Below the pieces are notes generated by a model. The model worked only from the letters and a program-made list of their open reading frames with translations. It was not told where the DNA came from and did no database searches. The translations under genes and the position numbers were made by a program. A stretch of DNA of 64,000 nt from Eopsaltria australis (taxonomy: Eukaryota > Chordata > Aves > Passeriformes > Petroicidae): contig JAVTVJ010001238.1 of assembly GCA_034509425.1 (NCBI GenBank), positions 1 through 64,000 of the forward strand, written 5' to 3'. Shown here one piece after another: positions 1 to 64,000 of the stretch (position 1 is the first letter of the stretch; the number at the start of each line of letters is the position of its first letter).

Positions 1-873
1 AGGGAGGTCTCAGGTGCCTGGAGGTGTCCAGCCCAGCCCCAAGAAGGGCTGGAAGGAGGATCTGGGCAACTCCAGGCCTGTCAGCCTGACCTCGGAGCCT
101 GGCAAGGTTACGGAACAGATCACCTTGAGTGCCATCACACGGCACCTACAGGATGGCCGAGGGCTCAGACCCAGCCAGTGTGGATTTCAATATCTTCATT
201 GATGATCTGGATGAGGGGATTGAGTCCAGCATCAGCAAATTTGCAGATGACACATCTGCTCTTCCTTGGTTGCACTGTGTCACACTGGAGGCCTGGATGC
301 ACAAGATTTTTGCCCTGTGCTCAGCACTGGTGAGGCCACACCTCGAGTGCTGTGTCCAGTTGTGGGCCCCTCAGTTTAAGAAGGATGTTGAGATGCTGGG
401 CTGTGCCCAGAGAAGGTGCTGGGGTGTGTCCCTTCTCTGGGGCATGTCCAGAGAAGGACAACAAGAGTGGTGAAGGGTCTGGAGCACAAGTCCTGTGAGG
501 AACAGCTGAGGGAGCTGCGGTTGTTTATCCTGGAGAAGAGGAGGCTCAGGGCAGACCTCATCACTCTCTACAGCTCCCTGACAGGAGGGTGCAGCCACGT
601 GGGGGTCGCGCTCTTCTCCTGGACAGCCAGTGACAGGACAAGAAGACACAGCCTTAAGCTGCACCACGCAGGTTTAGGCTGGACATGATGAAGTTCTTCA
701 CAGAAATGGTGCTTGGGAATGGGAATGGGCTGCCCAGGGAGGTGATGGAGTCCCTGTCCCTCTCCAGTGGCACTTAGTGGCATGGTCTGGGTGACAAGGT
801 GGCATTAGGGCATTGGTTGGACTTGATGGTCTCAAAGGTCCTTTCCAACCTATTGGATTCTGTCATTCCGTGC
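1..873 (+). repeat. CR1 LINE fragment (degenerate)
   Basis: This is a degenerate copy of a chicken-repeat-1 (CR1) non-LTR retrotransposon. Short translated pieces keep the reverse-transcriptase block with a FADDTS-type active site (about 185-260), followed by the family's usual C-terminal text and a 3' tail ending near the ATTCTGTCATTCC octamer-like terminus at 855-873. The middle of the RT is deleted and no frame stays open. The 5' end lies outside the window or is truncated. Assignment rests on recognising the avian CR1 consensus. Confidence 0.8.
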
Positions 874-1755
874 TGGTTGGGACACTGTGGGCAAACGAGG
901 GGCCACTGTGACACTGCGGGGCCTCAGGGAACTAAGAGGACCATGGTGACACTGCACGGCCCCACAGAGCCAGGGGTCCATTGTGACACTGTGGGGCCAA
1001 ATGGAACCAGGGAGTCCAGTGTGACACTCTGGGTACTCGTGGAACCGCAGAGGCCATTGTGACACTGCGAGGCCTTGTGTAACCAAGGGGACATTGTGAC
1101 ACTGCAGGGACTGATGGACCTAAGGGAACAATTGTGACACTGTGGTGCCCCATGGAATCAAGGGGACATTGTGACACTGTGGTGCCCCAGAGAACCAAGG
1201 GGCCTTTGGGATACCAGGGGCCTCATGGAACCAAAGGTGCACTGTGACACCGCAGGATCTTGTGCAGCCAGGCCTCCATTGTGACACGGTGCAACCAAGG
1301 AGAGCATTGTGGCACTCTGCCACACAGTGGCCTCATGTGACCAAGGGGACACTGTGACACTGTGGGACCTCAAGGAATCTAGGAGACCGTTGTGACACTG
1401 AGTGGCCTTGTGGAAACAAGGAGTCCATTGTGACACTGGGGGGGCTTGTGGAACCACAGAGACCATTGTGACAGTGCGGGACCTGATGGAACCATGGGGC
1501 CATTGTGACACTGTGAAGCCCCATGGAACCAAAGGCCCATTGTCACATTTTGGGGCTCCATGGAACCAAGGGGACACTGTGAAACTGTGGAACCATGGAG
1601 AGCATTGTGACACTGTGAAGCCCCAGGGAACCAAGGAGTCCATTGTTACTCTGTGGGGCCTTGTAGAACCATGGAGATCACTGTGACACTGTGGGGTCTC
1701 ATGGAACCAAGGGGCCATTGTGACACTGAGGGACCCCATGGAACCAAGGACATCT
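874..1755. repeat. 37-38 bp minisatellite
   Basis: About two dozen imperfect copies of a 37-38 bp unit with the core CATTGTGACACTGTGGGG followed by a CATGGAACCAAGGGG-like half. Successive cores near 1,054, 1,092, 1,129 and 1,166 give the period. The array lies between two CR1 pieces. The long open frame on the minus strand here is a by-product of the repeat and not a gene. Confidence 0.85.
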
Positions 1756-2160
1756 TTGCAGTAGACACCAAACTGGGGTGGGGGAGAGTGTGGATCTGCT
1801 GGAGGGTAGGAGGGCTCTGCAGAGGGACCTGGACAGGTTGATGCGGGGACTGAATCCAACAATGTGAGGTTTAACAAATCCAAGTGCCAGATCCTGCACT
1901 TTGGCCACAACAACCCCTGCAGCGCTACAGGCTGGGGACAGAGGGGCTGGACAGTGCCAGGCAGAAAGGGACCTGGGGGCACTGATGGACAGCAGGCTGG
2001 ACATGAGCCAGCAGTGTGCCCTGGCGGCCAAGAAGGCCAATGGCACCTGGCCTGGATCAGGATAGTGTGGCCAGCAGGAGCAGAGCTGCTGTGCCAGCCC
2101 TCATCTGCCCCCACCTCTGCACACAGACATGGCTGCTGCAGCTCCAGAGAAGGGAAAAAA
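1756..2160 (+). repeat. CR1 LINE fragment
   Basis: A second CR1 segment resumes after the minisatellite. It corresponds to the part downstream of the RT active site (a 'GLCRGTWTG' then 'RFNKSKCQILHFGHNN' type translation near 1,805-1,920) and runs into the region of the family C-terminus. It is interrupted by stops and shifts. It may be a separate insertion or part of the same element split by the repeat array. Confidence 0.7.
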
Positions 2161-2420
2161 AGAGGGGCATCTCTGGTGAAAACTTCCCAGGGAGATCCTT
2201 TAGTTCCTTGAAAGCCACTGAGAGCATGGCTCCTCATTGACACAGTCTGTCGCCACTGTGAAGATGGAGAGAAACAAAAGGAGAAATGGCACAAACATGG
2301 CTTTTCTTTGTTGACAACATGAAAAAACTAAAACAAAGAAAAAAACTCCCACAACCAAATCAACAAGAACTATCAAAGATTACCTTTATTACAAGTGATT
2401 TGCAGGAATTGGCCAGCAGT
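2161..2420. other. Non-coding spacer with A-rich tract
   Basis: No gene is seen. An A-rich stretch (about 2,306-2,385) precedes the 3' end of the olfactory receptor remnant on the opposite strand. Confidence 0.5.
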
Positions 2421-3351
2421 TTAATGTTTCCGAAACCATGCAGTCATCAATGTCCACACTGCAGCCTTGAGCTCCTGGTTCCTGAGGCTGTAGATGAGGG
2501 GGTTCAGGACTGGGGGCATCACCGAGTACAAAACTGACAGTGCCAGATCCAGGGATGGGGAGGAGATGGAGGGAGGCTTCAGGCAGGCAAATGTGACAGT
2601 GCTGATAAACAGGGAGACCACAGCCACATGAGGGAGATGTGGAAAAGGCTTTGTGCCATTCCTGCTCAGAGGGGATCCTCAGCACAGCCATGAAGATTTG
2701 CACGTAGGGGAAAACAATGAACACAAAACAACTAAATGCTAAAGAGATGGAAAACATAATGCCCCCAAGTTCCCTGAGTTTGGAGTGAGAGCAGGAGAGC
2801 TTGAGGATCTGGGGTAATTCAGAGAAGAACTGGCCCAGGGCATTGCCCTGGCACAAGGGCAGGGAAAATGTACTGGCCGTGTGCAGCAGAGCAGTGAGAA
2901 AGGCACTGGCCCAGGCAGCTGCTGCCATGTGGGCACAAGCTCTGCTGCCCACGAGGGTCCCGTAGAGCAGGGCTTTGCACATGGACACGGGGCACTGGTA
3001 GCAAACGATGGTCAGGAGAGAATACTCTGCTGCAATGAAGAACAGAAGGAACAAGAGCTGTGCAGCACATGCTGAGTAGGAGATGTGCCTGGTGGCCCAG
3101 AGGGAATTGTGCATGGCTTTGGGGACAGTGGTGCAGATGGAGCCCAGGTGGCTGAGGGCCAGGCTGAGCAGGAAGAAGAAGATGGGGGTGTGCAGGAGGT
3201 GGCCGCAGGCTCCGGCGCTGCTGCTGAGGCCGTTGCCCAGGAGGGCAGCCAGGGAGATGCCCAGGAAGAGGCAGAAGTGCAGGAGCTGCAGCTGCCGCAT
3301 GCCTGCCAAGGGCAGCAGGAGGAAGTGGCTGATGGAGCTGCTGTTGGACAT
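2421..3351 (-). pseudogene. Olfactory receptor pseudogene (avian OR14-like)
   Basis: A single-exon seven-helix odorant receptor remnant. The reading frame starts at an ATG at 3,351 with an N-glycosylation site (NSS) at residue 2-4. It shows the TM1 GNGL motif, the HTPIFFFLLSLAL segment of TM2, and C-terminal NPLIYSLRNQELK, which appears only in another frame (about 2,470-2,510). A frameshift near 2,640 separates TM6-TM7 from the rest, and the conserved DRY motif after TM3 has become CYQCPVS. Length is otherwise normal for the family (about 310 residues). The OR14 assignment is from general resemblance to the avian-expanded group. It is probably non-functional in odorant detection. Confidence 0.85.
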
Positions 3352-3668
3352 TTGCTGTCTCTGGCCATGGGCACCTTTTGATGGATAAAGGACAGGGACA
3401 AGTCAGGAGAGGCTGCTCTGAGCCAAAGCTGGGCCATTCCCTGCAGACTGTCCCGCTGGGACTCACCCACCCTTGGTCCTGCTCTGGGAAAACCTTCAGC
3501 CAGGGCCCTGCCTGAGCTCCAGCTGTGCTGTCTGAGTGTGCCAGGAGCAGCCAGGCCTGTGCGTGGGGGCTCTCCAGGAGCCATCCCTGCCCCACTGTCC
3601 TGGGTTTGTGGCCGTGTGGCAGAGGGACAAGGCTGCATCTTCAGGATTTGTCAGTGGAATGGCTCCTA
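3352..3668. other. Upstream region of OR pseudogene
   Basis: No gene or recognisable repeat is seen. It lies upstream of the receptor remnant and directly abuts the duplicated module starting at 3,669. Confidence 0.4.
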
Positions 3669-5959
3669 TTGCAGAAAGGCATTTGAGCAGCTGCACTCCC
3701 AGGTCGAAAGGTCATGGAGGGCAGGGAGGAGATGGAGGGAATATTTTCCCTACCCACACATCATTCCTGGTTCTGTGAGGTCAGAAATCCCCAGCATTTC
3801 TCCTGCACTCCGAGTTTGCCGCTGAGAGAGGGGAGAGGCAAAGGATTCCCTGTGGCTGAGGGAAGGTGAGGGGCTGCATGGGCTTGTTGCCAAGTGCCCT
3901 GGGTTTGCACCTTTGGCTGCAATTAGAGCACAGTCACACTCCCAGGTCACCCTGGGATAAAGCAGAGCCTGCCCAGAGCAGAGGGAGCCCTGAATGTCTC
4001 CCCCTCTCTGAAGGTGTCTGAGCAAGGTCTCAGCACCCCCTTCTGCCAAGGACACTCACGGCTCCCTTGGCAAACCCAACAGCATTTCCTCAGCTGAGGC
4101 ATCTCTGCCCTTCCCCGTGGGACATTCAGGGAACTGCGAGAGGCTGTGGCACAGATTTGCAGGCAGGAGGGCAGCTCAGAGCTTGGGAGGACACAGCAAG
4201 GAGATCCCTGGGGGTGCCCATGATGGGATCTCAGGGAGGGAGGCTCAGCTCATTCCCCTTTGCCATGGACTGCTTTGCCCACAGCCCCACAGGTGCCAGG
4301 GAAGCTTGGACACCCCATTGCCATGGACAGCCCTGCCTGGCAGGAATCCCAAGGCCACTGCCTGACTCAGCTGCTGCAAATGCCAGAGCCTCCCTGAGAG
4401 CCCCAGATCACAGTGACAGTATCAGGGGAGTGCAGAAAGAAGAGAAGATGTTGTGGTGCTGTGCCTGCCTGAGAGGGCAGGGCAGGGACAGCCGGGCACT
4501 CAGGACACTGTTCCTGTGCCCAGCTGTGCACGGCACCTCCCACACACCAACAGTGCCCTCGTGCCCCCAGCACTGCTCTCTTCAGCTCCCTCTCCTTCCC
4601 TCAGCATCTCCCTGGGCCTGGACATTTCCTCCTGACAGCTGCCTTGTCCCTGCCAGCGCTCACAGAGCCCATCCCACCCTGTGTGCCCTCGGCCCGGCCC
4701 TACGGAAACCTGCCTGTGTGCAGGGCCCTGGCTGGGGCAGGCTCTGTGTGCAGGTGGGCAAGGGCAGCTCAGGAGAGCCCTGCTGGGCCTGCAGAGGTGC
4801 TGCTGCTGCTGTGCATGGGCTGAGGAGGGGCTGAAGGAGCTTTAGGAGGCTCCCAGCAGAGAGACTGACCACCCAAAGGTGCAGATCTGGAGTTGGAGCA
4901 AATGTTCCAACATGACTTTGATGATCCTGGTGTGTCCCTTTCAACTCACAATGTTCTGTGAGGATCTGATTGCAACTCCTGTTCTGCTTCTCTCATTCCC
5001 CTCTTGCCTCTAATCAAAAGAGAAAAAACCTCTCACAAAAGTGATAGACGAGTAAAGTAAAACACAAACATTTATTGGAAGCTTCCAGGTGTCCTGATGG
5101 TGATGGGGAACACCCAGGCCCTGATTTCAACCATTGAATAAGGTTGATTAATTAGGATATCTAACAGGAAAATCCAATAGCAGATTCAGTTGCCCCAGTC
5201 ACCCACTCCTGGCTCAAACTATTGGACTTGGTCCAAGGGCTTCTTTACCCCACTTTATGTTATGACTGCTCAGATTCTGCTTGCAAAACAAAATGTTCTT
5301 CTTGTAGGTCCTCTTCCTGACAATGAGACTATACAATATTTCAGGGAAGTGTTGAGATGGTCATTTCATTGTTCTAAAATTGAAGAGAAAGGGTTGGGAA
5401 TGTATTAGAGTTAATGAAGGATTATAGTTATAGAAATATATCATAGTAATTTCCAGAGCTAAGAATAAATGAATACACAGAAAAAGAAAAACTCTTTTTG
5501 TCATCACCCAACTTTCCAACCTTGCTCCAAGTTGGAAATTGAAAAGAGTCTCAGGAAAGGTCCCGATCTTGACAGCAATCCCTGTCTTCCCTTCTTTTGG
5601 GAAGTGTCCTGCAGAGCTGTGCCCAGGCTGGTGTGGAGCAGGGAGCAGCCCTGCCCCACACAGCCCCTCTCAGCAGCAGCAGCAGCAGCAGCAGCTGCCC
5701 TGCTCAGGGTGGCTCCTTCCCCCCAGAGCTTCTCCGCCAGCGCTGGCAGCAGCTCCCCGGGCCGGCTGAGAGCTGCCCCTGGCAGGCAGCAGAGTCCCTG
5801 GCCCAGCACAGCGGCCTGGGCTGCAGGAGCCTGCTCTGCAGGACAGCCCTGGGCAGCCCTGGCTGCAGCCCCGGCTGCTCAGCCCTGCAGCAGAGCCTGG
5901 CACAGGGAGCTGCCTTGGGCTGTGCCTGGCATGCTGCAGCAGGAAAGCCAGCTCTGCCC
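3669..5959 (+). repeat. Duplicated module, reference copy
   Basis: A 2.3-kb non-coding module present three times in the window. Its part 3,669-4,667 recurs in the same direction at 34,667-35,667, and its part 3,873-5,959 recurs inverted at 28,603-30,687. Copy lengths agree within a few bases and mismatches are few on inspection. It contains a (CAG)n run near 5,671-5,694 and a stretch (about 5,200-5,260) also found near 17,045-17,115 and 57,020-57,090. No protein is recognised. The several open frames are GC-rich shadows that are not stable between copies. Confidence 0.85.
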
Positions 5960-6789
5960 TAGGGCCACATCCCCCAAACTGCAGCAGCTCTGAGACTGCT
6001 CCTGGAAGCTCCTGAAAGCTGTGGCATGTGGCAGCTTCAGGAGATGCCTGCAGCAACTGCAGCTTCTCTTCCCACAGCCAGACAATGACTGTTTCCAGCA
6101 CTGGGATGATTTCTGCTCTGCTGAGCCCTGAGTGAGCTCTGCTCTGTGCTCCCAGGCCAGGCTGAGTTTAAGCCCTCGGTGCCTCTGTGCTGTGCCCGGG
6201 CTGGCTGCAGGCAGTGCCCCAGCCCTGCTGGGCTGTGCACAGGAGCTGCTCCTGGCCAGAGCTGTCTCTCTGCAGCGCTGCCCTTGCCAGGAGCTGCCTC
6301 TGTGCCAGGAGCCCGGCCCAGCTCAGCAGCACAGACACAGCACAAGCACTGCAATGACCCTCTGGGGCTCTCTGCTGAGCCCTGAACATCAGTCCCTGAG
6401 AGGGAGCTGCAGAAACCTGTCCAGAACTCCAAGTCACAATCAAACTCCAAAGTTCCTGAGAGCGTTAATGGGTCCCAGTGAGGGACAGGACTGAGAAAGT
6501 GTCCCCAGGCCCCAGGGAGAGCAGGAAATTGGAGGCAGTGATGACAGGTGGGGACAAAGAGAAGCCAAGGCTTGGTGCCCTGGGGCACAGCAGCATCTGT
6601 GCCAGCAAGGGCTGTGAGGAGACACCTTGTCCTGAGGCCCTGGGGCCTCCTGGCACAGCCCCAGCAAGGCTGGCCACTGTCACCCCCTTGTCCTGCCCTC
6701 AGCATCCCCCCCACACCCCAGTGGCCTCAAGGATCTGCTGCAAGGAGTCCCTGGGGAGCCTTGGTCAGGAATGGCCCTGGGGGGCTTCC
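5960..6789. other. Unassigned GC-rich DNA
   Basis: No gene, RNA or repeat family is recognised. Several overlapping open frames on both strands have the proline, alanine, glycine and serine bias of GC-rich non-coding avian DNA. Confidence 0.4.
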
Positions 6790-7330
6790 AGGGACTGCAG
6801 GTTTTTCAAAGGACTTTGGCTTTTGCTTTTGCCTGGGAGTCTCTGAGAGGTTTGTGCAATCATGGCTCCAATTCTCTGCTGTAACTCGGCCCTTGAGAGG
6901 CTTTGTCAGTGGGGCTCATTAATGCTCCAAGGTACTCAGGTTAATTTAAGTACTTCTTTTTGCCATGGAGTGTCAGAGAGGTTTGTGCAATCCTAGCCTT
7001 CAATTATTTACCTTAACGAGTCCCTTGAGAGCTTTGCATTGACACTCAGTGGGGCTCATTCATGCTTTGAGATACTCAAGGTTTTAAGGTACTTTGGATT
7101 TTCCTTCCCACACTGAGGCTCTGAGAGGTTTCTGTGCAATCCTGGCCTCCAATTCTCTCCTCCAAGGGGTCCATGAGGAGCCTGTGCTGGGGATGGACCT
7201 CAGTGGGACCCATTAATGCCTCGAGACACTTTGGGTTTTTGCTCTGACTTTGACTCCTGGAAAGGTTCCTGAAATCTCTTCTCAGGCCCTGAGGTTCAAG
7301 GACTCAGCTCAAAATGCACCACGGGGCTCA
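6790..7330. repeat. Degenerate 130-147 bp tandem repeat
   Basis: Three to four diverged copies of a unit containing 'CTCTGAGAGGTTTGTGCAATC', seen near 6,838, 6,967 and 7,114. Each is followed by 'GTGGGGCTCATTAATGC' and a run like 'ACTTTGGTTTTTGC'. No coding potential is seen. Confidence 0.65.
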
Positions 7331-8062
7331 TTAGGATCAAGCCAGTCCTGACAAACCATGCCTCTGCCTTGATTGCCCTCTGCTCTGGTGCTGTTCATTA
7401 GGAAGCTTTTTTCTTTCAGTTCAGGAGAAATATTTCAAAGAGCTTCTGATAAATCCATCTTCCTATTTTAAACGGTGTATTTTTCTCTGTAGAGAAGAGG
7501 TGATTGCAGCATTCTGGGACTGCTACTGATCCAGGATCTCTCCTCAGGAGGTGTGGCCTGCTCAGAGAAGCTTTGACTTGAGGTCTGAGCCAGTGTGGAC
7601 AACCCTGCTCCACATTCCTCAACCCCATCCTGTCTCTCCTCACTCACCTGGCATCTGCTTTGCTCACAGAGCTGCCTGCACTCAGGCAAAGAGGCCTTTT
7701 CTTTTATTTTTTAAGCACTCTAAAACTCTTGAGTTTCCCCACTGAAAACAGACACCCTCCTCAAGTGTGTGCCAAGCCCAAGGTGCCTCCAAGGAGGTTC
7801 CCCTTCCCCAAGACAGAACCATGCAAGGAATGTTTTAGACACAGTGGAAGTTCTACAGTGAACACAAATCCAGAGTTGCTGAAGGCAGAATTCGACCAGC
7901 TCCTGAAGGACAGACAGCCTTTGAACTCCTCAAAGCAGCTCAAAGCACGCAGTGGGTTGTTGGGAGGTGTGTGAGTGAGGCAAGAGTGAGGGGAAGGAAA
8001 ATGCAGAGAGCCCTGGAAGTGCCTGTGTGCAGACAGGCTGTGGGGAAGGGCAGTGCAGCCCT
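7331..8062. other. Unassigned DNA
   Basis: No gene is recognised. Short open frames on both strands look like chance frames. Confidence 0.35.
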
Positions 8063-8608
8063 GCCCTGGGCTGGGTGTGAGGGGGGATCCTCATCCCAAC
8101 CTGCCCTGGGCTGGGTGTGAGGGGGGATCCTCATCCCAACCTGCCCTGGGCTGGCTGTGAGGGGGGATCCTCATCCCAACCTGCCCTGGGCTGGCTGTGA
8201 GGGGGGATCCTCATCCCAACCTGCCCTGGGCTGGCTGTGAGGGGGGATCCTCATCCCAACCTGCCCTGGGCTGGGTGTGAGGGGGGATCCTCATCCCAAC
8301 CTGCCCTGGGCTGGCTGTGAGGGGGGATCCTCATCCCAACCTGCCTGGCTGGGCCTGGGGCTGGCTGAGGGGAGAGGGGGGATCCTCATCCCAACCTGCC
8401 CTGGGCTGGCTGTGAGGGGGATCCTCATCCCAACCTGGCCTGGGCTGGCTGTGAGGGGGGATCCTCATCCCAACCTGCCCTGGGCTGGCTGTGAGGGGGG
8501 ATCCTCATCCCAACCTGCCCTGGGCTGGCTGTGAGGGGGGATCCTCATCCCAACCTGCCCTGGGCTGGCTGTGAGGGGGGATCCTCATCCCAACCTGCCC
8601 TGGGCCAT
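8063..8608. repeat. 40-bp minisatellite
   Basis: About 13 near-perfect copies of a 40-bp unit (core CTGCCCTGGGCTGGCTGTGA plus GGGGGGATCCTCATCCCAAC). Exact 40-bp phasing is visible from 8,101 to 8,340. One longer variant copy lies around 8,341-8,400, and phasing is restored afterwards. Each unit carries a GGATCC. The array is homogeneous and therefore probably young. The repetitive open frame over it is not a gene. Confidence 0.92.
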
Positions 8609-8934
8609 TGCAAGGGGCTGTGGCCATGGACACTGCACTGACCCCACTGCTCCAGCCCCTTGCTCAGGGCTGCTGTCACTGCCCAGAGCCACAGGGGATC
8701 CCTTGCTGGGGGCTGGTGCCACGGCCACCTGCCCTGTGCCGCGCTGGCTGGGCAGCCCCCAAGGAAGCAGCAGCAAAGGCCAGTGCCAGGGCCAAAGGCC
8801 AGCTCAGCCAGACAGAAAGGGGCAGTGCTGGGCACTGTTTCCATGGCAGCCATCACTGGGACAGGACACCTGGGTCACCTGGCATGGCAGTTGCCATGGA
8901 AACCCAGCTCATTGGGAATACCAGGACAAAGGTT
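8609..8934. other. Unassigned DNA
   Basis: GC-rich sequence with no recognised gene or repeat, between the 40-bp array and a CR1 tail. Confidence 0.35.
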
Positions 8935-9205
8935 TTAGTAGGGCCTATCACAATAGGAAAAAGGGTGGTGGTTTTAAACTAAAAGAAGGGACGTTCAAGT
9001 AAGAAGAGATAGGGAAGAAATTGTTGATGATGAGGGTGGTGACACACCAGGACAGGTTCCCAGGGAAGCTGGAACCATTCAAGTCCAGGTGGGAGAGGAC
9101 TCTGAACAGCCTGGTCTGGTGAAAGATGTCCCTGCTTCTGGCGAGGGTTTGGATGAGATGAGCACTGCAGAGCTCTTCCAATCCAAACCATTCTAGGACA
9201 GTGTG
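8935..9205 (+). repeat. CR1 LINE 3' end
   Basis: The 3' terminal part of a CR1 element. It shows the 'GGTTTTAAACTAAAAG' block, then 'GAAGAAATTGTTGATGATGAGGGTGGTGA', and ends with 'CCAATCCAAACCATTCTA' near 9,178-9,195. No open frame is left. Confidence 0.75.
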
Positions 9206-9997
9206 GGAGAAGGGGCTGCTCAGTGGACTCCATGCACTCCCTTGACTCCTGGTCTCTGCTGGGCCCCACATTGAGCAGCCAAAGGCAGCCCCTTCTCTGG
9301 CCTTGCCCTCCCCCTGCCCCAGGGGCTGACAGAGGATGGGTGGCACAGGTGACCTTCGGGCTTTGCAGGGCTCAGGCACAACGGCTGTGAAAGGGTCAGT
9401 GCTGAGGTCACTCAGTGGGGTGGGGCAGAGCCCAGCCAGAAATCACCCCCTGAAGCAGCAGCTCTGCAGTGCTGGCCACCAGGCCGGCTTGCCAAGGGAG
9501 GCTTCTGGCCATGCCCTGGCAGCAGCTGCTGCTGCCAAGGTGCCTTTGGTGTCTCAGGCTCTCCCCAGCACAGCTCCCACCACGGCACTCTGCACTTGTG
9601 CCCGACGCCTTCACTGTGTTGGGGCTGGCCTGGGGCTTTTCCTGCAGTGGGATCTGCCCTGGTCCTGGCACAGGAAAGGCCATTCCTGCTGGAGCAGGAG
9701 GCTCTGCCTTCAGTGGGCTCAAACAACTCCAACAAGGCCCTGTTTGCTTCAGAATTTCTTCCTAGAGCACTATATTCTAATAGTTGTTATTGCTCCTATA
9801 TTGTGGAGTAAATAACTCTGGTTAAGATCATTTTGTCTAATGATGATCAGAATCAATCATAGCTGTATTTATATAAATCTATCTTCCATCGTTAATCCTG
9901 TGGGACAAATTGCATTAAGGATCAGTTCCACCTGTCCAGTCTTTTACACATGAACCTTTGACAAAGTCTGGGTTTGGATCCAGCCACTCCCAGGCTC
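9206..9997. other. Unassigned DNA before palindrome arm
   Basis: No gene is recognised. An AT-rich part (about 9,755-9,960) precedes the point where similarity to the right arm can be followed (about 9,998). Confidence 0.4.
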
Positions 9998-10129
9998 CTC
10001 TCACAGGAGTTTGGAAAGCCTGGGGATTTGGAATCTCTGGGGAGTGTTGGGGGTCCTTTCTGCACCTCAAGACCCAATGGGAGCTTCTCTAATCAACTTT
10101 GCCTGAAGCTCCCACTGTGCGCATGACAG

Positions 10130-10440
10130 GAACCCCTGTGAGTGTCTGCGACATCCTGGCTGTTTGGCAGCCTGGGGACTCCTGGAATGTCACCGTGGAG
10201 CCCTAGTAAGTGCCTGTGACAGATCAGTGCCTGAGGAGCTCGAAGTCCCAAGGGATGTCACCATGGACTGCCTGAGACTACCTCTGTCCTCATAGCTCTT
10301 TATCATCCCCAGAAACCCCTGGGAAATCTCCATGGAGCTCCTGTCTCTGCCTGTGACATTTTGGCTCTTGAACAGACTGGAGGCTCCTGGAATGTCCCCA
10401 TGGAACCCCTCAGAGGACCTATGGCAAATCAGCTCCTCAG
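10130..10440. repeat. 68-bp minisatellite fragment, left arm
   Basis: Four units with the core (G)GAATGTC(A/C)CCATGGA at about 10,186, 10,254, 10,323 and 10,391, giving a 68-bp period. It is the same family as the long array at 18,425-19,460. Confidence 0.75.
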
Positions 10441-10635
10441 CAGGAAATCATCACCAGGCTCCATTGCTATGGTCAGTTTCCATGACAACCATCACCAGGC
10501 CCCTTTGCCATGGTCACTCCCTTGGCAGCTCCATGGGGACCTGATGCCAGGAGTGGTTGCCATGGACAGCTGCTCAGGCCTGGAGCCAGGGTCTGTTGCC
10601 ATAGCAATCATTTGCAGTCCCATCCTGAGGACCAT

Positions 10636-10880
10636 GGGATCACAGAACCCCAGAATTAACTTAGCTGGGAGGGACCCATCAGGACTCTCCAGTCTAAACC
10701 CTGGCCCTGCACAGGACACCACAACAATCCCAGCCTGGGCCTGGCAGTGGTGTCCAAATGCTGCTGGAGCTCAGACAGCTTTGGAACTGTGAACCCTTTT
10801 GTGAGGAGCCTGGGCAGTGCCTGAGCAGCCTCTGGGGAAAAACCTTTTCCTGAGAGCCAACCTAAACCTGCCCCGACTCA
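10636..10880 (-). repeat. CR1 3' end, left arm
   Basis: Antisense CR1 tail. It shows 'ATCACAGAACCCCAGAAT' at its 3' terminus and 'CTGGGGAAAAACCTTTTCCTGA' with 'CCAACCTAAACCTGCC' further in. It pairs with 63,291-63,525 in the right arm and is non-coding. Confidence 0.7.
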
Positions 10881-10980
10881 GCTCCAGCCGGTCCCTCCAG
10901 TCCTGTCCCTGGGCACCAGAGTGAAGAGGTTCCCACAGCCCCAGCCACAGACCCGCTCCCAAGGCTGCTGCCATGGCAGC

Positions 10981-11567
10981 CAGGGTTGGAATCAGCTGTG
11001 ATTCTCAGATTCCAAGGGCTGGGATTCGGGAATGGGATTCCCCAATTTTCTGCTCTCACTAAAACTGCACTGCCACTCGCTCCCCTCCCCCTCCCATGGA
11101 AAGCACAAAAGGCAAAGATCCCGGGCTGGGATAAGAACAATTTACTGGGAACTGCAACGGGATAAGGAACAAAGAGGAACAGCAACAATATTGATAACAG
11201 AAGGGACAAGACAAACAAATTAATTACAGGCAAAACTGGGGAAACACTGACCCGATCTTCCTGACCCTGATTATTCTTCCATCCAGAAAGGAAACCCTTC
11301 TCCTTGGGAGAGTCCCTTTCCCTGTCCCTGCAAATGACCTGAGACAAGATTGAATATAATGATGGGGGCATGGCCAGATCCTCATGTTCTTTGATTCCAC
11401 CTCAAACCACTGCCAGCGGCAGGGAAAGGGACAGGTGTCTTTCCAATGTGGAGCACAGGGAATGTTGGTCACCAAGGCTCTGCCCAACGTGGGTCCTCTG
11501 ATGGGGGATCGAAGTTGAAGCAGCAGATGTAGCTTTTCCTGCAGTCATGGCACTCACAGGACTTCCC
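10981..11567 (-). other. 3' flank of zinc-finger gene with relict finger
   Basis: Downstream of the stop of the left zinc-finger gene, about 11,490-11,567 still reads as a damaged seventh C2H2 finger (CHDC then KSYICC) out of frame. Further down, a conserved block around 11,110-11,230 is shared with the right arm and carries an AGTAAA element that could serve as a polyadenylation signal. No other gene is seen. Confidence 0.5.
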
Positions 11568-12560
11568 TTATGGGTGGCTCCGTTGGTGTCTGGTCAAGGT
11601 AGAGCTGCTGGAGAAGCTCTTTCCACACTGGGGACACTTGTAGGGCCTCTCCCCGGTGTGGACGCGCCGATGGGTGAGGAGGACGGAGTTTTGCTTGAAG
11701 CCCTTCCCGCAGTCGTGGCAGCGGAATGGCCTCTCCTCACTGTGAATCCGCTGGTGCAGGAGGAGATTGGAACTGGTCTGAAACCTCTTCCCACACTCAG
11801 GACACTCGTAAGGCCTCTCCCCTGTGTGGATGCGTCGGTGGACGATCAGGTGGGAGCTCTGGCTGAAGCTCTTGCCACATTCCAAACACTCGTAGGGCCG
11901 TTCTCCAGTGTGGATGTTCTGATGGATGAGAAGGCTGGAGATGCTGATGAAGCCCTTCCCACATTCCCCACACTCATAGGGCCGTTCCCCAGTGTGGATC
12001 ATCTGGTGACGAATCAGGTGGGATCTCCAGCTGAAGCTCTTCTCACACTGCAAGCACTTGTAGGGTTTCTCCCTAGTGTGAAGCTGTTCATGGACCACCA
12101 GCTCTGAGCACTGGCTCGATCTCCAGCCGCCTTCCTGGCACAAGGTGGCTCTTTCCTCCTTGGAGCACCCTGGGCTGGCTTTGGAGCCCCTCCTCCTGCG
12201 GGATCTCCCGGGCTTTTCCTCTATGTTGGATTCCTGCACCATGGAGCTGATCAAAAGGGCCTCTTCCATGAGGTTCTGCTCTGGGGATTTGTCCTTCCTG
12301 GTCTCCATCCTCAGCCCGGTGTCTGGTGGAGGAACAACAAGGAGAGGATGGGATTTCCCTCTGTGCCAGAGGGAAGGGGAAGGAGATGCCCCCAATGCGT
12401 CCCCGGCAGGACGGCGTCGGCTGCGGGGTTGTCCTGCAGCCGTGGGTGATCCTGGGCTGAGAGATGAAGCAGGAGAGAGGGGGAAAGGGGCACTGACTTC
12501 CTCCTCACCTGCCTGGCTGTCCTGAGACATCTTCCTCTTCCTCACAGCCTCCTTCTCCAT
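11568..12560 (-). CDS. C2H2 zinc-finger protein, left-arm copy
   Basis: A probable nuclear DNA-binding factor of the poly-C2H2 type expanded in passerines. The ATG at 12,560 follows a splice-acceptor-like site (CCAG before 12,587). The frame passes through a likely 186-bp intron: donor GTGAGG at 12,508 and acceptor CCACCAG ending 12,323. Spliced length would be 268 residues. An acidic, charged N-terminal part is followed by six C2H2 fingers joined by [13 protein letters not shown] linkers. The last is KCPQCGKSF to the HQRSH end, then a stop at 11,568. Neither KRAB nor SCAN is seen. Target unknown. The solo LTR just upstream may contribute regulation. Upstream 5' exons may exist. Compared with the right-arm copy, differences cluster in the DNA-contact helices. 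Confidence 0.75.
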
Positions 12561-12689
12561 CTGGCCAAGATTTGGGAATGAGAAATCCTGGTTTCGGGGG
12601 AAAACAAGGGATGAGCACAAAGAGTTTGAAAGTCCCTCTGTTTCGTCCCTCTCTAGAAGTCACCAGGCATCTGGGGTTCTGTACTAGTT

Positions 12690-13221
12690 TGAAAGCAAAC
12701 CAGTGAGATATTCCAAGCCAGAACAAAAACCTAATAGGAAAATTAAAATAAAGACAGAAAACTCTGGCTTAAACTGGCAGAGTTAGGGTATGACCTGACA
12801 CGCTGTTGGTCAGGGTTGTGGTAGCAGTCTGATGGTGACTGCAGTCATCTTGGAGTGACAAATGTGATTCTATCAAGGCGGTGATCCTGTAGTGAAGTCT
12901 GGTCCTGTTCTGGAGGTCCAGTGGTGATTATGGAGCTCTTGTCCTCTGGGAATCCAGTGGATAGTGCTGCCCATGATGTTGCAAACCTCACCTTATATCC
13001 AGGTAGCAATGCTTGGTTCCTCCCCCTGGCTGGAGCATCTCACAATGGGATGATGTCATTTTGTGAGTCATGCAGTGAGGTTTGATGGGCCATTAGCAGA
13101 AGATTGCCCCTGCAGGGAGTTATCAGGGATGACTCATGGAAGAGATAAAGAACACTGCCCCACCTGTTTCTAACAACTTCTAAAGATGGTGATAGAATAC
13201 ATACTTTTGGTAACCTAAGGC
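12690..13221 (-). repeat. Solo LTR (family A), left arm
   Basis: A retroviral LTR-like block whose 3' end (TTTGCTTTCA at 12,690) matches exactly the point where similarity to the LTR at 31,919 and 61,451 stops. It contains a TATA-like GATATAAG (about 13,000) and 'CCCATTGTGAGATGCTCCAGCC'. The 5' edge is uncertain. It lies 130 bp upstream of the zinc-finger ATG, in the same transcriptional direction. Confidence 0.7.
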
Positions 13222-13520
13222 TGTGGGGTAACCCCTACTCAGGGGCAGTCAACACCACCCCCCTTACCCAGACTGGCTCAGGTGTGAAACCCCCACCCCG
13301 TGAAGGCCAGACACACCCAGGGGACAGTGTCACACCTGCCCCTCCCCAGGAGAGGTCTCTGTCCTTGTCACTCTCTTGCTCTCCCCCTCTTTTTCTTTCC
13401 ATCTCTCTCTCTACCTTACATTTACTGATCAATTAAATCCACACCAATTACTTTGGATTTGGTCTTGTTAGCACATTAATTGGGGCAGAGATGACCCTCT
13501 AAATATTTTAATAACCAGAT
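13222..13520 (-). repeat. Second LTR-like repeat (family B), left arm
   Basis: A GA-rich tract and the block 'GGTGGGGGTTTCACACC...GAGCAGTCTGGG' resemble the segment 27,760-28,340 and are mirrored at 60,600-60,917. It is probably another ERV-derived sequence. No gene is seen. Confidence 0.45.
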
Positions 13521-14279
13521 TGTGACAATATTTTGGCACAGTGGGTGCAGGGCTCTGTTCCCTGAATCCAAGTACCTTTGACAGCACTGTTCCTCCTCTG
13601 GGGAGGTTGTGCTTCTTTCTGGAGGAACCCTTGGAAACTTGGACGCAGCTTCCTCTGAGAGGGGTGTGAGAGAACTTGTGGGGGAAATGGCTGTCGTGGG
13701 TGGGCAGTGTAAAGAAAATATTTTGTTGTCCTTCCTGGAAAAATTTGTAAAAATAAAGAGAGGAAATGTTACCAGTGGGACTGACAAGGGTCATTCATTG
13801 CCCCAGGGGGAGGAGCACAAACATCCTCCAAGAAGCCCAGCACAAGGAGCTAAAGCACTCCCAAATTCACAGCCTGGAAGGCTTTGCCAGATGTGAGAAT
13901 CATTTATCTCTTTGTGCCTATCACCTTTGTGACAGCTACACACAGTTTTCCCTTCCTTTTAATAATTGGATTTTGCAAAATTTTTGTTTTTCCATTATTG
14001 GAACCTGCCAGCAGCTGAGCTGGAGCTGTGCGGGAACTGATGAAACTGTGAATTGCCACCATAATTGATTGTATTGTCAGTTTAATGCTTGTATTAATGT
14101 CTGGGATTTGTCTCTGATCTCATCACAAGTGACTTGTGGGAAGAGCAAATATTGCTCAAAGCTTTTTATGTAGAGTTAGATTTGATTTCTGCCAAGTTTA
14201 TTTTTTCTGCTGCCAGGGGGATGCCCAAGAGGTCCCCATGCCTTTCACCTTGGGGGAGGCTTAGGAGGGGATTTGGAGG
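13521..14279. other. Unassigned DNA, left arm
   Basis: No gene is recognised. The open frames at 13,468-13,896 have diverged counterparts at about 60,221-60,713, but stops and indels differ and no family is seen. Confidence 0.35.
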
Positions 14280-14640
14280 GGTTGTCCCTGTCCCTCTCAC
14301 CCCAGGCCATTCCCCGGTAGGTCTCCATCATTCTCACCCCAGGGGATGCTCAGGGGTCTCACTCCCTCTCACCCCAGGGGATGCTCAGGGGAGTCTCTGT
14401 CCCCCTTGCCCTGGGGGATGCTCGGGGGGTCTCAATCCCTCTCACCTCAGGGAGTGCTTGTGCAGGGCTGGGGACCAGGGGCTTTGTGTCCCTCTCACCG
14501 CTGAGTGTGCTCAGGGGCTGGGGGGCTCTCTGACCTTCTCACACCTGGGAAGGCTGGGGTGTCTCTGTCCCTCTCACACCTGGCGTGACCCCACCCAGAC
14601 ATCATTGGGGTGAGAGGGACAGAGACACCCCCAAACCCCC
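14280..14640. repeat. 36-45 bp degenerate minisatellite, left arm
   Basis: Repeated 'CCCTCTCACCCCAGGGGATGCTCAGGGG' at about 14,297, 14,333, 14,368, 14,407 and 14,440, with later diverged units. It is mirrored at 59,520-59,890. Confidence 0.75.
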
Positions 14641-14900
14641 AGAAGGGGTAAATGTGGGGTTTGGGTTGGGATTGAGGATTTAGGAAGGGCTTGGAATTGG
14701 GGCTGGGGTTGGAGTTAGGGCTGAGATTTGCATTCGAGTTGGGATTGAGGTTAATTCTAAACATGGGATTGGCTTTAGAGCTGGGGTTTGGATAGGGTCT
14801 TGGGCCAGACAAGTCAGGGGCTGGGATGAGATTAAATACGGGACTGTGAGTGTGTCTAAATGTAGAGTGAGATTGAGATCAGGATCAGGGTTAGCTTTGG
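14641..14900. repeat. GGGTTT-like degenerate simple repeat, left arm
   Basis: G/T-rich plus strand with recurring GGGTTGGG, GGGGTTGG and GGATTGAGG motifs. It looks like a degraded telomere-like or minisatellite tract and is mirrored as C/A-rich sequence at 59,300-59,520. It is non-coding. Confidence 0.5.
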
Positions 14901-15149
14901 CACTGAGCGCATGCAGGGTGGGACAGCTGAGATGTCACTGCAGGATGTCCCTGGCATGGTCCCAGCCCTCCTCAGGCACCTCCAAACATGGGGGGCAGCT
15001 GGGTGCTCCAAGATCCAGGGGCTCCCACGCTGCCCCTCAATACCAGGCGAGCATTCCGTGAAGGCAGCCCTGCCTGTGACCCTTGGGGATCTGGGATCAG
15101 CCATCACACCCCTGTGGGGGCAGCTACAGAGACGATGACAGATTTACCC

Positions 15150-15690
15150 CCCCACCCTGCTTCCTATCCATTTCAATCCCAAATTCCCCATTTTCATCTC
15201 CAAATCACTCATTTGAATCCTAAAATTCCCAGTTTTAACCTGTAATCCCCACTTTTCCCAAGAGATTTCCCATTTTCACACCAAACTTGCATTTTCCTCC
15301 TAAACCAGAACCTTCCACCCAAAAATTCCTATTTTTCAGCCACAAATCATCCCAAAATCATCTTTTATCCCTCAAACCCCCATTTCAATCCCCAATTCTC
15401 TAATTTTTTCACATAATCTTGATTTTGTTCCGAAATTGTAAATTTTGCTGAAATATATCCTTTTTTACCTCAAAAATTGCTTATTTCAGTCCAAAATTTC
15501 CTATTCCCCCCCCAATTATTCCATTTTGACTCCAAACCGCCGAAGTCAACACCAAAATCATCAGTGTAGCTCCAAAATCTCATTTTTTCACCCCAAGAAT
15601 CTGAAATTCACTCCATAATGACTTTTTCACCCCAAAATTTCCTGGTTTTCTCCAAAATTGAGCTTTTTGCGACAAAATGTCCATTTTTAT
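15150..15690. repeat. CCAAAATTCCCATTTT-type repeat, left arm
   Basis: Many imperfect copies of a roughly 20-bp motif with CCAAAAT and CCATTTT alternation. It is mirrored at 58,490-58,990. Low complexity, with no coding potential. Confidence 0.75.
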
Positions 15691-16599
15691 GGAAGGTTGA
15701 AGCCCAGCTGCCCTTTTCTTCTGGTGCCGCCTCATCTCCTCCCCTGAGGATGTCAAACTCACCAGGAGCAGGACAATTCCCATTCCGTCTTTCCTTGTGT
15801 CTGCAGCCTGGAACATCCACTCAGAACAAAGCACTTTCTGAAAGCCCTGCGGAATGACATCAGAAGGAGGTTTGTGAGAAAGGGAGGAAAGTGTATTTTG
15901 ATAGGAAATGAAAGTTTCAGAATGATTGATTCCTGTCCCATTCATTTTCAGTCATTTCCAGGTCTGTTTTCAGAGTGCCACCTTCTCAGCTGATTGTGTT
16001 TGTGTCCTCCTTTCTCTCCTGCCTTTCTTTGCCTGCTCTCTTTCTCTCTCAGTGTCTCTCCTGACCCAGGACAGCTCCCACCAAAGATCCTCCCCTCATT
16101 TAATTCCCAATCCAGGAGCTAAAACGACCATGGATGAAGCTCTGAAGGCTGGCACTGAAATGTCCCTGTAAGATCGTGCTGCAATTGACTTTTGGCCCCT
16201 TCTTGAGAGCTTTGCCTTCAAGGGCAGGAACATCTTTTCCTTGCTGGGAACTGGCATTCCAGAGCCTTGGAGTGTGTGCCATGGATGCCAGAGGGGCATT
16301 CCCGAGGCTGGTCCTGCCGTGCCTCCCAAGGGAGCTGTGCAGGGCCAGGGCACAAGGTCCAGCAGCCGTGGGGGCTCCCAGAGCAGAGTGCAAAGGTGGC
16401 TTTGCTGGACATTTTCCAGCACATTCCCAGCTGGAAGCAGAGGGAAGAAGGAAAGAGAAGCGAGTCCCTGACAGAATCATGAAATGATTGGGGTGGGAGG
16501 AGACTCTGCTCATGGGTGACTTGGCTGAAAGCCAAGTGCAGCCAGCTCTTACAATGACATTTCCCTGGCAGCCTGTGCTGGTGACAGCAGCAGGGCGCC
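15691..16599. other. Unassigned DNA, left arm
   Basis: No gene is recognised. Long open frames (for example 16,100-16,627 minus) have counterparts in the right arm (57,514-58,041), but the composition is unremarkable and no domain is seen. Both frames surviving in two copies is weak evidence at most. Confidence 0.35.
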
Positions 16600-16990
16600 A
16601 GTTTAGCACTCTGTGAGTGTAACCCAACTGTGCATTCTACTCCCCTTATCTCATTTCTGATGAGCTGTTCATGATGAGTCGTTTGCAGGAGCTGCCCAGT
16701 TCCCCCCAGACCCCTCGGGTTACAGCTGAATGTTAAAAGAGATAAGGAAGGAGAGGCAAACCCTGGGAGGCAGGGCAGTGTTTCTTTTCCTTCACACCGA
16801 TGACTCAGCTCTGATAACTCTCTCCAGGGAAGCACCAGCACAGTCCCACTCAGCCTGGGGGGATCATCTCTGCTAATGGGCCAGCATGGGCTCAATGGCA
16901 CCAGCACAATGGGCAGCTGCAAGGACTGAGACCATCAAGGACTCCCAAAATATCCCACCACTTAAAACCAGCACAGTGTTTAAGAGCTTT
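16600..16990 (+). repeat. LTR-family-A-like fragment, left arm
   Basis: About 16,760-16,900 resembles the core of LTR family A: GGCAGTGTTTCTTTTCC, GATGACTCAGCTCTGATAACT and CTGCTAATGGGCCAG. It is mirrored at 57,150-57,540. It is diverged and its ends are not defined. Confidence 0.45.
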
Positions 16991-17341
16991 TTGCAGTCAT
17001 CATACACTTGGTGACTTCTGAAGATGGATTTGTGCAGGAGGAACTCTCAAACACAACATAAAGTGGGGTAAGTAAGCCCTTGGACCAACTCCAATAGTTT
17101 GACCCAGGAGTGGGTTACTGCTGTTATAAATGCATATTACAGTGTTGGGTTTTCACAAATAATGAATGCTGTGTGTATGATGTTGTTCCTTGAGGAGGTG
17201 GCTTTTGTTATAGAAATATAATCACTTTTAAATGCTTTAATGCCTTTTTGTTCTAGCTTAGATGCAGTGGCTAATGTAGCTGTGTTAAAATGGACCTAGC
17301 TTAAAAGAATTAAAGCACCTGCTTAGTTGGATAAGCATGGG

Positions 17342-17764
17342 TGTAACAGGCTCCTGCCCCAGGACATCTCTATCGACAATAACCATCTGCTGGACATCTC
17401 TATCGACAATAACCATCTGCTGGACACCGACGGACAAAAGAAGATCTTGGAGTCTCCAAAGAAACTCCGCATGCTCTAAAAAGGCGGACCCAAGGAGGAG
17501 CCATGCTAACGAGTACTTGGGAAATGTAAAATAGCTTGGAGAAAAGTTTGAATATGTATACTTGTCTATGAATATGGAACAGGCTGATGCAATAAGAAAA
17601 GTATAGAAAGAGAGTCTCTCACCATGTCAGGCGTGCTCTTGCCTCCGTGCCAAGGGTTCCCGGCGTCACCTGGACGTTGTAACCTTTTACCCTATACCTT
17701 GTCCCTTCTTGTCCTTTTATTAACCCTTTAAATTTTACCAGGAGCCCGGAGCTCGTGTTTAACA
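17342..17764 (+). repeat. LTR-like element with 30-bp internal duplication, left arm
   Basis: Starts TGTAACAGG and ends GTTTAACA, giving inverted-repeat-like ends. It contains a perfect tandem duplication of a 30-bp unit (GGACATCTCTATCGACAATA plus ACCATCTGCT) near 17,367-17,426. AGCAT flanks both sides closely, which may be a target duplication. It is mirrored at 56,378-56,799. Probably a solo LTR. Identity and edges are uncertain. Confidence 0.5.
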
Positions 17765-18420
17765 TTCAGCATTTCTTGTTTGGCCTCAGTTTTGCCCTCG
17801 CTGCCCGCGCCGCCTTTCAGGGCCCGCGCGCGGCCGAGGCCGCCCCGCCCTCCCCGCTCGGGCCCGGCGGTGGCGCGGAGCATCACGGGAAAGACTTTTC
17901 CCGCCGCCGCCCGGGGCCCTCAGGCGCGGGTGGCGGCGGCGGGGCCGGGAGAGGAGGAGGCTGCGCGGGGGCAGCGAGCGCGTTCGGCGAGCAGGGGGAG
18001 CCGGGCACGGCTGAGGCTGGCCACGGGCTGCGGGCGCTGCCGGGCCACGCGCGGGGTCTCTTTGCCAAGGACATTTCTGGGTGCGTCGCTTGGAGTCTTT
18101 TGCCTTGCTGCCGTTTGTCGCACGCCGGCGCCGCTTCTTCTTCAAGCCCGCGGCGGGGCCGAGCAGGAGCGCAGCGGGGCGAGGGAGTGAGGCAGCAATG
18201 AAGGCGGGAGGCGGGGCAGGGGCACGGCGGCTTTGGAGAGCCGGGCCCCGGCCTTCGAGAGATGCCGCTGCTGCCTGTGCGGGCACAGGGCGGGGGGCAG
18301 GAAGTGCGGCGGCTCCCAGAGACTCCCTCCTTCCCTCCCCGGGAGCCGTGGGGCGCGGTGAGGCGCAGGGGAGGGGCAGTGGCGGTGGCGAGGGTGAGGG
18401 AGAGAGGAGGATGATTAAAG
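17765..18420. promoter_or_regulatory. CpG island, left arm
   Basis: An abrupt 0.65-kb GC- and CpG-rich block with runs such as GCCCGCGCGCGGCCGAGGCC, in contrast to AT-richer neighbours. It is mirrored at 55,721-56,377. It looks like a promoter CpG island. The open frames on both strands (proline, alanine and arginine rich) are composition artefacts. No downstream exon is recognised, so the transcript it might serve is unknown. Confidence 0.6.
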
Positions 18421-18424
18421 AGGC

Positions 18425-19460
18425 TTGAGATGTCACCGTGTGACTGCTCCTGACCTGTCTTTGGCAGCCCAGAGTCTTCTAGGATGTGAGCATGGAGCGC
18501 CTGTCACTGCCAGTGACCTCCTGGCTCCTTGGAAGCCCCGGAGAGCCCTGCGATGTCACCATGGAAGGCGTGTGAGGCTCATGCAGGTGAGCTTGGGGCT
18601 CTTGAAAAACCTGACTCTCTCTGGGATGTGAGGGTGGGATCCTTGGGAGGGTCTGTGACCTGAGTGCTCTTGAGCAGTTTAGAGAAAGCTGGGATGTCCC
18701 CATGGAACTGTTGTCCCTGCTGGTGCCGTCAGAGTTCTTGAGCAGCCTAGAGACACATGGCATGTCAGCCCAGAGCTGCTGCCATTGCCTGGGATCTCCC
18801 TGATCTTTAGGAGCACAGCAGCCGCTGGCATGTCACAGTGGAAGCCCTGGGAGTGCCTGTGACAAAGCCCTTCTTTAGCAGCCTGGAGAGCCCTGGCATG
18901 TCCCTGTGGAGTCCCTGTAACAGCGTGGGACCTCATGGTTCTTTTGCAGCCTTCAACAGCCTGGCAATGTCACCACAGAGCTGCTGGGAGTGCCTGTGAC
19001 AAGACAACTTTTTCCCATCATGGAGACTTCTAGGATGTCAGCGTGGAAGCCGTGTGAGTGCCTGTGACATGGCAGCTGCTTAGCAGCCTAGAGACACTTG
19101 TGATGTTGGCATTGAGAGCCTGTGACAGCCTGTGAGGTCAGTGTGGTTTGGCAAATGGGAGACTCCTGGGATGTCCCCATGGAGCCCCTGGGATTGCCCA
19201 TGACCTCAGTGTTGTTTAGGATCATGGAGAGCACTGGGATGTCACCCTAGAAGCTGAGTGAGTGCCTATGCCAAATGGGCTCCTTAAGATGTAGAGAGCC
19301 CTGTGTTGTCCTCATGGACAGTGGTGACTGCGTGTGACCTGCCAAGTCGTTGGAAGATGCAAGAGCTCTGGAATGTCCCAGTGGATGGCCTGTGCCTGTG
19401 TGTGATCTGGACTTTTGAGCAGGCTGGAGACAAGTCCGATGTCAGCATGGACTGGAGTGG
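18425..19460. repeat. 68-bp minisatellite array, left arm
   Basis: About 15 diverged units, each with a (G)GATGTC(A/C)CCATGGA-type core, at 18,483, 18,552, 18,624, 18,693, 18,761, 18,829, 18,897, 18,966, 19,034, 19,102, 19,170, 19,238, 19,305, 19,372 and 19,438. Spacing is 66-72 bp, mostly 68. It is mirrored at 54,690-55,720. Non-coding. Confidence 0.88.
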
Positions 19461-19889
19461 GGGGTGGTGGTTCAGGGAGGTAAGGCTGGGGGAGGAACGT
19501 GTGGCAGGGCTGGCTTGGAGCCGCTCAGGCTCTGGGTGAGCAGGGACAGCACCAGAACCCAGGCCTGGGAAACACTCGTGTCCCCCCCTGGCCAAGTCCG
19601 GTCACGGGCAGCAGGTCTGCCCTCCATTGGGATGGGAGGTCACGTCACCCCAGTGGGACAGGGGACCAGGTGTACCCCCTGTCCCCAGCATGCCAAATCT
19701 GGTCAGGGAAGGCCAGGTCTACTCCCTGGGCTCTCAGACATGGTCTGCCTGCTGCTGCCATGGGAGGCCTTCCCTCCTCTCCCGGTCAGGCCAGGTCTGC
19801 TCACCAAAACACTGGCAGTAGTGGTATTTCAGCGATGGCCTGGATTCCAACAGGGGATCACCCCACAGTGGCTGCTGACTGTACACCAG
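19461..19889. other. Unassigned DNA, left arm
   Basis: GC-rich sequence mirrored at 54,253-54,690 with few differences. Long frames on several strands are present in both arms, but no domain is recognised. Confidence 0.35.
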
Positions 19890-20031
19890 GCTCTACAGGG
19901 TCTTCTTTCCCCACTGAGTCCACCAAGCCTGTTCCCTTAGCTCTGGTTTCACTGGTTAGTCGGTAGGGACAGTGGGAATCTTGTCCATCCATTCATGTGC
20001 ATGATTAATGAGATGACGAGGCATTTGGCTA
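19890..20031 (-). pseudogene. 28S rRNA fragment downstream of R2 copy D, left arm
   Basis: About 141 bp of 28S rRNA gene beginning at the R2 insertion point (TAGCCAAATGCCTCGTCATC on the minus strand) and ending near the GACCCTGTTGAGC block. It is diverged from true 28S by several substitutions and a small deletion. It marks the 3' junction of the old R2 copy D. Confidence 0.85.
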
Positions 20032-21202
20032 TTTGGTAGATATTTCTTCATATATATTTATATGTATGTCTCTTCCTGGGTTAAGTGTAGGTGGCCCATG
20101 CACCTTGGTCAGATCCAGTACAATTTGGTCCTGATGAAGGGTTGAACATAGGTGGCCTGTCCTGGCTGCTTTGCTCACTTCTGTCTGTAAATGCTATTCC
20201 TCCTTGAGGCAGGTCTAGTTGTTAGATCCTCATCCAGCTCGGGCTATCTGGCCAAACCTTCCCACTGGGTGTAAAGATGGAAACTCTCATCAGTCTGTAC
20301 CCAAGAGTTACAAAACTCCAACCTCACTAAATCAGCCTTCTCTTGCAGCAGTGTAGAGGGTGCAGGTGTAAAATGTATGGCCAGGACTTCCTTCAAATCT
20401 GAAGGATCAGTTGATGTGGCCGTTCATACATGGAATAATCGTATGGACTGCACCATTGTGCACATTTGTGGGTTTAGTCAGTCCAGTTGAGGGTGGTCTA
20501 AGTCAGCAGCAGATGCTCAGCTACTGTTGAGCTGTGTTGATCTAATGCCCATGGAGCAGGCTCTGGGTAGTGAGGTCCTTAAAGGTGCTACCAAAACATT
20601 GATTTCACCTTTTTGTGAAGCTGTTGCTTGGTGGCGAGTCCAAATGATGGGAAGGGGTGTCGCAGTAGAGACGGACACACGACACACTCATAATCCAAGG
20701 ACAGAAAAGTTTTTTATTATTCCCTGTTAGTAGTTTTATAGCTTTTTCTCAGCTACTGTGGTTTGTTCTGATTGGCTGCTTAGCAAACAATGACAGGGCT
20801 GTCTGCAACACAAGGACCATTGAAACAGCAATTCAATTAGCTGTAGAAGCAATTAGTTCCATATTGTAATCAAGTTCCTTCTGGTACACTCTTGATGTTC
20901 CACAGCAGTAACATCTCCTTGTGTGAAGAACATCTACTTTGATTATCTTCTTGGCTGTCAAGGTGGCTTTCATTGTGGCTGCAGGTTGTCACGGAGTTTT
21001 CTCATGGGTAGATTTTGACTGTTTTTAAGTCAGCCTCTGTGAGGCTTTCAGACCAAGTGTCAGCCTCATCAAAGCCCATCAAGGGGTATCTGTTCCCACC
21101 TCTCTCACACTGGGGCAGAAGTCGACTCAGTGAGTGTGAGGGTGTCTGGTGGGAGCAGTGCAACTTCCATGGCAAGGCCCCATTAGTAACTATGCTCCCA
21201 TA
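20032..21202 (-). mobile_element. R2 retrotransposon copy D (internally deleted), left arm
   Basis: An old R2. Its 5' leader (21,202-21,087, TAGTTACTAAC and CCCCAGTGTGAG blocks) matches that of copy A. The leader resumes after a solo LTR. The start of the ORF (minus strand from about 20,456, MVQS then an LVRLEF block) aligns with copy A's N-terminus for about 70 codons, with stops. The zinc-finger, RT and endonuclease regions are deleted. The 3' UTR (about 20,140-20,032, GGGCCACCTACACTTAACCC) is followed directly by 28S. It is incapable of movement by itself. Confidence 0.8.
20658..21081 (-). repeat. Solo LTR inside R2 copy D, left arm
   Basis: A 424-bp LTR beginning TGATGGGC and ending GCGACA. 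It is flanked by a perfect 5-bp target duplication (CCCCT on the minus strand, at 21,082-21,086 and 20,653-20,657). It has a CTATAAAAC TATA box and an AATAAAAAA polyadenylation signal shortly downstream. It splits the leader of R2 copy D. A 5-bp duplication fits ERVL-type insertion. The family is not named. Confidence 0.85.
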
Positions 21203-21287
21203 GTTTGCTGGATAGGAGGTAGGGACAGAGGGAATCTCTTTCATCCATTTGTGAGCATCACTAATTAGATGACGAGGCATTTGGCTG
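21203..21287 (-). pseudogene. 85-bp 28S fragment between R2 copies C and D, left arm
   Basis: Starts at the R2 target (GCCAAATGCCTCGTCATCTA) and ends in the CTATCCAGCAAAC block, where it passes straight into the 5' end of R2 copy D. It therefore holds only 28S sequence lying downstream of the insertion site. Confidence 0.85.
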
Positions 21288-21345
21288 TTTTTGAACACCT
21301 CTAAGTACTGTATGTTCCTTTTCCAGGTTAAGTATAGGTGGGGTG
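21288..21345 (-). mobile_element. R2 copy C 3' UTR tail, left arm
   Basis: Only the last part of an R2 3' UTR is recognisable (CCTATACTTAACCTGGAAAA on the minus strand, matching CCTTCACTTAACCCGGAAAA of copy A), ending at the 28S junction. The body is missing or unrecognisable. Confidence 0.7.
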
Positions 21346-22401
21346 GGGGTTCAGCTCTGGGCTCTTCCCCCTTGGCTTCCTGTTCCTGAGGGAATCCTCA
21401 TTAGCTCCTTTCCCTCCTGTGACTGATATGCTCAAATCCAGAGGGTCACCACATCTGAGCTGAGGTCACAAGCCCAAATCTGTGCTGCCCCATGCAGGTG
21501 TTTCAGTTCCTTTGGAGTTTTTCAATTCCATGGCTTCCTGTTCCTCTGCATACACAGGTGAGCAGCTGGCATCTAACAAAGGGGAGAGAAGGGAGGGCTG
21601 CAGAGGCTCTGGTGACAGGGGAGAGCAGGGGAAGATCTGCCCTCTGCCCAGCCCTGCGCTCGCTCCCCTGGCACAGCCTTCCCATGCAGCTCGTGGCTGG
21701 AGGGTGCCCAGCAGAGGAGCTGCTGTGCTGGAGCACGGCGTGGAGGGGAAAGCCCCAGTGCCCCGGGCTGAGGAAGGTGCTGGCAGATGGACAGGAAAGG
21801 TGCAGCATCCACTGTCACCGAAACCCGGGAAATAAACTGTCCAAATAGTTGGAGAGGTTAGAGAGCTGACATTCCTTTATCAGCAGTGCTGGATGCATGG
21901 GGACTTCTCCTCAAAGCATGCATGCTGAGACCAAGGTTTATATTCCTGAAACTAATACTTAGTCATCACTCTTTTGAATCCATGCATCTATGCTAATTAT
22001 TTCCATGGGCTTGTTTGGATATGGTTCCAGGTGTTCTTCTGATGAGTCTTTTCTCCTTGAGAGTATCTCAAATATCAAGTATTGATGGACTTCTCTTACC
22101 ATTCTTTCTTCTGACAGCCAGCCCTCCTTCTCAAATCTAAGACAGCAGCTCATACATATGAATCACTGATGCAAGGAACCAAGGACATCTTAGGTGGAAC
22201 GCGACTTCTTAGTGACAGACGTAGGGAGTTAGCACAAGGCCACACTGATCTCTGGCATTTGTACTGAGCCCTGTAGGTACAAAACCAACAGGGTCCCTCA
22301 CTCACCCGTCTGCAGGGGCTGCAGCGTGGGCACCTTTGGGGGGCTCTGCTGGGGAGATGCTTTCCTGGGGAGCCCTGTGCTCCTCCCAGGCCACCTGGCT
22401 G
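21346..22401 (-). repeat. Three-copy intervening segment, left arm
   Basis: Sequence between R2 copies B and C, repeated at 37,651-38,700 and 51,741-52,795. It includes an AATAAAGGAATGTCAGC polyadenylation-like stretch and GC-rich frames that persist in all three copies (about 118 codons at 21,492-21,848 and counterparts), but no domain is recognised. It could be part of an LTR or a host sequence captured between R2 units. Confidence 0.5.
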
Positions 22402-23166
22402 TCACATCCACCATGAATGCCTTCTCCTCTTTAACAAAGATTAAATCCAGTTTAAATAATTCATTGTCCTCATCCCTAAGGTATTGTTCCTAGGAAACAG
22501 TCCAGTTCTCCTTCTTAGCGTCACACCTAGGGGTCTCTCAGATGGAATTGTGTCATTTCATCCTGGCATCCTGAGTAATTGGGCAGTTTCCAATGGTATG
22601 GGCGGAAGTCTCAAACTCAGTGCCACAATGCCTGCAGGATCTCACGCAGTCTCCATGTCTACCCCTTGCCAGGAACTCTCTTGTAGGGTAGACGTTGGCT
22701 CTCAATGGAAGCACGGTAATCAACTTGCTGTGAGGTATGCCTCTGTAGGGTGTTATCCATCCATTACTGATCTTATCATTCTCAGAGTTCTCAATACCAT
22801 GGCCCTGGGCAACCAGCTGTTTGCATTTCTGGAACTCGGTCTTCTGCCAATTGCAAGGTCTTGGATAGCGGAATTTTTGGACTGGTGCCTCCCATTCTGA
22901 CAAACCTTCATCACCACCCACCACACTCTCCAGTTTTGGAATAGGTTCCCAAATTTGCGGGATGGACTCTTTATTTCCTCCAGCTCAAACCCACAATTCC
23001 TCATACAACAGTTCCAGACGATCACCTTTCAAAAATGCCACAGGAGCCTCATCCAAAGGCTGCGCAAGTCTATGCAGGCTCCGCACTTTTATGCTGGGAA
23101 TAAGCACCACCAATTTCAAGATACCTAATCCCCCATCTTTACAACTAGAGTACAAGATCTTGTCAC
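22402..23166 (-). mobile_element. R2 copy B, 5'-truncated, left arm
   Basis: A distinct, older R2 lineage. It begins abruptly at the region after the RT (SCKDGGLGILKLVV), continues through the linker and the CCHC motif (CRHCGTEFETSAH...GNC), and ends within the restriction-like endonuclease (PDLIF...AFMVDVT). It lacks the endonuclease end and the 3' UTR. Related to copy A but clearly diverged. Frames are broken. Confidence 0.85.
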
Positions 23167-23190
23167 TTGGCACTGCTGAGCACGCCCCCG

Positions 23191-23234
23191 GCCTCCCACT
23201 TATTCTACACCTCTCATGTCTCTTCCCAGCGCCA

Positions 23235-23268
<34 letters not shown>

Positions 23269-23388
23269 TGCTGATTCCGCCAAGCCCATTCCCTTGGCTG
23301 AGGTTTTGCTGGATAGTAGGTAGGGACAGTGGGAATCTCATTCATCCATTCATGCACATCACTAATTAGATGATGAAGCATTTGCCTA
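23191..23388 (-). pseudogene. 28S rRNA fragment downstream of R2 copy A, left arm
   Basis: 198 bp of 28S from the R2 target site (minus strand, 23,388) to GTAGAATAAGTGGGAGGC. It differs from the copy at 50,752 by roughly seven substitutions. The right and spacer copies look closer to a functional 28S. Divergent sequence and then R2 copy B follow immediately. Confidence 0.9.
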
Positions 23389-26300
23389 TCTAATAAACAT
23401 ACTAAATGCATATGTTTGTTTTCCGGGTTAAGTGAAGCTGTCCCGTCCAACTTGTCCAGATCGGAATTTGTAATGCCTAAATACGGGCGGGTGACACAGT
23501 ATGAGCAGAATGAAAAGCCCCACTGGTGTCCACCCCTCCTTATCCTTGATGAAACGTCACATGCCAATTCTTATTTATTTTACAATTTCAAGAACAATGG
23601 ATCGAGCTTGGCTGGTAAAAATATGTACAATATCTACAGAGGATAGGAGCGCTCTGGATGCTAGGATCTTCTCTAGCCTCGTTTTAGAGAGGCCGAGGGC
23701 CAATAGCAACTCAGAGTTCTTTTCGTACCACTTTCCCCGCGCCCCCAAGGGAAGGCCCACAAAGTCCACAACAATGGCATTAGTCAGCTCTTCCACCTGG
23801 TTGAGGAGGCGCTGATATTTTATTACCTTCTCAGCCGCCGCATCCTTCAAAGAGGAGTTGCTGTGCTCATATCTGACTGTCACGTTCACCACAATTGCCT
23901 TTTCTTCCTTAACAAAGATTAAATCCGGTTTGACAATTCTTTATCCTCATCTCTGATATGTGGCTCCTGGAAAACAATCCAATTCTCCTTAGCCTCACGG
24001 CTAAGGATTTCAAGGATGGGATTGTGATGTTTGATCCTGGCATCTTGAATAATTGGACAGTTCCCAATAATGTGGGCGGTAGTCTCAAACTCAGCACCAC
24101 AATGTCTGCAGGATCGTATGCAGTCACTGTGCCTACCCCTCGCCAGGAACTCTCTTGTGGGGTAGACATTGGCCCTCAGTTGAAGTGCGGTTATCAGTTC
24201 CTGTGGGGTATGCCTTTATAGCGTGTTATCCACCCATTACTGATTTTATCGTTCTCAAAGTTCTCGACTCCATGGCCCTGGGCAACCAGCTGTTTCCATT
24301 TCTGGAACTCTATCTTCCGCCAATTACAAGGTCTCGGGTAGCGGAATTTTTGGACTGGTGCCTCCCACTCCGACAATTCTTCATCCCCACTCACCACACT
24401 CTCCAAACGTGGAATAGGCTCCCAGATTTGCAGGATGGACTCCTTCACTCCTCCAGCTCTTACTCACGACTTTTCGTACAACGAGTCCAGATGACTGTCT
24501 TTCAAAAATACTTTAAGAGTTTCATCCAAAGACTGTGCAAGTCGATGCAGCCTCCGCGCCTGGATACTGGGAATGTGCGCCGCCAATTTCAGGATACCTA
24601 ATCCACCGTCCTTACAGCTGGAATACAAAATACCATCACACGTAGAAGGTGGAAGATGAAGCCACCCTTTAACTGCAGTTCGAATTTGCAAGTCAAGGGA
24701 TTCTAGGAGCACCGCTGTCACCTTGGTGTGGTCAGCCAGATATACCAATCTCTGGATGGTATAAGTCCTTAGTATATCCACCTTCTGAAGAGGTTTAAGT
24801 GTTGCTTCCCCTATCTGTTGGAGCCATTTCTCTAATTTTCCAGGCAGACCTGGGTCCACAAAGCCAGTCCAGGGGTCTACCCAAGTGCCAAAATATTTCT
24901 CAGAGTGTCCAGAATCAATCATATTGAGGGGGGTGCCACCTATAGTCCATATAGGACAATCGTTGATGGTATACGCATCTTTTGTGGCTTTGATGTAAAA
25001 GCCATGACATTTCTCCCCCTGTGTTTTGAGACCGGTAAGATCGCAAAAGGCCTCCAAAATTTTGATGTTATCCTGCATACCATCCCAGGAGTCACTCAAT
25101 AACACAAGGTCATCAGCAAAGGCCATGGCCATAATTTTCATCCCACCATGATGGAACCCTTTTCCCTTTTGTTCCAGCTTACATAGAAGAGGATCGATAG
25201 CAAGGTTGAATAACAAAGGTGACATAGGATCGCCTTGCTTGACACCTGTAAGGATCTTAATGGGGTCTGTCTGACCATTTTTGGTAGTAATGCACGTTGT
25301 GATGTTCTCGTACATTTAACCAATTAGATGGATCAGATGGGGTCAAGCCCCTCTGTTCAAGACCCTTAATAATATGCCGATGGCATACTGTGTCAAATGC
25401 TTTGGCAATGTCTACAAAAACCACCCCAAGGTCTTTGTGCTCCGACTTTGCGTATTTAACCACAAGCTGTAATAGCTTGAGGTTTTCGGAACACCCAGAT
25501 GCACGAATGAACCCCCGCTGTCTGGGGTGAATCGGACACGCTCGGTCCAGCCTAGCCATCAAAATCCTAGAGAACAACCTAAGCACCATAGAGGCTATGG
25601 TGATAGGTCTCCAGTTATTGACGTCCCGAAGTGTCTCCAGATCAGAGGACTTGGGAATCAGGACAGTCCGGCATGTCCTTAGTGCATCCGGAATTGTTCC
25701 TGTCACGAGCCAGAGGTTGAAGCTGTTACTCAACAGGGAATACTTTGGGTCCCATTTTTTAAGATGACCCACCGTAAACCCATCCAGCCCTGGAGCTGAG
25801 GTCCTCTTAACCTCCTTCAAGTTCTTTTCAACCTCTTTTTCTGTAATGAGAGCCCAAAACATGGTGTTATCAGCTTCCTTATATGAAGGGAAGGGTTCAA
25901 GGCCCTTGAACTCAGCAGATGACTCCCATCTCGCTTTAAAATTTGAGTAGACAATGTCAGATGGAATATCGCATTGCAAGGCGTCCGAGTTATCCGAAAT
26001 AACCCTTGCCAATCTCCCCGTGAGTAAGTCAAGCAATTTCTGATAACACAGATATTTCCCACGCTTCTTAGCTCTTTTTCGCATCCAATTAGCTGTTTTT
26101 CTGCATGCCTTTTGGCTCTGAGACCTTTGTGATCTTGAACCCCTGGATTTAATCTGGCTTAGCAAACTCAAGTCTCCGAAACATTCCTCATAACAATCAT
26201 TCACCACTTTCTGCGGGTCTTCCCCTTCCAAAATACTCTCAAAAGCCCGTTTACACCTGGTGAATCTGCCTGCCGACAACCCCTTGTTGATGGAATCCCA

Positions 26301-27593
26301 ATAATGGAGCTTCAAATGTCCCTCTTTTGGCAAAGAAACCACCTGGGCTTGGTCTTCTGTGCCCTCTTGGAGTACGCCTTCCTCTCCAGTTGTGACCACA
26401 TCTGAGGGACTCTTCATAAGAAGGCACCTTTTATCACTGATTTGCTTTGTTTTCTTAGATGGAATATGCTCCGCAGTCAGCTTATTTTAATATTCCTGTT
26501 TCCAGCGTATGTCACCATCAGGCGTTTCAATAGGGCTAATTCCTCCTCAGTCCACACCTTATTGTGGGCTCCTCTCAAAGATGACTCTTTTGGATGGGAG
26601 GCAGCAATCCTCTCCAGGTTCCTCCCAAGAGGATGCATTGACCTCTTGTATTGGCCCAGCCCAATTTTGGTCGGGAACCCTTTCTGACAAACTTCACACA
26701 CCCACGTGCCCGTAGGAACCACACAAACCTCCCCTTTGCAAGGTGGGACATGGCAGACAATACTGTGGTACTTCAGATTTTGTTTACCACATTTGGAGCA
26801 CTTAAACCAGATCTTTTTCTGCCTATGCGCACGTTGGAGATGGTCAATAAGTCCCAGCATCCTTGTAAACCGGGTAGCACAGAGTGGACAAGATGGAGTT
26901 TTGTCCGGGACGGACAGCACAGGTGTCACAGCTGGTGTCACACCCTCCCTGCTCCGGGGAGGAGCTTCTGGTGTGTTGGGCTCCTCACCATCCCCTTGGG
27001 CACTGTCATTTCCCACGCTTATAGGAGGCCCAGGTGGCAAGGCCTCAAATGGCTCTGGGAATTTGGCCAATTCCTCCCTTACATTTGCCAGATTGATCCC
27101 CGGTTCATAACCGAATTTGGAGTTAACAAACTCCAAGTTCACTAGATGGAGCCCAACATCCTCAGATTGGGAGGCCGGAGATGGCACAACGTTGGCCGAT
27201 TTGACCCTGTGATCCAAAGGGTCTGTTTGCGTGCCCGTAGATATGAACCTTAGCCCGAGCGATTGCACCATTGTCAAATCAAAAGTTCAAGTAAAGGACA
27301 GTCCAAGTGAGGGTAGTTTCAGTCAGTAGCTGGCCCTCTCCAGACTACCAACTTTGCCCAACTTAGCCTGTGGACAAGGCTTTAGGAACAGCGACAGAAC
27401 TGAACCAAAAAATTTCGTTTCTGCAGGATCGTGAAACTACCGCTGGGTGGCAAGTCCAGACGATAGGGAGGGTAGATAGTATCCCTCACTCACACTGGGG
27501 CGGAAGCCGACTTAGTTACCCAAAGGGTATCCAGCGGGACCACGTGGAGGTGCAGCTTCCACGGTTGAGCCCAGTTAGTAACTATGCCCTCAT
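23389..27593 (-). mobile_element. R2 non-LTR retrotransposon copy A, near full length
   Basis: A 4.2-kb R2 inserted at the canonical 28S site, with both junctions visible. The ORF starts around the ATG at 27,271. It has C2H2 finger CPLCATRFTRM..HLQRAH, a second CxxC finger, a third CEVCQKGF..H, and a Myb-like WTEEELALLKRL, so it is of the multi-finger (R2-A) type. The RT has PGLDGFTVGHL, FVDIAKAFDTV and catalytic FADD. The C-terminus has a CCHC motif and restriction-like endonuclease residues (PD then VDVTVRYE). It would act by target-primed reverse transcription in the nucleolus. It is dead: frameshifts lie near 26,470 and 25,320 and around 24,190-23,940. The 3' UTR ends at 23,389. Confidence 0.93.
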
Positions 27594-27748
27594 CTTAAGA
27601 GAGTCATAGTTACTCCCGCCATTTACCCGCGCTTCATTGAATTTCTTCAACTTTGACATTCAGAGCACTGGGCAGAAATCCCATCGCATCAACACTCGCC
27701 TTGGGCCTTCGCGATGCTTTGTTTTAATTAAACAGTCGGATTCCCCTG
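27594..27748 (-). pseudogene. 28S rRNA fragment upstream of R2 copy A
   Basis: 155 bp of 28S on the minus strand: GGGGAATCCGACTGTTTAAT, the GCATCGCGAAGG block, and GGAGTAACTATGACTCTCTTAAG at the junction. True 28S reads CTTAAGG before the R2 site, so one or two G residues were lost at the 5' junction, as is usual for R2. It is the only upstream 28S piece in the window. There is no counterpart on the right because the provirus cuts R2 there. Confidence 0.93.
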
Positions 27749-28340
27749 TGTTATGATCTAATTATTAAAGTTCTTTAGAGATACCTCTGTCTGAATTAAT
27801 GTACAAGCGAGATGATATGCTAATCAATAGTATGAGTTTTATTTGATAGTAAATATGAGAGAGAGAGAGAGAAGAAAAGAGAGAAAAGGGGGAGTAGGGA
27901 GAAAGATGGGGGGGGAACAGAGAGGGACAGGGACAAAGAAGTATCACCACTCCGTGGGTCCCACTGGTGTCCTGATGTCCTCTTCAGCTGGTCTCGGTGG
28001 TGGAAGTCCCCCCAAAAGCACAGAATGCCATGGGTTGATATACACTCAGACCAGGTGGAAATGTCCAGGCATGTCCCCCCAGGGGAGGGGGCAGCCTCTA
28101 GCAGCAGACTCTGCTCGCATCACGTGCACTCCTGTGGTGCAAGGCGTCTGGGGAGCACTTTGGGGGGTCTGTGATAGATTGTGACTCCCCATCAGCTGCC
28201 TCTCACGTGAGAGTCCCGTGGATGTGACTTGTGGGGTTGGGGGTTCCACAGCTGGGCCAGTTTGTGTAATGGAGGATGAGTGTGTACTGCCTCTGACCAG
28301 AGGTTACGCCATCCTCCTCCCCCCTTCAGCTGGGGGCTAA
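27749..28340 (-). repeat. LTR-like repeat family B in spacer
   Basis: Contains a (GA)n tract (27,857-27,900), GGGACAGGGACAAAG, and a GGGTTGGGGGTTCCACAGC to AGAGGTTAC block. These resemble 13,222-13,520 and 60,600-60,917. Probably ERV-derived. It abuts the 28S fragment directly. No gene is seen. 28,341-28,602 beyond it is unassigned. Confidence 0.45.
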
Positions 28341-28602
28341 GACTGTGCAAACTTGGCTTCTGTGAGCTGTGCTTTGCCTCCACCCCAAACTCAGCCAGAA
28401 ATGATTCTCAGTACAGCTGGTGGCTTCAGCCTCTGTGGACGCATTCCTTTCCCTCAGATTGACATGATTGAACAATAGGCTTTTCCCTTTATCTAATCTC
28501 AGCAGTTTGGCTCAGTTCAAGGTCCCAGTCAGGTATCTTCAGAGAGGCTTCTCTGATCCAAACTTTATATCAATGTTTGAGGCATGAACTATTTTCAGTC
28601 TC

Positions 28603-30687
28603 TGACAAGGGCAGAGCTGGGTTTCCTGCTGCAGCATGCCAGGCACAGCCCAAGGCAGCTCCCTGGGCCAGGCTCTGCTGCAGGGCTGAGCAGCCGGGGC
28701 TGCAGCCAGGGCTGCCCCGGGCTGTCCTGCAGAGCAGGCTCCTGCAGCCCAGGCCGCTGTGCTGGGCCAGGGACTCTGCTGCCTGCCAGGGGCAGCTCTC
28801 AGCCGGCCCGGGGAGCTGCTGCCAGTGCTGGCGGAGAAGCTCTGGGGGGAAGGAGCCACCCTGAGCAGGGCACCTGCTGCTGCTGCTGCTGAGAGGGGCT
28901 GTGTGGGCCAGGGCTGCTCCCTGCTCCACACCAGCCTGGGCACAGCTCTGCAGGACACTTCCCAAAAGAAGGGAAGCCAGGGATTGCTGTCAAGATCAGC
29001 AGCTTTCCTGAGACTGTTTTCAATTTCCTACTTGGAGCAAGGTTGGAAAGTTGGGTGATGGCAAAAAGATTTTTTCTTTTTATGCGTATTCATTTATTCT
29101 TAGCTCTGGAAATTACTATGATATATTTCTATAACTATAATCCTTCATTAACTCTAATACATTCCCAACCCTTTCTCTTCAAGTTTAGAACAATGAAATT
29201 ATCATCTAAAGACTTTCCTGAAATATTGTATAGTCTCATTGTCAGGAAGAGGACCTCCAAGAAGAACATTTTGTTTTGTAAGCAGAATCTGAGCAGTCAT
29301 AACATAAAGTGGGGTAAAGAAGCCCTTGGACCAAGTCCAATAGTTTGAGCCAGGAGTGGGTGACTGGGGCAACTGAATCTGCTATTGGATTTTCCTGTTA
29401 GATATCCTAATTAATCAACCTTATCAAATTGTTGAAATCAGGGCCTGGGTGTTCCCCATCACCATCAGGACACCTGGAAGCTTCCAATAAAGGTTTGTTT
29501 TTTACTTTACTCTTCTCTCACTGTTGCAAGAGGTTTTTTTCTCTTTTGATTAGAGGCAAGAGGGGAATGAGAGAAGCAGAACAGGAGTTGCAATCAGATC
29601 CTCACAGAACATTGTGAGTTGAAAGGTACACACCAGGATCATCAAAGTCATGTTGGAACATTTGCTCCAACTCCAGATCTGCACCTTTGGGTGCTCAGTC
29701 TCTCTGCTGGGAGCCTCCTAAAGCTCCTTCAGCCCCTCCTCAGCCCATGCACAGCAGCAGCAGCACCTCTGCAGGCCCAGCAGGGCTCTCCTGAGCTGCC
29801 TTTGCCCACCTGCACACAGAGCCTGCCCCAGCCAGGGCCCTGCACACAGGCAGGTTTCTGTAGGGCCGGGCCGAGGGCACACAGGGTGGGATGGGCTCTG
29901 TGAGTGCTGGCAGGGACAAGGCAGCTGTCAGGAGGAAATGTCCAGGCCCAGGGAGATGCTGAGGGAAGGAGAGGAAGCTGAAGAGAGCAGTGCTGGGGGC
30001 ACGAGGGCACTGTTGGTGTGTGGGAGGTGCCGTGCACAGCTGGGCACAGGAACAGTGTCCTGAGTGCCTGGCTGTCCCTGCCCTGCCCTCTCAGGCACAG
30101 CACCACAACATCTTCTCTTGTTTCTGCATTCCCCTGATACTGTCACTGTGATCTGGGGCTCTCAGGGAGGCTCTGGCATTTGCAGCAGCTGAGTCAGGCA
30201 GTGGCCTTGGGATTCCTGCCAGGCAGGGCTGTCCATGGCAATGGGGTATCCAAGCTTCCCTGGCACCTGTGGGGCTGTGGGCAAAGCAGTCCATGGCAAA
30301 GGGGAATGAGCTGAGCCTCCCTCCCTGAGATCCCATCATGGGCACCCCCAGGGATCTCCTTGCTGTGTCCTCCCAAGCTCTGAGCTGCCCTCCTGGCTGC
30401 AAATCTGTGCCACAGCCTCTCGCAGTTCCCTGAATGTCCCACGGGGAAGGGCAGAGATGCCTCAGGTGAGGAAATGCTGTTGGGTTTGCCAAGGGAGCCG
30501 TGAGTGTCCTTGGCAGAAGGGGGTGCTGAGACCTTGCTCAGACACCTTCAGAGAGGGGGAGACATTCAGGGCTCCCTCTGCTCTGGGCAGGCTCTGCTTT
30601 ATCCCAGGGTGACCTGGGAGTGTGATTGTGCTCTGATTGCAGCCAAAGGTGCAAACCCAGGGCACTTGGCAACAAGCCCATGCAGCC
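28603..30687 (-). repeat. Inverted copy of the 3.9-6.0 kb module
   Basis: Reverse complement of 3,873-5,959, of almost the same length (2,085 versus 2,087 bp), with scattered substitutions and a shortened (CAG)n run. It ends at 30,687 (GCCCATGCAGCC), where ERV integrase sequence starts without a visible spacer. Non-coding. Confidence 0.88.
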
Positions 30688-31269
30688 ACTGGATGGGTGG
30701 AGACTCATGCTGTGCCTCATGCTACCTCCCGAAACACCATCTTAGACCTGGACAAGCAAGTCTTGTGGAGACATGGCACCCCTGAGAGAATTGAGTCGGA
30801 CAACGGGACCCATTTCAAGAATGGCCTTATAAACAGCTGGGCCAGAGAACATGGCATCGAGTGGATATATCATATCCCTTATCATGCCCCAGCTGCCGGG
30901 AAAGTTGAACGGTGCAACGGACTACTTAAGACCACCCTGAAGGCCCTTGGCAGGGGCACCTTCAAATATTGGGAAATGAACTTAGCAAAGGCCACCTGGA
31001 TGGTCAACACACGAGGCTCCATCATTCGAGCTGGTCCTGCCCAGTCTGAACCCTTGCACACAGTGGACGGAGATAGGATCCCTGTGGTACACATGAGAGG
31101 TATTTTAGGAAAGACTGTTTGCATTAGTCCCACCCCAGACAAAGGCAAACCCATCCGCGGGGTTGTTTTTGGTCAAGGACCTGATTACACTTGGTGGGTA
31201 ATGCAGAGAGATGGAGAAACCCATTGTGTACCACAAGGAAACTTAATTTTAAGTGAGAACTGTGTGTAA
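30688..31269 (+). pseudogene. ERV integrase fragment (env-less ERV pol 3' end)
   Basis: The C-terminal half of a retroviral integrase. It shows catalytic Asp in ESDNGTHFK and Glu in APAAGKVERCNGLLK, then a C-terminal part ending LILSENCV and a stop at 31,267. The first catalytic Asp and zinc-binding part are missing because the fragment is cut at the duplication junction at 30,688. A polypurine-like AAAGGGGG lies 35 bp after the stop, leaving no room for env, as in ERVL-like elements. The remaining frame is open, but it has no promoter or start of its own. Confidence 0.8.
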
Positions 31270-31313
31270 AGTTCCATTGTATATGTGTATATCTATGTAA
31301 AGTTTAAAGGGGG

Positions 31314-31919
31314 TATTGCTTTGGGTATCACATAGATGGTGATAGAATAAGGGGTGGATAATGTCTTAGGTTACAATGGCATGTATTCTATCACCATGAG
31401 ATGTAGGGGCCGGGTGGGGCAGTGTTCCTGCCTCATCCCTGATGGCCCCAGGCCATGTCTTCTCATGGGCCAGCTGTTGGAGCCACCTGGGGCACTTTGC
31501 TTTGCTTGTCCCTGATGCCTCCAGTTAATGGGCCATTGAGTGCCACTGATAAAACTCCATCATCCCATTGTGAGATGCTCTGCCCAGGGGGAGGAACCAA
31601 GCATCCCCATCTGGATAGAATCTGGAATTTGAAACACCACAAGGCAGCTTTTCCACTGGATTCCCAGAGGAAGACCAGACCCTTCTACACCACCACTGGA
31701 CCTTCAGAGGACAACTACACCTTTCCACAGGATCACTGCTTCAACAGAATCACATCTATCACTCCCAGAGGGATGCAGCCACCATGTAAATGGACTGCTA
31801 CCAACACCCTGACTGACAGGGTGTCAGGTTGTATTCTGTCTCTGTCAGTGGTTTTGTACTATTGCATTTTTCTATTCAATTGTAGTTCTGACTTTGAGTC
31901 TCTCACTGATTTGCTTTCA
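31314..31919 (+). repeat. 3' LTR of env-less ERV (LTR family A)
   Basis: Follows the polypurine tract and ends TTTGCTTTCA at 31,919. The last 550 bp match the solo LTRs at 12,690-13,221 and 60,918-61,451. This identifies family A as the LTR of the ERV whose integrase lies upstream. The exact 5' edge is not certain. Confidence 0.7.
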
Positions 31920-32390
31920 AGCTACCCTGTAAGCAGTATATCCATGTAATGGCTGTGCACCCCCATTTTGGAAAAAGCGCCGAATCCATTAGCAACAAAA
32001 TTAGCCAAAGGGGATCTTTATTTTGAAGGTCTTCAGGAGCAGTTATGGAAAGGTGTCCATAAAAGCCCACCCCCTCCAGGGGTGAGGACATATTTATAGC
32101 TTTTAGGAAATTAGCATAATTGATTAAAAGCACCAATTAGGAGAACAAGTGGTGATTCAATTCCCCTCCAGGTCCAATTCCCTCTTGGAGCCCCCCTCTC
32201 TCCTTTGGCTGTTGCTTTGTTGATGAAAATGCCTCAGAGTTGTTGGGCCTTGGTTCCAGGAAGAACCTGAATAGGACAGGAACCCTTGCACCCCCTAGGA
32301 CTTGGGCTCTGGAATTTGTTTTGTCTTTCTGCTTGAGAGAAGGCCATGGAAGGTACTGGGAAAGGAAACTAGCTATTAATACAGTAGGCT
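31920..32390 (-). repeat. Possible solo LTR, minus strand
   Basis: On the minus strand, CATAATT and CTATAAATATGTCC (about 32,090) resemble a TATA box. An AATAAAGATCCCC (about 32,015) resembles a polyadenylation signal about 75 bp downstream. The ends are not defined. Confidence 0.4.
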
Positions 32391-34352
32391 ACAGAGCTAC
32401 AAAAATGTGTTAGAGAGTACAGAGAACATACTCAAAAAGAAAAAAGGCAGAAACCAAGCAGCATCACTAGCTCATGACAAACCCAGCCTGTCTATCAGGT
32501 CAATGGCTTCATCTTCTCATAATATTGCATTCAATTCTATTTTATATTTCTTCACCACCTCATTCATTGTCTGCCTTTTGATTTTGACCCAGAAGCTCTG
32601 TTAACCAAGCTTTGTCCTATCCCTATCCCTCAACAAAATAAACTGCCTGGCAGTGTCTTGTTTATCTGGGATCCCAACTCTGAGACCTCCATGAAATTAT
32701 AGGGGAGAAGGGGGAAAAGTGTCCCAGCACAGCAGCACTGGCAGGGAGGACCAGAAGTGGGTCTTATCAGAGCTGCTCTTCCCAACTCCACTGTCATTGC
32801 CAGCCCTTCTGTGGGTGCAAGGCTGGAGTGCTCTGGCAGCTTGGTCACTGTCCTGCTGCGTGTCTGTGCTGTGTCCACAGGCAGGGACAGGCCATGGGCA
32901 CTGCCAGGACACAGCTGGGCTCCAGCACAGCAGTTCCATCAGCAAAGGGCATCTCCTGAGGGCAGGGCAGGAAGGCTTTGCTTTCCTCCAGAGCTGCAGT
33001 CAGGAATGTGCTCCAGGAATGGCCTGGCAAAGCAAACCCCAGTGCCCAGGGCAGAGGTGGAGTGTGCAGGGGAGGCACTCAGCAGTGTCCTGGCACAGCC
33101 AGAGCTCCTGGCATGGACCTGAGGGAGCAGCAGAGCAGGGCCTGGGCCGTGGCTTTGTTCAGGGGACAGCCTGGGAAGGTGGCCCAGGGCAATTGTCCCA
33201 CACCAGCCCCTGCAACCACCATGCCCAGCACGGGCCCCTGCCCTCACCTGCAGGAGGTTGTTTGTCCCTGCATGGAGGGACACCAAGTGACCAGGTCAGC
33301 AGTGCATGTTTGCTGTGTACTGAGGAGACCTCAGCAGTGAATCGTGTGCGTGTGGGGAGATGAATCCAAGTGAGCACAAACAGCATCATCAGCTCTTGGG
33401 GCTGGCACAATTCCAGGAGCACAAACCGTGCCTTGAGGCCACTTCACTCTGAGAGCAATGTCCTCTGGAAACCACCTGAATTCTGTGCTGGCCTGTGCTG
33501 AGGACTGCATGCAGAGAAACATCCAGGACAGGGAGGCAGCAGGGAAAATGCTCAGGACAGCCACAGGCTGCCCAGAGAGCCATTGGAGTGGTGAGGCTGT
33601 GGGGAAAAATCACAGGTGCCTCCCTTCTGAATCACCCCGAGGACCTGGACAGGGCTGTGCTGTGTTCTGGGCACTGAGCTGGAACTGAGGGATGTGGAAA
33701 AGGCCTTTGGTGTCAGGGATGTTGAGAAGGCTGGGCAGTGCCATTGTGAGATCTCTCCCAAACCCCTTGGAAAGGCCAGAGCCATGCCAAAGGGTCCCGG
33801 GCACTTGGGAAAGGCAGACACAGAACCAGTCTGCAAACAGGGCAGGGAGGGGGAATGGGAGAGTCACAGACTGGTCAGGCTCAGCAGGGATGGGCACGTG
33901 GCAAATCCTCCTGCAGCCATTCCAGGCACTGGCAGGACAAGGCAGGGACTGCAGAACCCCTGTGGGAGGCAAAAGAAGGGGATGTTGAGTGCCCAGACTT
34001 TAGCCAGGCCTGACAGGGTCTGCTGTGGTCTCCTCAGAGCCAGACTGGAGAGAGCTGGACTGAAGGAGTGGGACATGGGGTGGGTGGCAATTTGGCTGAA
34101 CAGTGAGGGTCAAGTGTCACCCATGGTACAGAGTCCTCTTGGCAGCCACTCCCTGCTGACATCCCTCAGTGACCAGCCCTTGACCACCACTGTGGAACAT
34201 TTCTATTGTCTCTATAATGGGATGAAATGCACTTTTAACTCCTTTGTGGATACTGCCGAGTTGCAGGCAGTCTGTGGCCAAAATCATCTAGTTAATGGTG
34301 GCTGTAAAAAATAACTGGGCAAGATGACTGAGTTGGATCAATTTATCTTGCC
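32391..34352. other. Unassigned spacer DNA
   Basis: A 2-kb stretch unique within the window. Frames at 32,719-33,363 and 33,694-34,314 (plus) are open for about 200 codons, but composition and lack of motifs do not support a gene. No tRNA or other RNA is recognised. Confidence 0.35.
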
Positions 34353-34666
34353 ATGAGGTGCCAACCAAACCATAAGAAAAGGGAGAAAAAAATCATGCAT
34401 CAGAAGAAAGACAATTCAATCGGGGAAAAACACAAAGTGAAGAAAAAAACCCAGACAAACAAACAAAAAACCAAAACCAAAGCAAAACCCACCTCCAAAA
34501 CCACAAAATCCCCACAAACAAATCAACCACACATCAACCACAAAAACAAAGGCCAGAAACAGAAGAAAAGCAAATGCACAGGTAATCTCCAATCAGCAGA
34601 AAATGTCGCAGGATTCTGTATATGTAGATGTTGTTCTGAAAGAAAAAATTCTTCACAAACAAATTA
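34353..34666. repeat. A-rich, CCAAAAC-type tract
   Basis: A-rich plus strand with repeated ACAAAC and CCAAAACC words from 34,440 to 34,560. It is low complexity and ends where the duplicated module starts. Confidence 0.5.
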
Positions 34667-35667
34667 ATGCAGAAAGGCATTTGAGCAGCTGCACTCCCAG
34701 GTCTAAAGGACATGGAGAACAGGGAGGAGATGGAGGCAATATTTTCCCTACCCACACATCATTCCTGGTTCTCTGAGGTCAGAAATCCCCAGCATTTCTG
34801 CTGCACTCCGAGTTTGCCGCTGAGAGAGGGGAGAAGCAAAGGATTCCCTGTGGCTGAGGGAAGGTGAGGGGCTGCATGGGCTTGTTCCCATGTGCCCTGG
34901 GTTTGCACCTTTGGCTGCAATCAGAGCACAATCACACTCCCAGGTCACCCTGGGATAAAGCAGAGCCTGCCCAGAGCAGAGGGAGCCCTGAATGTCTCCC
35001 CCTCTCTGAAGGTGTCTCAGCAAGGTCTCAGCACCCCCGTCTGCCAAGGACACTCACGGCTCCCTTGGCAAACCCAACAGCATTTCCTCAGCTGTGGCAT
35101 CTCTGCCCTTCCCCGTGGGACATTCAGGGAACTGCGAGAGGCTGTGGCACAGATTTGCAGGCAGGAGAGCAGCTCAGAGCTTGGGAGGACACAGCAAGGA
35201 GATCCCTGGGGGTGCCCATGATGGGATCTCAGGGAGGGAGGCTCAGCTCATTCCCCTTTGCCATGGACTGCTTTGCCCACAGCCCCACAGGTGCCAGGGA
35301 AGCTTGGACACCCCATTGCCATGGACAGCCCTGCCTGGCAGGAATCCCAAGGTCACTGCCTGACTCAGCTGCTGCGAATGCCAGAGCCTCCCTGAGAGCC
35401 CCAGATCACAGTGACAATATCAGGGGAGTGCAGAAAGAAGAGAAGATGTTGTGGTGCTGTGCCTGCCTGAGAGGGCAGGGCAGGGACAGCCGGGCACTCA
35501 GGACACTGTTCCTGTGCCCAGCTGTGCACGGCACCTCCCACACACCAACAGTGCCCTCGTGTCCCCAGCACTGCTCTCTTCAGCTCCCTCTCCTTCCCTC
35601 AGCATCTCCCTGGGCCTGGACATTTCCTCCTGACAGCTGCCTTGTCCATGCCAGCGCTCACAGAGCC
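34667..35667 (+). repeat. Direct copy of 3.7-4.7 kb module
   Basis: Matches 3,669-4,667 in the same orientation and length. It ends at CTCACAGAGCC (35,667) and passes within 3 bp into R2 sequence. It also forms an inverted pair with 29,900-30,687 in the spacer. Confidence 0.88.
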
Positions 35668-35670
35668 GAA

Positions 35671-36660
35671 GTGTCGGAGTAGGAGGCACCAGTCCAAAAA
35701 TTCCGCTACCCGAGACCTTGTAATTGGCAGAAGACAGAGTTCCAGAAATGGAAACAGCTGGTTGCCCAGAGCCATGGAGTCGAGAACTTTGAGAACGATA
35801 AAATCAGTAATGGGTGGATAACACGCTATAAAGGCATACCCCACAGGAACTGATAACCGCACTTCAACTGAGGGCCAATGTCTACCCCACAAGAGAGTTC
35901 CTGGCGAGGGGTAGGCACAGTGACTGCATACGATCCTGCAGACATTGTGGTGCTGAGTTTGAGACTACCGCCCACATTATTGGGAACTGTCCAATTATTC
36001 AAGATGCCAGGATCAAACATCACAATCCCATCTGTGAAATCCTTAGCCGTGAGGCTAAGGAGAATTGGATTGTTTTCCAGGAGCCACATATCAGAGATGA
36101 GGATAAAGAATTGTCCAAACCGGATTTAATCTTTGTTAAGGAAGAAAAGGCAATTGTGGTGTACGTGACAGTCAGATATGAGCACAGCAACTCCTCTTTG
36201 AAGGATGCGGCGGCTGAGAAGATAATAAAATATCAGCGCCTTCTCAACCAGGTGGAAGAGCTGACTAATGCCATTGTTGTGGACTTTGTGGGCTTTCCCT
36301 TTGGGAGCGTGGGGAAAGTGGTACGAAAAGAACTCTGAGTTGCTATCGGCCCTCGGCCTCTCTAAAACGAGGCTAGAGAAGACCCTAGCATCCAGAGCGC
36401 TCCTATCCTCTGTAAATATTGTACATATTTTTACCAGCCAAGCTCGATCCATTGTTCTTGAAATTGTAAAATAAATAAGAATTGGCATGTGACGTTTCAT
36501 CAAGGATAAGGAGGGGTGGACACCAGTGGGGCTTTTCATTCTGCTCATACTGTGTCACCCGCCCGTATTTAGGCATTACAAATTCAGATCTGGACAAGGT
36601 GGACGGGCCACCTTCACTTAACCCGGAAAACAAACATATGCATTTAGTATGTTTATTAGA
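35671..36660 (+). mobile_element. R2 copy A, 3' quarter, spacer copy
   Basis: Carries the post-RT linker, the CCHC motif, endonuclease residues (PDLIFVKEEKA then a YVTVRYE variant, with the catalytic-block Asp of VDVT replaced by Tyr) and the complete 3' UTR ending GTTTATTAGA at 36,660. It is cut at its 5' side by the module junction. It is closer to the right-arm copy than to the left-arm copy. Confidence 0.9.
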
Positions 36661-36776
36661 TAGCCAAATGCCTCGTCATCTAATTAGTGATGTGCATGAA
36701 TGGATGAATGAGATTCCCACTGTCCCTACCTACTATCCAGCGAAACCTCAGCCAAGGGAACGGGCTTGGTGGAATC

Positions 36777-36814
<38 letters not shown>

Positions 36815-36858
36815 TGGCGCTGGGAAGAGACATGAGAGGTGTAGAATAAGTGGGAGGC
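36661..36858 (+). pseudogene. 28S rRNA fragment, spacer copy
   Basis: 198 bp starting exactly at TAGCCAAATGCC and ending GTGGGAGGC. Near-identical to 50,752-50,949. It is the 3' target flank of R2 copy A. Confidence 0.92.
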
Positions 36859-36884
36859 TGGGCACGTGCTCAGCAGTGCCAACT

Positions 36885-37650
36885 TACAAGATCTTGTACT
36901 CTAGTTGTAAAGATGGGGGATTAGGTATCTTGAAATTGGTGGTGCTTATTCCCAGCATGCAAGTGCAGAGGCTGCATAGACTTGCACAGTTTTTGGATGA
37001 GGCTCCTGTGGCATTTTTGAAAGGTGATCGTCTGGAACTGTTGTATGAGGAATTGTGGGTAAGAGCTGGAGGAAATAAAGAGTCCATCCTGCAAATTTAG
37101 GAACCTATTCCAAGATTGGAGAGTGTGGTGGGTTGTGATGAAGGTTTGTCAGAATGGGAGGCACCAAACCAAAAATTCCGCTATCCAAGAACTTGCAATT
37201 GGCAGAAGACCGAGTTCCAGAAATGCAAACAGCTGGTTGTCCAGGGCCATGGTATTGAGAACTCTGAGAATGATAAGATCAGTAATGGATGGATAACACC
37301 CTACAGAGGCATACCTCACAGCAAGTTGATTACCGTGCTTCCATTGAGAGCCAACGTCTACCCTACAAGAGAGTTCCTGGAAAGGAGTAGACATGGAGAC
37401 TGCGTGAGATCCTGCAGGCATTGTGGCACTGAGTTTGAGACATCCGCCCATATCATTGGAAACTGCCCAATTACTCAGGATGCCAGGATGAAATGACACA
37501 TAATTCCATCTGGGAGACCCTTAGCTGTGAGGCTAAGAAGGAGAATTGGACTGTTTTCCAGAACCACACCTTAGGGATGAGGACAATGAATTATTTAAAC
37601 TGGATTTAATCTTTGTTAAAGAGGAGAAGGCATTCATGGTGGATGTGACA
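36885..37650 (+). mobile_element. R2 copy B, 5'-truncated, spacer copy
   Basis: The same truncated old R2 as at 22,402-23,166 and 50,973-51,740. The CCHC block reads CRHCGTEFETSAHIIGNC and the endonuclease block ends AFMVDVTARW, where similarity to R2 stops. Confidence 0.85.
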
Positions 37651-38700
37651 GCCAGGTGGCCTGGGAGGAGCACAGGGCTCCCCAGGAAAGCATCTCCCCA
37701 GCAGAGCCCCCCAAAGGTGCCCACGCTGCAGCCCCTGCAGACGGGTGAGTGAGGGGCCCTGTTGGTTTTGTACCTACAGGGCTCAGCACAAATGCCAGAG
37801 ATCAGTGTGGCCTTGTGCTAACTCCCTACGTCTGTCACTAAGAAGTCGCGTTCCACCTAAGGCATCTTTGGTTCCTTGCATTAGTGATTCATAATGTACG
37901 AGCTGCTGTCTTAGATTTGAGAAGGAGGGCTGGCTGTCAGAAGAAAGAATGGTAAGAGAAGGACATCAATACTTGATATTTGAGATACTCTCAAGGAGAA
38001 AAGACTCATCAGAAGAACACCTGGAACCATATCCAAACAAGCCCATGGAAATAATTAGCATAGATGCATGGATTCAAAAGAGTGATGACTAAGTATTAGT
38101 TTCAGGAATATAAACCTTGGTCTCAGCATGCACGCTTTGAGGAGAAGTCCCCATGCATCCAGCACTGCTAATAAAGGAATGTCAGCTCTCTAACCTCTCC
38201 AACTATTTGGACAGTTTATTTCCTGGGTTTCGGTGACAGTGGATGCTGCACCTTTCCTGTCCATCTGCCAGCACGTTCCTCAGCCTGGGGCACTGGGGCT
38301 TTCCCCTCCACGCCGTGCTCCAGCACAGCAGCTCCTCTGCTGGGCACCCTCCAGCCACGAGCTGCATGGGAAGGCTGTGCCAGGGGAACAAGCGCAGGGC
38401 TGGGCAGAGGGCAGATCTTCCCCTGCTCTCCCCTGTCACCAGAGCCTCTGCAGCCCTCCCTTCTCTCCCCTTTGTTAGATGCCAGCTGCTTACCTGTGTA
38501 TGCAGAGGAACAGGAAGCCATGGAATTGAAAAACTCCAAAGGAACCAAAACACCTGCACGGGGCAGCACAGATTTGGGCTTGTGACCTCAGCTCAGATGT
38601 GGTGACCCTCTGGATTTCAGCAGATCAGTCACGGGAGGGAAAGGAGCTAATGAGGATTCCCTCAGGAACAGGAAGCCAAGGGGGAAGAGCCCAGAGCTGA
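37651..38700 (+). repeat. Three-copy intervening segment, spacer copy
   Basis: Spacer copy of 21,346-22,401 and 51,741-52,795. Unidentified. It carries the TGCTAATAAAGGAATGTCAG stretch at about 38,166. No gene is supported. Confidence 0.5.
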
Positions 38701-38724
38701 ACCCCCACCCCACCTATACTTAAC
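38701..38724 (+). mobile_element. R2 copy C 3' UTR stub cut by provirus
   Basis: CACCTATACTTAAC matches the start of the copy C tail at 52,796. The match ends exactly where the 5' LTR begins. The uninterrupted form is visible at 52,796-52,830. Confidence 0.75.
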
Positions 38725-39088
38725 TGTTGGGAAATGGCCATTTCTGGCTGCACAGACATAAGGTATAAGTTAGCAATCCAGACTCCATAGATAAGTGTTA
38801 GGCCTCTGCTCAAGGCTGTTCTCAAAACAACTGTGGAAAGGGAGACATGAGAGCTGTAAACAAAGTGCAGGTGTCTAGAGATTAGCTTGGCAGAAGAAAC
38901 TGTTGATGTTATTGCCTTCTGAGACCAGTCTGTGTTTTAATTAGATTAGAGAAAAATCCCGTGTGAAACTTCTGTAAGTGAATAATATTTTGAGCACGTA
39001 AGGTAGTATAAGTATGTGCACTGTCTGACAATAAACGAGCTTGATTTATGAACCACATTGGCTCGTCGTCTTGCTCCTCTCGCCGACA
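38725..39088 (+). repeat. 5' LTR
   Basis: 364 bp, TGTTGGG to GCCGACA. AATAAA at 39,030-39,035 is a polyadenylation signal. It pairs with 46,385-46,743 and carries a 5-bp extra AAGGG-type stretch near 38,838. Confidence 0.93.
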
Positions 39089-39090
39089 AA

Positions 39091-39108
39091 TGGTGACCCC
39101 GACGTACG
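39091..39108 (+). other. Primer binding site, tRNA-Trp type
   Basis: TGGTGACCCCGACGTACG, two bases after the LTR. The first 15 bases match the primer site known for Rous sarcoma-type viruses, which use tRNA-Trp. Confidence 0.85.
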
Positions 39109-39373
39109 GGACGGAGACGCGCGGGACCTGACCGGCGGGATCGGGAAAGCACCGGTAGCAGCGGTGATCTATACCCTTTGCGCGGCGAAGGGGGGATCTG
39201 ATCACTTGGACCTCGGAGAGGGGTCCGCCGCCCGAGAATGGCTATACTCGGAAAGGCTGCGTGGCGATCGCGATCGGCGCATAGACGCGGCGCGGAAAGA
39301 CGCGGAGGGGCCAGCGCGGAGGGACGCGGAACCCACAGCGATCAGCCTGGAGAGGTTAACCAGCTGGACGGAA

Positions 39374-41381
39374 ATGGATTCGCAGGTAGCCGTAGACTTA
39401 TTAACACGCTTTTTAGAAAAGCGGGGAGTTAGCAAAGACACCTTAAAGCAGGTGACAGGATTAGTTACGTTAGGTGTAGAAAAGGGTTGCTTCAGGGACC
39501 CTAATACGATCTTTGACCTGCCTGAATGGCGGAAATATGGGGATCAGTTGTTTGAGGGAATTCTAGACAGCAACAAAGCATGCGCGAAACTTGGGAAGCC
39601 CTGGAGGGAGGTAACGACCTGTTTGCAGAGGTACCAGACTGAGAAAAAGGTTGCTGCCGTAGCCATGGAAAAGTTAGAAGGGGTCACTGAAGGGAGCGGG
39701 GGGACCCCGGGAGGGGAGCACCCTATCCCGGGAATGCTCGGCATTGGGAACGAAACACCTAGCTTGCCGGCCGTAGGGAAGTGTGTGGTTCTGGGGGTGC
39801 AAGGGTCGCCGCCCGATCGCGGCGCGGCCCCGGAGGCGGGCGCTCCTTCCGCGGAGCAAGCGGCCGCCGCGGCGCGCACGGAGCTAGCGGCCGCCGCGGC
39901 ATCCGCGCCACCGCAGCCGGAGGAGGGGTCTCTGCCCCTTCCTTGTGCGCCGTCCGAACCACCACAGGGGGACGATCAGCCGGCTTTGCCCCCCACCCCG
40001 GGCGATTTTATGCCTTTTCGCACGGGGCCAGAAAGCGGTGTCCCTTCTCGGCAGGAGCAGCCGCCCGCACGCCAGCAGCCGCTTGTGCCCCCCCCCTTGC
40101 TGGGTGGAGGCGGAGGCGGAGGCTCTGTTCCGTTTCGCGTTGGGAACGGGAGACGTAGAATTAGCTGGGCGAAAGTGGAGCAGAAAGCTTTGGAAGAGGG
40201 CGATGTGAAACTAGCTCAGGACGCTAGAACTTTGAGCCGAGCAGAACTGGCATTTCCAGTGCTGTTTGAGGCCCTGCAGGATGGCAGGCAGCAAGCGACT
40301 CACACGGCAATCGATTGGAAGTTACTCACGCAGTTACGTACCACAGCGAGTCAGTCCGGGCTGCACGGGGAGCCCACCAAAATGATGTTAAATTATATTT
40401 GGGGAAGCGTTATACTGTGCCCCGAGGACATCAAGGGAATTGTTAGGATGATCATGACCCAGTCGCAGCAACTGCTCTGGCAAGCTCACTGGCAGCAGCT
40501 TTGTAACGAGGTTGCTAATCAACCTCGGCAAGAGGGTGACCCCCTGCGGGGAGTCATTCCTGAACAACTTATGGGTCATGCACAGTGGTCCACCATCATA
40601 GCGCAGCTGCAGTTAGGGGCTGACATTCTGCTAGAATCTATGCGAACAGCAAGGGAAGCTATAGACAGTGTACGTACTGCCCCCCCCCACGCCCTCCTAT
40701 ATGGCCATTAAGCAGGGCAAGGAGGAATCATTTGCTGCCTTTGTGGATAAGGTCTCCGAAGCTATTACAGCTTCTGGGGTGCCTCAGTGGATGCAGGCGG
40801 CACTGTTACGCCAGTGTGTTCTCGAAAACAGCACTCAGCAAACAAAAAACATTTTAGTTACACTGCCTGCAGATGCCTCCATTGAAGTTATGTTGGAAAG
40901 GATGAGCCGAGTGCCGGTGGGGATGCATGCATTTCTAGCTGAGATGGTCACAGCCATGGGTGAAAAGATAGGGGAAAAGATAGCCCAGGCTCACACACAT
41001 GCTTTTGCTGCGCTCCAGCCACTTCGACCCCTTGGTAAGGTGGGGGGTGAGTCAGGAGTGCTCAAGTGCTTTAGATGTGGAGAGGAAGGGCATGTTAGAC
41101 GACAGTGCTCTCGTCCAGTCTGGTGTAACCACTGCAAGAAAAGTTCCCACTCCACACTCGCCTGCAAACGCTCGGGAAACGGGAAGAAAAGCGCGCATGG
41201 CCGCCGCGCCCAGACAACAGTAGCGGCCCCGGCACTCACTGCGCCACCGCCGACAACAGCGCCCTCGTCTGCCGTCGTTCCAGTCTACAACCCGTCCATC
41301 CAGCCAACGCCGTTCGGCCAGCAACCAGCCTTGCCCCCGCCACAAGAGGAAGCCTCGGATTGGACCTGGGAACAGCAATAG
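39374..41381 (+). pseudogene. gag: gag (frameshifted)
   Basis: Structural polyprotein: matrix, linker, capsid and nucleocapsid. It starts at the ATG at 39,374 because the upstream in-frame leader has no ATG. Residue 2 is Asp, so no myristoylation signal. A proline-, alanine- and glutamate-rich middle (about 39,800-40,130) precedes capsid. The capsid major homology region is near 40,710-40,760 (IKQGKEESFAAFVDKV). Two CCHC knuckles follow (CFRCGEEGHVRRQC and CNHCKKSSHSTLAC, about 41,068-41,166). A nine-C run at 40,680-40,688 sits where the frame shifts by one base. This is consistent with a one-base expansion and splits capsid. Apart from this the gene is open. Confidence 0.88.
41174..41180 (+). 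promoter_or_regulatory. gag-pro -1 ribosomal frameshift site
   Basis: GGGAAAC lies in gag phase as G GGA AAC, 200 bases before the gag stop. The -1 frame is open from here into the dUTPase-protease gene. The same heptamer serves gag-pro shifting in type D simian betaretroviruses. The downstream RNA structure was not evaluated. Confidence 0.75.
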
Positions 41382-42058
41382 GCATCACCATCACGGACCT
41401 CCGCCCTGTGAAAATCCCCTCGGGTGTGCGTGGCCCTGTGATTGTGGACAGCCAGCCCGTGGGTGCGCTTTTAGTCGGCCGCTCTTCTGCAAGCATCAAA
41501 GGACTGTTTGTCTTACCTGGTATCATTGATGCTGACTTCACTGGTGAAATTTGTATTATGGTACAGACTCTGTTTCCTCCTTTGTACATACCCAAGGGCT
41601 CCAGGATTGCTCAACTCGTGCCCATTCCGCAAATGGTTGCTACAATGCAGAGACATTCTGGACTTGCCAATCGGGGGCCCCGTGGATTTGGTTCTACCGG
41701 GGGCCTGGCAATGCTGACTGTTCCAATGACTGAACGACCAGTTGTTGACACTACCTGGTCGCACAAAGGTCAGACACTGACCCTGCCTGCGCTTCTTGAC
41801 ACGGGAGCGGACATTACTATCATGTCAACATCATGTTGGCCCGTGAACTGGCCATGTCACCACACCCTGAATGGAGTTGAGGGTGTGGGTGGTGCTGCTT
41901 CTGTTCAGCGCAGCTCCAATTTGGTTCAGGTGGTCGTCGACGGACGACGGGCCTCCATTCATGTCACCATCATGCCATTGCCCAGAGGAGTGAACGCTTT
42001 GGTTGGCCGGGATGTCCTGGACCAGCTGGGCCTTGTCCTCACGAACCAGGCTTTTTGA
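41180..42058 (+). CDS. pro: dUTPase-protease (pro)
   Basis: Expressed from gag by a -1 shift at 41,174-41,180. An N-terminal dUTPase-like domain (GLFVLPGIIDADFTGEI and IPKGSRIAQLVP, about 41,500-41,630) is followed by an aspartic protease with active site LLDTGADITIM (about 41,795-41,830) and the GRDVLDQLG flank near the end. The protease would cleave Gag and Pol, and the dUTPase would lower dUTP. The fusion is typical of betaretrovirus-like elements. The frame is intact, and it ends at TGA 42,056-42,058 where pol takes over in the -1 frame. Confidence 0.88.
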   Translation, partial: REEKRAWPPRPDNSSGPGTHCATADNSALVCRRSSLQPVHPANAVRPATSLAPATRGSLGLDLGTAIGITITDLRPVKIPSGVRGPVIVDSQPVGALLVGRSSASIKGLFVLPGIIDADFTGEICIMVQTLFPPLYIPKGSRIAQLVPIPQMVATMQRHSGLANRGPRGFGSTGGLAMLTVPMTERPVVDTTWSHKGQTLTLPALLDTGADITIMSTSCWPVNWPCHHTLNGVEGVGGAASVQRSSNLVQVVVDGRRASIHVTIMPLPRGVNALVGRDVLDQLGLVLTNQAF

Positions 42059-44727
42059 CTGCGGTCACTGCAAAGTGGACTTTCCCGATCCGTCTCGGTT
42101 GGATCACCGATAAGCCTGTCTGGATCGAGCAGTGGCCGCTGAAAAAGGAAAGTCTGGACCAAGCACGTCACTTGGTGCATGAACAGTTGCAACAGGGACA
42201 CTTAAAGCATTCTACTAGTCCCTGGAACACACCCATTTTTGTCATCAAGAAGAAATCTGGGAAATATCGCCTGCTACATGACTTGAGAGCTGTTAATGCT
42301 CAGATGCAGGCCATGGGTGCTCTTCAACCTGGCCTCCCTAACCCCGCAATGCTTCCAGAGGGTTGGCACATGCTGATCATTGATCTCAAGGACTGCTTCT
42401 TCACTATTAAGCTGCACCCCCTTGACACTGTGAGATTTGCATTTACGCTGCCCACGCTTAATAAGGAAGCCCCTTTTGAGAGATTTGAATGGACCGTTTT
42501 GCCCCAGGGAATGCGGAATTCCCCCACCCTTTGCCAGTTGTTTGTCGCCAATGCGCTTCAGCCCATTCGTGCCGCTTGGGCAGATACAATGGTGTATCAC
42601 TACATGGACGATATTTTGTTCGCCCAAGCTCATTCCTTTACGGAGGACCAGTTTCGTTTTCTGGAGCAGCAGTTGCACAGCCAGGGCCTTGTTATTGCCC
42701 CTGACAAAATTCAACGTGGCCCGGCCTGGAAGTACCTCGGCTGGCACATCACTGAAGGACAGGTGCGACCACAAAAGCTTCAACTCTCAGTACACATCCG
42801 GACCCTGCATGATGCACAGCGCCTTCTTGGTGACCTTCAGTGGCTGCGCCCGGTTATTGGTATCTCCAACGACGATCTGGACGTCCTTCGACCGCTGCTG
42901 AAAGGCTCCGACCCTGCACGGGCGGTGTCCGTGACCCCTGCTCAGCGACAGACAATCCAAAAAATCAGCACGCAGGTGGCCGAGCGTTGGGTCGATCGAC
43001 GTGACCCGGACGTCCCAGTGGACCTCACCATCCTGAATGGCAGCGCACAACTTGTTGGTGCACTTACTCAGTGCAAAAAGAAAAAGGGGGAGAAGGTGAG
43101 GTCAGAAAATGTGAAAGTACTGGAATGGCTGTTCACAAGCATCCAACCCGCAACAACGATTCAACAAAAAATTGAAAATGTAGCTGAACTGATCCAAAAA
43201 GGCCGCAGCAGAATCGTACACCTAACAGGCCAGGAGCCGGGGACAACCTTCTTGCCAATGAAACGGAAAGATCTAGAATGGTATCTACAACACAACCAGG
43301 CCTTTCAAACCAGCCTGTTGACTCAAGCTGCAGCAGTCAACATAGAACCGCTGCAGTCCACCACCTTGCGCTGGATGAACAATCAGGCCTGGATTCCCCT
43401 GCCCAAAAGAAGTGAGCGCCCACTGCCAAATGCAGTGACGGTATTCACGGATGCAGGAAAAAAGTCCCGGCGTGCAGCAGCTACCTGGATGTTGGATGGG
43501 GAGTGGCACCATCACACACTGACTGCAGACGAACAAGACTCATTGCAAACTTTAGAACTAGCAGCAGTTGTGTGGGCCTTCCTGAACTGGCACTCCACTG
43601 AGTTAAATGTAGTTTCTGATTCCATGTATGTTACGGGCATTGTACAACGTATAGAGGATGCCCGCCTTAAGGACTGTCAAAATAAGCGGTTGTTTGAACT
43701 GCTGAGAAGATTACAAACTGCAATTCATCAGAGAGAGAAAGCGTATGCGGTGATCCACATTAGAAGCCACAAGTGGGTGGAAGGCCTTGGAGAAGGAAAT
43801 GCAAGAGCGGACCAATTAGTTTCTGCGGTCGTGCCAGTGGATGAGTTTTGCAAGGCCAGAGAAGCTCATAGTACCTTTCACCAAAATGCTAAAGGACTTT
43901 TTCGCCAGTTTAAGATAACAATGCAGGAAGCAAAAGGTATTGTGAGAGCCTGCCCCAGCTGTAGCCACCATGGCCCAGGGCTAGGGCTTGGTGTGAATCC
44001 CCGGGGCCTGGGCCCGTGTGAACTCTGGCAAATGGATATCACCCACGTGCCGCAGTTTGGCAGGCTGAAGTGTGTGCATGTTACCATTGACACATTCAGT
44101 CGATTTGTTTGGGCAACAGCTCAAACAGGGGAAAAGGCCCTCCACGTCCTGCGACACCTGACTTGTTGCTTTGCCGTAATGGGAGTTCCTTCTCAATTAA
44201 AAACGGACAATGGGCCCGCATATGCCAGTGAAAAGATGCGACGTTTTTGTCAAAAGTGGGGAGTGCAACATACCACGGGCATTCCGCATTCGCCTACCGG
44301 ACAGGCCATTGTTGAGCGGACAAACCAAACCTTGAAGCGGTACCTAGATAAATATGCTGACATCCATGATGTTCAAGAAAGACTGTTGAAGGCGTTGTTC
44401 GTGCTGAATCACTTGTGCATCTTTTCTGATCAAGATGCACCCCCAGCACAAATCCACGGACGTGTCCCTTCATCTAAGGATGAAGAGCCAATGCTAGTCA
44501 TGTACAGAGACCCACAGACTGGCATGTGGCAGGGCCCTGCAACAGTAAAATATGTGGGCCGCGGTTACATGTGTGTGCTTACTTCCACAGGGACACAGTG
44601 GATTCCTGCGAAGTGGACCAAGGCGGTACCTTCCTCTGCTGTTGCTCCTGATGGCGACCGGAGCGCAAGGGATGACCGATTACCTGCCTCCACAGCCCAA
44701 GACCAACGTATGGGTGACGATGGCTAA
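42055..44727 (+). CDS. pol: pol (reverse transcriptase, RNase H, integrase)
   Basis: An open frame of 890 codons. The RT is at about 42,060-43,000, with YMDD at 42,601-42,612 and LPQGMRNSP before it. RNase H has TDAG, LELAAV, SDSMYV and NARADQL at about 43,445-43,825. The integrase has an HHCC zinc-binding part (about 43,866-43,970) and catalytic Asp, Asp and Glu (LWQMDITH 44,030; LKTDNGPAYAS 44,200; GQAIVERTNQTL 44,310). All catalytic residues are visible and no stop interrupts. There is no ATG at the start, since it is read through -1 shift from pro at CTTTTTGA. That site is not a classical heptamer. The 3' end overlaps env. Confidence 0.93.
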   Translation: MTAVTAKWTFPIRLGWITDKPVWIEQWPLKKESLDQARHLVHEQLQQGHLKHSTSPWNTPIFVIKKKSGKYRLLHDLRAVNAQMQAMGALQPGLPNPAMLPEGWHMLIIDLKDCFFTIKLHPLDTVRFAFTLPTLNKEAPFERFEWTVLPQGMRNSPTLCQLFVANALQPIRAAWADTMVYHYMDDILFAQAHSFTEDQFRFLEQQLHSQGLVIAPDKIQRGPAWKYLGWHITEGQVRPQKLQLSVHIRTLHDAQRLLGDLQWLRPVIGISNDDLDVLRPLLKGSDPARAVSVTPAQRQTIQKISTQVAERWVDRRDPDVPVDLTILNGSAQLVGALTQCKKKKGEKVRSENVKVLEWLFTSIQPATTIQQKIENVAELIQKGRSRIVHLTGQEPGTTFLPMKRKDLEWYLQHNQAFQTSLLTQAAAVNIEPLQSTTLRWMNNQAWIPLPKRSERPLPNAVTVFTDAGKKSRRAAATWMLDGEWHHHTLTADEQDSLQTLELAAVVWAFLNWHSTELNVVSDSMYVTGIVQRIEDARLKDCQNKRLFELLRRLQTAIHQREKAYAVIHIRSHKWVEGLGEGNARADQLVSAVVPVDEFCKAREAHSTFHQNAKGLFRQFKITMQEAKGIVRACPSCSHHGPGLGLGVNPRGLGPCELWQMDITHVPQFGRLKCVHVTIDTFSRFVWATAQTGEKALHVLRHLTCCFAVMGVPSQLKTDNGPAYASEKMRRFCQKWGVQHTTGIPHSPTGQAIVERTNQTLKRYLDKYADIHDVQERLLKALFVLNHLCIFSDQDAPPAQIHGRVPSSKDEEPMLVMYRDPQTGMWQGPATVKYVGRGYMCVLTSTGTQWIPAKWTKAVPSSAVAPDGDRSARDDRLPASTAQDQRMGDDG

Positions 44728-45922
44728 TCTTACGGGACAGGATTCTATTTGTCTCGCCTTAGCCTCGCCTGGTAACCCGTTTTCCACCTGTTTAGTTGGT
44801 GTTCCTATAGATTACTGGCCCTGCCCATTTGCAACACCTACGTGTCAAAACGCCAATCTCAGCCGCACGGTGGATGCTTGGGACACCTGGGCACCTTATT
44901 TGCCCCTTGCACCAAGTGAGCCACAAGAACTAGAACTATTAGGGGCTGTGCGAATGGATGTGTGCGTGAATTTTAATTGGACTAGCACTCAAGCCCGGAT
45001 CGATGGTACCGCGACAAATGTGAACTCTAGCCTTTCAGTGTATAGAGACACTCGTGTATGGTGCAATTATACCTCCCACAACATTTCCCATTCTACTAAT
45101 CAACCCTTGAAATTACCTAGTGGCGTGTTTTTCATTTGTGGAGATCGAGCCTGGCCAGGTATCCCCTCCAAAATAAAAGGGGGACCCTGTTCTCTTGGAA
45201 GGTTGACATTGCTGACCCCTAACACCTCGATGATTCTTAATAAGCTTCGACAGCACCATCTCAGGCGCTTGAAACGCTTTGTACACGGCTTTGCTGCTGA
45301 TTGCAAATCTAATGTCGAGTTTTGGTCGCCTGCTGCTATTATTGCAGCCTCCTTCCTTGCTCCAGGAGTGGCCTCGGCTGGGGCCTTGGCCCAATTGAAC
45401 AAACTAGGTTGTTGGCTCTCCAAACAAACAAACGCTACATCTAAAGCAATTTCAGATTTGTTGCTTGATGTGGATTCGGTGAGACACGCCACGTTGCAAA
45501 ATAGAGCTGCAATAGACTTTTTATTGTTGGCACAAGGACATGGGTGTGAAGAATTTGAGGGAATGTGTTGCATTAATCTCTCTGATCATTCTAATTCAAT
45601 ACATGCACAATTAAAAACTTTGACTCAGCTCACCCAGCAATTGCAAGTGAGCAATGACTTAGGAATAGCTAAGTGGTTGTCCTCATTGGGCATCACAGGT
45701 TGGATCCAAACCTTGTTATTTGAAGGCCTTCGGTTGTGTGTTGTTGTTATTGTGTTTATAATAATTGTTAAGATTGTGTACAGCTGTTTAATGAAACAAG
45801 TAACCAAAGTAACCCACAATGTTTTGCTTGCAAAAGAGGAACAGGGAGGAATTGTTGAAAAATGGCTCCATGACCAGGGCCATGGGTCGCTAGAGGGCTT
45901 GTGCAAGGAAGACCCAGTTTAA
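44552..45922 (+). CDS. env: env (alpharetrovirus-like envelope glycoprotein)
   Basis: Open for 456 codons, in a different frame from the pol 3' end that it overlaps. A hydrophobic signal segment (LPLLLLLMATGAQG, about 44,630-44,672) is followed by a short surface subunit with several N-glycosylation sites. A basic cleavage motif RRLKR lies near 45,262-45,277. The transmembrane subunit has an internal hydrophobic fusion segment between two cysteines, a CX6CC motif (about 45,545-45,570) and a membrane anchor (about 45,730-45,790). An acceptor-like CTTCCACAG ends at 44,590 and a donor-like CAG/GTA lies after four gag codons (39,385). Splicing could supply the start, as in avian leukosis-type viruses. 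Confidence 0.88.
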   Translation: MWAAVTCVCLLPQGHSGFLRSGPRRYLPLLLLLMATGAQGMTDYLPPQPKTNVWVTMANLTGQDSICLALASPGNPFSTCLVGVPIDYWPCPFATPTCQNANLSRTVDAWDTWAPYLPLAPSEPQELELLGAVRMDVCVNFNWTSTQARIDGTATNVNSSLSVYRDTRVWCNYTSHNISHSTNQPLKLPSGVFFICGDRAWPGIPSKIKGGPCSLGRLTLLTPNTSMILNKLRQHHLRRLKRFVHGFAADCKSNVEFWSPAAIIAASFLAPGVASAGALAQLNKLGCWLSKQTNATSKAISDLLLDVDSVRHATLQNRAAIDFLLLAQGHGCEEFEGMCCINLSDHSNSIHAQLKTLTQLTQQLQVSNDLGIAKWLSSLGITGWIQTLLFEGLRLCVVVIVFIIIVKIVYSCLMKQVTKVTHNVLLAKEEQGGIVEKWLHDQGHGSLEGLCKEDPV

Positions 45923-46365
45923 CTGGGAAAAGACTGAAGTAGATAATAAGAGTAACATTGCCTTTAAGAAATTGATTGACTGATATAAGTTTTAAAAATA
46001 GATGATGAATGAAGTTTATTAAGATAAGATTAATAGTTTTAATAGTTATTACAATCATAAGAGTAAAAGTGCCATAAGTTCAGTTAAGTTTAAGTGTTGC
46101 TAAATTTAAGTGATGTTAGGTTAAAGTTATTGATTTTAAATTCTGTTAAGCTCTATTAAGGTTAGGTTCTGTTAAATTTAAGTTCTGCTAAATATAAGTG
46201 TTAAGTTTAAGTGAAGTTAAGTTTAAGTGATTATAGGTAAGTTTTAAGGACTGTTAAAGCTAAGTGCTGTTAAGTTTCATTTCTGTTAAGTTCAAGTGTC
46301 AATTAGTTTATAATGTTAAGTATTTGATAAATAATAGAAAAATGTAAACATGGTCTGGATTGCTC
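45923..46365 (+). repeat. 3' non-coding region with TTAAGTTTAAGTG repeats
   Basis: AT-rich. From about 46,075 to 46,310 it is made of degenerate 12-18 bp units such as GTTAAGTTTAAGTG and CTGTTAAATTTAAGT. No gene is seen. Confidence 0.7.
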
Positions 46366-46384
46366 AAAGAAAAGAAGGGGGATA
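46366..46384 (+). other. Polypurine tract
   Basis: AAAGAAAAGAAGGGGGATA lies immediately before the 3' LTR. This is the plus-strand primer position. Confidence 0.85.
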
Positions 46385-46743
46385 TGTTGGGAAATGGCCA
46401 TTTCTGGCTGCACAGACATAAGGTATAAGTGAGCAACCCAGACTCCATAGACAAGTGTTAGGCCTCTGCTCAAGGCTGTTCTCAAAACAACTGTGGGAGA
46501 CATGAGAGCTGTAAACAAGGTGCAGGTGTCTAGAGATTAGCTTGGCAGAAGAAACTGTTGATGTTATTGCCTTCTGAGACCAGTCTGTGTTTTAATTAGA
46601 TTAGAGAAAAATCCCGTGTGAAACTTCTGTAAGTGAATAATATTTTGAGCACGTAAGGTAGTATAAGTATGTGCACTGTCTGACAATAAACGAGCTTGAT
46701 TTATGAACCACATTGGATCGTCGTCTTGCTCCTCTCGCCGACA
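46385..46743 (+). repeat. 3' LTR
   Basis: 359 bp, TGTTGGG to GCCGACA, with AATAAA near 46,684. It ends exactly at the inner edge of the palindrome right arm, followed by R2 leader sequence. Confidence 0.93.
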
Positions 46744-49700
46744 GCTGTTCCTAAAGCCTTGTCCACAGGCTAAGTTGGGCAAAGTTGGTAGTCTGGAGAG
46801 GGCCAGCTACTGACTGAAACTACCCTCACTTGGACTGTCCTTTACTTGAACTTTTGATTTGACAATGGTGCAATCGCTCGGGCTAAGGTTCATATCTACG
46901 GGCACGCAAACAGACCCTTTGGATCACAGGGTCAAATCGGCCAAGGTTGTGCCATCTCTGGCCTCCCAGCTGGAGGATGTTGGGCTCCATCTAGTGAACT
47001 TGGAGTTTGTTAACTCCAAATTCGGTTATGAACTGGGGATCAATCTGGAAAATGTAAGGGAGGAATTGGCCAAATTCCCAGAGCCATTTGAGGCCTTGCC
47101 ACCTGGGCCTCCTATAAGCGTGGGAAATGACGGTGCCCAAGGGGATGGTGAGGAGCCCAACACACCAGAAGCTCCTCCCCGGAGCAGGGAGGGTGTGACA
47201 CCAGCTGTGACACCTGTGCTGTCCGTCCCAGACAAAACTCCAACTTGTCCACTCTGCGCTACCCGGTTTACAAGGATGCTGGGACTTATTGACCATCTCC
47301 AACATGCGCATAGGCAGAAAAAGATCTGGTTTAAGTGCTCCAAATGTGGTAAACAAAATCTGAAGTACTACGGTATTGTCTGCCATGTCCCACATTGCAA
47401 AGGGGAGGTTTGTGTGGTTCCTACGGGCGCGTGGGTGTGTGAGGTTTGTCAGAGAGTGTTCCCGACCAAAACTGGTCCGAGTCAACACAAGAGGTCAACG
47501 CATCCTCTTGGGAGGAACCTGGAGAGGATTGCTGCCTCCCATCCAAAAGAGTCATCTTTGAGAGGAGCCCACAATAAGGTGTGGACTGAGGAGGAACTAG
47601 CCCTATTGAAACGCCTGATGGTGACATACGCTGGAAACAGGAATATTAAAATAAGCTGACTGCGGAGCATATTCCATCTAAGACAACAAAGCAAATCAGT
47701 GATAAAAGGTGCCTTCTTATGAAGAGTCCCTCAGATGCGGTCACAACTGGAGAGGAAGGCGTACTCCAAGAGGGCACAGAAGACCAAGCCCAGGTGGTTT
47801 CTTTGCCAAAAGAGGGACGTTTGAAGCTCCATTAGTGGGATTCCATCAAGAAGGGGTTGTCGGTGGGCAGATTCACCAGGTGTAAGCGGGCTTTTGAGAG
47901 TATTTTGGAAGGGGAAGACCTGCAGAAAGTGGTGAATGATTGTTATGAGGAATGTTTCGGAGACTTGGGTTTGCTAAGCCAGATTAAATCCAGGGGTTCA
48001 AGATCACAAAGGTCTCAGAGCCAAAAGGCATCCAGAAAAACAGCTAATTGGATGCGAAAAAGAGCTAAGAAGCATGGGAAATATCTGTGTTATCAGAAAT
48101 TGCTTGACTTACACAGGGGGAGATTGGCAAGGGTTATTTCGGATAACTCGGACGCCTTGCAATGCGATATTCCATCTGACATTGTCTACTCAAATTTTAA
48201 AGCGAGATGGGAGTCATTTGCTGAGTTTAAGGGCCTTGAACCCTTCCCTTCATATAAGGAAGCTGATAACACCAACTTTTGGGCTCTCATTACAGAAAAA
48301 GAGGTTGAAAAGAACTTGAGTGAGGTTAAGAGGACCTCAGCTCCGGGACCGGATGGGTTTACGGTGGGTCATCTGAATAAGTGGGACCCAAAGTATTCCC
48401 TGTTGAGTAACAGCTTCAACCTCTGGCTCGCGACAGGAACAATTCCGGACGCACTAAGGGCATGCCGGACTGTCCTGATTCCCAAGTCCTCTGATCCGGA
48501 GAGGCTTCGGGACGTCAATAACTGGAGACCTATCACCATAGCCTCTATGGTGCTTAGGTTGTTCTCTAGGATTTTGATGGCTAGGCTGGACTGAGCGTGT
48601 CCGATTCACCCCAGACAGCGGGGGTTCATTCGTGCATCTGGGTGTTCCGAAAACCTCAAGCTATTACAGCTTGTGGTTAAATACGCAAAGTTGGAGCACA
48701 AAGATCTGGGGGTCGTTTTCGTAGACATTGCCAAAGCATTTGACACAGTATGCCATCGGCATATTATTAAGGGTCTTGAACAGAGGGGGCTTGACCACCA
48801 TCTGATCCATCTAATTGGTGAAATGTACGAGAACATCACAACGTGCATGACTACCAAAAAGGGCCAGACAGACCCCATTAAGATCCTTACAGGTGTCAAG
48901 CAAGGCGATCCTATGTCACCTTTGTTATTCAACCTTGCTATCGATCCTCTTCTATGTAAGCTGGAACAAAAGGGAAAAGGGTTCCATCATGGTGGGATGA
49001 AAATTATGGCCATGGCCTTTGCTGATGACCTTGTGTTATTGAGTGACTCCTGGGATGGTATGCAGGATAACATCAAAATTTTGGAGGCCTTTTGCAATCT
49101 TACCGGTCTCAAAACACAGGGGGAAAAATGTCATGGCTTTTACATCAAAGCCACAAAAGATGCGTATACCATCAACAATTGTCCTATATGGACCATAGGT
49201 GGCACCCCCCTCAATATGATTGATCCAGGACACTCTGAGAAATATTTTGGCACTTGGGTAGACCCCTGGACTGGCTTTGCAGACCCAGGTCTGCCTGGGA
49301 AATTAGAGAAATGGCTCCAACAGATAGGGGAAGCACCACTTAAACCTCTTCAGAAGGCGGATATACTAAGGACTTATACCATCCAGAGATTGGTATATCT
49401 GGCTGACCACACCGAGGTGACAGCGGGGCTCCTAGAATCCCTTGACTTGCAAATTCGAACTGCAGTTAAAGGGTAGCTTCATCTTCCACCTTCTACGTGT
49501 GATGGTATTTTGCATTCCAGCTGTAAGGACGGTGGATTAGGTATCCTGAAATTGGTGGCGGTCATTCCCAGTATCCAGGCGCGGAGGCTGCATCGACTTG
49601 CACAGTCTTCGGATGAAACTCTTAAAGTATTTTTGAAAGACAGTCATCTGGACTCGTTGTACGAAAAGTCGTGGGTAAGAGTTGGAGGAGTGAAGGAGTC

Positions 49701-50751
49701 CATCCCGCAAATCTGGGAGCCTATTCCACGTTTGGAGAGTGTGGTGAGTGGGGATGAAGAATTGTCGGAGTGGGAGGCACCAGTCCAAAAATTCCACTAC
49801 CTGAGACCTTGTAATTGGCGGAAGATAGAGTTCCAGAAATGGAAACAGCTGATTGCCCAGGGCCATGGAGTCGAGAACTTTGAGAACGATAAAATCAGTA
49901 ATGGGTGGATAACACGCTATAAAGGCATACCCCACAGGAACTGATAACCGCACTTCAACTGAGGGCCAATGTCTACCCCACAAGAGAGTTCCTGGCGAGG
50001 GGTAGGCACGGTGACTGCATATGATCCTGCAGACATTGTGGTGCTGAGTTTGAGACTACCGCCCACATTATTGGGAACTGTCCAATTATTCAAGATGCCA
50101 GGATCAAACATCACAATCCCATCTGTGAAATCCTTAGCCGTGAGGCTAAGGAGAATTAGATTGTTTTCCAGGAGCCACATATCAGAGATGAGGATAAAAA
50201 ATTGTCTAAACCGGATTTAATCTTTGTGAAGGAGGAAAAGGCAATTGTGGTGGACGTGACAGTCAGATATGAGCACAGCAACTCCTCTTTGAAGGATGCG
50301 GCGGCTGAGAAGATAATAAAATATCAGCGCCTCCTCAACCAGGTGGAAGAGCTGACTAATGCCATTGTTGGGGACTTTGTGGGCTTTCCCTTTGGGAGCG
50401 TGGGGAAAGTGGTACGAAAAGAACTCTGAGTTGCTATCGGCCCTCGGCCTCTCTAAAATGAGGCTAGAGAAGACCCTAGCATCCAGAGCGCTCCTATCCT
50501 CTGTAGATATTGTACATATTTTTACCAGCCAAGCTCGATCCATTGTTCTTGAAATTGTAAAATAAATAAGAATTGGCATGTGACGTTTCATCAAGGATAA
50601 GGAGGGGTGGACACCAGTGGGGCTTTTCATTCTGCTCATACTGTGTCACCCGCCCGTATTTAGGCATTACAAATTCAGATCTGGACAAGGTGGACGGGCC
50701 ACCTTCACTTAACCCGGAAAAGAAACATATGCATTTAGTATGTTTATTAGA
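46744..50751 (+). mobile_element. R2 copy A, right arm (leader cut by provirus)
   Basis: About 4.0 kb. The leader begins inside the 5' UTR (GCTGTTCCTAAAGCC) because the provirus joint removed the first 201 bp and the upstream 28S. ORF start ATG 46,865. The multi-finger and Myb N-terminus is open to 47,659. A shift follows as in the left arm, and there are extra stops near 47,834, at 48,594 (TGA in the RT) and near 49,476 (TAG). Catalytic FADD is at 49,018-49,029. The CCHC motif is at 50,025-50,085, and endonuclease PDLIFVKEEKA with VDVTVRYE at 50,205-50,275. The 3' UTR ends at 50,751. Non-functional. Confidence 0.92.
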
Positions 50752-50829
50752 TAGGCAAATGCCTCGTCATCTAATTAGTGATGTGCATGAATGGATGAAT
50801 GAGATTCCCACTGTCCCTACCTACTATCC

Positions 50830-50860
<31 letters not shown>

Positions 50861-50867
50861 TGGAATC

Positions 50868-50905
<38 letters not shown>

Positions 50906-50949
50906 TGGCGCTGGGAAGAGACATGAGAGGTGTAGAATAAGTGGGAGGC
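50752..50949 (+). pseudogene. 28S rRNA fragment downstream of R2 copy A, right arm
   Basis: 198 bp beginning TAGGCAAATGCC at the R2 site and ending GTGGGAGGC, with very few differences from 36,661-36,858. Not a functional rRNA gene. Confidence 0.92.
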
Positions 50950-50972
50950 TGGGCACGTGCTCAGCAGTGTCA

Positions 50973-51740
50973 ACTTACAAGATCTTGTATTCTAGTTGTA
51001 AAGATGGGGGATTAGGTATCTTGAAATTGGCGGTGCTTATTCCCAGCATGCAAGTGCAGAGGCTGCATAGACTTGCACAGTCTTTGGATGAGGCTCCTGT
51101 GGCATTTTTGAAAGGTGATCATCGTGGAACTGTTGTATGAGGAATTGTGGGTAAGAGCTGGAGGAAATAAAGAGTCCATCCTGCAAATCTGGGAACCTAT
51201 TCCAAGATTGGAGAGTGTGGTGGGTTGTGATGAAGGTTTGTCAGAATGGGAGGCACCAGTCCAAAAATTCCGCTATCCAAGACCTTGCAATTGGCGGAAG
51301 GCTGAGTTCCAGAAATGCAAACAGCTGGTTGTCCAGGGCCATGGTATTGAGAACTTTGAGAATGATAAGATCAGTAATGGATGGATAACACCCTACAGAG
51401 GCATACCTCACAGCAAGTTGATTACCGTGCTTCCATTGAGAGCCAACGTCTACCCTACAAGAGAGTTCCTGGCAAGGGGTAGACATGGAGACTGCGTGAG
51501 ATCCTGCAGGCATTGTGGCACGGAGTTTGAGACAACCACCCGTATCATTGGAAACTGCCCAATTACTCAGGATGCCAGGATGAAATGACACAATTCCATC
51601 TGGGAGACCCTTAGCTGTGAGGCTAAGAAGGAGAATTGGACTGTTTTCCAGAACCACACCTTAGGGATGAGGACAATGAATTATTTAAACCAGATTTAAT
51701 CTTTGTTAAAGAGGAGAAGGCATTCATGATGGATCCGACA
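50973..51740 (+). mobile_element. R2 copy B, 5'-truncated, right arm
   Basis: Third copy of the truncated older R2. The CCHC block has TTRIIGNC, and the endonuclease remnant ends EEKAFMMDPTARW at 51,740. It begins directly after 24 bp of non-28S sequence following the 28S piece. Confidence 0.85.
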
Positions 51741-52795
51741 GCCAGGTGGCCTGGGAGGAGCACGGGGCTCCCCAGGAAAGCATCTCCCCAGCAGAGCCCC
51801 CCAAGGTGCCCACGCGGCAGCCCCTGCAGACGGGTGAGTGAGGGGCCCTGTTGGTTTTGTACCTACAGGGCTCAGCACAAATGCCAGAGATCAGTGTGGC
51901 CTTGTGCTAACTCCCTACGTCTGTCACTAAGAAGTCACGTTCCACCTAAGATGTCCCTGGTTCCTTGCATCAGTGATTCATATGTACGAGCTGCTGTCTT
52001 AGATTTGAGAAGGAGGGCTGGCTGTCAGAAGAAAGAATGGTAAGAGAAGTCCATCAATACTTGATATTTGAGATACTCTCAAGGAGAAAAGACTCATCAG
52101 AAGAAGATCTGGAACCATATCCAAACAAGCCCATGGAAATAATTAGCACAGATGCATGGATTCAAAAGAGTGATGACTAAGTATTAGTTTCAGGAATATA
52201 AACCTTGGTCTCAGCATGCATGCTTTGAGGAGAAGTCCCCATGCATCCAGCACTGCTAATAAAGGAATGTCAGCTCTCTAACCTCTCCAACTATTTGGAC
52301 AGTTTATTTCCCGGGTTTCGGTGACAGTGGATGCTGCACCTTTCCTGTCCATCTGCCAGCACCTTCCTCAGCCCGGGGCACTGGGGCTTTCCCCTCCACG
52401 CCGTGCTCCAGCACAGCAGCTCCTCTGCTGGGCACCCTCCAGCCACGAGCTGCATGGGAAGGCTGTGCCAGGGGAGCGAGCACAGGGCTGGGCAGAGGGC
52501 AGATCTTCCCCTGCTCTCCCCTGTCACCAGAGCCTCTGCAGCCCTCCCTTCTCTCCCCTTTGTTAGATGCCAGCTGCTTACCTGTGTATGCAGAGGAACA
52601 GGAAGCCATGGAATTGAAAAACTCCAAAGGAACTGAAACACCTGCATGGGACAGCACAGATTTGGGCTTGTGACCTCAGCTCAGATGTGGTGACCCTCTG
52701 GATTTGAGCATATCAGTCATGGGAGGGAAAGGAGCTAATGAGGATTCACTCAGGAACAGGAAGCCAAGGGGGAAGAGCCCAGAGCTGAACCCCCA
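51741..52795 (+). repeat. Three-copy intervening segment, right arm
   Basis: Matches 37,651-38,700 and, inverted, 21,346-22,401. It includes an AATAAAGGAATGTCAGC stretch near 52,258. No recognised gene is present. It is retained between R2 copies B and C in all three chains. Confidence 0.5.
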
Positions 52796-52852
52796 CCCCA
52801 CCTATACTTAACCTGGAAAAGGAACATACAGTACTTAGATGTGTTCAAAAAA
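52796..52852 (+). mobile_element. R2 copy C 3' UTR tail, right arm
   Basis: CACCTATACTTAACCTGGAA and onward to the 28S junction. It is the uninterrupted version of the site occupied by the provirus at 38,725. Confidence 0.75.
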
Positions 52853-52938
52853 TAGACAAATGCCTCGTCATCTAATTAGTGATGCTCACAAATGGATGAA
52901 AGAGATTCCCCCTGTCCCTACCTACTATCCAGCAAACT
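52853..52938 (+). pseudogene. 86-bp 28S fragment between R2 copies C and D, right arm
   Basis: From TAGACAAATGCCTCGTCATC to CTATCCAGCAAAC. Followed without a gap by the 5' leader of R2 copy D. Confidence 0.87.
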
Positions 52939-54111
52939 ATGGGAGCATAGTTACTAACTGGGCCTTGCCATGGAAGTTGCACTGCTCCCACCAGACACCC
53001 TCGCACTCACTCAGTTAACCTCTGCCCCAGTGTGAGAGAGGTGGGAACAGATACCACTTGATGGGCTTTGATGAGGCTGACACTTGGTCTGAAAGCCTCA
53101 CAGAGGTTGACTTAAAAACAGTCAAAATCTACCCGTCAGAAAACTCCGTGACAACCTGCAGCCACAATGAAAGCCACCTTGACAGCCAAGAAGATAATCA
53201 AAGTAGATGTTCTTCACGCAAGGAGAAGATCTTCTTGCTGGGGAACATCAAGAGTGTACCAGAAGGAACTTGATTACAATATGGAACTAATTGCTTCTAC
53301 AGCTAATTGAATTGCTGTTTCAATGGTCCTTGTGTTGCAGACAGCCCTGTCATTGTTTGCTAAGCAGCCAATCAGAACAAACCACAGCAGCTGAGAAAAA
53401 GCTATAAAACTACTAACAGGGAATAATAAAAAACTTTTCTGTCCTTGGATTATGAGCGTGTCGTGTGTCCGTCTCTACTGCGACACCCCTTCCCATCATT
53501 TGGACTCGCCACCCAGCAACAGCTTCACTAAAAGGTGAAATCAATTTTTTGGTAGCACCTTTAAGGACCTCACTACCCACAGCCTGCTCCATGGGCATTA
53601 GATCAACACAGCTCAACAGTAGCTGAGCGTCTGCTGCTGACTTAGACCACCCTCAACTGGACTGACTAAACCCACAAATGTGCACAATGGTGCAGTCCAT
53701 ACGATTATTCCATGTATGAACGGCCACATCAACTGATCCTTCAGATTTGAAGGAAGTCCTGGCCATACATTTTACACCTGGACCCTCTAAACTCCTGGAA
53801 GGGAAGGCTGATTTAGTGAGGTTGGAGTTTTGTAACTCTTGGGTACAGACTGATGAGAGTTTCCATCTTTACACCCAGTGGGAAGGGTTGGCCAGATAGC
53901 CTGAGCTGGATGAGGATCTAACAACTAGACCTGCCTCAAGGAGGAATATCATTTACAGACAGAAGTGAGCAAAGCAGCCAGGACAGGCCACCTATGTTCA
54001 ACCCTTAATCAGGACCAAATTGTACCCGATCTGACCAAGGTGCATGGGCCACCTACACTTAACCCAGAAATGGATATATATGTAAATATAGATGTAAAAA
54101 TATCTATTAAA
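52939..54111 (+). mobile_element. R2 copy D (internally deleted), right arm
   Basis: The leader starts TATGGGAGCATAGTTACTAA. The solo LTR interrupts it at 53,059-53,485. The ORF N-terminus begins at ATG 53,687 (MVQS) and is recognisable to about 53,910 with stops. The middle, including fingers, RT and endonuclease, is missing. The 3' UTR (about 54,000-54,111) ends at 28S. Confidence 0.82.
53059..53485 (+). repeat. Solo LTR inside R2 copy D, right arm
   Basis: 427 bp, TGATGGGC to GCGACA. CTATAAAAC near 53,402 and AATAAAAAA near 53,424. The target duplication is CCACT on the left (mutated from CCCCT) and CCCCT on the right. Same insertion as in the left arm. Confidence 0.87.
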
Positions 54112-54252
54112 TAGCCAAATGCCTCATCATCTCATTAATCATGCACATGAATGGATGGATGAGATTCCCACTGTCCCTACCTATATCCAGTGAAACCAAA
54201 GCTCAGGGAACAGGCTTGGTGGACTCAGTGGGGAAAGAAGACCCTGTTGAGC
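54112..54252 (+). pseudogene. 28S rRNA fragment downstream of R2 copy D, right arm
   Basis: About 141 bp from TAGCCAAATGCCTCATCATC to GACCCTGTTGAGC, with more substitutions than the copy A flanks, so older. Beyond it the sequence is unrelated to rDNA. Confidence 0.87.
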
Positions 54253-54689
54253 CTGGTGTACAGTCAGCAGCCACTGTGGGGTGATCCCCTGTTGGAATCC
54301 AGGCCATCGCTGAAATACCACTACTGCCATTGTTTTGGTGAGCAGACCTGGCCTGACCGGGAGAGGAGGGAAGGCCTCCCATGGCAGCAGCAGGCAGACC
54401 ATGGCTGAGACCCCAGGGAGTAGACCTGGCCTTCCATGACCAGATTTGGCATGCTGGGGACAGGGGGTACACCTGGTCCCCTGTCCCACTGGGGTGACGT
54501 GACCTCCCATCCCAATGGAGGGCAGACCTGCTGCCCGTGACCGGACTTGGCCAGGGGGGGACACGAGTGTTTCCCAGGCCTGGGTTCTGGTGCTGTCCCT
54601 GCTCACCCAGAGCCTGAGCGGCTCCAAGCCAGCCCTGCCACACGTTCCTCCCCCAGCCTTACCTGCCTGAACCACCACCCCCCACTCCA
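54253..54689. other. Unassigned DNA, right arm
   Basis: Mirror of 19,461-19,889. No gene is recognised. Confidence 0.35.
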
Positions 54690-55720
54690 GTCCATGCTGA
54701 CATCAGACTTGTCTCCAGCCTGCTCAAAAGTCCAGATCACACACAGGCACAGGCCATCCACTGGGACATTCCAGAGCTCTTGCATCTTCCAACGACTTGG
54801 CAGGTCACACGCAGTCACCAGTGTCCATGAGGACAACACAGGGCTCTCTACATCTTAAGGAGCCCATTTGGCACAGGCACTCACTCAGCTTCCAGGGTGA
54901 CATCCCAGTGCTCTCCATGATCCTAAACAACACTGAGGTCATGGGCAATCCCAGGGGCTCCATGGGGACATCCCAGGAGTCTCCCATTTGCCAAACCACA
55001 CTGACCTCACAGGCTGTCACAGGCTCTCAATGGCAACATCACAAGTGTCTCTAGGCTGCTAAGCAGCTGCCATGTCACAGGCACTCACACGGCTTCCACG
55101 CTGACATCCTAGAAGTCTCCATGATGGGAAAAAGTTGTCTTGTCCCAGGCACTCCCAGCAGCTCTATGGTGACATTGCCAGGCTGTTGAAGGCTGCAAAA
55201 GAACCATGAGGTCCCACGCTGTTACAGGGACTCCACAGGGACATGCCAGGGCTCTCCAGGCTGCTAAAGAAGGGCTTTGTCACAGGCACTCCCAGGGCTT
55301 CCATTGTCACATGCCAGCAGCTGCTGTGCTCCTAAAGATCAGGGAGATCCCAGGCAATGGCAGCAGCTCTGGGATGACATGCCATGTGTCTCTAGGCTGC
55401 TCAAGAACTCTGATGGCACCAGCAGGGACAACAGTTCCATGGGGACATGCCAGCTTTCTCTAAACTGCTCAAGAGCACTCAGGTCACAGACCCTGCCAAG
55501 GATCCCACCCTCACATCCCAGAGAGAGTCAGGTTTTTCAAGAGCCCCAAGCTCACCTGCATGAGCCTCACACGCCTTCCATGGTGACATCGCAGGGCTCT
55601 CCAGGGCTTCCAAGGAGCCAGGAGGTCACTGACAGTGACAGGCGCTCCATGCTCACATCCTAGAAGACTCTGGGCTGCCAAAGACAGGTCAGGAGCAGTT
55701 ACACGGTGACATCTCAAGCC
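54690..55720. repeat. 68-bp minisatellite array, right arm
   Basis: Mirror of the 18,425-19,460 array, with about 15 units whose reverse-complement core is TCCATGG(G/T)GACATCCCA. Unit number and order are conserved between arms, so the array predates the inversion-duplication. Confidence 0.87.
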
Positions 55721-56377
55721 TCTTTAATCATCCTCCTCTCTCCCTCACCCTCGCCACCGCCACTGCCCCTCCCCTGCGCCTCACCGCGCCCCACGGCTCC
55801 CGGGGAGGGAAGGAGGGAGTCTCTGGGAGCCGCCGCACTTCCTGCCCCCCGCCCTGTGCCCGCACAGGCAGCAGCGGCATCTCTCGAAGGCCGCGGCCCG
55901 GCTCTCCAAAGCCGCCGTGCCCCTGCCCCGCCTCCCGCCTTCATTGCTGCCTCACTCCCTCGCCCCGCTGCGCTCCTGCTCGGCCCCGCCGCGGGCTGAA
56001 GAAGAAGCGGCGCCGCCGTGCGACAAACGGCAGCAAGGCAAAAGACTGCAAGCGACGCACCCAGAAATGTCCTTGGCAAAGAGACCCCGCGCGTGGCCCG
56101 GCAGCGCCCGCAGCCCGTGGCCAGCCTCAGCCGTGCCCGGCTCCCCCTGCTCGCCGAACGCGCTCGCTGCCCCCGCGCAGCCTCCTCCTCTCCCGGCCCC
56201 GCCGCCGCCACCCGCGCCTGAGGGCCCCGGGCGGCGGCGGGAAAAGTCTTTCCCGTGATGCTCCGCGCCACCGCCGGGCCCGAGCGGGGAGGGCGGGGCG
56301 GCCTCGGCCGCGCGCGGGCCCTGAAAGGCGGCGCGGGCAGCGAGGGCAAAACTGAGGCCAAACAAGAAATGCTGAAT
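55721..56377. promoter_or_regulatory. CpG island, right arm
   Basis: Mirror of 17,765-18,420, with small indels near 55,990-56,010. CpG density remains high in both arms. Long alanine- and proline-rich frames are composition effects. Confidence 0.6.
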
Positions 56378-56799
56378 GTTAAACACGAGCTCCGGGCTCC
56401 TGGTAAAATTTAAAGGGTTAATAAAAGGACAAGAAGGGACAAGGTATAGGGTAAAAGGTTACAACGTCCAGGTGACGCCGGGAACCCTTGGCACGGAGGC
56501 AAGAGCACGCCTGACATGGTGAGAGACTCTCTTTCTATACTTTTCTTATTGCATCAGCCTGTTCCATATTCATAGACAAGTATGCATATTCAAACTTTCC
56601 TCCAAACTGTTTTACATTTTCCAAGTACTCGTTAGCATGGCTCCTCCTTGGGTCCGCCTTTTTAGAGCATGCGGAGTTTCTTTGGAGACTCCAAGATCTT
56701 CTTTTGTCCATGGGTGTCCAGCAGATGGTTATTGTCGATAGAGATGTCCAGCAGATGGTTATTGTCGATAGAGATGTCCTGGGGCAGGAGCCTGTTACA
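56378..56799 (-). repeat. LTR-like element, right arm
   Basis: Mirror of 17,342-17,764, including the tandem 30-bp duplication (about 56,716-56,775). Confidence 0.5.
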
Positions 56800-57149
56800 C
56801 CCATGCTTATCCAACTAAGCAGGTGCTTTAATTCTTTTAAGCTAGGTCCATGTTAACACAGCTACATTAGCCACTCCATCTAAGCTAGAACAAAAAGGCA
56901 TTAAAGCATTTAAAAGTGATTATATTTCTATAACAAAAGCCACCTCCACAAGGACCAACATCATACACACAGCATTCATTATTTGTGAAAAGCCAACACT
57001 ATAATATGCATTTATAACAGCAGTAACCCACTCCTGGGTCAAACTATTGGAGGTGGTCCAAGGGCTTCCTTACCCCACTTTATGTTGTGTTTGAGGGTTC
57101 CTCCTGCACAAATCCATCTTCAGAAGTCACCAAGTGTATCATGACTGCA
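56800..57149. other. Unassigned AT-rich DNA, right arm
   Basis: No gene is seen. 57,020-57,090 shares a block (CCCACTCCTGGGTCAAACTA) with 5,203-5,260 and 29,300-29,360, a short dispersed repeat. Confidence 0.4.
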
Positions 57150-57540
57150 AAAAGCTCTTAAACACTGTGCTGGTTTTAACTGGTGGGATATTTTGGGAGT
57201 CCTTGATGGTCTCAGTCCTTGCAGCTGCTCATTGTGCTGGTGCCATTGAGCCCATGCTGGCCCATTAGCAGAGATGATCCCCCCAGGCTGGGTGGGACTG
57301 TGCTGGTGCTTCCCTGGAGAGAGTTATCACAGCTGAGTCATTGGTGTGAAGGAAAAGAAACACTGCCCTGCCTCCCAGGGTTTGCCTCTCCTTCCTTATC
57401 TCTTTTAACACTCAGCTGTCACCTGAGGGGTCTGGGGAGAACTGGGCAGCTCCTGCAAACGACCCATCATGAACAGCTCATCAGAAATGAGATAAGGGGA
57501 GTAGAATGCACAGTTGGGTTACACCCACAGAGTGCTAAAC
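57150..57540 (-). repeat. LTR-family-A-like fragment, right arm
   Basis: Mirror of 16,600-16,990. GAGTTATCACAGCTGAGTCA and CTGGCCCATTAGCAGAGATG resemble LTR family A in antisense. Confidence 0.45.
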
Positions 57541-58489
57541 TGGCGCCCTGCTACTGTCACCAGCACAGGCTGGCAGGGAAATGTCATTGTAAGAGCTTGC
57601 TGCACTTGGCTTTCAGCCAAGTCACCCATGGGCAGGGTCTCCTCCCACCCCAGTCATTTCATGATTCTGTCAGGGACTCGCTTCTCTTTCCTTCTTCCCT
57701 CTGCTTCCAGCTGGGAATGTGCTGGAAAATGTCCAGCAAAGCCACCTTTGCACTCTGCTCTGGGAGCCCTCACGGCTGCTGGACCTTGTGCCCTGGCCCT
57801 GCACAGCTCCCTTGGGAGGCACGGCTGGACCAGCCTCGGGAATGCCCCTCTGACATCCATGGCACACGCTCCAAGGCTCTGGAATCTCAGTTCCCAGCAA
57901 GGAAAAGATGTTCCTACCCTCGAAGGCAAAGCTCTCAAGATGGGGCCAAAAGTCAATTGCAGCAAGATCTTACAGGGACATTTCAGTGCCAGCCTTCAGA
58001 GCTTCATCCATGGTCGTTTTAGCTCCTGGATTGGGAATTAAATGAGGGGAGGATCTTTGGTGGGAGCTGTCCTGTGTCAGGAGAGACACTGAGAGAGAAA
58101 GAGAGCAGGCAAAGAAAGGCAGGAGAGAAAGGAGGACACAAACACAATCAGCTGAGAAGGTGGCACTATGAAAACAGACCTGGAACTGACTGAAAATGAA
58201 TGGGACAGAAATCAATCATTCTGAAACTTTCATTTCCTATCAAAATACACTTTCCTCCCTTTCTCACAAACCTCCTCCTGATGTCATTCAGCGGGGCTTT
58301 CAGAAAGTGCTTTGTTCTGAGTGGATGTTCCAGGCTGCAGACACAAGGAAAGAGGGAATGGGGATTGTCCTGCTCCTGGTGAGTTTGACATCCTCAGGGG
58401 AGGAGGTGAGGCGGCACCAGAAGAAAAGGGCAGCTGGGCTTCACCCTTCCATAAAAATGGACATTCTGTTGCAACAAGCTCCATTTTTG
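57541..58489. other. Unassigned DNA, right arm
   Basis: Mirror of 15,691-16,599. Open frames such as 57,514-58,041 are kept in both arms but show no domain. Confidence 0.35.
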
Positions 58490-58990
58490 AGAAAACCATG
58501 AAATTTTGGGGTGAAAAAGTCAATTTGGAGTGAATTTCAGATTCTTGGGGTGGCAAAATGAGATTTTGGAGCTAAACTGAGGATTTTGGTGTTGACTTGG
58601 GGAGTTTGGAGTCAAAATGGGATAATTTTGGGGGAAATGGGAAATTTTGGACTGAAATAAGTGATTTTTGGGGTCAAAACAAATATTTTGTGGAAAAATG
58701 CATAATTTTGGGGCAAAATCAAGATTTTGGGCAAAAAAATAGAGATTTGGGAATTAAAATGGGGGTTTGAGGGATAAAAGATTATTTTGGATGATTTGTG
58801 GCTGCAAAATGGGAATTTTTGAGTGGAATGTTCTGGTTTAGGAGGAAAATGGAATTTTGGTGTGAAAATGGGTAATCTGTTGGGAAAAGTGGAGATTTCG
58901 GGTGAAAACTGGGAATTTTAGGATTCAAATGAGCCATTAGGGGATGAAAATGGGGAATTTGGGATTGAAATGGATAGGAAGCTGGTGGGG
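58490..58990. repeat. AAAATGGGAATTTTGG-type repeat, right arm
   Basis: Mirror of 15,150-15,690. Repeated AAAATGG and AATTTTGG words with a roughly 20-bp period. Confidence 0.75.
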
Positions 58991-59299
58991 GAGGGATGGA
59001 AATCTGTCCATGTCTCTGTGGCTGCTCCCACAGGGGTGTGATGGCTGATCCCAGACTCCCAAGGGTCACAGGCAGGGCTGCCTTCACGGAATGCTCGCCT
59101 GGTATTGAGGGGCAGCGTGGGAGCCCCTGGATCTTGGAGCACCCAGCTGCCCCCCATGTTTGGAGGTGCCTGAGGAGGGCTGGGACAATGCCAGGGACAT
59201 CCTGCAGTGACATCTCAGCTGTCCCACCCTGCATGCGCTCAGTGCCAAAGCTAACCCTGATCCTGATCTCAGTCTCACTCTACATTTAGACACACTCAC

Positions 59300-59520
59300 A
59301 GTCCCGTATTTAATCTCATGCCAGCCCCAGACTTGTCTGGCCCCAGACCCTATCTCAACCCCAGACCCTATCTCAAGCCAATCCTATGTTTAGCCTTAAC
59401 CTCAATTCCAGCTCCAAAGTAAATCTCAGCTCTAAGTCCAACCCCAGCCCCAGTTCCAACCCCTTCCTAAATCCTCAGTCCCAATCCAAACCCCACATTT
59501 ATCCCTTCTGGGGGTTTCGG
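59300..59520. repeat. CCCAAACCC-like degenerate simple repeat, right arm
   Basis: C/A-rich mirror of the G/T-rich tract at 14,641-14,900. It contains a short direct duplication of CCCCAGACCCTATCTCAA near 59,340-59,380 that is not in the left arm. Confidence 0.5.
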
Positions 59521-59890
59521 GGTGTCTCTGTCCCTCTCACCCCAATGATGTTTGGGTGGGGTCACACCAGGGGTGAGAGGGACAGAGACAGCCCAGCCTT
59601 CCCAGGTGTGAGAAAGTCAGAGAGCCCCCCCAGCCCCCGAGCACACTCAGCAGTGAGAGGGACACAGAGCCCCTGGTCCCCAGCCCTGCACAAGCATTCC
59701 CTGAAGTGAGAGGGATGGAGACTGTCTGAGCATCCTCCAGGGCGAGGGGGACAGGGACTCCCCTGAGCATCCCCTGGGGTGAGAAAGATTGAGACCTACC
59801 GGGGAATGGCCTGGGGTGAGAGGGACAGGGACAACCCCTCCAAATCCCCTCCTAAGATTCCCCCCGGGTGAAAGGCACAGAGACCCCTCG
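59521..59890. repeat. 36-45 bp degenerate minisatellite, right arm
   Basis: Mirror of 14,280-14,640 with GAGCATCCCCTGGGGTGAGA units. Confidence 0.75.
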
Positions 59891-60599
59891 GGCATCCCCT
59901 GGGCAGCAGACAAAATAAACTTGGCAGAAATCAAATCTAACTCAACATAAAAAGCTTTGAGCAATAGCTGCTCTTCCTACAAGTCATTTGTGATGAAAAC
60001 ACAGACAAATCCCAGACATTAATACAAGCATTAAACTGACAATACAAGCAATTATGGTGGCAGTTCACAGTTTCATCAGTTCCCGCACAGCTCCAGCTCA
60101 GATGCTGGCAGGTTCCAATAATAGAAAAACAAAAAATTTTCCAGAATCCAATTATTAAAAGGAAGGAAAAGCTCTGTGTAGCTGTCACAAAGGTGATAGG
60201 CACAAAGAGATAAATGATTCTCACATCTGGCAAAGCCTTCCAGGCTGTGAATTTGGGAGTGCTTTAGTTCCTTGTGCTGGGCTTCTTGGAGGATGTTCAG
60301 CAGCCTTGTGCTCCTCACCCTGGGGCAATGAATGACCCTTGTCAGTCCCACTGGTAACATTTGCTCTCTTTACTCCAGTGATTTTTACAAATTTTTCAAG
60401 GAGGGACAAGAAAATATTTTCTTCAGACTGCCCACCCACAACAGCCATTTCCCCCACAAGTTCTCTCACATCCGTCTCAGAGGAAGCTGCATCTAAGTTT
60501 CCAAGTGCTCCTCCAGAAAGAAGCACAACCTCCCCAGAGGAGGAACAGTGCTGTCAAAGGTACTTGGGGTCAGACAACAGTGTCCTGTACCCACTGTGC
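59891..60599. other. Unassigned DNA, right arm
   Basis: Mirror of 13,521-14,279. No gene is recognised. Confidence 0.35.
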
Positions 60600-60917
60600 C
60601 AAAATATTTTCACTGTCTGGTTATTAAAATTTTTAGAGGGACATCTCTGCCGCAATTATGGTGCTAACAAAACCAAATCCAAAGTAATTGGTGTGGATTT
60701 GATTGATCAGTAAATGTGAGGTAGAGAGAGAGATGGAAAGGAAAAGAAAAGAGGGGGAGAGCAAGAGAGTGACATGGACAGAGACCTCTCCTGGGGAGGG
60801 GCAGGTGTGACACTGTCCCCTGTGTGTGTCTGGCCTTCTCGGGGTGGGGGTTTCACACCTGAGCCAGTCTGGGTAAGGGGGGTGGTGTTGACTCCCCCTG
60901 AGCAGGGGTTACCCCAC
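60600..60917 (+). repeat. LTR-like repeat family B, right arm
   Basis: Mirror of 13,222-13,520, with a GA-rich tract (60,722-60,770) and GGGGTGGGGGTTTCACACC. Confidence 0.45.
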
Positions 60918-61451
60918 GGTCTAAGGTTACCAAAAGTATGTATTCCATCACCATCTTTAGAAGTTGTTAGAAACAGGTGGGGCAGTGTTCTTTATCTCTT
61001 CCATGAGTCATCCCTGATAACTCCCTGCAGGGGCAATCTTCTGCTAATGGCCCATCAAACCTCACTGCATGACTCATTAAATGACATCATCCCATTGTGA
61101 GATGCTCCAGCCAGGGGGAGGAACCAAGCATTGCTACCTGGATATAAGGTGAGGTTTGCAACACCATGGGCAGCACTATCCACTGGATTCCCAGAGGACA
61201 AGAGCTCCATAATCACCACTGGACCTCCAGAACAGGACCAGACTTCACTACAGGATCACTGCCTTGATAGAACCACATTTGTTACTCCAAGAGGACTGCA
61301 GCCACCATCGGACTGCTACCACCACCCTGACCAACAGCGTGTCAGGTCATACCCTAACTCTGCCAGTTTAAGCCGGAGTTTTCTGCCTTTATTTTAATTT
61401 TCCTATTAGGTCATTTGTTCTGGCTTGGAATCTCTCACTGGTTTGCTTTCA
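60918..61451 (+). repeat. Solo LTR (family A), right arm
   Basis: Ends TTTGCTTTCA at 61,451. A TATA-like GGATATAAG is at about 61,139, with GTGAGG (donor-like) right behind it. It is oriented toward the zinc-finger gene 130 bp downstream. The 5' edge is approximate. Confidence 0.72.
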
Positions 61452-61581
61452 TACTAGTACAGAACCCCAGATACACGGCGACTTCTAGAGAGAGATTTAG
61501 ACAGAGGGACCCTCAAACTCAACTTGCTCATCCCTTGTTTTCCTCTGAAACCAGGATTTCTCATTCCCAAATCTTGGCCAG

Positions 61582-62595
61582 ATGGAGAAGGAGGCTGTGA
61601 GGAAGAGGAAGAGGCCCCAGGACACTCAGGCAGCTGAGGAGGAATTCAGTGCCCCTTTCCCTCTCTCTCCTGCTTCATCTCCCAGCCCAGGATCACTCAC
61701 GGCTGCAGGACAAGCCCACTGCCAATGCCATCCTGCCAGGGACGCATTGGGGGGATCTCCTACCCCTTCCCTCTGGCACGGAGGCAAATCCCATCCTCTC
61801 CTCGTTGTTTCTCCCCCAGACACTGAGCTGAGGATGGAGACCAGGGAGGACAAATCGCCACAGCAGAACCTCATGGAAGAGGCCATTTTGAGTGGCTCCA
61901 AGGTGCAGCAATCCAGCATAGAGGAAAAGCTCCAGAGATCCAAAGCCAGCCCAGGGTGTTCCAAGGAGGGGAGGGGCTCCAAAGCCATCCCAGGGTGCTC
62001 CAAGGAGGAAAGAGACACCTTGTGCCAGGAAGGCGGCTGGAGATCGAGCCAGAGCTCAGAGCTGGTTGTCCATGAACAGCTTCACACTGGGGAGAAGCCC
62101 TACAAGTGCTTGGAGTGTGAGAAGAGCTTCAGCTGGAGATCTACCCTGATTCGCCACCAGAAGATCCACACTGGTGAACGGCCCTATGAATGTGGGGAAT
62201 GTGGGAAGGGCTTCAGAGACAGCTCTGACCTGGTTCGCCACCTGTTAATCCACACTGGGGAACGGCCCTATGAGTGCCCAGAATGTGGGAAGAGCTTCAA
62301 TAACGCCTCAAACCTCACTTGCCATCAGCGGATCCACATGGGGGAGAGGCCCTACGAGTGTTCTGAGTGTGGGAAGAGGTTTCAGACCAGTTCCAATCTC
62401 CTCAAGCACCAGCGGATTCACACTGAGGAGAGGCCCTTCCGCTGCCCCGACTGTGGGAAGGGCTTCAAGCAAAACTCCAACCTCGTCATCCATAGGCGCA
62501 TCCACACTGGGGAGAAGCCCTACAAGTGTCCCCAGTGTGGAAAGAGCTTCTCCAGCAGCTCTCACTTGTCCAGACACCACAGGGGGCACCAGTAA
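61582..62595 (+). CDS. C2H2 zinc-finger protein, right-arm copy
   Basis: Counterpart of 11,568-12,560. ATG at 61,582 follows an acceptor-like site (CTGAAACCAG, exon from 61,555). Read without splicing it is 337 residues. If the ancestral 186-bp intron (61,634-61,819) were removed it would be 275. The donor that is GT in the left copy is CT here, so the intron may be retained or another donor used. A charged N-terminus contains a duplicated [20 protein letters not shown] block, which the left copy lacks. Six C2H2 fingers with TGE-type linkers follow, ending HHRGHQ. It probably binds DNA in the nucleus. Target unknown. It differs from the left copy mostly at helix contact positions. Confidence 0.75.
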
Positions 62596-63290
62596 CGAAA
62601 GTCCTGTGAGTGGCATGACTGCAGGAAAAGCTACATCTGCTGCTTCAACTTCATCTCCCATCAGAGGACCCACGTTGGACAGAGTCTTGGTGACCAACAT
62701 TCCCTGTGCTCCACATGGGAAAGACACCTGTCCCTTTCCCTGCCCCTGGCAGTAGTTTGAGGTGGAATCAAAAAACATGAGGATCTGGCCATGCCCCCAT
62801 CATTATATTCAATCCCACCTCAGGTCATTTGCAGGGACAGGGAAAGGGACTCTCCCAAGGAGAAGGGTTTCCTTTCTGGATGGAAGAATATGCAGGGTCA
62901 GGAAGATCGGGTCGGTGTTTCCCCAGTTTTGCCTGTAAATCATTTGTTTGTCTTGTCCCTTCTGTTATCAATATTGTTGCTGTTCCTCTTTGTTCCTTAT
63001 CCCGTTGCAGTTCCCAGTAAATTGTTTTTATCCCAGCCCGGGATCTTTGCCTTTTGTGCTTTCCATGGGAGGGGGAGGGGAGCGAGCGGCAGTGCGGTTT
63101 TAATGAGAGCAGAAAATTGGGGAATCCCATTCCTGAACCCCAGCCCTTGGAATCCGAGCATCACAGCTGATTCCAACCCTGGCTGCCACGGCAACAGCCT
63201 TGGGAGCGGGTCCGTGGCTGGGGCTGTGGGAACCTCTTCACTCTGGTGCCCAGGGACAGGACTGGAGGGAACGGTTGGAGCTGAGTCGGG
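62596..63290 (+). other. 3' flank of right zinc-finger gene with relict finger
   Basis: 62,600-62,690 still encodes a degraded seventh finger (CHDCRKSYICC then SHQRTH-like) after the stop. A block at 63,005-63,045 with CCAGTAAATTG may contain the polyadenylation signal. No other gene is seen. Confidence 0.5.
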
Positions 63291-63525
63291 GCAGGTTTAG
63301 GTTGGCTCTCAGGAAAAGGTTTTTCCCCAGAGGCTGCTCGGGCAGTGCCCAGGCTCCCCAGGGAAGGGATCACAGTTCCAAGGCTGTCTGACCTCCAGCA
63401 GAGTTTGGTCACCACTGCCAGGCCCAGGCTGGGATTATTGGGATGTCCTGTGCAGGTTCAGGGTTTGGACTTGAGGATCCTGATGGGTCCCTGCCAGCTC
63501 AGCCAATTCTGGGGTTCTGTGATCC
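63291..63525 (+). repeat. CR1 3' end, right arm
   Basis: Mirror of 10,636-10,880: GGCAGGTTTAGGTTGGCTCT, AGGAAAAGGTTTTTCCCCAG, ending ATTCTGGGGTTCTGTGATCC. Confidence 0.72.
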
Positions 63526-63724
63526 CATGACCCTCGGGATGGGACCACAAATGGTTGCCATGGCAACAGACCCTGGCTCCAGGCCTGAGCTGCTGTCCAT
63601 AGCAACCACCCCTGGCATTGGGTGCCCATGGAGCTGCCAAGGGAGTGACCATGGCAAAGGGGCCTGTTGATGGTTGCCATGGAAACTGAGCATGGCAATG
63701 GAACCTGGTGATGGTTGCCTGATG

Positions 63725-63880
63725 AGGAGCTGATTTGTCACAGGCACTCAGAGGCGTTCCATGGAGACATTCCAAGAGTCTCCAGGCTGTTCAAGAGCTC
63801 CACGGTGACATCCCAGGAGTCCCCAGGCTGACAAAGAGCCAGGATGTCACAGACACTCACAGGGGTTCCTGTCATGGGCA
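63725..63880. repeat. 68-bp minisatellite fragment, right arm
   Basis: Two to three units in antisense (CCATGGAGACATTCCAAGAG and CACGGTGACATCCCAGGAGT) matching 10,130-10,440. The intervening 63,526-63,724 is a GTTGCCATGGCAAC-rich stretch mirrored at 10,441-10,640. Confidence 0.7.
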
Positions 63881-64000
63881 GAGTGGGAGTTTCAGGCAAA
63901 GGTTATTAGAGAAGCTTCCATTGGGTGTCCAGGTGCAGAAAGGACCCCCAACACTCCCCATAGATCCCAAATCCCCGGGCTTTCCAAACTCCTGTGTGCG

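Follow-up and report, generated by a model that had tools for sequence, protein, structure and literature searches.

A chain of R2 retrotransposon pieces, separated by short fragments of the 28S rRNA gene, lies in a 64,000-nucleotide stretch of the Eopsaltria australis genome (positions 1 to 64,000 of contig JAVTVJ010001238.1, hereafter the window). How did such a chain arise outside a working 28S gene? A sequence-only reading of the window had proposed either template jumping between R2-28S RNAs or the drastic collapse of an rDNA array loaded with R2, and had raised the prospect that R2 can spread or persist by a previously undescribed route. The order of the pieces in that reading, all in one direction on the minus strand, was confirmed with coordinates, as was its statement that each R2 3′ end joins 28S at the same target base.

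Organisation of the chain

Read along the minus strand, the chain opens with ∼154 bp of 28S from upstream of the R2 site (28S-up, 27594-27747), which falls within an Rfam LSU match at 27525-27747 (138.3 bits) and gives a 146-bp BLAST match at 95.2%. R2 A follows at full length, with a broken reading frame (23389-27593; E = 7.3e-131 to R2 proteins in the PDB), and leads into 199 bp of downstream 28S, +1 to +199 (23190-23388; 93.5% identity, E = 1.8e-83). The 28S reference for these identities and for the decay counts below is a human sequence, which may be wrong for this bird at single positions. R2 B (22395-23158) is an internal piece corresponding to R2 A nt ∼2965-3723, with 80.1% identity to R2 A. 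The stretch after B (21468-22394), partly LTR-like by eye, is followed by nt 4-131 from the 5′-end of 28S (21340-21467; 79.7%, E = 7.7e-28), which is fused to R2 C. Only the 3′ tail of C is present (∼21288-21339), recognised by its resemblance over a short length to R2 A nt 4155-4184 (80%) and by its junction with 28S at the target base. The 28S after C runs for 84 bp, +1 to +84 (21204-21287; 90.4% over +2 to +84, E = 1.5e-27), and meets R2 D (20032-21203), which comprises R2 nt 1 to ∼570, an insert at 20657-21098 that is without match and LTR-like by eye, and a 3′ tail, with matches to R2 A nt 2-111, 123-296, 448-475, and 4133-4175. Beyond D are 145 bp of 28S, +1 to +145 (19887-20031; 87.6%, E = 1.2e-47), and then colinear, decayed 28S from ∼+257 to +432 (19667-19840), which scores above all 300 shuffles (26.4 in this copy and 28.4 in the right copy, against shuffle maxima of 20.0 and 21.3 from 300 shuffles of each arm). 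The 28S pieces in the window, with E-values from 1.5e-27 to 5.6e-90, are far beyond chance.

The elements belong to the avian A-clade of R2 by protein similarity. A protein piece of R2 A matches PDB entries 9nl3 (E = 7.3e-131) and R2Tg, 9dou (E = 1.1e-130), the right copy shares 71% identity with R2Tg across 262 residues of the reverse transcriptase (RT) segment, and close named R2 proteins come from Zosterops, Turdus, and Haemorhous. At their 3′ ends, A, C, and D all join 28S at +1, and the 5′ junction of A lies at the insertion site; B has no element end, so the fixed target base rests on A, C, and D. Neither A nor B is free of stops in any frame, and in each arm of the inverted repeat described below R2 A falls into three long open frames. 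The first of these, of 266 residues, has the same terminal residues in both arms, and R2 A had therefore probably lost its function by the time the arms were duplicated. The pieces are also unlike one another, with A and B 80-82% identical and A and D 57-71% where they can be aligned. At the 5′-end of R2 A, a match to a ribozyme fell short of significance (12.7 bits against a cut-off of 37, E = 8.3).

The sequence-only reading held that no other rDNA was present, which is contradicted by the 5′-end of 28S between B and C and by the 28S that continues past D to ∼+430; both are rDNA other than the flanks of the target site. Nucleotides 4-131 of 28S recur in all four copies of the chain (79.7% in the left copy L and 78.9% in copies M, R, and K; E = 7.7e-28 to 3.3e-26 in L, M, and R), and in the two window copies other than the left one they carry Rfam LSU matches of 58 bits, continuing into an LTR, and 32 bits. 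Of the 1.05 kb that the same reading had called unknown, the end is thus 28S fused to the C tail, while the remainder (21468-22394) has no R2 match better than E = 0.11, a 17-bp hit that we set aside as weak.

Piecewise Rfam scans of the window, together with BLAST using rRNA query sequences, gave no convincing 18S, 5.8S, or middle 28S; positions 38800-46700, most of a provirus, were covered by whole-window Rfam scans only, and the contig past the window by BLAST with rRNA queries only. The 138-bit LSU match at 27525-27747 was missed by the whole-window Rfam scans and found by a 10-kb scan, so absence from a whole-window scan is weak evidence. Matches to 18S at E = 0.13 and 0.44, to middle 28S at E = 0.15, and to LSU at 22.6 bits over D and the D-side 28S were set aside as weak, and matches to microRNA families as far under their cut-offs. 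Searches for a 28S word in viral contigs and for an R2-tail/28S pattern in prokaryote genome contigs returned 0 matches.

Copies of the chain on the contig

The chain is present three times in the window, in two inverted arms (L and R) and a partial copy (M), and a fourth time (K) on the same contig. The right-arm chain spans 46744-54475 on the plus strand. It begins with R2 A from nt ∼203 (46744-50751; 97.0% to the left R2 A) and continues through the 28S downstream of A, +1 to +198 (50752-50949; 96.0%, E = 5.6e-90), R2 B (50982-51745; 81.7% to R2 A), the 5′-end of 28S (52672-52799; 78.9%, E = 3.3e-26, with the 32-bit LSU match at 52694-52773), the 28S after the C tail, +1 to +84 (52853-52936; 90.5%, E = 4.3e-28), R2 D, recognised by its matches to R2 A (52937-54111), and the 28S downstream of D, clear from +1 to +145 and then decayed to ∼+432 (54112-54475; 87.6%, E = 1.5e-46). 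Copy M (35668-38724, plus strand; 97.0% to the left copy) holds the end of R2 A, 28S at 36661-36858, B at 36891-37655, the 5′-end of 28S at 38584-38711, and the start of the C tail. Copy K (contig positions 71645-75033, ∼7.6 kb past the window end) is truncated on both sides by other sequence that is LTR-like by eye. Among the copies of the chain, only the left one carries 28S-up.

Over the stretch common to all four, L, M, R, and K are 96.3-97.3% identical in pairs, and a longer alignment of three gives 97.15% for L-M, 96.75% for L-R, and 97.48% for M-R. The 28S-B junction and the junction of the 28S 5′-end with the C tail are found in four copies, the junction of the C-side 28S with D in three (L, R, and K), and that of D with its downstream 28S in two (L and R). 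The copies extend into flanking DNA: positions 10364-27392 pair with 63798-46744 as an inverted repeat (94.9% over 17,096 columns), with an extra block at 10002-10204, and the pairing extends to 8973 and 65033 when the whole contig of 143,056 bases is considered. The extra copies include flanking DNA and are products of segmental duplication, once with inversion, in which the chain was copied as a passenger. Given this and the broken frame of R2 A, the proposal of an undescribed mode of R2 spread is not supported.

Further direct and inverted copies of ∼97% lie around the middle of the window (3667-5960, 28608-30690, and 34665-35667), so the locus has undergone repeated rearrangement. Both arms of the inverted repeat contain zinc-finger-like open frames (11568-12620 and 61582-62595) and, just outside the D-side 28S, a degenerate tandem repeat with a unit of ∼200 bp (18621-19337 and 54802-55522).

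Copies M and R are bridged by a provirus (38725-46743, plus strand) with long open frames and LTRs at 38725-39088 and 46385-46743 that are 97.25% alike. No target-site duplication flanks it: the 6 bp on the left, within the C tail, are CTTAAC, and those on the right, within the 5′ UTR of A, are GCTGTT. These flanks would fit recombination between two proviruses, each sitting in its own copy of the chain.

Decay of the 28S pieces and origin of the chain

The 28S sequence is nearly invariant in working genes, and differences from it that several copies share should therefore date to before the copies split. Counting differences common to L, R, and K, the 28S downstream of A has 0/83 and that downstream of C 7/83 (Fisher p = 0.014, uncorrected); counting those common to L and R over 145 positions, the 28S downstream of A has 4/145 and that downstream of D 14/145 (p = 0.026, uncorrected). 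When only L and R are compared over 83 positions, the counts are 4 for A, 7 for C, and 7 for D (p = 0.53 for A against C and for A against D), the C and D pieces being equally decayed at 7/83 each. A majority-rule count gives p = 0.10 for A against D, 0.07 for A against C and D together, and 0.53 for A against C. With the fourth copy included, the contrast between A and C became sharper, the two-copy counts being unchanged, and unequal decay appears in two of the five comparisons of shared differences. Three differences downstream of A, at 159, 161, and 163, lie within five bases, are common to all four copies, and may be the host's own 28S. In the left copy, 28S-up (8/147) is similar to the 28S downstream of A (13/198; p = 0.82, uncorrected) and less decayed than that downstream of D (18/145; p = 0.04, uncorrected). 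With moderate support, these counts suggest that the C-side 28S had decayed by the time the copies split and the A-side 28S hardly at all, an inequality that is weaker or absent in other sets of copies.

We consider the chain to be, with a probability of roughly 60%, the collapsed fossil of several tandem rDNA units interrupted by R2 and later duplicated as a block. Collapse of an array fits the 28S 5′-end found between B and C, the extended 28S that follows D, the single orientation and target base, and the younger A side, and is the part of the sequence-only reading that is supported. In such a history, a short run of tandem rDNA units, with R2 at the usual site in several of the 28S genes, would have lost by deletion nearly everything but the R2 pieces and the adjoining 28S. 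A point against this history is that no 18S, 5.8S, or middle 28S turned up in the pieces searched, which requires the deletions to have been near total. The C-D side would have decayed first, while the 28S beside A is still close to 28S. The D side may accordingly have been the first to leave concerted evolution, with the inner unit homogenised longest at what we infer to have been the edge of the array. The block, situated in DNA rich in transposable elements, would then have been multiplied by segmental duplication, once with inversion, to give the four copies on the contig.

An assembly artefact is the least probable of the other explanations, and a very remote one. rDNA assembles poorly, and an exact search for the canonical 28S target word across the 1,171,865,568 bases of the host assembly returned 0 matches. 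Misassembly is nevertheless improbable, given that copies 2.5-3.7% apart have their inner junctions in common, that neither the window nor the contig contains an N, and that the 28S pieces are individually decayed. Template jumping, in which the R2 RT would run off the 5′-end of a 28S-tailed R2 RNA onto another R2-28S RNA and so build, by a single integration, the whole chain or at a minimum its C-28S-D part, is a more serious contender that we still regard as unlikely. Avian R2 proteins do make such jumps in vitro and endonuclease-dead ones yield head-to-tail repeats (accessible text of PMC11371274), jumps onto other RNAs are reported in flies (accessible text of PMC3414825), the C and D pieces of 28S are equally decayed, and D begins at the exact 5′-end of R2, separated from 28S ∼+84 by one or two additional bases. 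A concatemer drawn from one RNA pool should be of one age, however, and here the A-side 28S is less decayed than the C and D pieces (more weakly so in some counts), while the R2 pieces differ by 18-43%. The end-to-end junction at D also has no counterpart at B, where 28S meets the middle of R2, or at the C tail, which is joined to the 28S 5′-end. Template jumping was therefore set aside for the whole chain, and one template-jumping event is disfavoured, although a jump may account for the C-28S-D junction.

Somewhat less probable still is stepwise re-insertion, in which later 28S-tailed R2 RNAs would have entered at the 5′ boundary of an older R2, or in the adjoining orphan 28S fragment, and the youngest element would be the outermost on the 5′ side. 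The least decayed 28S does flank A, and A itself resembles an ordinary insertion into a 28S piece from ∼-154 to +199; tandem R1 arrays in Drosophila are built by re-insertion next to a resident R1, at its 5′-end (accessible text of PMC2718515). This history predicts a 28S-up as old as the D side, in conflict with the lower decay of 28S-up in the left copy, and it leaves the 28S 5′-end unexplained. Avian R2, moreover, requires rRNA directly downstream for primer pairing, as far as the accessible text of PMC11371274 goes.

Within the collapsed-array reading, one junction stands out. D starts at the same R2 base as A, and this exact 5′-end would be poorly accounted for by random deletion. The C-28S-D junction may instead record an insertion of D that was coupled to the loss of upstream rDNA, or a template jump, and the extra CT found there may be a few leftover bases of 28S-up. 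Large rDNA deletions upstream of R2 have been linked to the element in Drosophila (accessible text of PMC3414825; PMC2637433), and such a loss could place a 28S tail next to an exact R2 5′-end; old, stable R2 copies are also described, perhaps at array edges (accessible text of PMC2637433). The exact 5′-end of D beside 28S ∼+84 thus prompts the idea, tentative and on balance rather doubtful, that this locus preserves, as a fossil, the edge of a former bird nucleolus organiser which R2 itself helped to erode, where the 5′-end of a new R2 was joined to the 28S tail of the upstream unit, the intervening rDNA was lost, and the debris was spread by segmental duplication. The order of the deletions and any role of the R2 endonuclease are, like the former array edge, inferences. 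Were R2-driven collapse correct, the locus would be a vertebrate case with its debris dispersed by segmental duplication. An insertion of D with upstream deletion would extend the R2-linked rDNA deletions of flies, here read from a fossil junction in a bird, to birds, and R2-coupled deletion in birds would bear on the use of avian R2 proteins as tools for gene insertion.

Related R2 and R1 arrangements

As it stands, the locus is an unusual yet explicable rDNA remnant; an R2 and rDNA remnant is a known category, here in an unusual form. The nearest likeness is to degraded R2 copies of birds that are flanked by fragments of 28S (Kojima et al., 2016; accessible text of PMC5035012), which share the broken A-clade R2, the short 28S flanks, and the position outside a working 28S gene, and among which R2-2_MUn of the budgerigar is internally deleted, as is D. 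The present locus differs from those copies, as far as they are described there, in having a run of several R2 remnants separated by 28S, a 28S 5′-end, and duplication as a block. Tandem R1 arrays in Drosophila likewise place elements head to tail with intervening 28S, and R1 can carry downstream 28S; they stand at the R1 site, mostly within rDNA, and have a constant 14-bp spacer from target duplication (accessible text of PMC2718515), whereas the elements here are R2 and the 28S spacers measure 199, 84, and at least 145 bp. D retains the 5′-end and 3′ tail of R2 with most of the interior gone, as does an R2 SIDE in the descriptions available, but D is one decayed locus and gives no sign of mobility in this form. 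In the open-access literature searched, as far as its text was accessible, we found no account of block duplication of an R2-28S-R2 chain. The locus offers a fossil of R2-laden rDNA outside the working array, in which four copies separate older from newer mutations.

The elements also bear on the history of R2 in songbirds. In a FastTree phylogeny of 12 sequences, the R2 of the right copy (48676-49476) groups with those of Turdus and Haemorhous (support 0.96), apart from a group of R2Tg with that of Acridotheres (support 0.94). A single R2 lineage was inferred for birds by Kojima et al. (2016; accessible text of PMC5035012); our tree, a small alignment of partial sequences, hints that songbirds may have two.
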